Source: Afifellaceae bacterium
Lineage (GTDB): Bacteria; Pseudomonadota; Alphaproteobacteria; Rhizobiales; Afifellaceae
NCBI GenBank assembly: GCA_028284625.1
Contig: JANQRH010000026.1
Location: forward strand, 124,001 to 188,000
Reading direction: 5' to 3'
Length of the DNA: 64,000 nt
The translations under genes and the position numbers were made by a program. The notes under the pieces are model-generated. The model saw only the letters and a list, made by a program, of their open reading frames with translations. It was not told where the DNA came from and did not search any database. This document shows positions 1-64,000 of this stretch, piece by piece; the stretch's first letter is position 1; every line of letters begins with the position of its first letter.

Positions 1-1217
1 CACCAATTCCACAGCGTGCCGTCTTCCAGCCGCGCCACCGGGAGATAGGCAGGCTCGTAGGGATACTTTGCCGCCAATGCTTCGTCGATATCGACGCCAT
101 GGCCGGGCTCCTCGCCCGGATGGAGATAGCCGTCGTGGAACGTGTAGGCGTGCGGGAACACTTCGTCGGTCTCCGGCGAGTGATACATGTATTCCTGGAT
201 GCCGAAGTTCGGCACCCAAAGATCAAAATGCAGCGCCGCTCCCATGCACACCGGCGAGAGATCGGTGGCGCCGTGGCACCCAGTGCGGATCTGATAGAGT
301 TCCGCCAGCGCCGCGATCTTCCTGAGTTGCGTGATGCCGCCGGCATGCACGACCGCCGCACGGATATAGTCGCAATGCTGGTTCTGCAGGATTTCGCGGC
401 AATCGTGGATGGAGTTGAAGATTTCGCCGATGGCGATCGGCGTCACGGTGTGCTCACGGATGAGTTTCAGCGCCTCCTGGTTCTCCGCCGGGGTCGGGTC
501 CTCAAGCCAGAAGAGCCGGTAGGGCTCCAGACTCTTGCCGAGCCGCGCCGCCTCAATCGGCGTCAGGCGATGGTGGCAATCGTGCAAAAGGTGAAAGCCG
601 AAGCCGTAGCGCTCGCGCACCGCCTCAAAGAGTTTCGGCGCGAAGTCGAGATACTTCTCCGTTGACCAAAGCTGCTCCTCCGGCACAGCGCCCTTGACGG
701 CCGGCTCGTAGAACATCTTGCCGCGCGCCACGCCATAGACGGAATCGAGCCCCGGAATGCCGGACTGGGCACGTACCGCCTTGTAGCCGAGCTCCAGATA
801 TTCGCCGACCGCGTCGACCGTCTCCTCCAGGTCGCTACCGTTGGCGTGGCCATAGACCATCACGCCAGTGCGGCTCTTGCCGCCGAGGAGCTGGTAAAGC
901 GGCAGGCCGGCCACCTTGGCTTTGATGTCCCAAAGTGCCGTATCGACGGCGCCGACGGACGCCATGGTCACCGGTCCACGCCGCCAATAGGCACCCTTGG
1001 CGAGGTAGTTCCAGATGTCCTCAATGTCGTGCGGATCGCGGCCGATCAGGCACGGCACGACATGGTCTCTGAGGTATGACGCCACCGCCAGCTCGCGGCC
1101 GTTCAGTGTGGCGTCGCCGATGCCGTGAACGCCGTCGCTGGTCATGATCTTCAGCGTGACGAAGTTGCGCCCGGGACAGGTGACGATGACCTTGGCGTCC
1201 GTGATCGTGTTGGCCAT
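1..1217 (-). CDS. manD: D-mannonate dehydratase-like enolase superfamily protein (ManD/RspA family); 3' end at the window edge
   Basis: Reverse-strand frame starting [43 protein letters not shown]..., with [21 protein letters not shown]...[13 protein letters not shown] and ...[11 protein letters not shown] at the edge; ManD-type enolase motifs. Not in the ORF track because it reaches the window end. Adjacent to uxaC and uxuB. Confidence 0.88.
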
Positions 1218-1384
1218 CCGTCGGTCCCCCGTCTGTTGATTGGCACGCCCTTGGGCAATGGTATCGCAGCCTTCCGTGCGCCCATCAATGCCCGGCAGGG
1301 CAACGTCGTCATTGAGCATTGCGGAGCGACCTTGCGCGGCGACGTGGCGGATGCTTTGTCCTGCCGCGCGAGGGAGGACGCCCG

Positions 1385-2806
1385 TTGGCCAAAGATGCGC
1401 CGAAACTGATCGACGACGATCGGCTGCTGCCGGCCGATCCCGCCATCCGCGCCATCGCCCGGCGACTCTACGACAGCGTGCGCGACCTGCCGCTTGTCTC
1501 CCCGCACGGCCACACCGACCCACGCTGGTATGCGGAGGACGCGCCGTTCCCCGATCCCGCCACGCTCTTCGTGGTGCCCGACCATTATGTCTTCCGCATG
1601 CTCTATAGCCAGGGCATCGCGCTTGAAGACCTTGGCGTACGACCGAAGAACGGGGAGGGGACCGCACCCGACCCGCGTGCCATATGGCGGCTCTTCGCGG
1701 CCAACTATCACCTCTTCCGCGGCACGCCGACCCGCATGTGGCTCGACCACGTCTTTGCAACGCTCTTCGGCTTCACCGAGCGGCTCTCCGCGGCGACGGC
1801 CGACCTTTATTTCGACCGCATCAGCGCAGCACTCGCCACGCCGGACTTTCGTCCGCGCGCGCTCTATGAGCGCTTCAACATCGAGGTGATCGCCACAACC
1901 GACAGCCCGCTTGATCCGCTATCGCACCATCAGGCGATCCGCGATTCCGGCTGGGACGGCCGCGTCGTGCCTGCCTATCGGCCTGACCCGGTCGTCGACC
2001 CGGAGTTCGAAGGCTTCCGCGCCAACGTTGACGCGTTGGGCGAAATCACTGGCTGCGACACGCACTCCTGGTCCGGCTACCTTGAAGCGCATCGCAACCG
2101 TCGCACCTTTTTCAAGAGCCTTGGGGCAACCTCGACCGATCACGGCCACGCCACAGCGCTGACCGCGAACCTTTCGCCGCTGGAAGCAGAGGCGTTGTTC
2201 GCCAAGGTCCTCACTGGCGATGTCTCGGCCGAAGAGGCGGATGTCTTTCGCGGCCAGATGCTCACGGAGATGGCGGCGATGAGCTTGGCCGACGGGCTCG
2301 TCATGCAGCTTCATCCCGGCTCGTTCCGCAACCACAATGCCGAAATCTTCGCTCGCTTCGGCCGCGACATGGGCGCCGACATTCCCGCCCGCACCGACTA
2401 TGTAGCGGCGCTGAAGCCGCTCCTTGATCGCTTCGGTAACGAGACGGCGCTGACGTTCATTCTCTTCACGCTCGATGAGACCAGCTTCGGGCGCGAGCTT
2501 GCGCCGCTCGCCGGCCATTATCCCTGTCTGAAGCTCGGGCCGCCCTGGTGGTTCTTTGACAGCCCAGGCGGCATGCGCCGCTTCCGCGAGCTGACAACGG
2601 AAACCGCCGGATTCTACAACACTGTCGGCTTCAACGACGACACGCGGGCTTACCTCTCCATCTCCGCGCGCCATGACATGGCCCGCCGCATCGATTGCGG
2701 CTATCTGGCCGAGCTTGTGGCGGAGCACCAGCTAGATGAGGACGAGGCGCATGAGCTAGCGCACGATCTCGCCTACCGGCTCGCCAAGGAGGCGTACAAG
2801 CTGTGA
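1385..2806 (+). CDS. uxaC: glucuronate (uronate) isomerase
   Basis: ...[35 protein letters not shown]... is characteristic of UxaC. Likely TTG start at 1385 preceded by GGGAGGA; the track ORF starts further upstream at 1319. Confidence 0.92.
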
Positions 2807-4302
2807 GTGGTACAAAGGCCAATGCGCCCCGCCTTTGCAATGCAACGCTCGCCGCGCTGCCGGCCGATATCGCCCACCCGGCCTATGACCGCAGCACCGT
2901 CACCGCCGGCATTGTGCATCTCGGCATCGGCGCGTTTCACCGCGCGCACCAGGCCGTCTATGTCGACGATGTGCTCGCCGATGATCCGAGCTGGGGCATC
3001 GTCGCGGCGAGCCTGCGCAGCGCCGATACACGCGACGCGCTCTCGCCGCAGGGCGGGCTCTACACGCTCTCCGTGCGCTCCGGCGCCGGCGAGGCGCTGC
3101 GCGTCATCGGCAGCGTCATGGATGTGCTGGTCGCATCGGAGGCACGCGAGCCGCTCCTGGAGGCGATGGCCAATCCGCGGGTCAGGATCGTGTCGCTGAC
3201 GATCACCGAGAAGGGCTATTGCCACGACCCGGCAACCGGTGCGCTGAACGAATCACATCCCGACATCCGCGACGACCTCCAAACGCCGGACGCGCCGAAG
3301 ACTGCGCCCGGCCTCATCGTTGAGGCGCTCGCCCGCCGCCGCGCCGCAGGCGCGCCGCCCTTCACGGTGCTGACATGCGACAACCTCCCGGCCAACGGCG
3401 CGGTCGTGAAGCGCATCCTCGACCGCTTCGCGGCGCTGCGCGACGCCGATCTCGGCGCCTATGTCGCCGGCGAGTTGGCGTGTCCGTCTACGATGGTCGA
3501 CCGCATCACGCCGGCAACGACCGACGCGGATCTCGTCTCCATCGCCGCGCGCCTTGGCGTCCGCGACGCCTGGCCGGTCGTCACCGAGCCGTTCTCTCAG
3601 TGGGTGATTGAGGATCGCTTTCCCGCCGGCAGGCCTCCTCTGGAAAATGTCGGCGCGGAGCTGGTAGCCGACGTCGCGCCCTACGAGGAGATGAAGCTCA
3701 GGCTCCTCAACGGCGCGCATTCCAGCCTCGCTTACCTCGGCTATCTCGCCGGTTACGTGTTCGTCGACGAGGCCATGGCCGGCCCGGCATTCGATCGCTT
3801 CGCCGCCACGCTGATGGAGGAGGTGACGCCGACCTTGAACGTGCCGGCCGGCACCGACCTGGCCGCCTACAAGCGCTCGCTCTTGGAGCGGTTCCGCAAT
3901 CCGGCGCTGAAGCATCGCACGTGGCAGATCTGCATGGACGGCAGCCAAAAGCTGCCGCAGAGGCTGCTCGGCCCGATCCGCGATCGCCTGGCGCAGGGCG
4001 CGCCCATAGATTGCCTGGCGCTCGGCGTCGCCGGTTGGATGCGCTACGTCACCGGCATCGATGAAAAAGGCGAGCCGATAGACGTCCGCGATCCGTTGGC
4101 GGAGCTCCTCCGCGACATCGCCGACCGGGCAGGGCCATCGGCTGAGCGCCTGGCACCGGCGCTGATTGCCGTGGAGGAAATCTTCGGCGCCGACCTCGCC
4201 GCCGATCCGCGCTTCCAGGAGGCAGTGACGCAGGCTTTGGCGGGGCTTTATGAAACTGGCGCAAAGCGCGCCGTGGCTGAGGTGGCCTCTCCACGCAACT
4301 GA
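2803..4302 (+). CDS. uxuB: mannitol dehydrogenase family / fructuronate reductase
   Basis: VHLGIGAFHRAHQAVYVDD..., polyol dehydrogenase motifs (LRLLNGAHSSLAYLGYLAG); 4-nt overlap with uxaC. Confidence 0.9.
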   Translation: MSGTKANAPRLCNATLAALPADIAHPAYDRSTVTAGIVHLGIGAFHRAHQAVYVDDVLADDPSWGIVAASLRSADTRDALSPQGGLYTLSVRSGAGEALRVIGSVMDVLVASEAREPLLEAMANPRVRIVSLTITEKGYCHDPATGALNESHPDIRDDLQTPDAPKTAPGLIVEALARRRAAGAPPFTVLTCDNLPANGAVVKRILDRFAALRDADLGAYVAGELACPSTMVDRITPATTDADLVSIAARLGVRDAWPVVTEPFSQWVIEDRFPAGRPPLENVGAELVADVAPYEEMKLRLLNGAHSSLAYLGYLAGYVFVDEAMAGPAFDRFAATLMEEVTPTLNVPAGTDLAAYKRSLLERFRNPALKHRTWQICMDGSQKLPQRLLGPIRDRLAQGAPIDCLALGVAGWMRYVTGIDEKGEPIDVRDPLAELLRDIADRAGPSAERLAPALIAVEEIFGADLAADPRFQEAVTQALAGLYETGAKRAVAEVASPRN

Positions 4303-4414
4303 CCGGCGTGTGGTGCGAAACTCAGCACCCTGGACGAGAGCGCCGCTCCAGCCCATAAAGTCGGCCTGCGACACAAGCGGCGCTTTGACGCCACAACCAA
4401 ACCGACGGAGCGCC

Positions 4415-6808
4415 ATGAGCGACGCGCGCGTGCCCTTTCTGACAGCCTTGGAGAGGAAGGCACTGTGGCTGGCGACGTGGACCATCCACAACGCCAACCA
4501 CCTGCGGCCGAATGACGACGGCCTGAAGGTCGGCGGTCACCAGGCGTCGTCCGCGTCGCTGGCGACGATCATGGCCGTGCTCTACGGCGCGGTGCTAAGG
4601 CCGGAGGACCGCGTTGCGGTGAAGCCGCACGCCTCGCCCATCTTCCACGCGCTGCAATATCTGTTCGGCGAACAGACGCGCGAAAAGCTTGAGCGCTTCC
4701 GCGCTTATAAAGGCGCGCAATCCTATCCCTCGCGCACCAAGGACATCGACGACGTCGACTTCTCCACCGGCTCGGTCGGCCTCGGCGTGGCGCAGACTTT
4801 GTTCTCCTCGCTGGTGCAGGATTACGTGCGCGCCAAGGGCTGGTCGAGCCGCCCGGCGGGGCGCATGGTGGCGCTCGTCGGCGACGCGGAGATGGACGAG
4901 GGCAACATTTTCGAGGCGCTGCTGGAGGGCTGGAAGCACGGCGTCCAGAATTGCTGGTGGATCATCGACTACAACCGCCAGAGCCTCGACGCGGTGATCC
5001 GCGAGGGCCTGTGGGAGCGCTTTGAGACGGTCTTTCGTGGTTTCGGTTGGGATGTCGTCATCCTCAAATACGGTTCGCTGCTGAATGCTGCGTTTGAGGA
5101 GGAGGGCGGTGAGGCGCTGCGGGCGTGGATCGATCAATGCCCCAACCAGGTCTACTCGCTGCTTTGCTTCCAGGGTGGCGCGGCTTGGCGTCAGCGCCTT
5201 CTTGACGAGATCGGCGACCAGGGGCCGGTCACACGGCTGATCGAGCGCCGCTCGGATGAGGAGCTTGCCGCCTTGATGACAAACCTCGCCGGCCACGACA
5301 TCCCCACGCTGCTTGAAGCGTTCGAGGATGCCGCGTCCGACGAGCGGCCGAAATGCTTCATCGCCTACACGATCAAAGGCTTCGGCCTGCCGTTCCAGGG
5401 CCACAAGGACAACCATGCCGGCCTGATGACGACCGCCCAGATGGAGGCGTTCTGCGCGGCCATGGGCGTGGCGGAGGGCGAGGAATGGGCGCCTTACGCG
5501 GCCCTCGGCGTGGAGGAGCAGGCGTTCCGCGACTTTCTCTCAGAGGCGCCGTTCGTGAAGCAGGGCCGGCGGCGGCTGAAGGCGGCGCGCATTCCCGTGC
5601 CCGACACGCTGCCGCTTCCCACGGCGCAGACCATGTCCACGCAGCAGGGCTTTGGCCTGATCCTCTCCGACCTTGCGAAAGAAGACGATCCGCTCGTCGA
5701 CCGCATCGTCACCGCCTCGCCCGACGTGACCGTCTCCACCAATCTCGGCGGCTTCGTAAATCGCCGCGGGCTGTTCGCCAAGGACGCCATGGCCGACCAG
5801 TTTCGCAAGGAGCGCATCCCCTCAACGTTCACCTGGGAGTTCTCGCCGAAGGGACAGCACTTCGAGCTGGGGATCGCTGAGAGCAATCTCTTCATCCTCC
5901 TCTCAGCGCTTGGCCTGTCGCACACGATAGAAGGCGAGCGGCTCATCCCCATCGGCACGCTTTACGATCCGTTCATCCTGCGCGGCGCCGATCAGCTCAA
6001 CTACGCCTGTTATCAGGATGCCCGCTTCATTCTCGTGGCGACGCCGTCCGGCGTGTCGCTGGCGCCGGAAGGCGGCGCGCATCAATCGATCGGCACGCCG
6101 CTTCTCGGCATTGCACAGGACGGCCTCTCCGCCTTCGAGCCGGCCTATGTGGACGAAGTGGCGATCATCCTGCGCTGGGCGTTCGACTATCTGCAGCGCG
6201 ACGGGGAGGGCGATCCGGACGAAGAGACGTGGCTGCGCGACGAAACCGGTGGCTCCGTCTATCTCCGCCTCTCCACACGGCCGCTGGAGCAGATCGCGCG
6301 CGACGTATCGGAGCCGCTGGCGACGGACATCGTCAACGGCGCTTATTGGATGCGCCGCCCCGGCCCCAATGCGCAGGTGGTGATCGTCTATCAGGGCGTC
6401 GTTGCGCCCGAAGCCATCAATGCCGCCGGCCTGCTCGGCGAGGACCGCCGCGATATCGGCGTGCTCGCCGTGACCTCGGCCGATCGTCTCAACGCCGGCT
6501 GGCAGGCGGCGGAACGCGCGCGGCAGCGCGGTGTCGTGAATGCCATGAGCCACATCGAGCGGCTGCTTGCGCCGCTTTCGCGCGAATGCGGGCTGGTCAC
6601 CGTGATCGACGGCCACCCCGCGACTTTGAGCTGGCTCGGCGGCGTCTACGGTCACCGCACCAAGTCGCTCGGCGTGGAGCATTTTGGGCAGACCGGCGAC
6701 ATCGCCGACCTCTATCGCCATTACGGCATCGACGCCAACGCCATCGCGCACGCGGCGCAGGCCGTCACCGCCGGTCGCCCCGTGCGCCATCTCACGGCGC
6801 TGCCTTAA
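4415..6808 (+). CDS. transketolase / pyruvate dehydrogenase E1 component-like protein (homodimeric AceE type)
   Basis: ThDP-enzyme sequence ...GGHQASSASLATIMAVLYGAVLRPEDRVAVKPHASPIFHALQYLFG...GDAEMDEGNIFEALLEGWKH...; probable ATG at 4415 (MSDARVPFLTALERKALWLATWTI) rather than 4250. Confidence 0.8.
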   Translation: MSDARVPFLTALERKALWLATWTIHNANHLRPNDDGLKVGGHQASSASLATIMAVLYGAVLRPEDRVAVKPHASPIFHALQYLFGEQTREKLERFRAYKGAQSYPSRTKDIDDVDFSTGSVGLGVAQTLFSSLVQDYVRAKGWSSRPAGRMVALVGDAEMDEGNIFEALLEGWKHGVQNCWWIIDYNRQSLDAVIREGLWERFETVFRGFGWDVVILKYGSLLNAAFEEEGGEALRAWIDQCPNQVYSLLCFQGGAAWRQRLLDEIGDQGPVTRLIERRSDEELAALMTNLAGHDIPTLLEAFEDAASDERPKCFIAYTIKGFGLPFQGHKDNHAGLMTTAQMEAFCAAMGVAEGEEWAPYAALGVEEQAFRDFLSEAPFVKQGRRRLKAARIPVPDTLPLPTAQTMSTQQGFGLILSDLAKEDDPLVDRIVTASPDVTVSTNLGGFVNRRGLFAKDAMADQFRKERIPSTFTWEFSPKGQHFELGIAESNLFILLSALGLSHTIEGERLIPIGTLYDPFILRGADQLNYACYQDARFILVATPSGVSLAPEGGAHQSIGTPLLGIAQDGLSAFEPAYVDEVAIILRWAFDYLQRDGEGDPDEETWLRDETGGSVYLRLSTRPLEQIARDVSEPLATDIVNGAYWMRRPGPNAQVVIVYQGVVAPEAINAAGLLGEDRRDIGVLAVTSADRLNAGWQAAERARQRGVVNAMSHIERLLAPLSRECGLVTVIDGHPATLSWLGGVYGHRTKSLGVEHFGQTGDIADLYRHYGIDANAIAHAAQAVTAGRPVRHLTALP

Positions 6809-7473
6809 GCCGTCGCGCTGCGCTTCTCCAGATAGGCCACCAGCCGCACCAGCGGCCACAGGATGATTAGATAGATCGCCGCTGCTGCCAGCAGCGGACT
6901 GGGATTGGCCATCAGCGCCTGTGCGTCGAACGCCTGCTTCAAAAGATCGGGCATGGCGACGAATGATGCCAGCGACGTGTCCTTGACGATAGCGATGCAA
7001 TTGCTGGTCTGCGGTGGCGTGGCGATGCGGATGGCCTGCGGTATGACGACCTTGAAAAGCGTGACGGTGAACGGCAGGCCGAGCGACCGCGCCGCCTCGA
7101 ACTGCCCCGGCGGAATCGCCATGATCCCGGCGCGAAAAACCTCCGCCGTGAACGCCGCGAGCACGATGGAGAGCGCCAGCGTCGCTGACGTGAATGAGTT
7201 CAGCCGAATGCCGACAAAGGGCAGCGCGTAATAGATGACGATGAGCACGACCAGGATCGGCAGTGCCCGAAAGATGTCGATGAAGCCGATCGCGAGAAGG
7301 CGGATCGGCTTCGGCCCATAAAGCCGTCCGACGCAGATGAGAACGCCGGCCACTGTGCCGAGCACCATCGCCGTGACCGCAAGATAGAAGGTGTTGATCA
7401 GGCCGCGCCCCAGCATCGGCATGGCTCTGAGCATCACGTCGGCATTGAAAAAGGTATCGATCAGCCCCGACAC
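6805..7473 (-). CDS. polar amino acid ABC transporter permease (HisM/GltK-like)
   Basis: GLINTFYLAVTAMVLGTVAGVLI...EVFRAGIMAIPPGQFEAARSLGLPFTVTLFKVVIPQAIRIATPP (EAA motif). Confidence 0.9.
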   Translation of the reverse strand: MSGLIDTFFNADVMLRAMPMLGRGLINTFYLAVTAMVLGTVAGVLICVGRLYGPKPIRLLAIGFIDIFRALPILVVLIVIYYALPFVGIRLNSFTSATLALSIVLAAFTAEVFRAGIMAIPPGQFEAARSLGLPFTVTLFKVVIPQAIRIATPPQTSNCIAIVKDTSLASFVAMPDLLKQAFDAQALMANPSPLLAAAAIYLIILWPLVRLVAYLEKRSATA

Positions 7474-7579
7474 GGCAGACCTCCGGGTTCATTCAAAGCG
7501 TGAGGTTAGAGCGCTTTTTCAGAATCAGGGAGGGGCAGGCGCTCGCCGAGCGCTGAAGCGGCGCCGCTGCCCAAAGCGA

Positions 7580-7605
7580 AAGGGAGCGGCCGTCGCCGCT
7601 CCCTT
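7580..7605 (-). terminator. strong hairpin between binding-protein gene and permease gene
   Basis: Perfect 11-bp inverted repeat AAGGGAGCGGC-CGTC-GCCGCTCCCTT. No long U-tract, so it may act as an mRNA stabiliser or attenuator. Confidence 0.55.
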
Positions 7606-7633
7606 CAACGAACTTGGCAAATGAGACCGGTCG

Positions 7634-8428
7634 CTACTCAGCCTGCGGGATGGGCAGCACCTCCACGGTGGACGTGCCCTCATCAGGCGGCACGCCAAGC
7701 CACTTCTCGTGCAGCATGGCCATCGTGCCGTCCTGCTTAATCTCCGTGATGGCGTCGTTGACGCGCTCCAGGAGCGGTGATCCCTTGCCGAGCATGATGC
7801 CGTAACGGTCGTCCTGCTTGATGCGCTCAACCACGTGCATGGCCGGCATCTGCTTGAACGCGAACTGAAGGCCGGCGATGTCGCTGATGGCGCCGGCGAC
7901 GCGCCCGTTCTGGGTGTCGAGCAGAAGGTCTTGCTGCGTGTTGTAGCCCTTCATCTCGCTGAAGCCGTACGTCTCCATGTTCTCCTGCACCCAGGCTTCG
8001 CCGGTGGACGTGGAGAGTACGCCGACGGGCTTGCCCTTCATGTCGGCGAGGCTTGTCACGCCGGAATCCTTCGCTGAGGCAAGCGCCATGTCGCTGTCGT
8101 AATAGCCCTGCGTGAAGGATTGGTTCTGAAGGCGCTCGTTGGTGATGGTGATCGTTGAGATCGCCATATCGATGCGGCCGGAGCTGGTGGCGGCGAAAAG
8201 CGCCTGGAAGCCGAGATCCTGGATTTCAACTTCAGCGCCCGCGCGCTTGGCGATCTCTTGAACGAGGTCGACCTCAAAGCCCTCAAACGTCCCGTCTTCC
8301 TTCTTGTTCTCCCAAGGCGGATTGGCCGGATAGGCGCCGACTTGCCACGTCTCCGCCAGCGCCGATGCGCCTGACCCAAGAGCAACACTGGCCGCAATGA
8401 AGACCGATGCGAGCACTTTCAGTTTCAT
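7634..8428 (-). CDS. amino acid ABC transporter substrate-binding protein (family 3)
   Basis: MKLKVLASVFIAASVALGSGASALAETWQVGAYPANPPWENKKEDGTFEGFEVDLVQEIAKRAG...; signal peptide plus SBP_bac_3 motifs. Confidence 0.9.
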   Translation of the reverse strand: MKLKVLASVFIAASVALGSGASALAETWQVGAYPANPPWENKKEDGTFEGFEVDLVQEIAKRAGAEVEIQDLGFQALFAATSSGRIDMAISTITITNERLQNQSFTQGYYDSDMALASAKDSGVTSLADMKGKPVGVLSTSTGEAWVQENMETYGFSEMKGYNTQQDLLLDTQNGRVAGAISDIAGLQFAFKQMPAMHVVERIKQDDRYGIMLGKGSPLLERVNDAITEIKQDGTMAMLHEKWLGVPPDEGTSTVEVLPIPQAE

Positions 8429-8488
8429 TTCACCTCTCCCTGTTTGGGCCGCCTGAGCGGCACGGCCGGTCGCAGCCGGCACTTATCG

Positions 8489-9691
8489 TCACGCCATGGC
8501 GGTCGCGATGCGGTCGCAGGCCTCGGCAATCTGCTTGCTGTCGCGGCACACGCACATCCTTAAAAACGCCCTCGACGACTCGCCAAAGAGCCAACCCGGA
8601 GCAAGCCCGACCTGTGCTTTCTCCAGAATACGCATGCACGATTGCGTGGAATCGGCCTCGCCGGCAATCGAAAACACGACATACATGCCGCCGCGCGGCT
8701 TCGCCGGCAGGATCAGGCTGTTGGATGCCGCCAGCGCGGAATAGGCGGTCTCCACGCCTTCGCGGCTGCGCTCACGCACCTTTTTGACAAACGGCTCACC
8801 GTCGACGATCGCGGCGCGTGCGCCGGCCTGAATGCACGCCGCCGTTCCGCTGTTCATGTATTGCGTGATTGCCGCCAACGAACTCGCAACGGACGGCGGG
8901 TGCGTCAGCCAGCCGATCCGCCATCCGGTCATCGCCCAGGCCTTGGAGAAGCCGTTTACGCTGAGCACCAGGTCCTCCGGCTCCGCGAGCCGGATGACGG
9001 ATGGTGCGGCTTCGGCATCGAAGGCGAGGCGATTGTACATCTCGTCGCTGACGATCCACACGCCGGTGCGGCGGCTGAACTCAATCAGCGCTTCCAGTTC
9101 CGCGTCGCTCGCCGTCCAGCCGAGGGGATTGGACGGCGTTGAGAACATGATCGCCTTGGTGCGCGCGTCGCAGGCGTCGAAGAGCTTGTCGAGATCGAGC
9201 TTCCAATCGCCGTCGACATAGTCGAGCGCCACGGCGCGGGGGTCGCCGCCAGCGATCTGGATCGCCTGCTTGATGTTCGGCCATTGCGGCTCGACATAGA
9301 CGACGTTGCTGCCCTGCTCGACGATGAGCGACAGCGCCAGATGTACCGATTGCATGCCGCCCGGCGTGACCGTGGAGCGTAGCACCGGAATGTCGCGGCC
9401 ATGCAACCGCGTGAGATAGGCCGACAACGCCTCCGTCAAAGCCGGCAGGCCGCGCATGTCGGGCACATAGAATGTCATGCCCTGGTCGAGCGCATCTTTG
9501 GCGGCGCTGCGGATGAACTCCGGAGTGACGAGATCGCCCTCGCCGTACCACAGCGTGATGGCGTCGGGGATCGACTTCGCCCTGACCGCCAGCTCCGCGA
9601 TATTCTCCGTCTCCAGATCCATGATCTGCGGGCGGATGCGTTCGTAGGCTTGGGGCGTGGGTGTTCGGTCGGGCAGCGGCATCTTGATCAA
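8489..9691 (-). CDS. PLP-dependent class I/II aminotransferase
   Basis: ...FSTPSNPLGWTAS...IVSDEMYNRLAFD...LVLSVNGFSKAWAMTGWRIGW (PLP lysine motif). Confidence 0.92.
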   Translation of the reverse strand: MIKMPLPDRTPTPQAYERIRPQIMDLETENIAELAVRAKSIPDAITLWYGEGDLVTPEFIRSAAKDALDQGMTFYVPDMRGLPALTEALSAYLTRLHGRDIPVLRSTVTPGGMQSVHLALSLIVEQGSNVVYVEPQWPNIKQAIQIAGGDPRAVALDYVDGDWKLDLDKLFDACDARTKAIMFSTPSNPLGWTASDAELEALIEFSRRTGVWIVSDEMYNRLAFDAEAAPSVIRLAEPEDLVLSVNGFSKAWAMTGWRIGWLTHPPSVASSLAAITQYMNSGTAACIQAGARAAIVDGEPFVKKVRERSREGVETAYSALAASNSLILPAKPRGGMYVVFSIAGEADSTQSCMRILEKAQVGLAPGWLFGESSRAFLRMCVCRDSKQIAEACDRIATAMA

Positions 9692-9818
9692 TCCTGGAAA
9701 TCCGGTGGCCGGCGGATCGCCGTGGGTCTGTCATGCCGAGACAAAAGCGACAAAGTTCTGCGCGGCACTGAAGCCCGTCCTTTCACCGTTGCAATAACCT
9801 TCCAACAAAACTGTATCC

Positions 9819-9840
9819 ATTTCAAGCTTGAAGGTTTTAC
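9819..9840 (-). promoter_or_regulatory. candidate operator, motif copy A
   Basis: Minus strand reads AAAACCTTCAAGCTTGAAATGG (approx. coordinates); contains the perfect 12-bp palindrome TTCAAGCTTGAA at 9821-9832, in the divergent aminotransferase/GntR intergenic region. Confidence 0.5.
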
Positions 9841-9876
9841 CGCGATCCATCAACATGGCGGCCTGAAACGGGAGAG

Positions 9877-10596
9877 ATGGGTTTGCCGGCGAAGCCGAAG
9901 CTGAGCGCCGGTGCGGCAACGTTATCCGGCGTGTCGCCCGCCAGCCTTCGCGCGCAGATCTACGCCGACCTGCGCCACCGATTGCAGCGCGCCGCGTTCG
10001 GCGCCGGCCACCGCTTTGTCGACACGGAGGTCGCCGCCGCGTTCGGCACATCGCGTATGCCGGCGCGCGAGGCGCTGATGGCGTTGGCTTCGCAGGGCTT
10101 TCTGCACCAGACAAGCCGCGGCTTCGTGGTGCCTGAGCTTTCCCCCGAAGACATCCGCGACATCTTTGCGGTGCGCAAGCTTCTGGAACCGGAAGCGGCC
10201 GCGCTTGCCTCGCGTCGTCTGGACGAAGACGGCATTACCGCCATCAAAGCCGCACGCGACATGGCGCGCGCCGCCTGCGCGGCGGACAATATCGACGCGC
10301 TGATGGAATCCAACATCGCCTTCCGCGCCGCGTGGCTTTCCGCAGTCAGCAATCGCCGCCTCGTGGAAACGATCGAGAGCTTCCGCGACCACATTCAAAC
10401 CGTCCGCACCGCAACGCTCCATCGCCCCGAGACCCGTATTGTGGTCTTGAGCGGGATTGAGGATCTGACTGCTGCTTTTAGTAAGCGCGACGCAGAAGCC
10501 ATGCGCGCCCGCATGCTGGCTTTCCTGAACGCAGCCGAACGCGAGTTCTTCAACGCGGTGCACGATGATCTGACAGCCGCGGGAGAGCGCCAATGA
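9877..10596 (+). CDS. GntR family transcriptional regulator (FCD type)
   Basis: LRAQIYADLRHRLQRAAFGAGHRFVDTEVAAAFGTSRMPAREALMALASQGFLHQ... wHTH, followed by an FCD-like C-terminus. Confidence 0.9.
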   Translation: MGLPAKPKLSAGAATLSGVSPASLRAQIYADLRHRLQRAAFGAGHRFVDTEVAAAFGTSRMPAREALMALASQGFLHQTSRGFVVPELSPEDIRDIFAVRKLLEPEAAALASRRLDEDGITAIKAARDMARAACAADNIDALMESNIAFRAAWLSAVSNRRLVETIESFRDHIQTVRTATLHRPETRIVVLSGIEDLTAAFSKRDAEAMRARMLAFLNAAEREFFNAVHDDLTAAGERQ

Positions 10597-11678
10597 CCAA
10601 CCCGCTCACCGGTCCGGCCCGCTTCAAGCTCGGTGTCTTCTCCGCCAATGCCGATGGCGGCCTGGCGCTCACCACGGTGGCGGAGCGATGGAAGGCGACG
10701 TGGCCGGACAATCTGGCCGCGGCGCGCATCGCCGATGAAGGCGGGTTCGATTTCTTCTTGCCTATCGCTCGCTGGGCCGGCTTCGGCGGCAAGACGCGTG
10801 CGCGGGAATGGTCGTTTGAGACCTTCACTTGGGCAGCCGGGCTGGCGGCGGTGACGCAGCGCATGGCGATCTTCGCGACCGTGCACGTGCCGCTCGTTCA
10901 CCCGATCTACGCCGCCAAGGCACTGGCGACGGTCGATCACATTTCCGGCGGGCGCGCCGGCCTCAACATCGTGGTTGGCTGGAACCCGAAGGAGTTCGCC
11001 ATGTTCGGCGCCACGCCGGACGAGCGTGGCTACGAGCGCGCCGGTGAATGGATCACCATCATGGAGCGCGCCTACGCCGCCAACGAGCCGTTTGATTTCG
11101 ACGGCGACTACTACAAGCTCGCCGGCGTGGTCTCTAAGCCCGCCTCCGTCCAGGTGCCGCGGCCCGTCACCATGAACGCCGCCTTCGGTGGGCCGGGGCG
11201 CGAGTTCGCAGCCCGTCACTGCGACTTCCTGTTCTCCACCTTCACCGATATCGAGGATGGCCGTCGGCACCTGGCCGACATTCGTACCCGCGCCGAGGTC
11301 GCCGGACGCGAGATCGGCGCCTACACGGTCTGCCATGTCGTCTGTCGCGAGACCCAGAGCGAGGCGGAAGACGCCTATGAGCGCTACGCAGTGCGCGAGG
11401 CCGACCACGAGGCGGTCGACAATCACATGGCCGGCAAGAAGGAATTCTCCGGCTCGCACGATGAGAGTGCCTATCGCGATTATCGCCAGCGGTTCGCCGG
11501 CGGTGCCGGCACCTATCCGCTGATTGGAACGCCTGAGGCGATCGCCGGAGAGATCGCCGACATCGCCGCGGAAGGCTGGTCGGGTGCGGCGCTGTCTTTC
11601 CTTAACTACACGAACGAAATGCCGTTCTTCATCGAGCGCGTATTTCCGCTTCTGAAAGAGGCCGGGCTCAAAGAATGA
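10593..11678 (+). CDS. LLM class flavin-dependent monooxygenase
   Basis: FKLGVFSANADGGLALTTVAERWKATWPDNLAAARIADEGGFDFFLPIARW...DHISGGRAGLNIVVGWNPKEFAMFG; ATGA overlap with the GntR gene. Confidence 0.9.
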   Translation: MTNPLTGPARFKLGVFSANADGGLALTTVAERWKATWPDNLAAARIADEGGFDFFLPIARWAGFGGKTRAREWSFETFTWAAGLAAVTQRMAIFATVHVPLVHPIYAAKALATVDHISGGRAGLNIVVGWNPKEFAMFGATPDERGYERAGEWITIMERAYAANEPFDFDGDYYKLAGVVSKPASVQVPRPVTMNAAFGGPGREFAARHCDFLFSTFTDIEDGRRHLADIRTRAEVAGREIGAYTVCHVVCRETQSEAEDAYERYAVREADHEAVDNHMAGKKEFSGSHDESAYRDYRQRFAGGAGTYPLIGTPEAIAGEIADIAAEGWSGAALSFLNYTNEMPFFIERVFPLLKEAGLKE

Positions 11679-11686
11679 GATGGACA

Positions 11687-11716
11687 ATCAGGCCGGCCCG
11701 CTTGGGCCTGCCTGAT
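11687..11716. other. intergenic hairpin
   Basis: ATCAGGC-CGG-CCC-GCTT-GGG-CCT-GCCTGAT inverted repeat between the LLM and aldolase-cyclase genes. Confidence 0.45.
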
Positions 11717-11733
11717 ATGAGGGGAGTATCTGC

Positions 11734-13299
11734 GTGTTTGACCTCAAGAATCCGGCGCTGAAGCGCCGCCTCACCGATGGGCCGGCGCTCGGCACCTATT
11801 GGTTTGCGCTGGGCAATATCCCGATGATCGAAGCCGCACTCGATGCCGGCGCGGAAGCGATCGTCATCGACATGCAGCACGGATTGTTTGAGCGCGCCGC
11901 ATTGGAGGCAGCGGTCGCCGCCGTTCCGTCGGGCGCATCCTGCCTTGTGCGCGTGGAGGACGACACGCCGACATCCATCGGCCGCGCGCTCGATGCGGGC
12001 GCGGAAGGCATCCTCGTTCCGATGGTGGAGACCGGCAAGCAGGCACGCGCCGCAGCGGCAGCCTGTCACTATCCGCCGAAAGGCATCCGTTCCGGCGGCG
12101 GCCTCCAGCCGATGCGTGACTTTCAGACCTATATCGATGTTGCGCCGGATGCGATCGCCGTCGGCGTCATGATCGAGACGGCAAAGGGCGTGGAGAACGC
12201 GGAGAAGATCGCCGCCGCAGAGAATGTCGATTTCGTCTTCATCGGCACCGGCGACCTGGCGTTGTCGCTTGGCACGGCACCCGGTTCCGAAGCGCACAAT
12301 GCGGCGTGTCGAAAAGTCCTTGAGGCTTGCCGCCGGGTCGGCACGCCTTGTGGCATCTTTACGTTCAGCGGTGAGGCGGCGGCCGCGCGCATCGCTGAGG
12401 GCTACGCCATGACGGTGGTCGCCAACGACGTCTCCGCAGCGAGCGCGCACTTCAACGCGGCGCAATCCGCCTTCAAGGGCGCACGGCCGCATCCTGTCGC
12501 GACGGCATCGAATGTCGGCGCAGAATCATCTCTGGCCGCTTTCGCGCTCGCCATTCAGACCGGCCGCATCCGCGTGATCGACTTGACGCAGACGCTCAAT
12601 CCTCAGACGCCGGTCATCGCGCTGCCGCCTGAGTTTGTGCAGACGCCAGCCTTCGAGATGTCGGAGCTGTCGCGCTACGACGAGCGTGGCCCCGCCTGGT
12701 ATTGGAACATTTTCGCTTGCGGCGAGCACACCGGCACACATTTCGATGCGCCGGTCCATTGGGTGACCGGCAAGGATCTGCCGGACGGCTACACAGACAC
12801 GATCTCCGTGCAGCGCATGATCGCGCCGGCCTGCGTCATCGATTGCTCCGCCGAGGCGGCAAAGGACGAGAAGTTCCTTCTCACCCGCGCGCATGTCGAG
12901 GCCTGGGAGGCCACGCACGGCATCGTGCCGGAGGGCGCGTGGGTGCTCTTCCGCACCGATTGGTCGAAGCGCACCGACCCGGTCGCCTTCCTCAACGCGC
13001 AGGCCGACGGCCCGCACGTGCCCGGTCCCGATCCGGACTGCGTGCGCTACCTGGCTTATGACCGGCGCGTCACAGGCTTCGGCGTGGAATCGGTCGGCAC
13101 CGACGCCGGCCAGGCCTTCGCGTTCGAGCCGCCATTCCCGGCGCATGCGCTCATGCACGGGTCGAACAAATTCGGGCTGGCGAGCCTGTGCAATCTCGAC
13201 CTCCTGCCGCCGAAGGGGGCGGTCATCGTCACCGCACCTCTGAAGATTGAGAAGGGCTCCGGCAGCCCGTTGCGCGTGTTGGCCCTGGTGGAGCATTAG
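11734..13299 (+). CDS. fused HpcH/HpaI aldolase (N-terminal) and cyclase/kynurenine-formamidase-like (C-terminal) protein
   Basis: N-terminal ...LGTYWFALGNIPMIEAALDAGAEAIVIDMQHGLFERAALEAAV...GILVPMVETGKQA...; C-terminal VIDLTQTLNPQTPVIALPPEF...CGEHTGTHFDAPVHWVTGKD, the cyclase-family HxGTHxDAPxH motif. One uninterrupted 521-aa frame. Confidence 0.88.
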   Translation: MFDLKNPALKRRLTDGPALGTYWFALGNIPMIEAALDAGAEAIVIDMQHGLFERAALEAAVAAVPSGASCLVRVEDDTPTSIGRALDAGAEGILVPMVETGKQARAAAAACHYPPKGIRSGGGLQPMRDFQTYIDVAPDAIAVGVMIETAKGVENAEKIAAAENVDFVFIGTGDLALSLGTAPGSEAHNAACRKVLEACRRVGTPCGIFTFSGEAAAARIAEGYAMTVVANDVSAASAHFNAAQSAFKGARPHPVATASNVGAESSLAAFALAIQTGRIRVIDLTQTLNPQTPVIALPPEFVQTPAFEMSELSRYDERGPAWYWNIFACGEHTGTHFDAPVHWVTGKDLPDGYTDTISVQRMIAPACVIDCSAEAAKDEKFLLTRAHVEAWEATHGIVPEGAWVLFRTDWSKRTDPVAFLNAQADGPHVPGPDPDCVRYLAYDRRVTGFGVESVGTDAGQAFAFEPPFPAHALMHGSNKFGLASLCNLDLLPPKGAVIVTAPLKIEKGSGSPLRVLALVEH

Positions 13300-13337
13300 G
13301 AGCTGTGCTTTGAAGGGGGCCTCATCAAGGTCCGCTG

Positions 13338-14423
13338 ATGTTTACCCGCCGCCGCTTCACCCAATCGTCGCTCGCCGCACTCGCTGCCGCCATGGCTATG
13401 CCGACACACGCCAAGCAATCGACAACCGCCAAGGCGGCCGGCTTTCGCGTGCCGGAGGAATCGGCGCCGCATGAGCTGACCTTCATGCAATGGCCGTCGA
13501 CGATGGAGGTCTACGACGATTGGGATCACCGGGCGGCCACGCAGGAGGTGATCGCCGAGATCGCCAACACGGTTGCGGAATTCGAGCCGGTCATCATGCT
13601 GATGGCCGAGGAGCACCGGCGCTCCGCGCGCCGCATCCTGTCCGCGTCGGTCGAGATCTGGGACATCCCGACGGAAGACCTCTGGTGCCGCGATTCCGGT
13701 CCGATTTTTGCCATCGACGGCAAGGGCGGGATCGCGGTGACGCATCTCAACTTCAACGGCTGGGGCAATCGCGAAACGCATGTGCATGACGGCAAGGTCG
13801 CCCGGCGCGTAGCGGAGCGCCTGAGCCTGCCCTTCTTCGATAACGACGTGGTGGGCGAGGGCGGTGGCGTGGAGACCGACGGCGACGGCACGCTGATGGC
13901 GCACGAAAGCTCCTGGGTGCTGCCCAACCGCAATGCCGGGACGCGTGACGAGATCGAACGGGTCCTGCTTGATGCCTACGGTGCCGACAAGATGATCTGG
14001 GCGCCGGGCCTCGCCGGCCATGACGTCACCGACTACCACATCGACGGGCTGGCCCGCTTCGTGAAGCCGGGGCAGGTGGCCATCCAGATCGGCGATCGCA
14101 TGTGGCCGGACGACATCTGGTCGCGCACCGACTTTGAGACCTACGAGATTCTATCGAATGCAACGGACGCCAAAGGCCGCGCCTTGGAGCTGGTGAAGCT
14201 GCCGGTGCCGGACCACGACTGGGAATCGTCCTTCGCCAACTATTATGTCTGCAACGGCGGCATCCTGGCGTCGGAGTCCGCCGATCCGGCTGCCAACGAG
14301 GAGGCGATGGCCGTTCTGGAGGGCCTCTATCCCGGCCGCGAGCTGGTGTTGCTGGAAACCGATATTCTCGGAGATGCCGGCGGCGGCATCCACTGCGCCA
14401 CACAGCAAATGCCGAAGGTGTAA
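13338..14423 (+). CDS. agmatine deiminase / peptidylarginine deiminase family protein with Tat-like signal
   Basis: MFTRRRFTQSSLAALAAAMAMPTHA leader; catalytic-type motifs ...DLWCRDSGPIFAIDGKGG..., NFNGWG, ...GGGVETDGDGTLMAHESSWVLPNRN..., ...GGGIHCATQQMP. Confidence 0.9.
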   Translation: MFTRRRFTQSSLAALAAAMAMPTHAKQSTTAKAAGFRVPEESAPHELTFMQWPSTMEVYDDWDHRAATQEVIAEIANTVAEFEPVIMLMAEEHRRSARRILSASVEIWDIPTEDLWCRDSGPIFAIDGKGGIAVTHLNFNGWGNRETHVHDGKVARRVAERLSLPFFDNDVVGEGGGVETDGDGTLMAHESSWVLPNRNAGTRDEIERVLLDAYGADKMIWAPGLAGHDVTDYHIDGLARFVKPGQVAIQIGDRMWPDDIWSRTDFETYEILSNATDAKGRALELVKLPVPDHDWESSFANYYVCNGGILASESADPAANEEAMAVLEGLYPGRELVLLETDILGDAGGGIHCATQQMPKV

Positions 14424-14424
14424 C

Positions 14425-14440
14425 GCGGCCTGTAGGCCGC
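14425..14440. terminator. short bidirectional hairpin between convergent genes
   Basis: GCGGCCT-GT-AGGCCGC inverted repeat directly between convergent stop codons. Confidence 0.4.
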
Positions 14441-15858
14441 TAAACCACGCGCCCCGGATTCAGAATACCGGCCGGGTCGAGCGTCGCTTTCAGGCGCCGC
14501 ATCAATTCAATGGCCGCGTCCGATCGGCTGAGCGGCAGATAGGCCTTCTTGAGTTGGCCGATGCCGTGCTCCGCACTGACCGCCCCGCCGACGCGCCCGA
14601 CGGCCTCGTAGACGACCTCGTCGATCGCCGTCTTGGTTGCCGCATCCGGTTTCGTGTCGAAGCCGACGACGAAGTGCAGATTGGCGTCGCCGATATGCCC
14701 GTAGGTCTGGCGCACCACGTCGGGCCAGCGCTCGCCGATTTCTTTATTGATCGCGGCTGCGGTTTCCACGATCTGGCCGATCGGCACCGAAACGTCGAAA
14801 CTGGCCACGCCGCCAAAAGCTTGCCGATAGGTCGCCGGCCCCTCGTCACGTGGTGCCCAGATGCGCCGAGCCTGATCCACGGACGTGGCGATCACCGCAT
14901 CGGTGACCCATCCGGCCTCAAGACCCTCCGCCAGGAATGCCTCTAGCCGCGCGTTCTCTTCCGCCTCGTCATTGCCACGAGTCTCGATGATGACGGACAT
15001 CGGCGGCACCGCCTCAAGCGGCAGATCAAAGCCGCCCTTCGTCGTCATGTAGGTCAGGAAGTCCGACCACATCGCCTCAAAGGCCGATAGCGACGGCCCA
15101 AGCGACCGTCTTGCCGCGGCAAGCGCCGTGGTGACTTCGGCGGGGCCGGCGAGCGCGACAAGCGCCGTCGCCACAGCGGGGCGATGCGGCGAAAGCCTCA
15201 GCACCGCGCGCGTCACGACGCCGAGCGTGCCTTCCGTGCCGATGAAGAGCTGCTTCAAATCATAGCCGCTGTTGTTCTTCACCATGTTGTTCATATCGGC
15301 GAGCACGGTGCCGTCGGCGAGCACGGCTTCCAGGCCCAGCACATGCACGCGCGTCATGCCCGTCCCGATCACACGAATGCCGCCGGCATTGGTGCCGATC
15401 ACGCCGCCGATCGTGCAGGAGCCGCGCGCCCCGAGGTCGATGCCAAGCTCCAGATCGTGCTCAAGCGCGGCCTGTTGCGCCGCCTCTAGCGTTGTGCCTG
15501 CCTTCACGACCATCGTGGCGGCGAGCGGATCGACGGCCTCCACGCCGGCAAGCTTCTCAAGCGACAGCGCGATCTCGTCCCTGCGGCAGGAGGCGCCGCC
15601 GGCCAGCCCCGTGAGCCCGCCCTGCACAACGATCCTCTGTCCTCGTTCGGTGCAGAGCGCCAGGCATTTTGCGACGCCTTCCGTGTCCGCCGGCTTGAGG
15701 AGCAGCACCGGCGCGGCTTCGCTCCAGCCGGTCCAGTCCGCCGCGCGGGCGGACAGCACATCGGCGTCGCTGATCACATTCGCCGCGCCGATGAGCGACG
15801 AGAAATCGCCTGCCGTCAGGTGCGAAGGCCCGGAAGGGGCGAGGGAGGATTGCGCCAT
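14440..15858 (-). CDS. FAD-binding oxidase, GlcD / D-lactate dehydrogenase-like
   Basis: ...VVQGGLTGLAGGASCRRDEIALSLEKL...LGARGSCTIGGVIGTNAGGIRVIGTGMTR...; C-terminal ...SAEHGIGQLKKAYLPLSRS. Confidence 0.9.
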   Translation of the reverse strand: MAQSSLAPSGPSHLTAGDFSSLIGAANVISDADVLSARAADWTGWSEAAPVLLLKPADTEGVAKCLALCTERGQRIVVQGGLTGLAGGASCRRDEIALSLEKLAGVEAVDPLAATMVVKAGTTLEAAQQAALEHDLELGIDLGARGSCTIGGVIGTNAGGIRVIGTGMTRVHVLGLEAVLADGTVLADMNNMVKNNSGYDLKQLFIGTEGTLGVVTRAVLRLSPHRPAVATALVALAGPAEVTTALAAARRSLGPSLSAFEAMWSDFLTYMTTKGGFDLPLEAVPPMSVIIETRGNDEAEENARLEAFLAEGLEAGWVTDAVIATSVDQARRIWAPRDEGPATYRQAFGGVASFDVSVPIGQIVETAAAINKEIGERWPDVVRQTYGHIGDANLHFVVGFDTKPDAATKTAIDEVVYEAVGRVGGAVSAEHGIGQLKKAYLPLSRSDAAIELMRRLKATLDPAGILNPGRVV

Positions 15859-15866
15859 GATTCGCG

Positions 15867-16424
15867 TCAGGCGGCCGCCCCAGTATCGGATCGCGCCGAC
15901 ACGCCACGCGGATGCGCCGCGCCGAGCACCGACGATTTAAGCTCGCCGAGGCGCGTCCAGAGCGCCTTCTGTTCGCTCTCGCTGAAGCCGGCAAACAACT
16001 CGCCGATCCACTCCGCGTGCGCCACCGCCATCTCCGCGAAATCCTCGCGGCCCTTCTCCGTCAGCCGCACGCGCACCGCGCGCCGATCGGCCTCAGAGAT
16101 GTTGCGCTCAATCAGTCCCGCTTGCACCAGCCGTTCTACCAGCCCGGTGACGTTGCCGTTGGAGACCATCATACGGCGCGACAGTTCCCCGAGCAGCAAT
16201 CCATCCTCGAAGCGCTCAAGCTGCGCCAACAGATCAAAGCGCGGCAGCGTCGTGTTGAAGCGCTCGCGCAGCCGCCGCCGCATCTCGACTTCGATGAGAT
16301 TGGTGCAAGCCAGGAGCCGCAGCCAGAGCCTGAGCTCCGTGGCGTGGTCCTGAGGCCGCTCCACCACCTTCGACTCCGCGTCGAGATGGCGGTCGGACTT
16401 GGCAATCTCCCGGATCGGCGGCAC
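15867..16424 (-). CDS. MarR family transcriptional regulator
   Basis: ...TTLPRFDLLAQLERFEDGLLLGELSRRMMVSNGNVTGLVERLVQAGLIERNISEADRRAVRVRLTEKG; MarR wHTH with DRR wing. Confidence 0.92.
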   Translation of the reverse strand: MPPIREIAKSDRHLDAESKVVERPQDHATELRLWLRLLACTNLIEVEMRRRLRERFNTTLPRFDLLAQLERFEDGLLLGELSRRMMVSNGNVTGLVERLVQAGLIERNISEADRRAVRVRLTEKGREDFAEMAVAHAEWIGELFAGFSESEQKALWTRLGELKSSVLGAAHPRGVSARSDTGAAA

Positions 16425-16553
16425 GGACTCCCCGCTGTCACTGGCGTTGTTCAGGCGCGCGCCGTGCCGTGCCCGATGACACGTCGCACAATTGCTTCAT
16501 AGTTAAACAGTCACGGCACCCGCCACAAGCTTGCCGCGCCGATTTCGGCAACC

Positions 16554-17396
16554 TCAGGTCGCTGCCAGCCAGTCGGGATCGATCTCCGGCAGCGGGATCG
16601 CCGCCTTCAGCTCGGCGGTATAGGGATGCTCCGGATGATCGAAGAGGGGGCCGGTCGGCCGGTTCTCAAGGATACGCCCGCCGCGCATGACGATCACACG
16701 GTCGCACAGGCGACGCACGACAGAAAGGTCGTGGCTGATGAAGAGCACCGTCAGCTTGAGCTCGCTCTTCAGGCGTTCCAGCAGGCTCAGAATTTGCGCC
16801 TGACTGGAGACGTCGAGCCCGGAGACGATCTCATCGGCGAGCACGAAGCGCGGCTTCAGCGCGATCGCGCGCGCGATCCCGACGCGCTGCCGCTGGCCGC
16901 CGGAAAGCTCGTGCGGATAGCGTGCTGAAAAAGCCGGCGGCAGGCCGACTATCTCCAGCGTGGCCGCTGCAAGGTCATGCGCCTCGCTTGCCGATGTCGC
17001 CACGCCGTGGAAGAGAAGCGGACGCGCAATCGTTCGCCCGACGGTCAGGCGCGGATTGAGCGACGACAGCGGGTCCTGAAAGATCACCTGCAGATCGCGA
17101 CGAAGCGGCCGCAGCGCATTGTCGTCGCGATGCGTGATGTCCGAGCCTGCGAAGTGGATCGCTCCGTCCGTCGGATCGATCAGCCTGACCAACGTCCGCC
17201 CGAGCGTTGTCTTGCCGGAACCCGACTCGCCCACCACGCCGACGACCTCGCCTTCGGCAACCTTAAAGCCGATATCGTGGAGAATCTCTACCATCGGCCG
17301 CGGCCTGAAGAGAGGCTTGCGGTTGGGATCGGGGAGGGCGACGCAGAGACCCTCCACACTGAAGAGTGGCGCGCTCATCGTCCCGCCTCCGACCAA
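16554..17396 (-). CDS. oligopeptide/dipeptide ABC transporter ATP-binding protein (DppF/OppF-like)
   Basis: Walker A GESGSGKTT, signature LSGGQRQRVGIARAIALKP; Dpp/Opp C-terminal extension. Confidence 0.93.
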   Translation of the reverse strand: MVGGGTMSAPLFSVEGLCVALPDPNRKPLFRPRPMVEILHDIGFKVAEGEVVGVVGESGSGKTTLGRTLVRLIDPTDGAIHFAGSDITHRDDNALRPLRRDLQVIFQDPLSSLNPRLTVGRTIARPLLFHGVATSASEAHDLAAATLEIVGLPPAFSARYPHELSGGQRQRVGIARAIALKPRFVLADEIVSGLDVSSQAQILSLLERLKSELKLTVLFISHDLSVVRRLCDRVIVMRGGRILENRPTGPLFDHPEHPYTAELKAAIPLPEIDPDWLAAT

Positions 17397-18262
17397 GCCG
17401 CGTCGGCGCGCCTGATCTCCTGCCAGGTCGATTCAATCACCTCAGCCGGCACCGGCAGAAGCGATTCCTCCGGCCGATCGTAGCGTGGCGTCGCCGCGAT
17501 CAGCGCAGCTGTGTAAGGATGCTTCGGCTGAGCAAAAAGGCTCTCTGCATCGGTATCCTCCACCACCGAGCCGCCGAAGAGCACCGTCACCTTGCGGCAG
17601 ATCTTGGCGACGACGCCGAGGTCGTGCGTGACGAAAAGGAGCGCCGTGCCGTGGCGCTCCTGCATCTCGGCGATGAGCCGCAGGATCTGCTTCTGCACCG
17701 TGACATCGAGCGCCGTGGTCGGCTCGTCCGCCACGATCAGCTTCGGCTCCGCGGCAAAGGCGGAGGCGATCAAAACGCGCTGGCGCATGCCGCCGGAAAG
17801 CTGGTGCGGATAGGAGGCGAGCACGCGCTCCGGATCAGAGATGTGCACTTCGCCCAGAAGCTGAAGCGCGCGGTCGCGCGCCGCGCCGCGGCTGAGGCCA
17901 AGGATGGCGGTGAGCCGGTCGGTCATTTGGCCGGTGATGCGCCGCACCGGATTGAGCGCGGTGAGCGGGTCCTGCGGGATAAGGGCGGAGGTATGCGCGA
18001 TGAGCTGCCGCTGGTCGCGGTGGCGCATGGTCAAAATGTCCTGGCCGCCGAGCCGCACCGAACCGGCAAGCACCGTGACGGCATGTGGCAGGATGTCGAA
18101 GATCGTCTTGCCGATCATCGTCTTGCCGGCGCCGCTTTCGCCGACCAGCCCGCGCACCTCGCCCGGCGCGACGTTCAAGCTGACGCTCCGCAGGAGCCGG
18201 TGACTCGAATCCGCTTTCAGCGCGATGGAGAGATCGCTGATGTCGAGAAAGGGCGCGCTCAT
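17375..18262 (-). CDS. oligopeptide/dipeptide ABC transporter ATP-binding protein (DppD/OppD-like)
   Basis: Probable start MSAPFLDISDLSIALK; GESGAGKT, LSGGMRQRVLIASAFAAEPKLIVADEPTTALDV. Confidence 0.92.
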   Translation of the reverse strand: MSAPFLDISDLSIALKADSSHRLLRSVSLNVAPGEVRGLVGESGAGKTMIGKTIFDILPHAVTVLAGSVRLGGQDILTMRHRDQRQLIAHTSALIPQDPLTALNPVRRITGQMTDRLTAILGLSRGAARDRALQLLGEVHISDPERVLASYPHQLSGGMRQRVLIASAFAAEPKLIVADEPTTALDVTVQKQILRLIAEMQERHGTALLFVTHDLGVVAKICRKVTVLFGGSVVEDTDAESLFAQPKHPYTAALIAATPRYDRPEESLLPVPAEVIESTWQEIRRADAAWSEAGR

Positions 18263-19110
18263 TGCAGCACCGGATCGAAGCGGTCTTTCAGCCCCTCGCC
18301 GAACTGCCCGAAGGCAAGCACGGTGAGGAAAAGCACGATGAGTGGGAACACGAGCACCCACCAGGCGAAGTGAATGATCGTGCGGCCTTCCGCGATCATG
18401 CCGCCCCAGGTCGGGTCGTCGGTGGAGATGGAGAGGTTCACGAAGGAGAGGATCGCCTCAACGATGACGGCAATCCCCATCTCCAGCGACAACAACGCCA
18501 CGATGGCCGGCAGAACGTTGGGCAGCACTTCCTTCACGAGAATGGCGGCGCGCGTCAGGCCCACAATGTGGGCACTGTCGACGTAATCCATACGCCGCTG
18601 CACCAGCGCCTCCGCGCGCACCACGCGGCAGAAGCGGATCCAGTCGATGACGATGATGGCGAGGATCACCGAATGCAGGCCGGTGCCGATCACAGCCACG
18701 AGCAGGATCGCAAAGAGCACCGGCGGGAATGCCATCCACACATCGACGATCCGCGATACGATCTGATCGACCCAGCCGCCGTAGTAGCCGGCAAGCAGAC
18801 CCAGCACCGAACCGATGATGCAGGCGACGGGTGCGGCTACGAACGCCACGGTAAGCGCCACGCGGCTGGCATAGATAATGCGCGAGAGCACATCGCGGCC
18901 GAGCCCGTCCGTGCCCAGCAAATAGCCTGGCTCCGCGCCGGCCATCCAGGCCGGCGGCAGACGCTGCAGGAGCAGGTCCTGCGCCAGCGGATCGTGCGGC
19001 GCGATGAACGGCGCAAAGATCGCCGTAATCACCACCAGCCCCAGCCATCCGCCGGAGAGGATCAGCCGCCACGAGCGTCGGCGTCGCCGCGTGAGGACGG
19101 CCTCAGCCAT
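18259..19110 (-). CDS. peptide-type ABC transporter permease (DppC/OppC-like)
   Basis: PFIAPHDPLAQDLLLQRLPPAWMAGAEPGYLLGTDGLGRDVLSRIIYASRVAL is typical of DppC; start at MAEAVLTRRRRRSW. Confidence 0.92.
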   Translation of the reverse strand: MAEAVLTRRRRRSWRLILSGGWLGLVVITAIFAPFIAPHDPLAQDLLLQRLPPAWMAGAEPGYLLGTDGLGRDVLSRIIYASRVALTVAFVAAPVACIIGSVLGLLAGYYGGWVDQIVSRIVDVWMAFPPVLFAILLVAVIGTGLHSVILAIIVIDWIRFCRVVRAEALVQRRMDYVDSAHIVGLTRAAILVKEVLPNVLPAIVALLSLEMGIAVIVEAILSFVNLSISTDDPTWGGMIAEGRTIIHFAWWVLVFPLIVLFLTVLAFGQFGEGLKDRFDPVLQ

Positions 19111-20113
19111 GGCGGAGCCGCGGATTGAGGATGGCGTAAAGCAGGTCGATCGCCAGATTGATGCCGACAAAAAGCACGGCGAAGAGAATGACGATGCCCT
19201 GAATGAGCGGCAGGTCGCGATTGATCACTGCATCGATGGCGAGATTGCCGAGGCCTTCGTAGGAGAAGATGCGCTCGATGATGACCGTGCCGCCGATGAG
19301 GAACGTCAGCTGCACGCCGGTCAGCGTCAGCGTCGGCAAAAGCGCGTTGCGCATAGCATCGTGCAGGATGACGCGGCTTTCGGAGAAGCCCTTGGTGCGC
19401 GCCAGCATGACGTAGTCCTGGCGGATGGTCTCCTTCAGCGACGCTTTGAGGAGCTGCGCGATCACCGCCGCAAGCGGCAGCGCCAAGGCAACCGCCGGCA
19501 TGATCATGTGGTCGAGCAGGTTGAGCGTGATGTCGAGCCGCAGCCTGAGCAGGCTTTCCACCAGGTAGAACTGGGTCACGAAGGGCAGGTCGAGCGTCGG
19601 CGACACGCGGCCAGAAATCTCAAAGATCGGCCAGGCAACGCCGAGCGTCAGGATCAGCGCCAGGCCCCAGAGAAAATCCGGCACCGACAGCGCAATGCCG
19701 TTCACCACATCGACGCCAGCCTCGGCTGGTGTCTCGCGCCAGCGCGTTGCGACGAAGGCAAGCGCCGCGCCCAGCACGATTGCGATCCCGAGCGCCAGCA
19801 GGCTGAGCTCAAGCGTGGCGGGCAGGCGGCCGAGCACAATGGTGAGCACGTTCTGGCGAAGCGAGATCGAGGTGCCGAAATCGCCCTGCAGCACGCCGCC
19901 GAGCCAGATGACGAATTGCTCCGGAATCGAGCGGTCGAGGCCGTAAAGTGCGGTGAGGCGGGCGATGTCCTCCTCAGACGCGCCCGGCGGCAGCATCATG
20001 GCGATTGGGTTGCCCGGCGCGACGCGGATGACCACGAACACGATCACCGCCACGCCGAACAGCGTGACGAGCGTGGTCGCGATCCGCGTGGCGATGGCGC
20101 GCAGGATGTTCAT
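19103..20113 (-). CDS. peptide-type ABC transporter permease (DppB/OppB-like)
   Basis: VVIRVAPGNPIAMMLPPGASEEDIARLTALYGLDRSIPEQFVIWLGGVLQGDFGTSI; start at MNILRAIATRIATTLV. Confidence 0.92.
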   Translation of the reverse strand: MNILRAIATRIATTLVTLFGVAVIVFVVIRVAPGNPIAMMLPPGASEEDIARLTALYGLDRSIPEQFVIWLGGVLQGDFGTSISLRQNVLTIVLGRLPATLELSLLALGIAIVLGAALAFVATRWRETPAEAGVDVVNGIALSVPDFLWGLALILTLGVAWPIFEISGRVSPTLDLPFVTQFYLVESLLRLRLDITLNLLDHMIMPAVALALPLAAVIAQLLKASLKETIRQDYVMLARTKGFSESRVILHDAMRNALLPTLTLTGVQLTFLIGGTVIIERIFSYEGLGNLAIDAVINRDLPLIQGIVILFAVLFVGINLAIDLLYAILNPRLRHG

Positions 20114-20173
20114 ATCCGTTGCGCCGTCGCCCGATCTCGATGGGGAAAGCCCGGCATCGCAACCCCCTTTATC

Positions 20174-20270
20174 GTCATGCCCGGACCTGATCCGAGCATC
20201 CATTCCGTAGCGCTTGGCCGATCGAAACCGTCACGGATTGGATTGCCGGGTCAAGCCCGACAATGACGAC
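20174..20270. repeat. Rhizobiales-type repetitive palindromic intergenic element
   Basis: GTCATGCCCGGACCTGATCCGAGCATCCA ... TGGATTGCCGGGTCAAGCCCGACAATGACGAC; long imperfect inverted repeat upstream of the dppB-like gene. Confidence 0.7.
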
Positions 20271-20309
20271 AGGGATAGGCTCTCGCCGGGCTTGTTCGGG
20301 CGTGCCGAA

Positions 20310-21842
20310 CTAGCCCGCCGGCTTCATCAGGTTCGGCTGCACGGCGCCTGAGACGTGCGGCGTGACATCGACACTGTCGGCAAACACGATCGGCTGCACA
20401 TATTGCAGGAGCGGAATGACCGCGCCCTGTTCCGCGATGTGTTTATCGACCGCCTTGTAGCCGGCGATGCGTTTTTCCTCGTCCGGCTCGCCCCAGAGCG
20501 GGCCGATCATGCCCATGATGTCTTCGCCGTCCCACACCGAATGCGGCGAGGGGCCGAACATGGCAAAGCCAGTGGATGTCGACGGGTCGCCGATGGAGTT
20601 GCCCCAATTGTAGAACGCCGCGGGAGCCAGCGTGTCGGCGGCGCGCAGCTCGAAGTGCTTGGCGATCTCGTAGACTTCGATCTCCGCCTCAATGCCGACC
20701 TTGCGCCACATGCCGACGATCGCCTGGATCATCTCAAAATCCTTCGGCTTGAAGCCGCGTGTCGTCTGGATCTTGAAGCTGACCGGATTGTCGGTCGAGT
20801 AGCCGCTTGCCGCGAGCAGTTCCGTGGCTTTGTCCGGATCGTAGGGCACTGAGATCGACGGATCGTAGGCGTCATATTCCGGCGTCTGCAATGTGTCGAT
20901 CTTCACGCCGTAGCCATTGAGCAACCGATCGATGAGGAGCTGCTTGTCGATGGCGTGGCTGGCGGCAAGCCGCACGTTCTTGTCGGTCATCGGCTCAACA
21001 TCGTTGATGAAGATCATCGCGATGTCGGAGACCGGCGTGGTGACGCCCTTCAGGCCGGGCTTCGCCTTCAGCCGGTCGAACTCCTCATAGGGAATGTCGA
21101 AGACCACGTGACTCTTGCCGGAATCGATCTCCGCCACGCGGCTGGTTGCGTCCGGCACGAACTTGATGACCACCGACTTGAAGGCCGGCGCGCCGCCCCA
21201 ATAGCCGTCATGCGCCTCAAGCCGGAGAAAGGCGTTCCTCTCAAACTGCACGACCTTGTAGGGACCGGAGCCGACCGGCGCGTTCTCAAAACCTTCCGCG
21301 CCCACGCTCTCGTAATAGGCCTTGGGCAGCACGTAGCCAGTGAGGAAGCCCATCCACTTGAAGAGCGTCGGCTCAAACTCCTTCACATCGGCGGCGATTG
21401 TGTTGCCGTCGATGGAGAAGTTGCCGATCTTGCCCCACACGAACTGGATCGGGTTGCCGGTATCGGGATTACCCGCGCGCTCCAGCGACCACACCACGTC
21501 CTCCGGCGTCACCGGCGAACCGTCATGCCAGGTCGCGCCTTCGCGAACGCTCATCTCAATCTTGGAGCGATCGTCGTTCCAGCCCCATTCCGTCAGGAGC
21601 CCGGGGACCAGATCGAGGTTCGGCGCCTGCGCGATGTATTGGTCGAAGACCGACTGATAGATGCCCTGGATCGTCGGGTTGACCGCCGACAGACCCACCG
21701 TCGGATCGAAGGACGGCAAATTGACGTTATAGGCGATGGTGAGGTCGTCGCCCTGCGCGAACGCCCGGAGCGGCAGCCCCGCGGTGCTCACCAGTGCCGC
21801 CCCGGCGGCGCCGCGCTTCATGAGATCGCGTCGTGTCAGCAT
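20310..21842 (-). CDS. ABC transporter substrate-binding protein (family 5, peptide/opine type)
   Basis: MLTRRDLMKRGAAGAALVSTAGLPLRAFAQGDDLTIAYNVNLPSFDPTVG...TWHDGSPVTPEDVVWSLERA; Tat-type signal. Confidence 0.93.
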   Translation of the reverse strand: MLTRRDLMKRGAAGAALVSTAGLPLRAFAQGDDLTIAYNVNLPSFDPTVGLSAVNPTIQGIYQSVFDQYIAQAPNLDLVPGLLTEWGWNDDRSKIEMSVREGATWHDGSPVTPEDVVWSLERAGNPDTGNPIQFVWGKIGNFSIDGNTIAADVKEFEPTLFKWMGFLTGYVLPKAYYESVGAEGFENAPVGSGPYKVVQFERNAFLRLEAHDGYWGGAPAFKSVVIKFVPDATSRVAEIDSGKSHVVFDIPYEEFDRLKAKPGLKGVTTPVSDIAMIFINDVEPMTDKNVRLAASHAIDKQLLIDRLLNGYGVKIDTLQTPEYDAYDPSISVPYDPDKATELLAASGYSTDNPVSFKIQTTRGFKPKDFEMIQAIVGMWRKVGIEAEIEVYEIAKHFELRAADTLAPAAFYNWGNSIGDPSTSTGFAMFGPSPHSVWDGEDIMGMIGPLWGEPDEEKRIAGYKAVDKHIAEQGAVIPLLQYVQPIVFADSVDVTPHVSGAVQPNLMKPAG

Positions 21843-21926
21843 AACTCTCTCCCTGTCTCGCGGCGTGAGGCCGTCGTCACCGTTTTTTTGCCGGCATCAG
21901 CCGCCATTTGGGGCCGGCGATCGAAG

Positions 21927-21947
21927 ATATTTCAAGATTAGAGTTTT
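21927..21947 (-). promoter_or_regulatory. candidate operator/promoter, motif copy D
   Basis: Minus strand AAAACTCTAATCTTGAAATAT, 17/21 identical to copy B; upstream of the Dpp-like operon. Confidence 0.35.
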
Positions 21948-21969
21948 GCGCGTTCGCGGGTCAAGCAGA

Positions 21970-23553
21970 TCACGCTTTCGCCTCGCCGCCGGCCAGCATT
22001 TTCGCCAGCATCGTGCCGGAGCCCGCGCCGGTGCCCGCGCCCGGCCAGGTCGAGGCGCCGATCAGATAGAGGTCCTTCACGGGCGTGGCGTAGCGCGCCC
22101 AGCCGGGCATCGGACGGAACAGAAAATTCTGCGCCAGATGATGGCTGCCGGCGATCTGGTCGCCGCCGACGAGGTTGGGGTTTCGCCGCTCAAGGTCGAG
22201 CGGCGACTCCACATGGCGCGCCAAGATCTTGGTCTTCGTCCCGGGCGCATAGCGCTCGATGATGTCGATGGCGCGGTCGGCATAGGCCTCCTTCGCCGCG
22301 TCCCAGTTGCTGGTCTTGATGCGGCCCGCAGCGTCTCCGCGGATCGTCGCCGGCAGCACGCGCACCTGCACCCAAAGGACATGCCTGCCTTCCGGAGCAC
22401 GCGAGGGGTCGATCGCCGTCGGCTGCCCGACGACCAGCACCGGCTCCGCCGGCAGGAGCCCGGCGATGGCCTCCGCATAGACCCGCGCCATCATGTCGAG
22501 ATCGGGCGCCAGATGCACATAGGCGAAGCGCTTCAGCTCCTCGCCGGCCGACCAGTCCGGCAGATCGGAGAGGGCGAGATGCACCATCATGGTGCCCGGC
22601 CCGAAGCGGAAGTTTTGGGCCCCGCGGTCGAAGCTCGCGTCACCGCTGCCGTCGGCGAGAAGCTTGCCGACAAGCGCGGTCGGCGTGACACCGGCAATCA
22701 CCGCGCGCTTCGCTCCGACCGTCTCGCCATTCGCCAGACGCACGCCTGTGGCGCGGCCGTCGCGGCGCATGATCTCTGCGACCTCGGCGTTGACGTGGAC
22801 TTTGCCGCCAAGCGACTCAAGCCGCGCCACCATGGCCTTCACGATCGTGTCGGCGCCGCCTTGGCCGATCACCATGCCAAAGCTCTGGTCGGCCATTGCC
22901 TCCAGATAGGGAAAGAGCGCGCCGCCGGCGATGTCGGGCGCAAGATCGAGATGCATGCCCCAGGCGGCGAGCGTTGCGCGGATTTCCGGCGCTTCGAACC
23001 GCCGCTCCAGAAAGTCGCGCGGCGACGACATCAAAAGCCGCAGCGTGTCGACCATCCAGCCGGCGCCTTTCGCGCGCCAGGCGTTCCACGCCACCTTGGC
23101 CAGCGCCCGCTTGGTCATCGGCGACCCCAGAAGCGCGAAGAGATGCGGCGCGTCGTCGGCGAAGGCAGTGAACATCGCGCGCCAGGTCTCCGCGTCAGCC
23201 TCGGAGAAGCGTGCAGCGCGCGCCACCGTCGTCTCAAGGTCCTTGGAGACGCCGAACCATTGCCCATCCGGCATCGGCGAGGCGAAGCAATGCTCCGCAG
23301 GCGCGAATGCAAGTCCGTGGGCGCTCAATGCCTCGCCATGCTCCGCCATGAAGGGCGAGCCCGCGAAGAGGCTCAGATTCATCGCGAAGAGATCGTGGCG
23401 GAACCCGGGAAGCGTCACCTCATCGGTGCGCACCGCGCCGCCGGCTCTGTCGCTCTGTTCAAACACGCCGACCGACCAGCCGCGGCTCGCCAGATGGATG
23501 GCGGCGGCAAGCGCGTTATGTCCTGCACCGACGATGACGGCGTCAAACGCCAT
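21970..23553 (-). CDS. NAD(P)/FAD-dependent oxidoreductase (phytoene desaturase/PYROXD2-like)
   Basis: AVIVGAGHNALAAAIHLASRGWSVGVFEQSDRAGGAVRTDEVTLPGFRHD; C-terminal DLYLIGASTWPGAGTGAGSGTMLAK. Confidence 0.9.
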   Translation of the reverse strand: MAFDAVIVGAGHNALAAAIHLASRGWSVGVFEQSDRAGGAVRTDEVTLPGFRHDLFAMNLSLFAGSPFMAEHGEALSAHGLAFAPAEHCFASPMPDGQWFGVSKDLETTVARAARFSEADAETWRAMFTAFADDAPHLFALLGSPMTKRALAKVAWNAWRAKGAGWMVDTLRLLMSSPRDFLERRFEAPEIRATLAAWGMHLDLAPDIAGGALFPYLEAMADQSFGMVIGQGGADTIVKAMVARLESLGGKVHVNAEVAEIMRRDGRATGVRLANGETVGAKRAVIAGVTPTALVGKLLADGSGDASFDRGAQNFRFGPGTMMVHLALSDLPDWSAGEELKRFAYVHLAPDLDMMARVYAEAIAGLLPAEPVLVVGQPTAIDPSRAPEGRHVLWVQVRVLPATIRGDAAGRIKTSNWDAAKEAYADRAIDIIERYAPGTKTKILARHVESPLDLERRNPNLVGGDQIAGSHHLAQNFLFRPMPGWARYATPVKDLYLIGASTWPGAGTGAGSGTMLAKMLAGGEAKA

Positions 23554-23733
23554 GCGCCCCCCGAAAGCGGCGAGAAAGCCCGGTTCGCCGCGCGTTTTGC
23601 GATCAGCGCAACGAGCCTATTTCAACATTCGATATTTGCAAATGCATAATTCCGGTCTAGGCTCGCGGGCAGCGATTTGAGCCGCTTTCATCACGACTAA
23701 GCGGGCCGCATCCGACACTGGGAGGACAAACCT

Positions 23734-24522
23734 ATGACGGCTGGGAACACGTTGACGCAACTGGCATCCATGATTGTGTCGGGCGACGTGGAGGTCATCG
23801 ATCTGGCCGTTCCGCTCGGGCCCGACACGCCGCTGATCAAGCTGCCGCCGCCCTTCAAGAACACGCCGGCCGTCAAGGTCCACACCATCTCCAATTACGA
23901 TGACGACGGTCCGTTCTGGTCGTGGAACTGGCTGGAGCTCGGCGAGCATTCCGGCACACATTTCGATGCGCCGCATCACTGGATCACCGGCCGCGACTTC
24001 GCCGACGGCGCCACCGACACGCTGTCGGTTCAGAAACTTGTCGGCCCGGCCAACGTCATCGATTGCAGCAAGGAAACGGCCGCCGACTCCGACTTCTTGC
24101 TGACTGCCGACGGCGTGCGCGCCTGGGAGGCGGAGCATGGCGAGATCGAGGCAGGCTCGTGGGTGCTGATGCGCACCGGCTGGCATCCCCGCAATCGCAG
24201 CGAAGCAGAGTTTCTCAACGTCTCCGACAACATGCCGCATTCGCCCGGTCCGTCGGTGGACTGTGTCGAATATCTGATCGGCAAGGACATCGTTGGCTGG
24301 GGCACCGAATGCGTCGGCACCGATGCCGGTATCGCCGGCACGTTCGATCCGCCGTATCCGGCCCACAACCTGCTGCACAAGAACAATCGCTTCGGCCTCG
24401 CCAGCCTCGCCAATCTGGAGAAGCTGCCGCCCAAGGGCGCCATCCTGATCGCCGCGCCGCTGAAATTCGTCGACGGCACCGGTAGCCCGATCCGCGCATT
24501 GGCGCTCGTGCCGAAAGGCTGA
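23734..24522 (+). CDS. cyclase family protein (kynurenine formamidase-like)
   Basis: VIDLAVPLGPDTPLIKLPPPF...GEHSGTHFDAPHHWITGRD; paralogous to the C-terminal half of 11734-13299. Confidence 0.92.
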   Translation: MTAGNTLTQLASMIVSGDVEVIDLAVPLGPDTPLIKLPPPFKNTPAVKVHTISNYDDDGPFWSWNWLELGEHSGTHFDAPHHWITGRDFADGATDTLSVQKLVGPANVIDCSKETAADSDFLLTADGVRAWEAEHGEIEAGSWVLMRTGWHPRNRSEAEFLNVSDNMPHSPGPSVDCVEYLIGKDIVGWGTECVGTDAGIAGTFDPPYPAHNLLHKNNRFGLASLANLEKLPPKGAILIAAPLKFVDGTGSPIRALALVPKG

Positions 24523-24523
24523 G

Positions 24524-26110
24524 ATGGCCGCAACCGACGCCGCTGCCGATTATGTCATCGTCGGAAGCGGCATCAACGGCCTGACCTGCGCGGCGCTTCT
24601 CGGTAAAAGCGGACGCCGCGTCGTCGTGCTGGAGCGCGAGGCGGTCGCCGGCGGCTGCATGCGCACCGACGCCATAACCGCGCCGGGCTACATCCACGAC
24701 GTGATGGCAACCACCTTCGTGCTCTTCATCACGTCGCCGGCCTTCGGCAAACTTGGGCCCGACCTTGCGCGTCACGGCCTTGAGTTCGCCCACACCCAGC
24801 ATCCGACCGGCGTGCTGCTTCCCGACGGTCGAAGCATCGTCCTCTCCACCGATCGCGCCGCCAATGTCGCGGCCTTGAATGCCGTCATGGAAGGGGAGGG
24901 CGACCGCTTCGCCGCTGATGTCGACGTGGTCGGCCGTGATGCGCCGTTGCTCTTCGGGCTGCTCGGCGGAGCGTTGTGGACGTGGGGCACGGCCAAGCTG
25001 CTTTATGGCGAGACGCGTCGCCGCGGCTTGCGCGGGCTTGCCGCGCGCATCGGCGAATCCTTCCTCTCCGGCCGCGGATGGCTGGAGACACGCTACGAGT
25101 CGGAGCTGACGCGCGCGCTCTTCGCACCATGGGTGCTGCATGCCGGCCTTGGGCCGGAAAGCACGTTCGCCGGCGAGATCGGCCGCGTCATCGCCTTTGC
25201 GCTGGAGGCCGCCGGCGCACCGGTGGTGAAAGGTGGATCGGCCAACGCCGTCGCCGCCTTCACCGCGCTCATCGAGGAGCAGGGCGGCCAAGTGCGTACC
25301 GGTGCCGATGTCTCTGAAATCATCGTCTCTGACGGACAGGCGAGCGGCGTGCGGCTTGCCGAGGGCGAGACCATCAATGCGGCGCGCGGCGTGATCTGCT
25401 CCGTCACGCCGACGCAGCTCTACGAACGGCTCCTGCCGGACAAAGTCGCTGCTGGCGATGCTCCGGAGCGCACCAAAAACTATCGCTACGGCAAGGGCAA
25501 CATGCAGATCCACTACGCCCTCAAGGCCCCACCCAGATGGCGCACGCCGGGCTTGAGCGATGTGGCGCTCCTGCATCTCACGCCGGGCCTCGATGGCGTC
25601 TCCAAGGCGGTCAACGAATGCGAGCGCGGCATGCTGCCGGCCGTGCCGACGATCTGCGTTGGCCAGCCGCATGCGCTTGATCCGTCGCGCTGTCCTGAAG
25701 GCGCGGCCATCCTATGGGTGCAGCTTCCCGAAGCGCCGCGCATCATCAAGGGCGACGCCGCCGGCGCGATCGAGGCCGGCGACGGCCAATGGACGGAAGC
25801 CATCCGCGAGGCGTTTGCCGACCGCGTCGAGACGGTCCTCGCCGGCCACATCGAGGGCTTTCGCGACAATGTGGTCGCGCGCCGCGCCTATTCCCCGGCC
25901 GACCTTGAAGCGCTCAACGTCAACCTTGTCGGCGGCGATCCCTATGGCGGCCTCTGCTCCGTCGATCAGTTCTTCATCTGGCGGCCCTTCGCTGACAGCG
26001 TGAACCACACGACGCCCATCCGCGGCCTCTACCAGATCGGCGCCTCCACCCATCCCGGACCCGGCCTTGCCGGTGGCTCCGGCTTCGCCCTGGCGGAGCG
26101 CCTGGCATGA
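24524..26110 (+). CDS. NAD(P)/FAD-dependent oxidoreductase (phytoene desaturase/PYROXD2-like)
   Basis: DYVIVGSGINGLTCAALLGKSGRRVVVLEREAVAGGCMRTDAITAPGYIHD; C-terminal GLYQIGASTHPGPGLAGGSGFALAERLA. Confidence 0.9.
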   Translation: MAATDAAADYVIVGSGINGLTCAALLGKSGRRVVVLEREAVAGGCMRTDAITAPGYIHDVMATTFVLFITSPAFGKLGPDLARHGLEFAHTQHPTGVLLPDGRSIVLSTDRAANVAALNAVMEGEGDRFAADVDVVGRDAPLLFGLLGGALWTWGTAKLLYGETRRRGLRGLAARIGESFLSGRGWLETRYESELTRALFAPWVLHAGLGPESTFAGEIGRVIAFALEAAGAPVVKGGSANAVAAFTALIEEQGGQVRTGADVSEIIVSDGQASGVRLAEGETINAARGVICSVTPTQLYERLLPDKVAAGDAPERTKNYRYGKGNMQIHYALKAPPRWRTPGLSDVALLHLTPGLDGVSKAVNECERGMLPAVPTICVGQPHALDPSRCPEGAAILWVQLPEAPRIIKGDAAGAIEAGDGQWTEAIREAFADRVETVLAGHIEGFRDNVVARRAYSPADLEALNVNLVGGDPYGGLCSVDQFFIWRPFADSVNHTTPIRGLYQIGASTHPGPGLAGGSGFALAERLA

Positions 26111-26123
26111 GGGGGCAGGGTCT

Positions 26124-26627
26124 ATGCTGAAGACCGGCGCTGCGTCCAAGCCGTCCAGCGAGGCGATGTCGAAGCGCGTTCCCGCGCTCGCCGAGATCGG
26201 CCTCGACCATTTCGCACCCTATCTCTTGAACCGTGTCTCGGCGCGCTGGAATGCCGACCTTCAGGTGCGCATGCGCGAGCATGGCCTCAACACCATCCAG
26301 ATGCGCACGCTCGCCGTGCTCTCCGTCATCCCGAACGCCACGGTGAACGAGCTCGCTGTCTATACCGTCACGGAGCAATCGACGATGAGCCGCGCGCTCG
26401 ACGGTATCGTGCGAGAAGGACTTGTGCGCCGCCAGCAGCGCCCCGGCGATGCACGCGTGCGCGAGGTGCATCTGACCGACGCCGGGCGCGACGTCTTCCG
26501 GCGTTTCTGGCCGGCGATGTACGCCGAATATCAGCGGATGTTTGAAGGCATCGACGCCGAGGAATGGGATGGCTTTGTCGCCACCCTGAACAAGGTTCTC
26601 TTGAACATCCGCCGCAACGACCTGTAG
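26124..26627 (+). CDS. MarR family transcriptional regulator
   Basis: ...MRTLAVLSVIPNATVNELAVYTVTEQSTMSRALDGIVREGLVRRQQRPGDARVREVHLTDAG; start MLKTGAASKPSSEAMSKRV. Confidence 0.9.
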   Translation: MLKTGAASKPSSEAMSKRVPALAEIGLDHFAPYLLNRVSARWNADLQVRMREHGLNTIQMRTLAVLSVIPNATVNELAVYTVTEQSTMSRALDGIVREGLVRRQQRPGDARVREVHLTDAGRDVFRRFWPAMYAEYQRMFEGIDAEEWDGFVATLNKVLLNIRRNDL

Positions 26628-26675
26628 CGCCGGACCGTCGGGCCAGTAAGCATGAGAAGCAAGGGAGGACACGTG

Positions 26676-27284
26676 ATGAAGGGATTTCGTGGAGCGGCAA
26701 AGGCCTTGAGCGTGCTCGCAGCGTCAATGCTGACGGTCGTTTCGGCTGCGGCGGACGGTATTCCCGGCCTCAAAGGTACCGATCACATCGGCGTCACTGT
26801 GCCCGACATCGCTGAGGCTGAGCGCTTCTTCGTCGACGTGGTCGGCTGCGAGCGCGCCATGGGATTCGGCCCGTTCCGCGACGATGAAGGCACCTTCATG
26901 CAGGACCTTCTCAACGTTCATCCGCGCACTGTCCTCAATCAGATCGTGCTGGTTCGGTGCGGCCACGGCAGCAATATCGAACTCTTCGAATACGACTCAC
27001 CGGATCAAGAAAACGCCATCCCCAAGAACAGCGACATCGGCGGCCATCACATCGCGTTCTATGTGGAGGACATCGACGCGGCCGCGGCGTATTTTAAGGA
27101 GAAGGGCGTGCGCACGTTGCTGGGCCCGTTCCCGGTGCAGGAGGGGCCGGCCGCCGGCCAGGCGATCCTCTACTTCTTCGCACCTTGGGGGCTGCAGCTT
27201 GAGGCCATCACGTATCCCGACGGGATGGCCTATGAGAAGAACGGCGGCACGGTGCTTTGGACGCCCAAGAGCCAGGCTGAATAA
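26676..27284 (+). CDS. VOC (glyoxalase/bleomycin resistance) family protein with signal peptide
   Basis: MKGFRGAAKALSVLAASMLTVVSAAADGIPGLKGTDHIGVTVPDIAEAERFFVDVVGCE...IGGHHIAFYVEDIDAAAAYFKEKGV. Confidence 0.85.
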   Translation: MKGFRGAAKALSVLAASMLTVVSAAADGIPGLKGTDHIGVTVPDIAEAERFFVDVVGCERAMGFGPFRDDEGTFMQDLLNVHPRTVLNQIVLVRCGHGSNIELFEYDSPDQENAIPKNSDIGGHHIAFYVEDIDAAAAYFKEKGVRTLLGPFPVQEGPAAGQAILYFFAPWGLQLEAITYPDGMAYEKNGGTVLWTPKSQAE

Positions 27285-27347
27285 CGCGGCGGCGTCTCAT
27301 GCCGGTCGATATCCGGGCACGTATCGAAACCAGAAGGACAGTCTGCG

Positions 27348-29504
27348 ATGGCAGAACGATCATTTGCCAAGGAGGTTGAGCAGCTTCGCATCGGCGCGGG
27401 CGAAGAATTCCGTGGTGAGGGCATCCTGGCGATCACAAAGGCGCTGCTTGAATGCGGCGTCGCCTATGTCGCCGGCTATCAGGGCGCGCCCATCTCGCAT
27501 CTGATGGACGTGCTCTCAGATGCGCAGGATATTCTGGGCGAGCTCGGCGTGCACTTCGAATCGAGTGCCTCGGAAGCCGCCGCCGCCGCGACGCTCGCCG
27601 CTTCCGTCCATTATCCGATCCGCGGCGCCGTCACCTTCAAGTCGACGGTCGGCACCAACGTCGCCTCCGATGCGCTCGCCAATCTTGCCTCCGGCGGGGT
27701 GAAGGGCGGCGCGCTGATCGTGGTCGGCGAGGATTACGGCGAGGGCGCCTCCATCATGCAGGAGCGCAGCCACGCCTTTGCGATGAAATCGCAGATCTGG
27801 CTTCTCGACCCGCGCCCCAATTTGGAGACGATCACGCAATCCGTTCGCGACGGATTTGAACTGTCGGAAGTCTCCAACACGCCGGTCATGCTGGAAGTGC
27901 GCATCCGCGCTTGCCACGTGCACGGCCGCTTTCAGGCGCGCGACAACCAGCGGCCGAAGATGGCACTCGCCGAAGCGTTGGAGAATCCTCAGCGCGACGT
28001 GAACCGCATCGTGCTGCCGCCCGCCTCCTATCTGCACGAGAAGGAGAAGATCGAGCATCGTTGGCCGGCGGCGGTGAAGTTCATCCGTGAGCGTGCATTG
28101 AACGAACGTTTCGGGCCTGACGGCGCTCACAAGGTCGGCATCGTCATGCAGGGCGGCATGTATAACGGCGTGATGCGCGCGCTGCAGCGCCTCGGCCTCG
28201 CCGACATTCGCGGCCGCACTGACGTGCCGCTCTACGTGCTGAACGTCACCTATCCGCTGATCGACGACGAATTCCTCGACTTCGCCCGCGACAAGGAGTC
28301 CGTTCTCGTGGTGGAGGAGGGGCAGCCCAACCACATCGAACAGGCTTTCGGCGCCATGCTCCACAAGGCCGGCATCCGGACAAAGCTCTTCGGCAAGGAT
28401 CCGTTCCCGATCGCCGGCGAATATACCGGCGCGGTGATGCTCGACGGCATCCGCACGTTCATTCGCGATAACGCGCCCGGGCTCCTCTCCGATCGCGACC
28501 GCCTTCCCAACGAGCCGGAGAAGCCGCAGGTTCCCGACCTCTCAAAAGCCGTGCCGCCGCGCCCGCCGGGCTTCTGCACCGGCTGCCCGGAGCGGCCGAT
28601 CTTCGCGGCGATGAAGCTGGTGGAAAACGAGCTTGGCCCCCACCACGTCGCCGCCGATATTGGCTGCCATCTCTTCTCCATCCTGCCGCCCTTCGGTATC
28701 GGTGCGAGCACCATGGGCTATGGTCTGGGTCCCGCGTCGGCGTCGGCCTTTAACGTGCCCGCGGAGAAGCGCGTCATCTCCATCATGGGCGATGGCGGCT
28801 TCTGGCATAACGGCTTGAACAGCGGCATCACCAACGCCGTCTTCAACAAGCATGACGACGTCACCATCATCGTCGACAATTACTATTCCGCAGCGACCGG
28901 CGGCCAGGACATTCCCTCATCGCGCGCCAAGAACCGTTCGCGCTCCACGTCGCACCCGATCACCGACGCGGTGAAAGGTGTCGGCACCAAATGGGTCCGC
29001 CACATCGACCGCACCTACGACGTCACGAAGATGCGCGACACGCTGAAGGAGGCGCTGACCACCAAGGAGAAGGGCCCCAAGGTCATCGTCGCGTCGTCGG
29101 AATGCATGCTGAATCGCCAGCGGCGCGAGCGCCCGCTCTTGGCTAAGGCCATTTCCGACGGCGTGCGCTCCATCAAGCCGCGCTTCGGCGTTGACGAGGA
29201 TGTCTGCACAGGAGACCATGCCTGTATGCGGCTCTCCGGCTGCCCGTCGCTGTCGGTGAAGGTGCTCGACGATCCGCTCCGCGACGACCCGGTCGCGGCG
29301 ATTGACGAGACCTGCGTCGGCTGCGGCAATTGCGGCGAGGTGGCGGATGCGGCGGCACTCTGTCCGTCATTCTATCGCGCCGACGTGATCCACAATCCGA
29401 ACAACTGGGATCGCCTCGTCACTCGGCTGCGCGCACGCGTGACGGGATGGCTGCAAGAGCGCCGCGAAGGGAAGCGGCTGAATTTCGGAGCCCGCGCGGC
29501 TTGA
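27348..29504 (+). CDS. iorA: indolepyruvate ferredoxin oxidoreductase alpha subunit-like (ThDP and C-terminal Fe-S)
   Basis: ...GFCTGCPERPIFAAMKL..., GDGGFWHNGLNSGITNAVFNKHDDVTIIVDN, CVGCGNCGEVADAAALCPSF. Confidence 0.88.
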   Translation: MAERSFAKEVEQLRIGAGEEFRGEGILAITKALLECGVAYVAGYQGAPISHLMDVLSDAQDILGELGVHFESSASEAAAAATLAASVHYPIRGAVTFKSTVGTNVASDALANLASGGVKGGALIVVGEDYGEGASIMQERSHAFAMKSQIWLLDPRPNLETITQSVRDGFELSEVSNTPVMLEVRIRACHVHGRFQARDNQRPKMALAEALENPQRDVNRIVLPPASYLHEKEKIEHRWPAAVKFIRERALNERFGPDGAHKVGIVMQGGMYNGVMRALQRLGLADIRGRTDVPLYVLNVTYPLIDDEFLDFARDKESVLVVEEGQPNHIEQAFGAMLHKAGIRTKLFGKDPFPIAGEYTGAVMLDGIRTFIRDNAPGLLSDRDRLPNEPEKPQVPDLSKAVPPRPPGFCTGCPERPIFAAMKLVENELGPHHVAADIGCHLFSILPPFGIGASTMGYGLGPASASAFNVPAEKRVISIMGDGGFWHNGLNSGITNAVFNKHDDVTIIVDNYYSAATGGQDIPSSRAKNRSRSTSHPITDAVKGVGTKWVRHIDRTYDVTKMRDTLKEALTTKEKGPKVIVASSECMLNRQRRERPLLAKAISDGVRSIKPRFGVDEDVCTGDHACMRLSGCPSLSVKVLDDPLRDDPVAAIDETCVGCGNCGEVADAAALCPSFYRADVIHNPNNWDRLVTRLRARVTGWLQERREGKRLNFGARAA

Positions 29505-29508
29505 AATC

Positions 29509-31065
29509 ATGAACAAGATGACGGCCCCCGACGAGACCATCATCAAGCTCGCCGTGCTGGCGGTCGGCGGGCAGGGCGGCGGCGTCATCACCGACTGGAT
29601 CGTGCAGCTTGCGGAAAAGAACGGCTGGTACGCGCAGGCGACCTCCGTCCCTGGCGTGGCGCAGCGCACCGGCGCCACGATCTACTATATCGAGATGGTG
29701 CCGGAGGCGGGCGGCACGCCCATCCTGTCGCTGATGCCGACGCCCGGCGATGTCGACATCGTGCTCGCCGCCGAGCTGATGGAAGCCGGGCGCGCCATCC
29801 AGCGCGGCTTTGTCTCGCCCGACCGCACGACGCTCGTCACCTCCACGCATCGCACGCTCGCCGTCATCGAGAAGGTCGTGCCGGGCAGCGGCATCGCCGA
29901 TTCCAGTCCGGTCCTTGACGCGGCGCGAGAGGCGTCGAAGCGCTTTCTCGGGGTCGACCTCAATCAACTGGCGGCGGAGAATGGCAGCGTCATCTCAGCC
30001 AGCCTCTTCGGCGCGCTCGCCGGCGCCAATGTCCTGCCGTTTGCAAAGGAGAGCTTTGAGGCGACGATTGAAGCAGGCGGCCGCGGCGTCGCGGCGAGCC
30101 TGAAGGCCTTTGGCGCGGCCTTCGATGCGGTCCAGCAGCCCGAAGCGCAGGGCACGGCGGTCGCGGAAGCCGCGCCCGACATTGCGCCCGGCGATGGGCC
30201 GGCGGAGGCCGTGGCCGGCCCCGAAAGCGAGACGCAGGCCTGGCGCGCTTTGACGGAGCGTGTGGCGCGCGACTTCCCCGAGGACGCGCAGCCGATGCTT
30301 CTCCGCGGTCTGGAGAAGGTCGTCGACTTCCAGGACGTCGCGTATGGCGAGGAATATCTCGCCCGCATGGAAGCGGCGAAGGCCGTCGATTCCGATGCGG
30401 GCGGCGCGGTGCGCGGCCACGCCTTCACCATCGACGCCGCAAAGCATCTCGCCAACGCCATGGCCTATGACGATGTGATCCGCGTCGCCGATTTGAAGAC
30501 GCGCTCCGCCCGCATGCGCCGCGTGGAGAAGGAGATGGGCGTTACACCCGACCAGGTGATGCGTGTCACCGAGTTCATGCACCCGCGGATCGAGGAGGTG
30601 TGCGGCACCTTGCCGGCGGGGCTCGGCGGTGCGATCCTAAAGCGACAGCGTCTCGTCGATGCACTGAACCGCGTGGTCAACAAGGGCCGCCACGTGCGCA
30701 CCGACACGATCCGCTGGTTTCTCCTGCTTTATTTGATGGCCGGCATGCGCCGCTTCCGCCGCCGCACGTTGCGCCACCGCACAGAGTCGGCGCATTGGGA
30801 GGAATGGCTGCGGCTGGCGGAGGAGACCGTGCGCAAGGATTACGCGCTCGGTGTTGAAGTGCTGCGCTGCCACCGGCTCATCAAGGGCTACAGCGACACG
30901 CATGCGCGCGGCATGTCGAAATACGACCGCGTGCTCTCCGCGCTGCCGCTTCTCGCCGGCCGCGACGACGCCGCCGATTGGCTGCGCCGCCTGATTGAGA
31001 TGGCGCTGAAGGACGAGAAGGGCGAGATGCTCGACGGCGCGCTGAAGACGATCGAGACGCTCTAA
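29509..31065 (+). CDS. iorB: indolepyruvate oxidoreductase beta subunit-like with long C-terminal extension
   Basis: LAVLAVGGQGGGVITDWIVQLAEKNGWYAQATSVPGVAQRTGATIYYIEMVP (gamma/beta subunit motif); C-terminal half typical of the long IorB form. Confidence 0.87.
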   Translation: MNKMTAPDETIIKLAVLAVGGQGGGVITDWIVQLAEKNGWYAQATSVPGVAQRTGATIYYIEMVPEAGGTPILSLMPTPGDVDIVLAAELMEAGRAIQRGFVSPDRTTLVTSTHRTLAVIEKVVPGSGIADSSPVLDAAREASKRFLGVDLNQLAAENGSVISASLFGALAGANVLPFAKESFEATIEAGGRGVAASLKAFGAAFDAVQQPEAQGTAVAEAAPDIAPGDGPAEAVAGPESETQAWRALTERVARDFPEDAQPMLLRGLEKVVDFQDVAYGEEYLARMEAAKAVDSDAGGAVRGHAFTIDAAKHLANAMAYDDVIRVADLKTRSARMRRVEKEMGVTPDQVMRVTEFMHPRIEEVCGTLPAGLGGAILKRQRLVDALNRVVNKGRHVRTDTIRWFLLLYLMAGMRRFRRRTLRHRTESAHWEEWLRLAEETVRKDYALGVEVLRCHRLIKGYSDTHARGMSKYDRVLSALPLLAGRDDAADWLRRLIEMALKDEKGEMLDGALKTIETL

Positions 31066-31493
31066 CGCGACCCGTAATCCCTTAGTTCTTCCGGCGCCTG
31101 AAGCAGCGTGCCGTCATACTTCGGCAGATCGTCATTAATCCGAAGCCAGGGAAGCTTGCTTTCATAATTCACGTGGAAGGCCGGCTCGAAATCCTCCGGG
31201 TCTTCCAATGAGGCGGCGTAAAGGTGCATCCCGCCCGGATAATGATCCGCTTCAAATCCCATCGGGGAACCGCACGTCCCGCAGAAGTGCCTCTTTACGC
31301 CCCTGGAACTCTCGATCGTTTTCGGCGCCTCGCCCAGCCATTTGAAGTTTCTGACGGGAACGCCGAGCCACGCGACCACGGGCGCGGCACAATTGCGGCG
31401 GCAATCATCGCAATGGCAATAGCAGGCCCATGTGACCTCGCCCTGAAACACCCAACCTGTCTTTCCGCACAGGCAACGGCCTCGCCTTGTCAT
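31062..31493 (-). CDS. GFA (glutathione-dependent formaldehyde-activating) family protein
   Basis: MTRRGRCLCGKTGWVFQGEVTWACYCHCDDCRRNCAAPVVAWLGVP...HFCGTCGSPMGFEAD; GFA Cys motifs. Confidence 0.92.
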   Translation of the reverse strand: MTRRGRCLCGKTGWVFQGEVTWACYCHCDDCRRNCAAPVVAWLGVPVRNFKWLGEAPKTIESSRGVKRHFCGTCGSPMGFEADHYPGGMHLYAASLEDPEDFEPAFHVNYESKLPWLRINDDLPKYDGTLLQAPEELRDYGSR

Positions 31494-31691
31494 TGTTTCC
31501 CCCAGGTGGTTCCACGAAGCAGCCGTTCGTATGGGGAGCATTAAAGTCCGGTTCGAGCCCAGGGTCGACATCGGGTCGGCTGTCTCCGACGGCAGCTTAG
31601 GATGGTTGGCCGCACTGCTTCGTCATCAACACGGGGTTCTTTGGGTTGATCGAGGCGGCACAGAGGAGGCCGCCCCGCTCGTCAAAAAGCT

Positions 31692-32585
31692 CTAACCCGA
31701 TTCGTACTTGCCGAGCGCCTCAAGCAGAGCGCCAAGATTGTGTTGGAACATTGCAAGATAGCTGGTTGCCGGACCACCGCGCGCTGACAGGGCATCAGAG
31801 AAGAGGCGTCCGCCGATTGCTATGCCCGTTTCTTCTGAAATCTGCTGGACAAGCGCCGGGCTGGTGATGTTCTCGACAAAGAGCGCCGCGGCCCCTTCCG
31901 CTTTCAGTTGCTCGATCAGGACGGCAAGATCGCGCGCCGACGGTTCGGCGTCCGTGTCAATCCCGACCGGTGCGAGGAAGTTGAGACCATAGGCGTCCGC
32001 AAGGTAACCAAAAGCATCGTGCGCGGTCACGACCGTGCGAAGATTATCGGGCAACTCGGCAAGTCTTTCGCGGGTTTCGGCGTCAAGAGCTTCGAGTTTA
32101 GCGATGTAGGCCTCGGCATTTGCTGCGAAGTCATTCGCGTGATCCGGCATGGCTTTCGACATCGCGGCCGCGATGTTGCGTATATAGATCATGCCATTGG
32201 TGAGCGAGTTCCAGGCATGGGGATCGGTCTCGCCATCGACTTCAACCGGCGTGATGCCCTCGGTGGCGACATAGACGGTTCCGTCCGTTCCCGATTCCGC
32301 GATCAAGGTGTCGGACCAGGTCTCAAATCCAAGGCCGTTGACGAAAATGACGTCCGCTTCAGCAACCGCTTTCGCGTCGGCAACAGACGGCTGGTAAATG
32401 TGCGCGTCCGCATCCGGGCCTACGATGGTGCTCACCGTCGCATGGTCGCCAACCACTTGTTCGACCATGTCGCCGAGAATGGAGAAGCTGGCGACGACAT
32501 TCATGTCATGGGCGTGGACAGGCGCGGTAAAGAGCGCCAGTGGTGCCAAAACAAGCCCGGCGTAAATGGCCCTCATCAAGGTCAT
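31692..32585 (-). CDS. metal ABC transporter substrate-binding protein (cluster A-I, ZnuA/AztC-like)
   Basis: MNVVASFSILGDMVEQVVGDHATVSTIVGPDADAHIYQPSVAD...DPHAWNS...TAHDAFGYLADAYGL...GGRLFSDALS; putative metal ligands 3 His + Asp, no His-rich loop. Confidence 0.93.
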   Translation of the reverse strand: MTLMRAIYAGLVLAPLALFTAPVHAHDMNVVASFSILGDMVEQVVGDHATVSTIVGPDADAHIYQPSVADAKAVAEADVIFVNGLGFETWSDTLIAESGTDGTVYVATEGITPVEVDGETDPHAWNSLTNGMIYIRNIAAAMSKAMPDHANDFAANAEAYIAKLEALDAETRERLAELPDNLRTVVTAHDAFGYLADAYGLNFLAPVGIDTDAEPSARDLAVLIEQLKAEGAAALFVENITSPALVQQISEETGIAIGGRLFSDALSARGGPATSYLAMFQHNLGALLEALGKYESG

Positions 32586-33487
32586 GGTGTCCTCTCATCG
32601 GTGATGGGTTGGGGAGTGGGTTTTGTTTCGACGGCGGCGGCAGGCTTGCGCAGGCGTCCGCCGAAGCCGAGCGGGCCGAGAACGGCCGAAATCGCGAAGA
32701 AGCCGCCGGCCACGAGCACGATCGCCGGACCGGACGGTGTGTCCGGAAACAGGTAAGACACGGTCAGCCCGATCCAGCAGCTCGCGAGGGCAAAGACAAA
32801 ACCGAGCGCGAGCTGCCCCGTGATTGTGTTTGCCCAGTACCGCGCAGCCGTGGCCGGCAGGATCATCAAGCCGACGGCCATCAATGTGCCTAAGGTTTTG
32901 AACGCCGCCAGCAGATTGAGCACAAGCAGCAACATGAAGCCCTGTTCCACAAGCCACGGACGCCGGGTCTGCGTCTCGAAGAACACCGGGTCGCAGGTGC
33001 TGACAATCAAGGGGCGCAGGAGCACAGCAAACGAAACGAGCGTGACCGTCGCAACACCGCCGACCAGCATCATGGAGGCGTCGTCAATCCCGAGGATTGA
33101 GCCGAACAAAAAGCTCTTGAGCGGCACGGCTGAGCCGGCCGCCGAAAGAATGAAGATGCCGGCCGCCAAGGCAATGAGATAGAGCGAGGCAAGGCTGGCA
33201 TCGCTGCGCAGGATCGTTTTGCGCGCCAGGAGAGCGGTGAGGATTGCGATGCCGACACCGGCGATCAGTCCACCCACCAAGAGCGACATAACGGAGAGAC
33301 CAGCCGCGACGAAACCGACCACGACACCCGGCGTGATCGCATGAGCCATGGCCTCGCCTGCCAAGGACAATCTGCGAAGGACAAGAAACGCGCCGACCGG
33401 TACAACTGAGGCCGACAACACTGTCGTTGTCACGAAGGCCCGGCGCATGAAGGCGAAGCTCCACATCTCGCTGAAGACATCAAACAT
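32582..33487 (-). CDS. metal ABC transporter permease (ZnuB/AztB-like)
   Basis: FMRRAFVTTTVLSASVVPVGAFLVLRRLSLAGEAMAHAITPGVVVGF...; ATGA overlap with the binding-protein gene. Confidence 0.93.
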   Translation of the reverse strand: MFDVFSEMWSFAFMRRAFVTTTVLSASVVPVGAFLVLRRLSLAGEAMAHAITPGVVVGFVAAGLSVMSLLVGGLIAGVGIAILTALLARKTILRSDASLASLYLIALAAGIFILSAAGSAVPLKSFLFGSILGIDDASMMLVGGVATVTLVSFAVLLRPLIVSTCDPVFFETQTRRPWLVEQGFMLLLVLNLLAAFKTLGTLMAVGLMILPATAARYWANTITGQLALGFVFALASCWIGLTVSYLFPDTPSGPAIVLVAGGFFAISAVLGPLGFGGRLRKPAAAVETKPTPQPITDERTP

Positions 33488-34238
33488 GCGCGCCTTCCGA
33501 ATAGTGAGCCGCGGCTCGGAACATCCATTCGGCCTGGCTTTCAGAGAGGTAGCCCTGCCTCACCAATTGTTCGGGCGTCAGAACGTCTTCGACACGGCCG
33601 TGCGTCGCGGCTTCACCGCCCAGAAGCAAGGCATGGCTACAATGGTCGAGTACGGACGACAGGTCGTGGACCACGAGCACAATCGCGCGGCCTTCGTTCT
33701 GCCAACCGCGAATGATTGAAAGGAGATGTGCTTCGGTGCTCTGGTCGACAGCAGCGAAAGGCTCATCCAGAAGGATCAGTGGTGCGTCCTGTAGGATCAC
33801 ACGGGCGAAGAGGGCGCGCTGAAGCTGCCCGCCGGAGAGGGTGTGAAGCGCGCGGTTCGCCAAGTCGAGTACGCCTGCCACCTCAAGGGCAGCCGACACT
33901 CTGCCACGAGCTTCACGATCGAGCCCGGACCAGAACCCGAAGCCGCGCCAGGCGCCCATCGCCACGAGATCACGAACGCGAATTGGAAACTGGCGATCGA
34001 ACTCGCTCATCTGCGCGAGATACCCAATCTCGGGCGGCGTTCCATTTGGCCAAGACAATCGCCCAGCAATCGGCGTCATCAGGCCGAGTAGCGTTTTGAC
34101 GAATGTGCTCTTGCCCGATCCGTTTGCGCCAATCACCGCGAGCGTCGTTCCGCCGTCAATGTCGAGGGACAAGTGACGGAACAACGTCAAGCCGGAATAG
34201 CCGAGCGCCAGGTTGCGGATCTGCAGGACGGTCCCCAT
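33480..34238 (-). CDS. metal ABC transporter ATP-binding protein (ZnuC/AztA-like)
   Basis: GANGSGKSTFVKTLLGLMTPIAGRLSWP...LSGGQLQRALFARVILQDAPLILLDEPFAAVDQ. Confidence 0.94.
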   Translation of the reverse strand: MGTVLQIRNLALGYSGLTLFRHLSLDIDGGTTLAVIGANGSGKSTFVKTLLGLMTPIAGRLSWPNGTPPEIGYLAQMSEFDRQFPIRVRDLVAMGAWRGFGFWSGLDREARGRVSAALEVAGVLDLANRALHTLSGGQLQRALFARVILQDAPLILLDEPFAAVDQSTEAHLLSIIRGWQNEGRAIVLVVHDLSSVLDHCSHALLLGGEAATHGRVEDVLTPEQLVRQGYLSESQAEWMFRAAAHYSEGAHV

Positions 34239-34375
34239 CAGATCACCGCAAAGATCGCGAGCCAGAGCAAGCTAGAGACGCCAACCGCACCGGCGACCAG
34301 CCACTTTGCGCTCAGCTCAGTCAGGCAAAAACCACGCGCCGCTTTGACGGGCGCGTCGGCGACGCGTCCGCTCAT
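34238..34375 (-). CDS. 45-aa predicted single-TM small protein, coupled to the metal ABC ATPase gene
   Basis: MSGRVADAPVKAARGFCLTELSAKWLVAGAVGVSSLLWLAIFAVI*; stop overlaps the ATPase start (TGATG), start overlaps the upstream 38-aa ORF stop (ATGA). Below the ORF-track length cut-off. Confidence 0.68.
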   Translation of the reverse strand: MSGRVADAPVKAARGFCLTELSAKWLVAGAVGVSSLLWLAIFAVI

Positions 34376-34488
34376 GGGTGGGGACCGGTGTCAAGCGGAC
34401 GCTTTGCGCTCCAAGGTGTCAGACTTGGAACGTAAGCAACATCGTCGAATGAGGTCTGGTGTATCCCACGAAGCTGGGTTCGGCGCAT
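34372..34488 (-). CDS. 38-aa small ORF at the head of the riboswitch-controlled operon
   Basis: MRRTQLRGIHQTSFDDVAYVPSLTPWSAKRPLDTGPHP*; preceded by GAGTGGAGGTGGCG(ATG), a near-ideal Shine-Dalgarno; ATGA overlap with the next ORF. Confidence 0.55.
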   Translation of the reverse strand: MRRTQLRGIHQTSFDDVAYVPSLTPWSAKRPLDTGPHP

Positions 34489-34599
34489 CGCCACCTCCAC
34501 TCGGAGGGGGAGTTGGCGAGACCGGTCTGCCAAACGGCTTTGGCCGTCATGTACATTGGCATCTCTCTCCGGGACACCCCGCCCGGTTTGGTTTCGGTT

Positions 34600-34797
34600 G
34601 CGATGGCAGGTCTCCTGACTTGCGGATCATGGCTTCCCCGAGCCTTCCCGGTCGGCGCAACGCCGTCCAGTGGCATTCATCAGGGTCACTCACCGCTCAC
34701 AGTTGCGGGGGCAGTCACGGATTTGGCGCCCTTGAGGCTCCTCCTCACCGTGTTCCCTTTTACATCTCGCGGCTGCGTTCGTTCCGCGAGAACCATC
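34600..34797 (-). ncRNA. cobalamin (AdoCbl) riboswitch
   Basis: Minus strand: GATGGTTCT...AAAAGGGAACACGGTGAGG...CAAATCCGTGACTGCCCCCGCAACTGTGAGCGG...GAATGCCACTGGACGG...CCGGGAAGGC...GATCCGCAAGTCAGGAGACCTGCCATCG, the ordered conserved B12-box elements. Confidence 0.95.
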
Positions 34798-34908
34798 GAT
34801 TCGACGCTACGCAATATCTTTTCGATGTTCAACTCCGCAGTCGCCCGCAACGACGCAGCCTGAGAATCCGCTATGCTCAGATCCGCATAACGCGCGGCTG
34901 GGGCAGCA

Positions 34909-35742
34909 ATGTCAGATCCGTATTCAAACCTCGCCTCCGAAGAGAAGGCCGCTCAGGCCCGCATCGCCGACGCCATGGATGCGCGATGCCTGGAGCCCGC
35001 GCAGATCGCCATTCGCAAGGCCTATCTGACCGATCTGGGATTGCCTGAGGACGCGTACGCCGTCGAGTTCGGTTCCGGCACCGGCCATGTGACGCGTGAT
35101 CTGATCACTACGGCGGGCGCTGCGCGGGCGCATGGCATCGAGCCGTCTCCGGTCATGGTCAAGCGGGCGAAAGAGCACGTCGCCGCCGACGCCCGCCTGA
35201 GCTTCGCGATCGGGGACGCGAAGCGCACAGACCTTGAAGACGCATCGGTCGATCTCGTCTTGATGCACACGCTGCTCTGTCATGTACCCGGCCCTGAGGA
35301 CGTGATCGGCGAAGCGTTTCGCGTGCTGAAGCCCGGCGGCATCCTGGCGGTCTGTGATGGCGATTACGACACTGCAACGGCCCAGATTGCCGATTTCGAT
35401 CCGCTCGATCAGATCATCCGCTTCATGATCAATCAGAACGTGACCAACCTTTGGATCATGCGACAGATCACCGGCATGTTGACTGAGTTTGGTTTTGAGC
35501 TCGGCGCGCGGCGCGGGCATGGCTATGTCGCAGAGGGCGATGCGGCCTATTTCTTGACCGTCATCGATCGTGGCGCCGACAGGATGGTGGAGACCGGCAT
35601 TCTGTTTCGCGAGACGGCAGAAGCCCTGAAGAGAGAGGCGAGGAGCCGCCTGGCCGCCAACAGGTTCTTCGGCTTTATGTCCTATGTGAGCCACATTGCA
35701 CTCAAGCCGATGGCCGGCTTAAACGAACGGCGCCCAGTTTGA
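34909..35742 (+). CDS. class I SAM-dependent methyltransferase
   Basis: AVEFGSGTGHVTRDLITTAGAARAHGIEPSPVMVKRAKEHV...DLVLMHTLLCHVPGPEDVIGEAFRVLKPGG. Confidence 0.9.
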   Translation: MSDPYSNLASEEKAAQARIADAMDARCLEPAQIAIRKAYLTDLGLPEDAYAVEFGSGTGHVTRDLITTAGAARAHGIEPSPVMVKRAKEHVAADARLSFAIGDAKRTDLEDASVDLVLMHTLLCHVPGPEDVIGEAFRVLKPGGILAVCDGDYDTATAQIADFDPLDQIIRFMINQNVTNLWIMRQITGMLTEFGFELGARRGHGYVAEGDAAYFLTVIDRGADRMVETGILFRETAEALKREARSRLAANRFFGFMSYVSHIALKPMAGLNERRPV

Positions 35743-35791
35743 CGGCCAGCCGCGTTTCCAACAGCGCGTGACTCCCGAAAGCCTGCAGAGA

Positions 35792-37120
35792 CTAGCTCGC
35801 CGCGAGATAGAGCGGCCAGTCACCGGGGACGCCTTTGAGGTCAAAGACGCCTGCGGGCTGGAATTCCAGCCCGGAGCCGACAGTCAAATCCTTCACCGTA
35901 CCCGAAACGAGCGTCTTGCCCTGCGGCGCCCGCGCCAGAATCCGCGCGGCGATGTGCACGGCTATGCCACCGATGTCCTTTCCCCGCCGCTCGCATTCAC
36001 CAGTGTGAACGCCGGCCCTGATCTCTAACTCCAGCTTCGCGACGCCCGAGCGAATGGCGTCAGCGCAACGCACTGCTTGGGTAGGGCCTGAGAAGGTCGA
36101 TATAAATCCGTCGCCGGTGGTATTGACGGTCTGACCTCCAAAGGCCCGGACCCGGTCCCGGACCGTGCGGTCGTGCTGGTCCAGGAGACGCCGCCACTCA
36201 CCATCGCCGATCCGGGCGGCCTTATCGGTGGAGCCGACAATGTCGGTCATCAGGACCGTCAGGAGTACGCGGTCACCGGCGTACGCCTCGCGCTCACCGG
36301 TGAGAAACTCCTCGATCTCGCCGACGATTCGATCCTGGTCGCCATACCAGGGCAGGTGATCGGCACCGGGGACGATATTGAGGACCGAATTCGGAATGAG
36401 GTTGGCAATATAGCGTGCTTCATCAACCGGCCCCCACGCGTCTTTCTCCCGATTGATGACAAGCGCTGGGCATCTGATCGTTGGCAACACGCCGCGAATA
36501 TCGACTTGGGCATTAAGGCGGGTGATGCGCGCCGCAGCCTTTGGACTGGCCGAATTCCGTATATACGCTCCCCACCATTCGCGGGCGGCCTCATTGTCGG
36601 CCATACTCGGGGCAGCCTCATCTAGACCGAACGGCTTCCCCCAGTTCTCTCGCATGTCAGCGATGGCCTGCTCCGTCTCCTCCGGCGTTGGTTTCCACGG
36701 GTAATCCGGTGCCCAGCTACCACGCGCCGATGTTCCACTCAGGATCAGGGAATGGGTTCTCTCTGGATAGGTTGCCGCGAACAGCGAGCACATGTTCCCG
36801 CCCTCCGATATGCCGAACAGTGCCGCCTGCTTGGAGCCCACGGCGTCCAGTACAGCGGAAATGTCCTCGGTGCGCTGCTCAAGGGTAGGGAAGCCGACAT
36901 CCCTATCGGAAAGTCCCGTGCCTCGCTTGTCGAAGAGAACGACGCGAGCAAACCGGCCAAGCTTGGTCAGGAACTCGGCGTAATGCGGGCTCTCCCAGGC
37001 GTACTCGACGTTGGTCAACCACCCTTGGGCGTACACCAGATCAATCGGCCCATCGCCGACAACCTGGTAGGCGATCGCGACGTCGCCGGCGTCGACGTAC
37101 TGGGTTGCTGGCCTGGCCAT
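35792..37120 (-). CDS. alpha/beta-hydrolase fused to class III adenylate/guanylate cyclase domain
   Basis: N-terminal ...FDKRGTGLSDR...LFGISEGGNMCSLFAATYPERT; C-terminal VLMTDIVGSTDKAARIGDGEW...TTGDGFISTFSGPTQAVRCADAI...GIAVHIAARILA. Confidence 0.93.
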   Translation of the reverse strand: MARPATQYVDAGDVAIAYQVVGDGPIDLVYAQGWLTNVEYAWESPHYAEFLTKLGRFARVVLFDKRGTGLSDRDVGFPTLEQRTEDISAVLDAVGSKQAALFGISEGGNMCSLFAATYPERTHSLILSGTSARGSWAPDYPWKPTPEETEQAIADMRENWGKPFGLDEAAPSMADNEAAREWWGAYIRNSASPKAAARITRLNAQVDIRGVLPTIRCPALVINREKDAWGPVDEARYIANLIPNSVLNIVPGADHLPWYGDQDRIVGEIEEFLTGEREAYAGDRVLLTVLMTDIVGSTDKAARIGDGEWRRLLDQHDRTVRDRVRAFGGQTVNTTGDGFISTFSGPTQAVRCADAIRSGVAKLELEIRAGVHTGECERRGKDIGGIAVHIAARILARAPQGKTLVSGTVKDLTVGSGLEFQPAGVFDLKGVPGDWPLYLAAS

Positions 37121-37243
37121 CTGGCGGACCTCCTACATCCGGCGTCGCTTCCCTAACGCATATGTCCCTTGTTGGAGAAGAAGCCGGGCAGAAATCGGCT
37201 GACCGGGTGCGCCCGGGATTTCTGTTTCTGGCGCCCAATCGTC

Positions 37244-37265
37244 AAAAACTTCAAGCTTGAAATAG
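37244..37265 (+). promoter_or_regulatory. candidate operator, motif copy B
   Basis: AAAAACTTCAAGCTTGAAATAG; perfect 12-bp palindrome TTCAAGCTTGAA at 37250-37261, 50 nt upstream of the monooxygenase start. Confidence 0.55.
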
Positions 37266-37314
37266 TTGCCCTTGAGTGCGACAACAAAGGAGCGAACCAG
37301 AAGGACAGCGGACG

Positions 37315-39606
37315 ATGCGGGTCGTGTGTCTCGGCGGTGGCCCCGCCGGGCTCTATTTCGCGATCTCTATGAAGCTCAGGAACCCCGGCCATGAGGTCGT
37401 GGTGATCGAGCGCAACCGCCCCGACGACACGTTCGGCTGGGGCGTGGTCCTCTCCGACGAGACGCTCGACAATTTGGCGAAGAACGATCAGCGCAGCGCC
37501 ACGGCGATCCGCTCGCATTTCGCCTATTGGGACGACATCGCCGTCCATTATCGCGGCACCTGCACACTCTCCAGCGGCCACGGCTTCTGTGGCATCGGCC
37601 GCAAGACGCTGCTGATCCTGCTGCAGCAGCGGGCGTACGAGCTCGGCATTGAGATGCGCTTTGAGACGGAGGTGGAATCCGCCGCCGATCTTGCGCGCGA
37701 CTATGATCTCGTAGTCGCCTCGGACGGCCTCAACTCGCGCGTGCGCACCGAGTTCGCCGAGCACTTCAAGCCGGAGATCGATGTCCGGCCGTGCAAGTTC
37801 GTGTGGCTCGGCACGCACCAGAAATTCGACGACGCCTTCACTTTCATATTCGAAGAAACCGAGCACGGCTGGATCTGGGCGCACGCCTATCAGTTCGATG
37901 ACGACACCGCGACCTTCATCGTGGAATGCACGGAGACGACCTGGGCGAAGTTCGGCTTCGGCGAGATGACCCAAGAGGAATCGATCGCCACCTGCGAGCG
38001 CATCTTCAAGGATCATCTCGGCGGTCATCATCTGATGTCGAACGCGCGCCACATTCGCGGCTCCGCGTGGATCAACTTCCCCCGCGTGCTCTGCGAGCGT
38101 TGGCATCACGAAAACGTCGTGCTGATGGGCGACGCCGCAGCGACCGCGCATTTCTCCATCGGCTCCGGCTCGAAGCTGGCGATGGAAAGCGCCATTGCGC
38201 TTGCCGATTACGTGCATTCGGAGTCGACGCTGGAAGCGGCATTTGAGAAATACGAGGACGAGCGCCGCGTTGAGGTGCTGCGCCTGCAATCGGCGGCGCG
38301 CAATTCCATGGAATGGTTTGAGGAGGTGGAGCGCTACCTCGACCTCGACCCGGTGCAGTTCAACTACTCACTGCTTACCCGCTCGCAGCGCATCAGCCAC
38401 GAGAATCTGCGCCTGCGCGACAAGGATTGGCTGGAGGGCGCGGAAGCGTGGTTTCAGCGCCGCGCCGGCGCGACGGAGAACATCGCCCGCGCGCCGATGT
38501 TCGCGCCGTTCAAGCTGCGCGACATGGAGCTCAAGAACCGCGTCGTGGTTTCGCCGATGGCGCAATACAAGGCCGTCGACGGCTGCCCGACGGATTGGCA
38601 CTTCGTGCATTACGGCGAGCGCGCCAAGGGCGGCGCCGGCCTCATCTATGTGGAGATGACCTGCGTCAGTCCCGAAGGCCGCATCACGCCGGGCTGCACG
38701 GGCCTCTACGCGCCCGAGCACGAAGCGGCGTGGAAGCGCATTGTGGATTTCGTGCACGCTGAGACCGACGCGAAAATCTGCTGCCAGATCGGCCATTCTG
38801 GCGCCAAGGGATCAACCCAGCTCGGCTGGGAGGAGATGGACGCGCCGTTGCCGGACGACAACTGGCCGCTCGTCTCCGCATCCGACGTGCCATGGTCGGC
38901 GGCGAACCAGACGCCGAAGCGCATGGACCGCGACGACATGGACCGCATCACGGCTCAATTCGTCGCGGCTGCCGAAATGGCGGCGCGCGCCGGCTTCGAC
39001 ATGCTGGAGCTGCATTGCGCGCACGGCTATCTGCTTTCGTCTTTCATCACGCCCGTCACCAATACGCGCGACGACAAGTATGGCGGCAGCCTTGAGAACC
39101 GCATGCGCTATCCGCTGGAGGTGTTCCACGCCGTGCGCGCGGTGTGGCCCGACGAGAAGCCGATTTCGGTGCGCATCTCCGCCAACGATTGGGTCGGCGA
39201 CCGCGGCGTCACGCCGCCGGAGGCGGTGGAGATTGCCGGTCACTTACAGGCGGCCGGCGTCGACATTTGCGATGTGTCTGCCGGCCAGACATCGACGGAG
39301 GCGAAGCCGGTCTACGGCCGTATGTTCCAGACGCCGTTCTCCGACCGCATCCGTAACGAGACCGGCTTGGCGACCATGGCCGTCGGCAATATTTACGAGC
39401 CGGATCACGTCAATTCGATTCTGATGGCCGGCCGCGCCGATCTCGTGTGCCTGGCGCGCCCGCACCTCGCCGATCCCTATTGGACGCTGCATGCCGCCGC
39501 CGAACTCGGTGACCGCATCGAAGCCTGGCCGCCGCCTTATTGGGCCGGCCGCGATCAGCTGTGGCGGCTTGCCGAGCGTCGCGACAGCGCCGTGTTGAAG
39601 GTGTGA
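37315..39606 (+). CDS. bifunctional FAD monooxygenase / OYE-like FMN reductase (2-aminobenzoyl-CoA monooxygenase/reductase or salicylyl-CoA 5-hydroxylase type)
   Basis: N-terminal [52 protein letters not shown]-terminal [16 protein letters not shown]...[30 protein letters not shown]...[37 protein letters not shown]. Confidence 0.92.
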
Positions 39607-39608
39607 CC

Positions 39609-40382
39609 ATGGCGCTAAAGGGACGCCACGCGCTTGTCACTGGCGGCGGAACCGGCATCGGCGCCGCTATCGCGGTCGCGCTGGTCGAAGCCGGCGCCAC
39701 GGTCACGGTCGCAGGCCGCCGCCGCGACGTGCTGGACCAGCTTGCCGCGGAGCACACGGGCATCCGCGCCATCGTCGCCGACGTGACTGACGAATCCGCC
39801 TTGCAGGAGGCTTTTCGTAACGCGTCCGAAACGAGTGGTCCGATCTCAATCGTTGTAGCCAATGCCGGCGCGGCGGAAAGCGCACCTTTTGTGCGCACCG
39901 AACTGGCTGCTTACGAGCGCATGATCGCCGTGAACCTGACGGGCGCGTTCCTGACGCTTCGCGAAGGCCTGCGCGCCATGGCGGATTCCGATTGGGGCCG
40001 GTTGATCGTCATCGCCTCAATCGCCGGCCTTGAGGGCCATGCTTATGCCGCACCCTATTGCGCCGCCAAGCACGGCGCCGTCGGGCTGGTGCGGGCGGTC
40101 GCGGCGGAGACCGCTGGCTCCGGCATCACGGTCAACGCCATCTGCCCCGGCTACACGGCGACGCCCATGCTGGAGAAGAGCGTCGACACGATCGTGGAGA
40201 AGACCGGGCGCAGCGACGCGGAGGCGCGCCGCATCATCGCTGGCCTCAATCAGGACGGCCGGATCATCCAGCCGGAAGAGGTCGCAGCTATCGTCCTGCG
40301 GCTCTGCGGCCCGGGCTCTGAGTCGACGAACGGTGAGGCGATCCCGATCCCCGAACCGGCGCGCGAGACGGCCTATGCGTGA
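39609..40382 (+). CDS. SDR family oxidoreductase
   Basis: MALKGRHALVTGGGTGIGAAIAVALVEAGATVTVAGRRRD...YCAAKHGAVGLVRAVAAE. Confidence 0.93.
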   Translation: MALKGRHALVTGGGTGIGAAIAVALVEAGATVTVAGRRRDVLDQLAAEHTGIRAIVADVTDESALQEAFRNASETSGPISIVVANAGAAESAPFVRTELAAYERMIAVNLTGAFLTLREGLRAMADSDWGRLIVIASIAGLEGHAYAAPYCAAKHGAVGLVRAVAAETAGSGITVNAICPGYTATPMLEKSVDTIVEKTGRSDAEARRIIAGLNQDGRIIQPEEVAAIVLRLCGPGSESTNGEAIPIPEPARETAYA

Positions 40383-40409
40383 ACGCCACAGCCGAGCGGA
40401 GGCGATCCG

Positions 40410-41222
40410 ATGACCGACATGGCAGGGCACACGCCCACCCATTTCCGCTGGCGCATGCAGGGCACGGTCGCAATCATCTCGCTCGACCGGCCGGAGCGCA
40501 AGAACCCGTTGACCTTCGAGAGCTATGCGGAGCTCCGCGACACCTTCCGCGCGCTCCCTTACGCCGACGACGTGAAGGCAATCGTCTTCGCCTCCAATGG
40601 CGGCAATTTTTCCTCCGGCGGCGACGTGCACGATATCATCGGGCCGCTCGTCGAAATGGACATGAAGCGGCTCTTGGCTTTCACCCGGATGACCGGCGAT
40701 CTGGTGAAGGCGATGATCCATTGCGGCAAGCCGATCATTGCGGCGGTCGACGGCATCTGCGTCGGCGCCGGCGCGATCCTCGCTATGGCGTCGGACATGC
40801 GCTTCGCGTCGCCGGAGGCCAAGACGGCGTTTCTGTTCACCCGTGTCGGGCTTGCCGGCTGCGACATGGGCGCATGTGCCATGCTGCCGCGCATCATCGG
40901 GCAGGGGCGGGCGGCAGAGCTGCTTTATTCCGGACGCGTAATGAATGTGGAGGAGGGCGAGCGCTGGGGTTTCTTCAACCGCGTGATCCCCGCGGAACAG
41001 CTGGAAGAAGAGGCAATCACCTTCGCCCAGACGCTGGCCGCGGGTCCGACCTTCGCCCATGCCATGACCAAGACGCAGCTCAATCAGGAATGGTCGATGA
41101 GCCTCGACCAGGCCATTGAGGCGGAGGCGCAGGCGCAGGCGATCTGCATGCAGACGCGCGATTTCGAGCGCGCCTATCGCGCCTTCGTCGCCAAAGAGAA
41201 GCCGGTCTTCGAGGGCGATTGA
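40410..41222 (+). CDS. enoyl-CoA hydratase family protein
   Basis: [24 protein letters not shown]...[10 protein letters not shown]...[50 protein letters not shown]. Confidence 0.92.
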
Positions 41223-42364
41223 TGGCCGATTGCAGCTTTCTCGACTGGCCGTTCTTCGAGGCGCGTCACCGCGCGTTTCATGCCGAACTTGAGGCGTGGT
41301 GCGCCGCGAACCTGCCCGTCGATCACAGCGATATCGACGCCGCATGCCAAAATCTGGTTGCTCGACTCGGCCGTGACGGCTGGCTCAGGCATACCGCCGC
41401 GGATGACGGCGCAGCACTCGATGTACGCACGCTCTGCCTGGCGCGTGAGACGCTCGCCCGTTACGACGGACTGGCGGATTTCGCCTTTGCCATGCAGGGC
41501 CTCGGCGCCGGCGCGATTTCGCTCTTCGGCACGCCTGAGCAAAAAGCATGGCTTAAGAAGACGACGGCTGGCGAGGCGATTGCCGCCTTTGCGCTGACGG
41601 AGGCGGAATCCGGCTCCGATGTCGCCAACATCGCCATGACCGCCACGCGCGACGGCGACGCCTATCGCCTCGACGGCGAGAAGACGTGGATCTCCAACGG
41701 CGGCGTTGCCGACCTTTACGTGGTGTTCGCACGCACCGGCGAGGCGCCCGGCGCGAAAGGGCTCTCCGCCTTCGTCGTGCCGGCGGACACGCCCGGGCTA
41801 TCAGTCGCCGAGCGGCTTGAGACGATCGCGCCGCATCCGCTGGCGCGGCTCTCATTTGACGCGGTCACCGTGCCGGCCTCCGCAATGATCGGCCGTCCGG
41901 GCGAGGGCTTTAAGGTTGCGATGTCCGTGCTCGACATCTTTCGCTCTACTGTCGGCGCTGCCGCGCTTGGCTTCGCCCGCAGAGCGCTCGACGAGACGCT
42001 GGCGCGTTCGAAGCGGCGCCAACTTTTTGGCGCGCCCATGGCCGACCTGCCGATGGTGCAGGGCCATCTCGCCGACATGGCGCTCGACATCGACGCCGCG
42101 GCACTCCTCGTCTATCGCGCCGCCTGGACCAAGGATCAGGGCGCGGAGCGCGTGTCGCGCGAGGCCTCCATGGCCAAGCTCTTCGCTACGGAGCGCGCGC
42201 AAAGCGTCATCGACAAGGCCGTGCAGTTGCATGGGGGAGAGGGCGTACGCGTCGGGTCGGTGCCGGAGCGGCTCTATCGCGAGATCCGCGCGCTTCGCAT
42301 CTACGAAGGCGCGTCGGATGTGCAGAAAATCGTGATCGCACGACAGCTAATGGCGGGAGGGTAG
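41222..42364 (+). CDS. acyl-CoA dehydrogenase family protein
   Basis: [40 protein letters not shown]...[43 protein letters not shown]. Confidence 0.93.
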
Positions 42365-42365
42365 G

Positions 42366-43991
42366 ATGCTGGGGCCGTCGGCTCATGTGGACAGTTTCAC
42401 GCGCGACAATCTCCCGCCGCCGGAGACGTGGCCGGACTTTCTGCTCACCGGATTCGACTATCCGGAGCGCCTCAACGCCGCGGTTGAACTCACTGACCGC
42501 ATGGTGGAGCGCGGCTTCGGCGACCATACCGCGCTCATCGGCCAGGGGCGCATGCGCACCTATAAGGAGCTCGCCGACTGGACGAACAGGCTCGCCCGCT
42601 CGCTGGTGGAAGATCTCGGGCTGGAGCCTGGCAACCGCGTCTTGATCCGTTCGGCCAACACGCCCGCCATGGTCGCCTGCTGGCTCGCGGCGGTGAAAGC
42701 CGGCGGCGTTGTCGTCAACACACTGCCCGACCTTCAAAGCGACGACCTCACCACGATCATCGATAAGGCGGAGGTGAAGCTCGCGCTCTGCGACACGCGC
42801 CTGATGGATGCGCTTGTCACGGCCGCCAAGACCAGCCGCTTCCTCAAGACCGTCATCGGCTTTGACGGCACGGCGAATTTCGACGCCGAGCTAGATCGGC
42901 TGGCGCTGAACAAGCCCGTGCTCTTCGAACCGATCGAGACCGGTCGCGATGACGTGGCGCTGATCGCCTTTTCTACCGGTGCGACCGGCGCGCCGCGCGC
43001 CTCCATGCATTTCCACCGCGACCTCCTGGCGATCGCCGACGGTTACGGCAAGGAGGTGCTTTCGCTGACCGACAGCGACATCGTTGCAGGCACGCCGCCG
43101 CTCGCCTTCACCTTCGGCCTTGGCGGATTGCTGATCCTGCCCTTGCGCTTCGGCGCCGCCGCCGTGCTGATCGAAGAGGCGTCGCCCGCCGATCTGGTCG
43201 GCGAGATCAGGACCTACGGTGCCACGATCGCGCTCGCCGCGCCGTCGGTCTACCAGCACATCCTCGACCTGAAGACTTCGCCGAAGGACCTCGCGACGCT
43301 GCGCCTGGCCGTGTCGGCCGGCGAAGCGCTGCCGGCGGAGACCTTTGAGGCGTGGAGCGCGCAGACCGGCATCCCCATCCTCGACGGCATCGGCGGAACG
43401 GAGATGCTCCACATCTTCATCTCCAATCGCATCGGCGATGCCGCGGCCGGCTTTGAGGGCCGTCCCGTCGGTGGCTACGAAGCCCGCATCGTCGACGACG
43501 CAATGCGGGACAAGCCACCCGGCGAGATCGGCCACCTTGCAGTGCGCGGCCCGACCGGCTGCCGCTACCTCGCCGACCAGCGGCAGACGGACTTCGTGCG
43601 CGACGGGTGGAACGTGACCGGCGATATGTTCCTGCAGGATGACGAGGGACGCTTTCGCTTCGTCGCTCGCGCCGACGATATGATCGTCGCCAATGGTGAG
43701 GCGATCGCCGCACCCGAAGTGGAGGCCGCGCTCAACATGCACTCTTCGGTCGCCGAAAGCGCCGTCGTCGGCGTACCGGATCGCGCCGGCGGTGAGCTCG
43801 TTAAGGCCTTCATCGTGCTGACGCCGGGCGAGTTCGGCAGCGCCGCGGGCGTCAAGCGCCTGCAGGATCATGTGAAGGAAACGCTGTCGCCGGCCAAGGT
43901 CCCGCGCTCCATCCGCTTTGTAGAAGCGCTGCCCAAAACGGCGACCGGCAAGATCCGCCGCTTCCTGCTGAAATCGGAGGTGCAGACGTGA
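42366..43991 (+). CDS. 2-aminobenzoate/benzoate-CoA ligase-like AMP-binding protein
   Basis: AHVDSFTRDNLPPPETWPDFLLTGFDYPERLNAAVELTDRMVERGFGDHTALIG...; ...VSAGEALPAETFEAWSAQTGIPILDGIGGTEMLHIFISN... Confidence 0.88.
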   Translation: MLGPSAHVDSFTRDNLPPPETWPDFLLTGFDYPERLNAAVELTDRMVERGFGDHTALIGQGRMRTYKELADWTNRLARSLVEDLGLEPGNRVLIRSANTPAMVACWLAAVKAGGVVVNTLPDLQSDDLTTIIDKAEVKLALCDTRLMDALVTAAKTSRFLKTVIGFDGTANFDAELDRLALNKPVLFEPIETGRDDVALIAFSTGATGAPRASMHFHRDLLAIADGYGKEVLSLTDSDIVAGTPPLAFTFGLGGLLILPLRFGAAAVLIEEASPADLVGEIRTYGATIALAAPSVYQHILDLKTSPKDLATLRLAVSAGEALPAETFEAWSAQTGIPILDGIGGTEMLHIFISNRIGDAAAGFEGRPVGGYEARIVDDAMRDKPPGEIGHLAVRGPTGCRYLADQRQTDFVRDGWNVTGDMFLQDDEGRFRFVARADDMIVANGEAIAAPEVEAALNMHSSVAESAVVGVPDRAGGELVKAFIVLTPGEFGSAAGVKRLQDHVKETLSPAKVPRSIRFVEALPKTATGKIRRFLLKSEVQT

Positions 43992-44395
43992 CCTCCGATA
44001 TGCGCCGCGTGTTGCAGCCGGCCGGCTGGCCGGCGCCGTCAGGCTACGCCAACGGCGTGGTCGCCTCCGGTCCGATGGTGTTTGTCGGCGGACAGATCGG
44101 CTGGAACGCCGAGCAGGCGTTCGAAAGCGACGATTTCGTCGACCAGGTCCGCCAGGCGCTGAAGAACGTGCTGGCCGTTCTCGCCGAAGCCGGCGCGGGC
44201 CCGGAGCATATTGTGCGGCTGACCTGGTATGTCACTGACAAGCGCGAATATGCAGCGCGGCTGAAGGAGGTGGGGGAGGCCTATCGCAACGTCATCGGCC
44301 GCCATTTCCCGCCGATGACGCTGGTGGAGGTGAGCGGGCTGGTGGAGGACGCCGCCAAGGTTGAGATCGAGGCAACGGCGGTGCTGAGCGGATGA
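43988..44395 (+). CDS. RidA family protein (enamine/imine deaminase-like)
   Basis: QPAGWPAPSGYANGVVASGPMVFVGGQIGWNAEQAFESDDFVDQVRQALKNVLAVLAEAGAGPEHIVRLTWYV; 4-nt overlaps with both neighbours. Confidence 0.92.
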   Translation: MTSDMRRVLQPAGWPAPSGYANGVVASGPMVFVGGQIGWNAEQAFESDDFVDQVRQALKNVLAVLAEAGAGPEHIVRLTWYVTDKREYAARLKEVGEAYRNVIGRHFPPMTLVEVSGLVEDAAKVEIEATAVLSG

Positions 44396-45147
44396 TACAA
44401 AGCTTTGCCGCCGATACATTGGCCGGAAAGGCCGCGCTTGTGACCGGCGCGGCGCAGGGGATCGGGCTCGCCATCGCCCGCGCGCTGGCGGAGGCTGGCG
44501 CATCGGTGCTGCTCACCGACATGGACTCATCGGTGGAGGAGGCTGCGGCGACAATCGGCCCGCGCGCAGCGGCCCGTGTCGTTGACGTGCGCGACGAGGA
44601 CGCGCTCGCCGCCGCGGCGGACGATCTGATCGCCCGCTTCGGCAGGCTCGACATCATGGTCAACAACGCGGCGCTGACCATCGCAAAGCCGGTCTGGGAC
44701 ATTCCCGCAGCGGAGTGGGACGAGGTGATGGCCGTCAATCTGCGCGGCGTGTTCTTCGGCTGCCGCGTCGCCGGCCGGCATATGCGCGCCCAGAACGCTG
44801 GCCGCATCATCAATCTCACCTCGCTCGCCGGCCAGCGCGGCGGTGCGGTTGCTGGTGCGCACTATTCCGCCTCCAAGGCCGGCATCATTGCGCTGACCAA
44901 ATGCTTTGCCCAGGAACTCGCCGGCGATAGCGTGACCGTCAACGCCATCGCGCCGGCGGCGATCGATGGGCCGATGGCGCAAGCCATGCCGCGCGAGAAG
45001 GTCGATGCCATGGCCGCGACCATCCCGGTGAAGCGGTTGGGCAATGACCGCGAAGTCGCCGCGGCCGCCATCTATCTCGCATCGGATGCCGCCGGTTTCG
45101 TGACCGGCACAACGCTCGACATCAATGGCGGCCTCTTCATGCGTTGA
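44392..45147 (+). CDS. SDR family oxidoreductase
   Basis: LAGKAALVTGAAQGIGLAIARALAEAGASVLLTDMD...HYSASKAGIIALTKCFAQEL. Confidence 0.93.
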   Translation: MIQSFAADTLAGKAALVTGAAQGIGLAIARALAEAGASVLLTDMDSSVEEAAATIGPRAAARVVDVRDEDALAAAADDLIARFGRLDIMVNNAALTIAKPVWDIPAAEWDEVMAVNLRGVFFGCRVAGRHMRAQNAGRIINLTSLAGQRGGAVAGAHYSASKAGIIALTKCFAQELAGDSVTVNAIAPAAIDGPMAQAMPREKVDAMAATIPVKRLGNDREVAAAAIYLASDAAGFVTGTTLDINGGLFMR

Positions 45148-45186
45148 GCCCATGCGGGCCGCTTTGCCAACCGGAAAGGACGAATG

Positions 45187-45564
45187 ATGGCCGTTGAGTT
45201 TTCAGCTCCCGAGATACCCAGCCCGCTTCGCGTCATCCTGCTCGGCGCCGCTACGCAGGGGTGGTTTCAGGCAACCGACGAGGAACGCCGCGAGAAAGTT
45301 CTGCCGCGCTTTCGCGACATCATCACCGAGTGGGAAGGGTTGGGCGCCAAGGTGCTCGCCACGATCGACGACGATCTCTTCATGGTCGGCGAGCCGAGTA
45401 CGCCGGACGTCACGTGGTATCTGATCTTCGAGGTTCCCTCGCAGGCGGCGGTCGCGGGAATGATCCAGTGCCTCCGCCGCACCGTGGATGGCGTGCGCCT
45501 CGACCGCTATATCCGCATCGAAGCGCGCTTCGGTCGCCCGTTCTTCCTTCTTGAGAAGGTCTAA
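45187..45564 (+). CDS. hypothetical protein (small, possibly dimeric alpha/beta-barrel-like)
   Basis: MAVEFSAPEIPSPLRVILLGAATQGWFQATDEERREKVLPRFRDIITEWEGLGAKVLATIDDDLFMVGEPSTPDVTWYLIFEVPS...; Shine-Dalgarno GGAAAGGA upstream. Confidence 0.75.
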   Translation: MAVEFSAPEIPSPLRVILLGAATQGWFQATDEERREKVLPRFRDIITEWEGLGAKVLATIDDDLFMVGEPSTPDVTWYLIFEVPSQAAVAGMIQCLRRTVDGVRLDRYIRIEARFGRPFFLLEKV

Positions 45565-45953
45565 CCCGCTTGCCGCTTCAGCGCGGTGACCTCGATCTCT
45601 ACCTTGATGCCGGGAACCGCGAAGTCGCAGACGATCGTTGTATTGGTGGGGCGGGGGTCGGAGAACGTCTCGCCGAGAATCTTTGCGACAGGCATCAGGT
45701 CATCGGCGCTCCCGAGATAGACGCGGACCTGTACGATGTCGCTCAATGACGCATCGGCTTTTCCGAGCGCGTCGGCGATGGTCGCGAGCGACAGTCGCGT
45801 CTGCTCCGCGGGGTCGTCGGGAAATCGATCGTTGGCGATGTCGTAGCCGGCCGTGCCGGAGACGAATATCCATTCGCCGTCGACCACGGCGCGCGAATAG
45901 CCCGCCAGTTCCTCGAATTTGGAGCCGGAAGAGATCGCCCAACGTTTTGTCAT
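45561..45953 (-). CDS. RidA family protein
   Basis: FEELAGYSRAVVDGEWIFVSGTAGYDIANDRFPDDPAEQTRLSLATIADALGKADASLSDIVQVRVYL. Confidence 0.92.
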   Translation of the reverse strand: MTKRWAISSGSKFEELAGYSRAVVDGEWIFVSGTAGYDIANDRFPDDPAEQTRLSLATIADALGKADASLSDIVQVRVYLGSADDLMPVAKILGETFSDPRPTNTTIVCDFAVPGIKVEIEVTALKRQAG

Positions 45954-46064
45954 CTTGTGTCCCCGCCATTGCTTTAGGATTGAACAAATCGCATCGCTGC
46001 ATAGGATCAGCGCTCGCCGCCTGCAAGCCTCGCTCGCAATCCCTGAGCCAAGACTGAAAACGAC

Positions 46065-47360
46065 GTGCCGATGGAATCGGAAGCTCTGAGATCATTGTGG
46101 TGGCACACCGCCGAGCCGCCGCCGCAAACGGCAAGGCTCGAGGGCGGCGTCGAAGCCGAGATCGCCATTGTCGGCGGCGGCTTCACTGGGCTGACCGCCG
46201 CGCTTCATCTGGCCGAGCGCGGCGTCAGCGTCGCGGTGCTGGAGGCCGATGTTCTTGGCGCGGGCGCCAGCGGCCTGAACGGTGGCTTCGTGGTCCCCAA
46301 TTTCGCCAAGGCCGATTCTGCTCAGGCGACGCGCCGGCTCGGCGAAGCGCGCGGCCGCGCGTTGCTTGAATTGGTGAGCCGCGGCGGAGAGCGCGTGTTC
46401 GAGACAGCCCGGACGCACAATATCGCCTGTGATGCTGTCGAGACCGGCTGGATGCAGCCGGCCCACAATGAAGCCGCCGCCGAGACCGCACGCGCCCGCG
46501 TCGATTTCTGGCGCTCGCTCGGCCGCCCGGTCGAGTATCTCTCAGGCGCGGAGGTCAAGCAGCGCACCGGCATGGCGCGCTATCACGGCGCGCTTTTTGA
46601 CGGCTCCGGCGGGACGATCCAGCCCTTGAGCTATCTCCGTGGGCTGGCGCGCGCCGCAATCAAGCACGGTGCAACGATCTATGAGGGCGCATCGGTCGCC
46701 TCGGCCGTCCGCCGGGGCGGTCGCTGGCGGCTCGATTGCGGTGGACCAGCGGTCACCGCCAAGACGGTGCTCCTTTGCACCAACGCGGCGATGTCCGGGC
46801 TCGGCCGGCGCCTGGCGCGCACCATCGTGCCGCTCCCGGTCTACCAGATCGCCACCGAACCGCTGCCGCCGGACACGATCGAGCGCATCGCGCCACAGCG
46901 CATTCCCGTGTCCGACATGCGCGGCAATCTCTTCACCTACCGTCTCGACCGCGACGACCGCCTCATCAGCGGCGGGATGTCGCTCGTGCCGCTTGGTGCG
47001 CACGAACGCGTGGGGCAGGCGGTCGCCGAACGGCTGGCGCGCGAGCTGAAGCTCTCCGACGTGCCGCGCGTGGACTATGTCTGGCGCGGCGTGGCGGCCA
47101 TGACCACCGACTTCCTGCCGCGTCTCATCGAATTCGGGCCGGGCTTCATCGGCGCAATCGGCTGCAACGGGCGCGGCATCGCCATGACGACCATGCTGGG
47201 TGAGGTGCTCGCCGACGCGGCCACCGGAACGGCGCTCAGCGAGCTGCCGGTGCCGACCGCCTCGGCAACGGCGATCCCCCTGCGGCCGCTCGCCGGCCTG
47301 GCCGCCTCCGCCGCGCTCCTTCAGGCGCGCTGGCGGGACTGGCGCGCGGGCGCGGTGTAA
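46065..47360 (+). CDS. FAD-dependent oxidoreductase (DAO family)
   Basis: EIAIVGGGFTGLTAALHLAERGVSVAVLEADVLGAGASGLNGGFVVPNF...GPGFIGAIGCNGRGIAMTTMLGEVLAD. Confidence 0.92.
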   Translation: MPMESEALRSLWWHTAEPPPQTARLEGGVEAEIAIVGGGFTGLTAALHLAERGVSVAVLEADVLGAGASGLNGGFVVPNFAKADSAQATRRLGEARGRALLELVSRGGERVFETARTHNIACDAVETGWMQPAHNEAAAETARARVDFWRSLGRPVEYLSGAEVKQRTGMARYHGALFDGSGGTIQPLSYLRGLARAAIKHGATIYEGASVASAVRRGGRWRLDCGGPAVTAKTVLLCTNAAMSGLGRRLARTIVPLPVYQIATEPLPPDTIERIAPQRIPVSDMRGNLFTYRLDRDDRLISGGMSLVPLGAHERVGQAVAERLARELKLSDVPRVDYVWRGVAAMTTDFLPRLIEFGPGFIGAIGCNGRGIAMTTMLGEVLADAATGTALSELPVPTASATAIPLRPLAGLAASAALLQARWRDWRAGAV

Positions 47361-47367
47361 TCGGAGC

Positions 47368-48225
47368 TCAGCCCAATCCCATCTGCCGGCGCACCGCGCG
47401 ATTGAGCGGCGCGTCCGGATTGGCGAACGCGTCAAGCACCACGGTGATGTGGTTGGTGTCGGGCACGACGAACTGCTCCACATTGGTTCCGTCGTCACGG
47501 CACTGCTCGGCGAAATGCGCCGTCTGATCGATGAACACGCGGGTCTCGTCCGCGCCGACTGCGGCGATGAGCGGCGAACCGATATGCGGCCGGCGGCGGA
47601 GCGGGCTGAGCGTCGCCACGTCGTCGTCGGTAAAGGCCAGAAGGTCGTTTCGGAATGATGCGGCGACCGGCGCCAGATCGTAGAGCCCGCTGATGGCCGT
47701 GCCGCCCTTGATCACATCGGCGGGCAGCCCGGCATCGGCGAGCCGCGTCCGATCCATGATCTCAGCCACCAGATGTCCGCCGGCTGAATTGCCGGAGACG
47801 AAGATGCGCTCCGGATCGATACCGTGCGCCGCGCCGTGACGATGAACAAAGCCGACGGCCTTGAGGCAGGACTCGACGATGTGGCCGAGACGGACGTCCG
47901 GGATGAGCGGATAGTCGATGATGGCAACGGCCGCGCCGGACGGCACGAAGCCCGCCGCGACAAAAGAGAAGTCGCGCGCCGCCAGCGTGCTCCAGAAGCC
48001 GCCATGGATGAAAATCTGGACAGGCGCGGGCGCGTCACCTGCCGCCGGAAACAGGTTCAGCGTCTCGCTTTTGCGTTCGCCATAGGCGATATCGCGTGCC
48101 GCCTTGAAGCCGGCGTCAGCGGCCTTCGTCGCCTTGGCGCGGCGCTCAAACAGCGCCTCGACATCGGCGATGGAGTCCAGCCGGAACTGGGCGTCGAGCG
48201 CCTCTTGCTCGTCGTTAGCGGACAT
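47368..48225 (-). CDS. alpha/beta-hydrolase (arylformamidase/kynurenine formamidase-like)
   Basis: VQIFIHGGFWSTLAARDFSFVAAGFVPSGAAVAIIDYPLIPDVRLGHIVESC...VSGNSAGGHLVAEI; HGGFW and GxSxG motifs. Confidence 0.85.
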   Translation of the reverse strand: MSANDEQEALDAQFRLDSIADVEALFERRAKATKAADAGFKAARDIAYGERKSETLNLFPAAGDAPAPVQIFIHGGFWSTLAARDFSFVAAGFVPSGAAVAIIDYPLIPDVRLGHIVESCLKAVGFVHRHGAAHGIDPERIFVSGNSAGGHLVAEIMDRTRLADAGLPADVIKGGTAISGLYDLAPVAASFRNDLLAFTDDDVATLSPLRRRPHIGSPLIAAVGADETRVFIDQTAHFAEQCRDDGTNVEQFVVPDTNHITVVLDAFANPDAPLNRAVRRQMGLG

Positions 48226-48258
48226 GGGTCACAAGATGCTTGGGGCCACGTAGATGTT

Positions 48259-48478
48259 TGTCATCCCGGTTCGGCCGCAAGGCCGAGACCGGGACCCATA
48301 ATCTCCGAGGGCGCCAGCTGAGCAATGGTGCTCCGGCCGCATGACCGGTGGCTATGGGTCCCGGACTGGCGCTCGCGCGCCCTCCGGGATGACAATCGAA
48401 GGGACCTGGATCGTTTCATTGGTCACGCCACTTTGCGAAGCGTCATCCCGGCCAACGCCCTTCGGCCGGCCGGGACGA
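48259..48478. repeat. cluster of GTCATCCCGG-type palindromic intergenic repeats
   Basis: GTCATCCCGGTTCGGCC-GCAA-GGCCGAGACCGGGAC; GGGACCCATA / CTATGGGTCCCGG and CCGGGATGAC arms; GTCATCCCGGCC...GGCCGGCCGGGACGAC. Confidence 0.75.
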
Positions 48479-48498
48479 CATCGGTGAAGCGTCGTCTC

Positions 48499-49776
48499 CT
48501 AGCCGTCGATTTCGGTGAACAGCGCGTTCATGTCCTCAATCGTCAGCGTGTTCTCAACGCCAAGCTCGCCATCCTTGATGTTCCAGATGAGCGCAGCACC
48601 ATTGACGTCGCCATTGGCGTCGAAGATCACCGGACCTGTCGCGCCGACATAGCGGATCGGCTTGCCGTCCTTGATCAGCGCAACGGCTTTGGCGAATTCC
48701 TCCGGCCCGGTGCCGACGACCGTGCCATCCGGGTCCTGGATCATGCGTACAGAGTCGCGAATGGCCGGTCCGCTGAGATCCGGTGCGATGTTCATCGCAA
48801 GGCCGATCACCATCGCCGCATCGTATTGCGTCGCAATGCCCGGCCCATCGGCGCTGGCGTCATACTTCGCCTGAAACGCGTCGCGGAAGGCGTCGACCGT
48901 CGGGCCGCCCGCAGAAGCATTGTCCATACCGTAGGCGTTGTTCAGATATTGTCCGCCGACGGCCTCGACATAATCAGGGCTTCTCAGCGCGTTGTTGAGG
49001 ATAAAGTTCTGCGGGCCGCCAAGCGAGATCCACTCACGCGTCATCGTCGCGCCGTCCTGCGGGAAGGCCACGAAAAACACGGCGTCAGGATTGGCCGCCA
49101 GGCCGACATTCACTTCGGCGCGGTAGGAAGGCTGGTTCTCGTTGAAGGCAGCCTCTGCCACGATCTCACCGCCCAACTTTGCCGTGGCGGTCTTGAAATA
49201 TTCCACCATGCCGGTGCCGAAATCGGTGTTGACGTAGATGACCGCGATGCGCTTGTAGCCGCGGTCGGACGCCACCTTGGCGCTGGCATAGGCCTGCGTC
49301 TTCACCGTCGGCAGCGTGCGGAAGAAGTAGCCGCCGCTTTCGCCGCTCTCGGCAAGCGCCGTGAACGTAGCAGCAGTGGAGCAGCAGGTGATCTGCACGA
49401 CCTCGGACGGTGCGGTGACGGAGGTCAGGATCGGCAGGCTGACGCCGCTCGATACAGTGCCCGTCAGTGCGGAGACGCGCTCCACTTCTACGAGGAACTT
49501 CGCCGCGTCCACGCCGACGGTCGGCTGCCCCTGATCGTCGCGCAGCAGAAACTCAACCGGGCAGCCCTTGATGCCGCCGCCTTCGTTTATGTGCTCGAAT
49601 GCGAGCTGCGCGCTCTCAGCGATGCGCTCGCCGACCGCACCCATTGAGCCTGTCAACGGCAGGATACCGCCGACTTTCACCGGGCACTCCGCGTCCTGCG
49701 CGTACACCGCCGACGGCGCCATGATTGCCGCGGCGAGCGCAGTGCCGAGGGTCAATCCCAACAGATTTCTCATCAC
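48499..49776 (-). CDS. branched-chain amino acid-type ABC transporter substrate-binding protein
   Basis: MMRNLLGLTLGTALAAAIMAPSAVYAQDAECPVKVGGILPLTGSMGAVGERIAESAQLAFEHINEGGG... Confidence 0.93.
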   Translation of the reverse strand: MMRNLLGLTLGTALAAAIMAPSAVYAQDAECPVKVGGILPLTGSMGAVGERIAESAQLAFEHINEGGGIKGCPVEFLLRDDQGQPTVGVDAAKFLVEVERVSALTGTVSSGVSLPILTSVTAPSEVVQITCCSTAATFTALAESGESGGYFFRTLPTVKTQAYASAKVASDRGYKRIAVIYVNTDFGTGMVEYFKTATAKLGGEIVAEAAFNENQPSYRAEVNVGLAANPDAVFFVAFPQDGATMTREWISLGGPQNFILNNALRSPDYVEAVGGQYLNNAYGMDNASAGGPTVDAFRDAFQAKYDASADGPGIATQYDAAMVIGLAMNIAPDLSGPAIRDSVRMIQDPDGTVVGTGPEEFAKAVALIKDGKPIRYVGATGPVIFDANGDVNGAALIWNIKDGELGVENTLTIEDMNALFTEIDG

Positions 49777-49816
49777 ACCTCTCCCTCTTCCTTAAACTTC
49801 AGCGATTTTGGCATGT

Positions 49817-50761
49817 TTAGCCCACATGGCGCGAGACGACCGGCTCCTCGCCGATCAATCCGCGCGGCTTGAAGACCAGCATGACGACAAGCAGCAGGCC
49901 GATCAGGATGGATTGCGCGGCCGCACCCTGCGTTTGAAACTCCGGCGGCAGCACCTTGGACACCAGGACACCGCTGCCGCTCCACAGCCCCCAAACGATC
50001 AACGCGCCAAGCAACGCCCCGCGATTGTTGCCGCTCCCCCCGACGATCAGCATCGTCCATATCTGGAACGTCAGAATCGGCAGGAAGTCGAACGGGCTGA
50101 CAAAGCCGATGAAGCTTGCATGCAGCGCGCCTGCAAGCCCGATGATGACGGACCCAAGGACGAAGGCCTGCAGCCGAAAAAGCCGTGCGTCCTTGCCGAG
50201 CGCCACAGCCGCCGTTTCGTCTTCGCGGATAGCCCTCAACACCCGCCCCCATGGTGAGCGGACGACGCGCTCCAGCGCCCAATAGACCAGCACTGTCGCT
50301 GCCGCGACCAGCCCGAGAAAGAAGATGTTGTACGAGAGCTGGCCATCGAAGTAGCCGGCAAGCGGGCGCGGGATGGAGGTGAAGCCGAGGCTTCCTCCGG
50401 TCAGCGACTGCCAGTTCAGCGTGATGAGCTGAACCGTCACCGCAATTCCGAACGTGGCGATCGCCAGATAGTCGCCGCGGAGCCGCACCGTGGCGATCCC
50501 TACGATCAGCGCCGCCAGCGCTGCGGCCGCCATCGCGCCGAGGACACCGACCGGCCATGGCAATCCGAGGTTGGCGATCAACAAGGGATTGGGCGGTGCG
50601 GTGATGATGGCGTGCGTGTAGGCGCCGATGGCGTAGAACGCGACCACGCCAGCATTGAAGACGCCAGTGAAGCCCCATTGGAGATTGAGGCCGAGGCAGG
50701 CGATGCCGAAGATCAGCACGACGGTGAGGAAGAAGACGAGATAGGAGACGATGCCGATCAT
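49817..50761 (-). CDS. branched-chain amino acid-type ABC transporter permease (LivM-like)
   Basis: GLNLQWGFTGVFNAGVVAFYAIGAYTHAIITAPPNP...GRVLRAIREDETAAVALGKDARLFRLQAFVLGSVIIGLAGALHA. Confidence 0.93.
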   Translation of the reverse strand: MIGIVSYLVFFLTVVLIFGIACLGLNLQWGFTGVFNAGVVAFYAIGAYTHAIITAPPNPLLIANLGLPWPVGVLGAMAAAALAALIVGIATVRLRGDYLAIATFGIAVTVQLITLNWQSLTGGSLGFTSIPRPLAGYFDGQLSYNIFFLGLVAAATVLVYWALERVVRSPWGRVLRAIREDETAAVALGKDARLFRLQAFVLGSVIIGLAGALHASFIGFVSPFDFLPILTFQIWTMLIVGGSGNNRGALLGALIVWGLWSGSGVLVSKVLPPEFQTQGAAAQSILIGLLLVVMLVFKPRGLIGEEPVVSRHVG

Positions 50762-50764
50762 GGG

Positions 50765-51667
50765 TTAGTGCCTTTCCGGTGTGCCGAAAAGGCCATACGG
50801 CCGGATATAGAGGACAAGCATCAGAAGCAGGAACGGCATCGCAGTCTTGTAGCCGGCGGGCACCACCAGCACGGAGAGGTTCTCCGCCAATCCTACGAGC
50901 AGCCCGCCAATGACGGCGCCGAAGAGGCTGCCCGATCCGCCAAGGATGGCGGCAGCGAACACTGCCAAGAGGAGGTTGAAACCCATCTCCGGCCGCAGCT
51001 GTACGGTCAGGCCGAGAAACGTTCCTGCCATGGCGGCGAGCGCGCCGGCGATGAACCACGCAATGCGGATCATCTTGCGGATTTCCACGCCGCAGATGCC
51101 GGCAAGCGTCGGGCTTTCCGCCATCGCCCGCATCGCCATGCCGATCCGTGTCAGCCGCAGAACCAGATAGAAGAAGATGACGACCGCGAAGGTAAGGCCG
51201 AGCACGACGATCTGGTCCGGCATGACGCGCACATTCGGCAGGATCTCCACAGCGATCTGCAACTCGCGGCTATAATAGTGGACGTCGGGTCCCCAGATCA
51301 GCAGCACCAGGTTACGCAACACCAGCGCCACGCCGAAGCTTGCAAAGATCATCGTCAGGCGATGAGCGTTACGCGATCTCAGGCGATTGTAGACGATCGC
51401 ATCGATGAGGATGGCGGCGGAGCCGGCGACGATTGCCGCGATCAGTATAGCGACGAGGAACTGCCAGCCGAACGAGACCGGGCCGATCGGCACGCCGGCG
51501 GTGGCAACGGCCGTGAAGGTGAGGGCGCTATAGGCACCCAGCGTGAGGATGTCGCCATGGCCGAAATTGGCGAAGCGCAATATCTGCAAGCTCAGTGAGA
51601 TACCGATCGCGCCGAGCGCGATGATGGCGCCGGTCAGGATACCGTCGGCGATGGCCTGCCCGATCAT
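50765..51667 (-). CDS. branched-chain amino acid-type ABC transporter permease (LivH-like)
   Basis: ILTGAIIALGAIGISLSLQILRFANFGHGDILTLGAYSAL...; GMAMRAMAESPTLAGICGVE. Confidence 0.93.
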   Translation of the reverse strand: MIGQAIADGILTGAIIALGAIGISLSLQILRFANFGHGDILTLGAYSALTFTAVATAGVPIGPVSFGWQFLVAILIAAIVAGSAAILIDAIVYNRLRSRNAHRLTMIFASFGVALVLRNLVLLIWGPDVHYYSRELQIAVEILPNVRVMPDQIVVLGLTFAVVIFFYLVLRLTRIGMAMRAMAESPTLAGICGVEIRKMIRIAWFIAGALAAMAGTFLGLTVQLRPEMGFNLLLAVFAAAILGGSGSLFGAVIGGLLVGLAENLSVLVVPAGYKTAMPFLLLMLVLYIRPYGLFGTPERH

Positions 51668-52410
51668 GCCGCCCCCGATGCCTTCGCTGCGCGTCTTCCC
51701 CCTAAAAACGCCTCGGCGATCGCCGGATCGTTTAAAAGCTCGTCGGGCGTCCCGGCAATGTAGTTCCGTCCCTCCGTCAGCACGTAGGCGCGATTGGAGA
51801 TGCGGATCGCCGCCTTGGCGTTCTGCTCCACCATCAGCACAGCCACGTTGAGCTCGGTGAGCCGCCTGAGATCGGCGAAGACATCGGCCACGACCTTGGG
51901 CGAAAGCCCGGCGGTCGGCTCATCCAGCATGATCGCCTTGGGATCGGTCATCAGCGCGCGCGCCACGGCGAGCATTTGGCGCTGCCCGCCGGAAAGCACC
52001 CGGCCCGCCGACGCCCGGCGTTCGGCAAGCACAGGGAAATGCTCGTAGGCGCGCTGCAGCCGTAGCCGCAAATCGGCGCGGGAGACGGTATGCGCCCCGA
52101 CGATTAGGTTCTCTTGGATGCTCAGATTGGTGAAGATGTTGCCGGTCTGCGGCACGAAGCCGACGCCGGATTTCACCATCTCATGCGCCGGATGTCCGGA
52201 CACATCGCGGCCGGCAAAAGTCACCGTACCGCTCTCAAAGACCACGAGCCCGGCGATGGCTTTCAGAAGCGTCGACTTCCCCGCTCCGTTCGGGCCGACG
52301 ATCGTCACGATCTCGCCCGGCGCCACATCGACGGACACGCCGTGCACGATCGGCAGGCCACGCACATAGCCGGCCACGATGTCGCGCGCGCTGAGAATAG
52401 GCTCGCTCAC
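51664..52410 (-). CDS. branched-chain amino acid-type ABC transporter ATP-binding protein (LivF-like)
   Basis: GPNGAGKSTLLKAIAGL, LSGGQRQMLAVARALMTDPKAIMLDEPTAGLSPKVV. Confidence 0.94.
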   Translation of the reverse strand: MSEPILSARDIVAGYVRGLPIVHGVSVDVAPGEIVTIVGPNGAGKSTLLKAIAGLVVFESGTVTFAGRDVSGHPAHEMVKSGVGFVPQTGNIFTNLSIQENLIVGAHTVSRADLRLRLQRAYEHFPVLAERRASAGRVLSGGQRQMLAVARALMTDPKAIMLDEPTAGLSPKVVADVFADLRRLTELNVAVLMVEQNAKAAIRISNRAYVLTEGRNYIAGTPDELLNDPAIAEAFLGGRRAAKASGAA

Positions 52411-53189
52411 GCGGCGACATCTCCCAGATAGGCGTCGACCACGCGCGGGTCGCTGCGCACGCCGTCTGCGTCACCCTCAAACAACACCCGCCCCTGCGCC
52501 ATGACAATGATGGGGCTGCAAATCTGCATCACCACATCCATGTTGTGCTCAATGATGAGGAAGGTGATGCCACGCGCGTTGAGCGCGATGATCTTCTCAA
52601 TCAAGGTCTCAAGAAGCGTCGGGTTCACGCCGGCGGCAGGCTCGTCGAGCAGGATCATGTGCGGCTCGATCATCAACACCCGAGCCAGTTCCAGAAGCTT
52701 CTGCTGGCCGCCGGAAAGCTGGCCGGCAATATCGTTCGCCTTGTCCGCCAAGCCGCAGAAGCCGAGCACCTCCATGCCGCGCTCACGCGCCCGCTTCTCC
52801 TGGTCGCGCACCGCGCCGAAGCGGATCCAGTTGTTCCAGAACTGCTCGCCCGCCTGGCCGATCGGCGCGAGCATGACGTTCTCCAGTACCGACATTTGCG
52901 GAAACGGTCGCGGTATTTGAAACGTGCGCGCCAGCCCGGAGCGAAAGATCGAATCCGGGCTCAGGCCGTCAACGCGCTGCTGCTTGAAGGCGATCGAACC
53001 GGCTTCCGGTTGCTGGCCGCCGGCGACGAGGTCAAAAAGCGTGCTTTTACCCGCCCCGTTCGGCCCGATGAGGCCGGTGATGGTCCCTTCCTCAACGGCA
53101 AGCGTCACGCCATCGACGGCGCGCAATTCGCCAAACGTGCGCACGACGTTGTTGATCTGAAGAAGAGGGGCCTGAGAAAGCGGTGCCAT
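52407..53189 (-). CDS. branched-chain amino acid-type ABC transporter ATP-binding protein (LivG-like)
   Basis: GPNGAGKSTLFDLVAGGQQPEAGSI, LSGGQQKLLELARVLMIEPHMILLDEPAAGVNPTL. Confidence 0.94.
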   Translation of the reverse strand: MAPLSQAPLLQINNVVRTFGELRAVDGVTLAVEEGTITGLIGPNGAGKSTLFDLVAGGQQPEAGSIAFKQQRVDGLSPDSIFRSGLARTFQIPRPFPQMSVLENVMLAPIGQAGEQFWNNWIRFGAVRDQEKRARERGMEVLGFCGLADKANDIAGQLSGGQQKLLELARVLMIEPHMILLDEPAAGVNPTLLETLIEKIIALNARGITFLIIEHNMDVVMQICSPIIVMAQGRVLFEGDADGVRSDPRVVDAYLGDVAA

Positions 53190-53220
53190 GTGGTGATAAG
53201 ACCATATGACGGCGAATGTG

Positions 53221-53240
53221 AAAAGCTTTAAGCTGAAAAT
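53221..53240 (+). promoter_or_regulatory. degenerate candidate operator, motif copy C
   Basis: AAAAGCTTTAAGCTGAAAAT, 16/20 identical to copy B, in the divergent liv operon / 53294 gene intergenic region. Confidence 0.3.
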
Positions 53241-53293
53241 ATATCACCTCGCAGCGCCGAAAACGCTGGAGAAACGGTGAGATTGGAGCGGAC

Positions 53294-53749
53294 ATGGCGG
53301 ACGGCCTGAGCCACATCACAACCAGGCATGCGCAGGTCTCGGCGGACGTTGCTTTTCGTTTTCTGTCTGATCCGACTGCAGTCGGGCGGTGGTCGCTCGG
53401 CTGCTTCGACACTACGCCGGTTGGTGATGACGGGCTCCACACGGGGCACTCGCTGATCGACGGCAATCAAGGCTGGTTCCGGATCGACGCTGATCCTGAG
53501 AGGCACGTGATCGACTACTTCGTCGGCACGCCCGACCGGCTCACGCGCCGCATAAGCGCGCGAATCATGGCGGGCGAGGTGCTCGGCTTTGATGAATCGT
53601 CGTGCCTGATCAGCCTGTGCGCCTGGCGGACGTCGGAGATGAGCGATCAGCGCTGGCGCGATCTCTGCGTTCTGCACGAAGCAGAGATCGTTCTCATCCA
53701 GGGGCAGGTGGAGCGCGCCGCAATGCGTGATGAGACCGAGGCGCGCTGA
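53294..53749 (+). CDS. hypothetical protein (SRPBCC-like)
   Basis: MADGLSHITTRHAQVSADVAFRFLSDPTAVGRWSLGCFDTTPVGDDGLHTGHSLIDGNQGWFRIDADPERHVIDYFVGTPDRLTRRI; START-like pattern only. Confidence 0.7.
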   Translation: MADGLSHITTRHAQVSADVAFRFLSDPTAVGRWSLGCFDTTPVGDDGLHTGHSLIDGNQGWFRIDADPERHVIDYFVGTPDRLTRRISARIMAGEVLGFDESSCLISLCAWRTSEMSDQRWRDLCVLHEAEIVLIQGQVERAAMRDETEAR

Positions 53750-53778
53750 ACAACTGGCGAAGCGAGCGAAGGGCGGCA

Positions 53779-55848
53779 ATGGATAAGGTTCTGAACGTCC
53801 GGCGACAGGACAGCATCGCCATCTTGGAAATCGACAGTCCGCCGGTGAACGCGCTGTCGCATGCCGTACGCGCCGCGCTGGTCGAGGCGCTCGATAGCGC
53901 TGATCACGATCCGGCGCTCGACGCCGCGATCATCGCCTGCGCCGGGCGCACCTTTGTCGCTGGCTCCGATATCCGCGAGTTCGGTAAGCCACGCCGGGCG
54001 CCGCTGCTGAGCGACGTGATCGATAGGCTGGATGCGATGTCGAAGCCGGTCGTCGCGGCGCTCTTCGGCACGACATTGGGCGGCGGGCTGGAGCTGGCGC
54101 TCGGCTGCCACTATCGCATTGCCGCATCCACGACACAGCTCGGTTTCCCTGAGGTGAAGCTCGGGCTGATCCCCGGGGCCGGCGGCACGCAGCGGCTCCC
54201 CCGTGCGGTGGGGCCGGAGACGGCGCTGACCATGATCGTCACAGGCGAGCCGATTGCCGCGGAAGCCGCATTCGCGCACGGTCTGGTCGATGAATTGGCG
54301 GACGGCGATCTGGAAGAGGCTGCGATCGCCCTGGCGCAACGTGTGGCGAAAGACAACACGCCAAGACGGCTTCGCGACGACACCGCGAAGCTTGCCGCCG
54401 ATGGCGACGATCGCGCGCGCTTCGACGCAACGGCACAGAACCTCACCAAACGGGCGCGCGGGCTGAAAGCGCCCCGTGCCTGCGTCGATTCAGTTCGCGG
54501 TGCGCTCGACCTCCCCTTCGATGAAGGGCTGGAGCATGAGCGTGCGATCTTCCGCGAACTCGTCGCTGGCGATCAGTCGAAGGCGCAGCGTTATGTCTTC
54601 TTCGCCGAGCGCGCCGCGGCCAAGGTGCCCGGCCTTGACGCCAAACCGCGGCGGGTGGCGCGCGTCGCAATCATCGGCGCCGGCACGATGGGCCGCGGTA
54701 TTGCCGTTGCGTTTGCCGATGCCGGCCTTGCCGTGACGCTGATTGAGACGGACGACGACGCGCTTCAGCGCGGCCTCGACGCTGTCGCGGCGATTTACGC
54801 CGGTGCCGCCCAGCGCGGCCGACTGACACCGGATGAAGCGGAGCGCAGGCGCGCGCGCATTGGCGGCGCTGTCGGCTTGAGCGAGGCGGCCGATGCCGAC
54901 CTTGTGGTCGAGGCGGTATTTGAGGATTTCGAGCTTAAGCGCGATGTCTTGTCAGAGCTTGCAGGGCTCACGCGACCCGATGCTGTGCTGGCGACCAACA
55001 CATCTTATCTCGACGTCGACGCGCTTGCCGCCGCCACCGATCGGCCGGAATCCGTTCTGGGGATGCACTTCTTCAGCCCGGCCAACGTCATGCGGCTCGT
55101 GGAGATCGTACGCGGTGCGAAGAGCGCTCCCGAGGTGCTGGCAACGGCGATCACCACCGCGCGCCGGCTCGGCAAGGCGCCGGTCGTCGTGGGCAACTGC
55201 AATGGCTTTGTTGGCAATCGCATGCTGCGGCGACGGAGTGCCGCCGCCGAGCAGGCGCTGCTCGCCGGCGCCCTGCCGCACGAGGTCGACGCCGCCATGG
55301 AGGCGTTCGGCTTTCCCATGGGTCCGTTCGCGGTGGCCGACCTTGCCGGCCTCGATATCGGCTGGCGTATGCGCAAGGCGCAGGGGCTGAAGGCCGCAAT
55401 CGCCGATGCGCTTTGCGAACAAGGCCGTTTCGGACAGAAGAGCGGCAAGGGCTACTTCCGTTACGAGCCCGGTTCGCGCAAACCGGAACGTGATGCGGAT
55501 GTGGAGGCGATCGTCGTTGAAGCCTCGCACCGCGCCGGCATCGCGCGCCGCGCGCTCTCAAGCGACGAGATCGTTGAGCGACTGCTCTTTCCGATGATCA
55601 ACGAAGGCGCACGCATCCTGGAGGAGGGGATCGCTGCCCGTCCCAGCGATATCGACGTGATCTGGGTCAACGGCTACGGCTGGCCGGTCTGGCGCGGTGG
55701 GCCGATCTACCACGCCGACGCGCTGGGGCTTGCGTCTGTCCGCGACAAGCTTGCGGCTATGGCCGAGGCCTCCGGTGACGAGGGCCTTGCGCCGGCGCGG
55801 CTCCTGGTCCGTCTGGCCGAAGAGGGACGGGGATTTGGATCTCTCTGA
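53779..55848 (+). CDS. bifunctional enoyl-CoA hydratase / 3-hydroxyacyl-CoA dehydrogenase (FadB/FadJ-like)
   Basis: N-terminal crotonase ...FGTTLGGGLELALGCHYRIAASTTQLGFPEVKLGLIPGAGGTQRLPR; central VAIIGAGTMGRGIAVAFADAGLAVTLIETD; HFFSPANVMRLVEIV. Confidence 0.94.
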   Translation: MDKVLNVRRQDSIAILEIDSPPVNALSHAVRAALVEALDSADHDPALDAAIIACAGRTFVAGSDIREFGKPRRAPLLSDVIDRLDAMSKPVVAALFGTTLGGGLELALGCHYRIAASTTQLGFPEVKLGLIPGAGGTQRLPRAVGPETALTMIVTGEPIAAEAAFAHGLVDELADGDLEEAAIALAQRVAKDNTPRRLRDDTAKLAADGDDRARFDATAQNLTKRARGLKAPRACVDSVRGALDLPFDEGLEHERAIFRELVAGDQSKAQRYVFFAERAAAKVPGLDAKPRRVARVAIIGAGTMGRGIAVAFADAGLAVTLIETDDDALQRGLDAVAAIYAGAAQRGRLTPDEAERRRARIGGAVGLSEAADADLVVEAVFEDFELKRDVLSELAGLTRPDAVLATNTSYLDVDALAAATDRPESVLGMHFFSPANVMRLVEIVRGAKSAPEVLATAITTARRLGKAPVVVGNCNGFVGNRMLRRRSAAAEQALLAGALPHEVDAAMEAFGFPMGPFAVADLAGLDIGWRMRKAQGLKAAIADALCEQGRFGQKSGKGYFRYEPGSRKPERDADVEAIVVEASHRAGIARRALSSDEIVERLLFPMINEGARILEEGIAARPSDIDVIWVNGYGWPVWRGGPIYHADALGLASVRDKLAAMAEASGDEGLAPARLLVRLAEEGRGFGSL

Positions 55849-55916
55849 CGCTTGCCTTTGAGCGTCCATCATGCGCTCCAACTTAGAAGACCCGCACACT
55901 CAGTAAGGAACACGTC

Positions 55917-56681
55917 ATGCCGAGCTTTGCTGTCTATCCGAGCCTTAAGGGCGCCGTCGTTTACATCACCGGCGGCGCCGGCGGCATCGGCGCGGAGATG
56001 GTCCGCGCTTTCGCCGAGCAAGGGTCGAAGGTCGGCTTCGTCGACCTCGACGAGGAAGGCGGCAGGGCGTTAGCGTCGGAGCTTGAGGCAACCGGCGCGA
56101 CAATCGGTTTTGCGCGCTGTGACCTGCGCGACATCGACCAGCTCCGGCAGGCTCTCGGCGCGCTCAAGGCGGAACTCGGTCCGCCGGCAGTGCTCGTCAA
56201 CAACGCCGCCCGCGATGACCGCCATGCCTGGCAGGACGTGACGTCCGACTATTACGACGAGCGGATCGCCACCAATTTGAAGCACATGTTCTTTGCAGCA
56301 CAGGCCGTCGCGCCGGACATGATCGAAGCTGGCGGCGGATCGATCATAAATCTCGGTTCGAACTCCTGGTGGGAGGCTGGTGGTGGCTTCCCGGTCTACG
56401 CCACCGCCAAAGCCGCGGTGCATGGCATGACGCGAACGCTCGCGCGCGATCTCGGCGAACATCGCATCCGCGTCAACACGATCGTGCCGGGCTGGATCAT
56501 GACGGAGCGCCAAAAGGAGCTTTGGGCCACGCCCGAGGCGCTTGAGAAGCACCGCCAGAGGCAGTGCCTGCCCGATCTGATCGAGCCGGTCTACATCGCG
56601 CGAATGGCGCTGTTCCTCGCCTCCGACGATGCCGCCATGTGCACGGCGAACAATTACATGGTCGAGGCGGGCTCGATCTGA
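55917..56681 (+). CDS. SDR family oxidoreductase
   Basis: GAVVYITGGAGGIGAEMVRAFAEQGSKVGFVDLDEEGG...VYATAKAAVHGMTRTLARDLGEHRIRVNTIVPGWIMT. Confidence 0.93.
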   Translation: MPSFAVYPSLKGAVVYITGGAGGIGAEMVRAFAEQGSKVGFVDLDEEGGRALASELEATGATIGFARCDLRDIDQLRQALGALKAELGPPAVLVNNAARDDRHAWQDVTSDYYDERIATNLKHMFFAAQAVAPDMIEAGGGSIINLGSNSWWEAGGGFPVYATAKAAVHGMTRTLARDLGEHRIRVNTIVPGWIMTERQKELWATPEALEKHRQRQCLPDLIEPVYIARMALFLASDDAAMCTANNYMVEAGSI

Positions 56682-56720
56682 GCGTCGGCTCCCGCTGACG
56701 CTGTGAAGCTCAGTCGCAAA

Positions 56721-57806
<1,086 letters not shown>

Positions 57807-57826
57807 CGCTACCCTCCCTTATGTCC

Positions 57827-58645
57827 TTAGCTGCCGGCAAGCATGCGGTACTCCGCCTGTCGGGATATGTCTTCCGCCGCCTGCTTCAGCCGCGGCAATT
57901 GTCGTTCCAGGTCTTCGATGCCGGCCAAGTGCGTGTTGCTCGTCATCGATAGGCCGCCGAGCAGTTCGCCGGAGCCTGAGACGATCGGCACCGCGATACA
58001 GATGACACCCGGCTCGTGCTCCTCCTGGTCGAGACTGTAGCCACGCGCGCGGCACCTCTTGAGGTCCGCCCGCAAACCCGCCACGTCGGAGATCGTTCGC
58101 GGGGTATAGCGGTGAAAGGCTTGGCGCGAGATTGCGTTCTGCAGGTCGGAGCCTGAAAGCACCGACAGCATCGCCTTGCCGATTCCGGTGCAATAGGCCG
58201 GCCCGACTTTGCCGACTGAGGCATAGAGCGACATGTGATAGTCGCCGGTGCGTTTGTCGACATAAAGCACCTGAGCGTTGTCGAGGACTCCGAGATGGAT
58301 CGTCTCCCGCAGATCCGCCGCAAGCCCGTCGAGCACCTCGCGCGCGGTCGTTGCCAGGCTTGCCTCTGCCCAGGCGGCGTGCGCCAGCCTGACAAGCCGA
58401 AGGCCCGGCCGGTAGGTGTGCTGGTCTTCGCAGAACTCAAGCATGTTCTCCGCCACCAATGTTCGCAGCATCCGGTGCAGCGTAGACTTCGGGTAGGGAA
58501 GGGCATTCTGCAACTCTATGAACCGTACGGCCCGACCTTCCTTCGCCACCGTTTCCAAGACCCGAAGCGCTTTGGAAACTGTGCCGGATGTGCTTGACTG
58601 CTCAGGCACACCGAAGGTTGCGACGTTGGCCATTGGCCTGGACAT
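57827..58645 (-). CDS. IclR family transcriptional regulator
   Basis: SKALRVLETVAKEGRAVRFIELQNALPYPKSTLHRMLRTLVAENMLEF...; likely start MSRPMANVATFGVPEQ (58645), not 58753. Confidence 0.92.
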   Translation of the reverse strand: MSRPMANVATFGVPEQSSTSGTVSKALRVLETVAKEGRAVRFIELQNALPYPKSTLHRMLRTLVAENMLEFCEDQHTYRPGLRLVRLAHAAWAEASLATTAREVLDGLAADLRETIHLGVLDNAQVLYVDKRTGDYHMSLYASVGKVGPAYCTGIGKAMLSVLSGSDLQNAISRQAFHRYTPRTISDVAGLRADLKRCRARGYSLDQEEHEPGVICIAVPIVSGSGELLGGLSMTSNTHLAGIEDLERQLPRLKQAAEDISRQAEYRMLAGS

Positions 58646-58720
58646 AATCAGCGCGCCACCGCTCGTGTTTTGCTTGACACGATAAGGTAGATAATCATAC
58701 TTTTCAATATGGGAAACATA

Positions 58721-58737
58721 GTTCCAAATAATGGAAC
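58721..58737. promoter_or_regulatory. candidate IclR-type operator
   Basis: GTTCCA-AATAA-TGGAAC perfect inverted repeat in the divergent iclR/SBP intergenic region. Confidence 0.6.
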
Positions 58738-58767
58738 ATCGTAAATCATCCAAATGGGAGGACTCGA

Positions 58768-60024
58768 ATGCGCTCCATCCTTAAGGCGTCGGCAGCGGCG
58801 CTTGTTCTATCGGCCTTTGCCGTTGGCCCGGCTACGGCCGAACTGACAGGCGATCTGAAGATATTCCTCGACACGTCCAACCCGGCGCCGCGGGCGACCA
58901 TGGAGAAGATCATTGGGGACTTCCAGGCCCTGCATCCCGATCTCAATATTGAGACCACGGTGATTGATCGCGAGGAATACAAGACGCAGATCCGCAACTT
59001 CCTCACCGCCAATCCGCCCGACGTCGCGACCTGGTACGCCGCCAACCGTATGGCGCCCTACGTGAACGCCAACCTCTTCGAGGATGTCTCCGACCTGTGG
59101 CAGGAGCCGGCGATCGCCGACAACCTCGCCTCGACCAAAGGCGCCATGACCATCGATGGCAAGCAATGGGGCGTGCCCTACACTTACTATCAGTGGGGCG
59201 TTTATTACCGGAAGGACATCTACGAAGAGCTGGGCCTGAGCGAGCCCGCGAATTGGGATGAATTCAAGGCCAATTGCCAGGCGATCATCGACTCAGGCCG
59301 CAAGTGCTACACCATCGGCACCAAGTTCCTGTGGACCGCCGGCGGATGGTTCGATTACCTCAACATGCGCACCAACGGCTTCGACTTTCACATGGCCCTC
59401 GCCGGCGGCGAGATCTCCTGGGAAGACGATCGGGTCAAGCAGACCTTCGCCAACTGGCGCGAGCTCATCGACATGGGCGGCTACATCGACAACCACCAGA
59501 CCTATAGCTGGCAGGAAGCCCTGCCGTTCATGGTCAGCGGCGATGCCGTGTACTACTTGATGGGCAACTTCGCCGTGGCGCCGCTACGCGATGCCGGCCT
59601 CACCGACGATCAGCTCGACTTCTATCAGTTCCCGGCCATCAACCCGGATGTCGAGTTGGCTGAGGACGCGCCGACCGACACCTTCCACATCCCGGCCAAC
59701 GCGGCCAACAAGGAAGCGGCTCGCGAGTTCCTGCGCTTCGTGGTCTCCGCCGACGTTCAGACCGAGATCAACAATGGCGACAACCTCGGGCAGCTGCCGG
59801 TCAACTCCCAGTCGTCGGTGGATGACGACAAGTTCCTGAATGAGGGCTTTGCGATGCTCTCGTCCAACAGCCCCGGCGGCGTCGCTCAGTTCTGGGACCG
59901 CGATGCTCCGGCGGAGATGGCCAAAGTGTCGATGGAGGGCTTCCAGGAATTCATGGTCAAGCCGGACAACCTCGACCGAATCCTCGCCAAGCTCGAGCGC
60001 GCCCGCAAGCGCATCTACGAGTAA
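58768..60024 (+). CDS. sugar ABC transporter substrate-binding protein (family 1)
   Basis: MRSILKASAAALVLSAFAVGPATAELTGDLKIFLDTSNPAPRATMEKIIGDFQALHPDLNIETTVIDREEYKTQIRNFLTANPPDVATWYA. Confidence 0.94.
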   Translation: MRSILKASAAALVLSAFAVGPATAELTGDLKIFLDTSNPAPRATMEKIIGDFQALHPDLNIETTVIDREEYKTQIRNFLTANPPDVATWYAANRMAPYVNANLFEDVSDLWQEPAIADNLASTKGAMTIDGKQWGVPYTYYQWGVYYRKDIYEELGLSEPANWDEFKANCQAIIDSGRKCYTIGTKFLWTAGGWFDYLNMRTNGFDFHMALAGGEISWEDDRVKQTFANWRELIDMGGYIDNHQTYSWQEALPFMVSGDAVYYLMGNFAVAPLRDAGLTDDQLDFYQFPAINPDVELAEDAPTDTFHIPANAANKEAAREFLRFVVSADVQTEINNGDNLGQLPVNSQSSVDDDKFLNEGFAMLSSNSPGGVAQFWDRDAPAEMAKVSMEGFQEFMVKPDNLDRILAKLERARKRIYE

Positions 60025-60044
60025 GCCGAGGGTGCACTTACAAA

Positions 60045-60071
60045 GGCGCTGGGGGTTCCGCCCCCGGCGCC
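60045..60071 (+). terminator. strong GC hairpin after the binding-protein gene
   Basis: GGCGCTGGGGG-TTCCG-CCCCCGGCGCC; 11-bp stem with one G-U pair, between SBP and first permease genes, no U-tract. Confidence 0.55.
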
Positions 60072-60135
60072 AAAGACATAGCCGTTCCAGGACCGGCGTC
60101 CGGGGTCCGGATCGCACGCAAGGGGGAAACCGGGC

Positions 60136-61077
60136 ATGGTTGACGTAACCGCCAGGCAAGCTGCCGCTCTCGATACCCGCAGCTGGTTCCGCCGCAATCA
60201 GATCGCCATCATGCCGTGGCTGTTCCTGGCCCCTGGCGTCCTGTTTTTCCTGTTCTACGTCATCTTCCCGATCTTTCAGTCGTTCAACATCTCGCTTTAC
60301 GAGTGGGATGGTCTGGGCCAGCCCGAATATATCGGGTTCGCAAACTACGAAGATCTGTACTGGGAGTTCGTGGACCGCGACGCGTTTTTCGTCTCGCTCA
60401 CCAACAACCTGCTTTGGCTGCTCCTGTATCTGCTGGCGATTCCGGCGGGACTCTTCATCGCGCTCTTCCTGAACCAGACGGTCGTCGGCATCCGCCTCTA
60501 CAAGTCGCTCTTTTTCTTCCCGTTCGTGATCTCGCAGGTGGTCGTGGGGCTGGTGTTCACCTGGTTCTACGACCCGACCTTCGGGCTATTGAACACGATG
60601 CTGGCCTGGGTCGGTCTCGGGCCGATCAACGTGCTCGGCGACGAACGTTTTGTGACCTATGGGATCATCGCCGCCGGCCTCTGGCCGCAGACGGCCTATT
60701 GCATGATCCTCTATCTCACCGGGCTCAATGCCGTTGATCCCGAGCAGATAGAGGCCGGCCGGCTCGACGGCGCCAAAGGCTGGCGCATGCTGTGGTTCAT
60801 CATCGTGCCGCAACTGGCCCCCGCCACCTTTATCGCCTTTGTGGTGACGATCATCGGCGCCCTCAGGTCGTTCGACTTTATCGCGGTGATGACCCAGGGC
60901 GGGCCCTTTGGCTCCTCCCGTGTTCTTGCCTTCTACATGTTCGAAGTGGCGCTGTCGGAATACGGCTTCCGTATGGGCTATGGCGCGGCGATCGCGGTCG
61001 TCCTGTTCCTCATCATGCTGTGCTTCATCGCCTACTTCCTGTGGTCGATGTATCGCGACGAGAAGAGGGCCCGCTGA
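60136..61077 (+). CDS. sugar ABC transporter permease (MalF/UgpA-like)
   Basis: ...WLFLAPGVLFFLFYVIFPIFQSFNISLYEWDG...EAGRLDGAKGWRMLWFIIVPQLAPATFIAFV. Confidence 0.94.
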   Translation: MVDVTARQAAALDTRSWFRRNQIAIMPWLFLAPGVLFFLFYVIFPIFQSFNISLYEWDGLGQPEYIGFANYEDLYWEFVDRDAFFVSLTNNLLWLLLYLLAIPAGLFIALFLNQTVVGIRLYKSLFFFPFVISQVVVGLVFTWFYDPTFGLLNTMLAWVGLGPINVLGDERFVTYGIIAAGLWPQTAYCMILYLTGLNAVDPEQIEAGRLDGAKGWRMLWFIIVPQLAPATFIAFVVTIIGALRSFDFIAVMTQGGPFGSSRVLAFYMFEVALSEYGFRMGYGAAIAVVLFLIMLCFIAYFLWSMYRDEKRAR

Positions 61078-61925
61078 TGTTTCCGACGCCCATTCAGCGG
61101 ACACCACGCCCCTGGCAGATCACCTATCAAAGCCTGCTGCCCCTGGCGCTGCTCATGTGGCTGGCGCCGCTCATTGCCGTGGCGGTCTTTTCGATCAAGC
61201 CAGATGCCGATTTCACGACCGGCAATTACTGGGGATGGCCGACCTCGTTTGAGGGCGTAACCAATTACGGCAGGGTCTTCTTCGATTCAGACATGCCGCG
61301 CTACCTCATGAACTCCGTACTCATCACCGTGCCGACGGTGATCGGCGCGGTGGCGCTCTCCGCCATGACGGGCTTCGCCCTCGGCGTCTACAAGTTCCGA
61401 TCGAACCTTCCGATCTTCTTCATGTTCGTGGCCGGCAATTTCGTGCCGTTCCAAATCCTCATGGTGCCGGTGCGCGACCTGACCCTGGACCTCGGCCTCT
61501 ACAACACCAAGACCGGCCTGGTGCTGTTCCACATCGCCTTTCAGACCGGCTTCTGCACGCTCTTCATGCGCAACTTCATCCGCGCCTTGCCTTTTGCGCT
61601 CGTGGAATCGGCGCGTGTCGAAGGCGTGGCGGAATGGCGCATCTTTTGGTACGTCGTCATGCCGTTGATGAAACCGGCCATCGCGGCGCTGAGCGTCTTG
61701 ATCTTCACGTTCATCTGGAACGACTACTTCTGGGCCGTGGTTCTGACCCAGGGCGTAGAAAGCCAGCCTGTCACCGCCGGCATCACCAGCTTTAACGCCC
61801 AGTACCGCGCCGCCTATCACCTGATGAGCGCCGGCAGCATCGTCGCCGCGCTGCCGCCGGTCGCGATGTTCTTCCTGATGCAAAAACACTTCATTGCGGG
61901 GCTGACACTCGGCGCCGTGAAGTAG
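61077..61925 (+). CDS. sugar ABC transporter permease (MalG/UgpE-like)
   Basis: MFPTPIQRTPRPWQITYQSLLPLALLMWLAPLIAVAVFSIKP...ESARVEGVAEWRIFWYVVMPLMKPAIAALSVLIFTFIWNDYFWAVV; the track ORF begins upstream in-frame. Confidence 0.93.
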   Translation: MFPTPIQRTPRPWQITYQSLLPLALLMWLAPLIAVAVFSIKPDADFTTGNYWGWPTSFEGVTNYGRVFFDSDMPRYLMNSVLITVPTVIGAVALSAMTGFALGVYKFRSNLPIFFMFVAGNFVPFQILMVPVRDLTLDLGLYNTKTGLVLFHIAFQTGFCTLFMRNFIRALPFALVESARVEGVAEWRIFWYVVMPLMKPAIAALSVLIFTFIWNDYFWAVVLTQGVESQPVTAGITSFNAQYRAAYHLMSAGSIVAALPPVAMFFLMQKHFIAGLTLGAVK

Positions 61926-61930
61926 AGGCC

Positions 61931-63328
61931 ATGCCGGTCAAGATTGCATTCGTCGGCGCCGGGTCGACCATCTTCATGCGCAACCTGATCGGCGATGCAC
62001 TGCATCTGCCGGCGCTCGCTGACGCGCATGTTGCGTTGATGGATATCGATCCGGGCCGGCTGGCGGAATCGGAGCTGGTCGTCACGAAGCTCATCGCGTC
62101 GACCGGAGCGAGCGCGAGCGTTTCGACGCATACCGACCGCCGCCCCGCGCTCGACGGCGCCGACTTCGTCATCGTCGCCTTTCAGATCGGCGGCTATGAC
62201 CCCTGCACAATCACTGACTTTGAGGTGCCCAAGCGTTTCGGGCTGCGTCAGACCATCGCCGATACGCTCGGCATCGGCGGTATCATGCGCGGCCTCAGAA
62301 CCGTCCCGCATCTGTGGGCGCTCTGCGCTGACATGGCCGAGCTCTGCCCCGACGCCATTCTGCTGCAATACGTCAATCCGATGGCCATCAACACCTGGGC
62401 CATTGCCGCGCGTTATCCCGCGATCCGCCAGGTCGGGCTTTGCCACTCCGTGCAGCACACGGCCGCGGAACTGGCGCGCGACCTCGATATCCCGGTCGAG
62501 CGCCTCAGATATCGGGTTGCTGGCATCAACCACATCGCGTTCTTCCTGCGGCTTGAGGAGCAGCTTGCAGACGGCACGCATCGCGACCTCTACCCGGCCT
62601 TGCGGGAGGGCTATCGCGCCGGGCGGATTCCGCTTCCCTCGGCGTGGAACCCGCGCTGCCCCAACCGCGTGCGCTACGAGATGATGATGCGGCTCGGCTA
62701 CTTCGTCACGGAGAGTTCTGAGCACTTCGCCGAATATGTGCCGTGGTTCATCAAGCGCGACCGGCCGGACTTGATCGAACGCTTCGGCATTCCGCTCGAC
62801 GAATACCCCCAACGCTGCATCGAACAGATCGAGCGCTGGCACGATGAATTGGAGACTTACCGGGCAAGCGATACGATTGAGGTCGCCCGCTCTGATGAAT
62901 ACGCCGCCACGATCATGAACGCTGTGGTGACGAACGGGCCGGCCACAATCTACGGCAATGTCGCAAACAACCACCTCATCCCGCAGCTTCCCGAGGGCTG
63001 CGCGGTCGAGGTTCCCTGCCTCGTGGACGCCAACGGCATTCAGCCCACCGCCGGCCACGAATTGCCCCCGCAGCTCGTGGCGCTGATGCGCACCAGCATC
63101 AATGTGCAGGAACTGGTCGTCGCGGCGCTGATGGAGGAGCGGCGCGATCACATCTATCACGCCGCCATGATGGACCCGCACACCGCCGCGGAGCTCGATC
63201 TCGATCAGATCCACGACATGGTGGACGCCCTGCTTGAGGCGCATGGCGACTGGCTGCCGCAATGGGCGCGCCCGTCCGCGACGCTGTCCGTCAACAATGA
63301 GGCAACTCGACGTGCTCAACAGCGATAG
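61931..63328 (+). CDS. glycoside hydrolase family 4 (alpha-galactosidase MelA-like)
   Basis: KIAFVGAGSTIFMRNLIGDALHLPALADAHVALMDIDPGRL...YVNPMAINTWAI...VGLCHSVQHT...GINHIAFFL. Confidence 0.93.
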   Translation: MPVKIAFVGAGSTIFMRNLIGDALHLPALADAHVALMDIDPGRLAESELVVTKLIASTGASASVSTHTDRRPALDGADFVIVAFQIGGYDPCTITDFEVPKRFGLRQTIADTLGIGGIMRGLRTVPHLWALCADMAELCPDAILLQYVNPMAINTWAIAARYPAIRQVGLCHSVQHTAAELARDLDIPVERLRYRVAGINHIAFFLRLEEQLADGTHRDLYPALREGYRAGRIPLPSAWNPRCPNRVRYEMMMRLGYFVTESSEHFAEYVPWFIKRDRPDLIERFGIPLDEYPQRCIEQIERWHDELETYRASDTIEVARSDEYAATIMNAVVTNGPATIYGNVANNHLIPQLPEGCAVEVPCLVDANGIQPTAGHELPPQLVALMRTSINVQELVVAALMEERRDHIYHAAMMDPHTAAELDLDQIHDMVDALLEAHGDWLPQWARPSATLSVNNEATRRAQQR

Positions 63329-64000
63329 CCCGCCGCGCGTGCCACGACGTTCGCTGCCCGGCGTGGACCGGCCGGTCTCCGCCCTCATCATGGGCTGCGA
63401 CAACAAGGAGACGCTGGCCGAAGCGACGCCGGTCTGGGACGCCTGGATCGAGGCCGGCGGCAACGCCTTTGACACCGCCTATGTCTATGGCGACGGGCGT
63501 CACGAAGCCGTTTTGGGCGAGTGGATTGCGGCGCGCGGAACAGCCGACGATATCGTGGTCACCGCCAAGGGTGCCCACACGCCGCATTGCACGCCCGATG
63601 CGATCGGCGAGCAGCTCGCCGTCTCCCTGGAGCGCCTCCGTCTGGAGAGTGTGCCGATTTACGTCATGCATCGCGACAATCCCGATGTGCCGGTCGGCGA
63701 ATTCGTGGACGCGCTCAATCGGCTGCGCGAGGCCGGCAAGATCGGTATTTTCGGCGGCTCCAACTGGACCATTGAGCGGTTTGCCGAAGCCAACGCCTAT
63801 GCCCGGTCGCGCGCGCTGGAGCCGTTTCGCATCCTCAACAACAACCTCTCATTGGCCGTGATGGAACAGCCGGTATGGCCCGGCTGCGTGACATCGAACA
63901 ATGAGGAGACGCTTGCTTTCTTGACCAAGAACGAGGTCATCCACTTCTCCTGGTCGTCGCAGGCGCGTGGCTACTTCTTGCCGGAGGACCTGCGCAGCCG
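63297..64000 (+). CDS. aldo/keto reductase family protein, truncated by window end
   Basis: MRQLDVLNSDSPPRVPRRSLPGVDRPVSALIMGCDNKET...GGNAFDTAYVYGDGRHEAVLGEWIAAR...YVMHRDNPDVPVGEFVDALNRLREAGKIGIFGGSNWTIERF; overlaps the end of the GH4 gene; no stop before the window end. Confidence 0.88.
   Translation, partial: MRQLDVLNSDSPPRVPRRSLPGVDRPVSALIMGCDNKETLAEATPVWDAWIEAGGNAFDTAYVYGDGRHEAVLGEWIAARGTADDIVVTAKGAHTPHCTPDAIGEQLAVSLERLRLESVPIYVMHRDNPDVPVGEFVDALNRLREAGKIGIFGGSNWTIERFAEANAYARSRALEPFRILNNNLSLAVMEQPVWPGCVTSNNEETLAFLTKNEVIHFSWSSQARGYFLPEDLRS

Follow-up and report, generated by a model that had tools for sequence, protein, structure and literature searches.

Two copies of a palindrome as predicted docking sites for one MarR-type regulator of scattered anthranilate-like aromatic uptake and breakdown genes in an Afifellaceae bacterium

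The 12-bp palindrome TTCAAGCTTGAA occurs twice in the window (the 64,000-nucleotide stretch of Afifellaceae bacterium DNA that was analysed as a whole), and both copies, judged from comparisons of sequence and gene context, almost certainly serve one regulator of the MarR type as docking sites, from which it would jointly control scattered genes for the uptake and breakdown of anthranilate-like aromatic compounds. In its full form this reading is very probable: the palindrome would be the operator of a dimeric MarR protein of the type linked to abm, the gene of a 2-aminobenzoyl-/salicylyl-CoA monooxygenase, represented here by the protein M1, which would repress four transcription units until an aromatic intermediate becomes available, with a probable additional GntR input at copy A. 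The features concerned are collected in Table 1; the membership of the peptide-ABC operon listed there is inferred from gene spacing.

Table 1. Positions in the window of the predicted operators, the candidate regulators and the transcription units
Feature	Position	Strand	Context or basis
Operator A (predicted), TTCAAGCTTGAA	9821..9832; 24-mer 9815-9838	.	Intergenic, flanked by the aminotransferase and GntR genes, which are divergent; matrix score 24.6
Operator B (predicted), TTCAAGCTTGAA	37250..37261; 24-mer 37244-37267	.	Matrix score 36.5; conservation upstream of abm
Operator C (predicted), AGATATTTCAAGATTAGAGTTTTG	21925..21948	.	About 80 bp before the SBP_bac_5 gene heading the peptide-ABC/MarR operon; matrix score 23.0
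Operator D (predicted), AAAAGCTTTAAGCTGAAAATATAT	53221..53244	.	Immediately before the branched-chain-type ABC operon; matrix score 26.5
Weak candidate site	16490..16513	.	Directly upstream of the MarR gene; matrix score 11.4; block kept in the sister species (G001)
Candidate FCD-GntR half-operator ACTGTATCCA	9810..9819	.	Abuts operator A
Aminotransferase (8489-9691), SBP_bac_3 (7634-8482) and amino-acid ABC permease (6805-7473) genes	6805..9691	-	
FCD-family GntR regulator	9877..10596	+	Divergent from the aminotransferase gene; FCD E 1e-17, GntR E 5e-10
Peptide-ABC operon	14440..21842	-	SBP_bac_5, ABC ATPases (oppD/oppF-like), MarR M1, FAD oxidase; head at 21842
MarR M1, proposed regulator of A-D	15867..16424	-	Pfam MarR; tree; recognition helix
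Second MarR, M2, IadR-type; rejected as regulator of A-D	26067..26627	+	
abm operon	37315..45147	+	2-aminobenzoyl-/salicylyl-CoA monooxygenase, SDR, enoyl-CoA hydratase, acyl-CoA dehydrogenase, benzoate-CoA-ligase type, Rid, SDR
Branched-chain-type ABC transporter operon	49817..53189	-	

The two exact copies of TTCAAGCTTGAA in the window are also the only two in the 3.92-Mb genome, where the reversed control sequence has none; in the window, dinucleotide shuffles give a chance expectation of 0.04 even when one mismatch is allowed. A sequence-only covariance model of the site (R1), built on 62 sites from other genomes and run over the whole genome at E ≤ 10, returned copy B (E 0.0017) and copy A (E 0.06) and nothing else. 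A preliminary description of this DNA had proposed a local regulon from the pair and had named a genome-wide frequency at background level as grounds for abandoning it; the count gives no such grounds. Its recorded agreement of the two 22-mers at 20 of 22 bases and the perfect palindrome within both were borne out on recount, as was the span of copy B (37244-37265), while that of copy A, given as 9819-9840, contained a slip of 2 bp and should read 9817-9838. In the sister species (G001), the same two copies lie 27.2 kb apart in an equivalent gene context. Agreement at 20 of 22 bases over the core is also what a recent DNA duplication or the remnant of a mobile element would leave behind, but the similarity between the copies ends at the operator, the match with the sister species at copy B sets in again precisely at the operator, and each copy is conserved separately in its own gene context across genera, which contradicts duplication; such an origin is scarcely credible.

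Copy B lies 54 bp ahead of the abm start codon. The abm protein scores 1324.5 bits over its whole length with model NF006101, against a cut-off of 1078, and belongs to that family; the choice between 2-aminobenzoyl-CoA and salicylyl-CoA as its substrate is beyond what sequence decides. The phylogenetic footprinting that had been recommended as a check was carried out at this gene, with 80 related abm loci from Rhizobiales, Rhodobacterales, other alphaproteobacteria and gammaproteobacteria such as Halomonas and Billgrantia, in which the palindrome was sought up to 250 bp upstream of abm. It is present with at most two mismatches in 71 of the 80 and exactly in 14, against a mean of 2.5 of 80 for ten other, scrambled palindromes, the 80 loci representing fewer than 80 independent events as several come from near relatives (Mesorhizobium). 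On this footprint, the palindrome upstream of abm is a conserved predicted operator. In 42 of the 71 sites a second palindrome is found exactly 14 bp away, with almost none at other offsets. The position of the site, 50-150 bp before start codons, and its A+T-rich flanks would suit a promoter or a structural DNA element in which the palindrome arose by chance; this is highly improbable for a symmetric 12-bp core that is kept across orders and in gammaproteobacteria, is so often doubled at one fixed offset and is linked to one MarR family. The doubled operators with their fixed 14-bp offset at these abm promoters (loci L008-L087) differ from copies A and B of the window, each of which is single. 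On the megaplasmid of Ruegeria pomeroyi (L233), the abm cluster adjoins genes for tryptophan 2,3-dioxygenase and R-bodies (RebB).

Two further sites emerge when the search is made less strict. R1 did not report C and D genome-wide; as it is stricter than a weight matrix and too strict for these two sites, they were scored with a GC-corrected matrix, checked against permuted-column controls and built from abm sites alone (63 training sites, one of which is a copy B, that of the sister species, which had been excluded from R1). In the window, this matrix matches four sites at scores above 20, namely A, B, C and D (Table 1), and permuted matrices give 0-1 matches at such scores per 1.67 Mb. A genome-wide search limited to a 16-bp pattern with at most three mismatches ranks A-D as its four top scorers; all the remaining matches with 1-3 mismatches, including that at C20:116319, 7.7 kb to the left of the window, score 15 or less and were rejected. 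The 24-mers of A, B, C and D are all identical in the sister species, in surrounding DNA that is about 90% identical, with operator C in a block that is itself identical. Operator A has one poor flank and scores 24.6, the median being 36, and operators C and D differ from the core in 2-3 places. A weak match to the matrix (11.1) also occurs at 45967-45990, before a DAO-type oxidase gene (46065-47360).

The conservation of copy A was followed through the aminotransferase operon, which is preceded in relatives by the site at a similar distance, about 110-150 bp upstream. Among 17 aminotransferase orthologues, 10 have a site scoring at least 20, against 0 of 11 distant aminotransferases. In three genomes (G143, G213 and G232), the genes of the aminotransferase operon, a luciferase-like monooxygenase, abm, a MarR gene and peptide-ABC genes lie together in one cluster, and a site precedes each of three units; no other finding argues more strongly than this joint cluster for a connection between the two clusters that lie apart in the window. 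In the window itself, genes for the GntR protein, a luciferase-like monooxygenase, an HpcH/cyclase fusion protein and an agmatine-deiminase-like protein follow one another at 9877-14423.

The GntR gene adjoins copy A, and the regulator that it encodes might be taken as the owner of the palindrome there, the match at copy B then being a coincidence or a second GntR target. Against this, the palindrome persists ahead of abm in species where no such GntR is encoded close by (just 4 weak matches among 80 loci) and ahead of the aminotransferase gene where none adjoins it (L138-L142). FCD regulators favour GTATAC-like cores, and an element of this kind, G(T/G)ATAC, lies beside the palindrome rather than inside it. 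Always spaced by 2 bp, it accompanies the palindrome in all 8 of the 8 relatives that have both the site and an FCD-GntR gene next to it, in 0 of the 6 whose site lacks such a neighbour and at 0 of the 71 abm sites; Fisher's test for the association with the adjacent gene gives p 0.0003, a value that is overstated since several rows share a genus (about 7 genera in all). Ownership of the palindrome by the GntR protein is thus very unlikely indeed. As a GTATAC-like element adjoins the MarR site solely at loci with a neighbouring FCD-GntR gene, a composite operator combining the two is suggested at copy A, in which the FCD-GntR protein probably binds the second, abutting element and not the shared palindrome. 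The window copy of this element is imperfect (GTATCC).

As to the protein that would read the palindrome, a MarR gene of one type adjoins abm at about 76 of the 80 loci, its usual place being between the genes for the SDR and the enoyl-CoA hydratase, and at two of the loci without it the contig breaks off. No MarR gene of this type stands beside abm in the window or in the sister species; on this comparison, the genus of this organism has lost it. A profile of the abm-linked MarRs run against the organism's own genome finds one strong match, M1 (E 4e-54), the next best standing at 8e-8. M1 has a MarR winged-helix domain (PF12802, E 1.5e-12; PF01047, E 1.2e-11, above the curated cut-offs) and is about 36-47% identical to the abm-linked proteins. 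Its recognition helix, VSNGNVTGLVERL (VSNGNVTG), follows the VSNGN(V/I)TG pattern of the abm-linked group; in position it departs from that group, its gene lying 21 kb away and outside the abm operon. In a tree, M1 falls into a clade separate from, and related to, the abm-linked MarRs, with mixed support (99 bootstrap, 45 SH-aLRT); given this and the degree of identity, the exact specificity of M1 could differ from theirs. Members of the M1 clade are found next to the operator elsewhere: inside an abm-like cluster with the site in two genomes (G138 and G027), and adjacent to, or not far from, an abm-like gene preceded by a site in Mesorhizobium amorphae, Sinorhizobium meliloti AK21 and Aminobacter SR38, where the locus is near a kynureninase gene. 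Overall, 21 of 28 M1-clade loci have the site, against 0.1 for permuted matrices. Both MarR types coexist in some species (Breoghania), so that each may have had targets of its own until one of them disappeared. Among solved structures, 3BOQ, a MarR protein in the PDB with no known function and no known ligand or DNA complex, comes closest both to M1 (E 7e-23) and to the abm-linked MarRs (E 6e-36); the idea that 3BOQ is the abm-linked MarR of Ruegeria pomeroyi itself was rejected on comparison.

The preliminary description had offered the MarR at 15867 or that at 26124 as the regulator. The former, M1, is retained as the sole abm-type MarR in the genome and for the place of its clade beside the operator in other species. 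The latter, M2, is likewise a MarR encoded within the same island, but it is of another type, matching the auxin-binding IadR of Bradyrhizobium (7KYM, E 3.6e-31); its recognition helix, TEQSTMSRALDGI, is unrelated to that of M1, and where the operator occurs at an abm locus, the MarR gene there is usually of the abm-linked type and not of the M2 type. Binding of M2 to the shared operators is very unlikely. The genes around M2 (23734-31065) encode, in a row, isatin hydrolase (matching 4J0N, E 4e-124), an FAD oxidoreductase, the IadR-type MarR, a glyoxalase-fold protein and IorAB-like proteins; the same set, without the glyoxalase, occurs in Alloyangia pacifica near a gene of the indole-monooxygenase family. 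This content suggests a branch from indole or isatin to anthranilate, perhaps directly to anthraniloyl-CoA, that would operate without a Rieske dioxygenase. No protein of the IadDE Rieske dioxygenase type (PF00848) was found in the genome or in the sister species, and for this reason the island was not classed among the iad auxin loci in the sense of PMC9613470, despite its isatin hydrolase, IorAB and IadR-type MarR. The ZnuABC genes (31067-34856) and a LipJ-like gene (35733-37242), further along the window, are missing from the corresponding place in the sister species.

In the proposed mechanism, dimers of M1 would occupy operators A-D in the absence of inducer and would thereby repress the abm operon, which would serve the breakdown of anthranilate via 2-aminobenzoyl-CoA, together with the aminotransferase/amino-acid ABC operon, the peptide-ABC operon to which the M1 gene itself belongs and the branched-chain-type ABC operon; the closeness of the sites to start codons fits repression. 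Release would fall to an aromatic intermediate, for which anthranilate and 2-aminobenzoyl-CoA are the likeliest candidates, and at copy A the FCD-GntR protein would probably add a second input through the abutting GTATAC-like element. One dimeric regulator with a local regulon, as first proposed for the two copies, is well supported by the footprinting in relatives, the two extra sites in the window and the comparison of gene clusters.

The overall design is familiar; CouR and HpaR-like proteins are members of the MarR family that repress the catabolism of aromatic compounds. In auxin loci, IacR and IadR (PMC9613470) likewise pair a dimeric winged-helix protein with an operator that lies at a catabolic promoter in the same island, an arrangement that is predicted here; in comparison with them, 21 kb separate the M1 gene from the putative main target of its product, M1 appears to control four separate units, and both the operator sequence and the target pathway (2-aminobenzoyl-CoA) are different. 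The site and its regulator appear to be undescribed: the literature searched contained no paper naming the palindrome with a MarR protein and nothing relevant on a regulator of salicylyl-/aminobenzoyl-CoA genes. The iad loci hold a second MarR, IadR2, without known ligand or DNA site, which corresponds to MarR_50 of Variovorax and MarR_Bj2 of B. japonicum and does not bind auxin (PMC9613470). On this description, M1 resembles IadR2 in being a second MarR in an island that would make anthranilate. It may be ventured, as a tentative and rather doubtful extension, that the abm-type MarRs are the orphan IadR2 of auxin loci and the palindrome their site, coupling the lower anthranilate-CoA pathway to whichever upper pathway feeds it (auxin, indole/isatin or kynurenine), with a MarR/FCD-GntR composite operator of fixed geometry at some targets.

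For a widespread pathway, the breakdown of anthranilate via 2-aminobenzoyl-CoA, the analysis provides a predicted operator sequence, a candidate regulator gene and a list of putative targets, and for auxin catabolism it makes the role of the second, non-auxin-binding MarR directly testable. It also indicates that a regulon may outlast the loss of the regulator gene beside its main operon, a remote relative being here the only remaining candidate.
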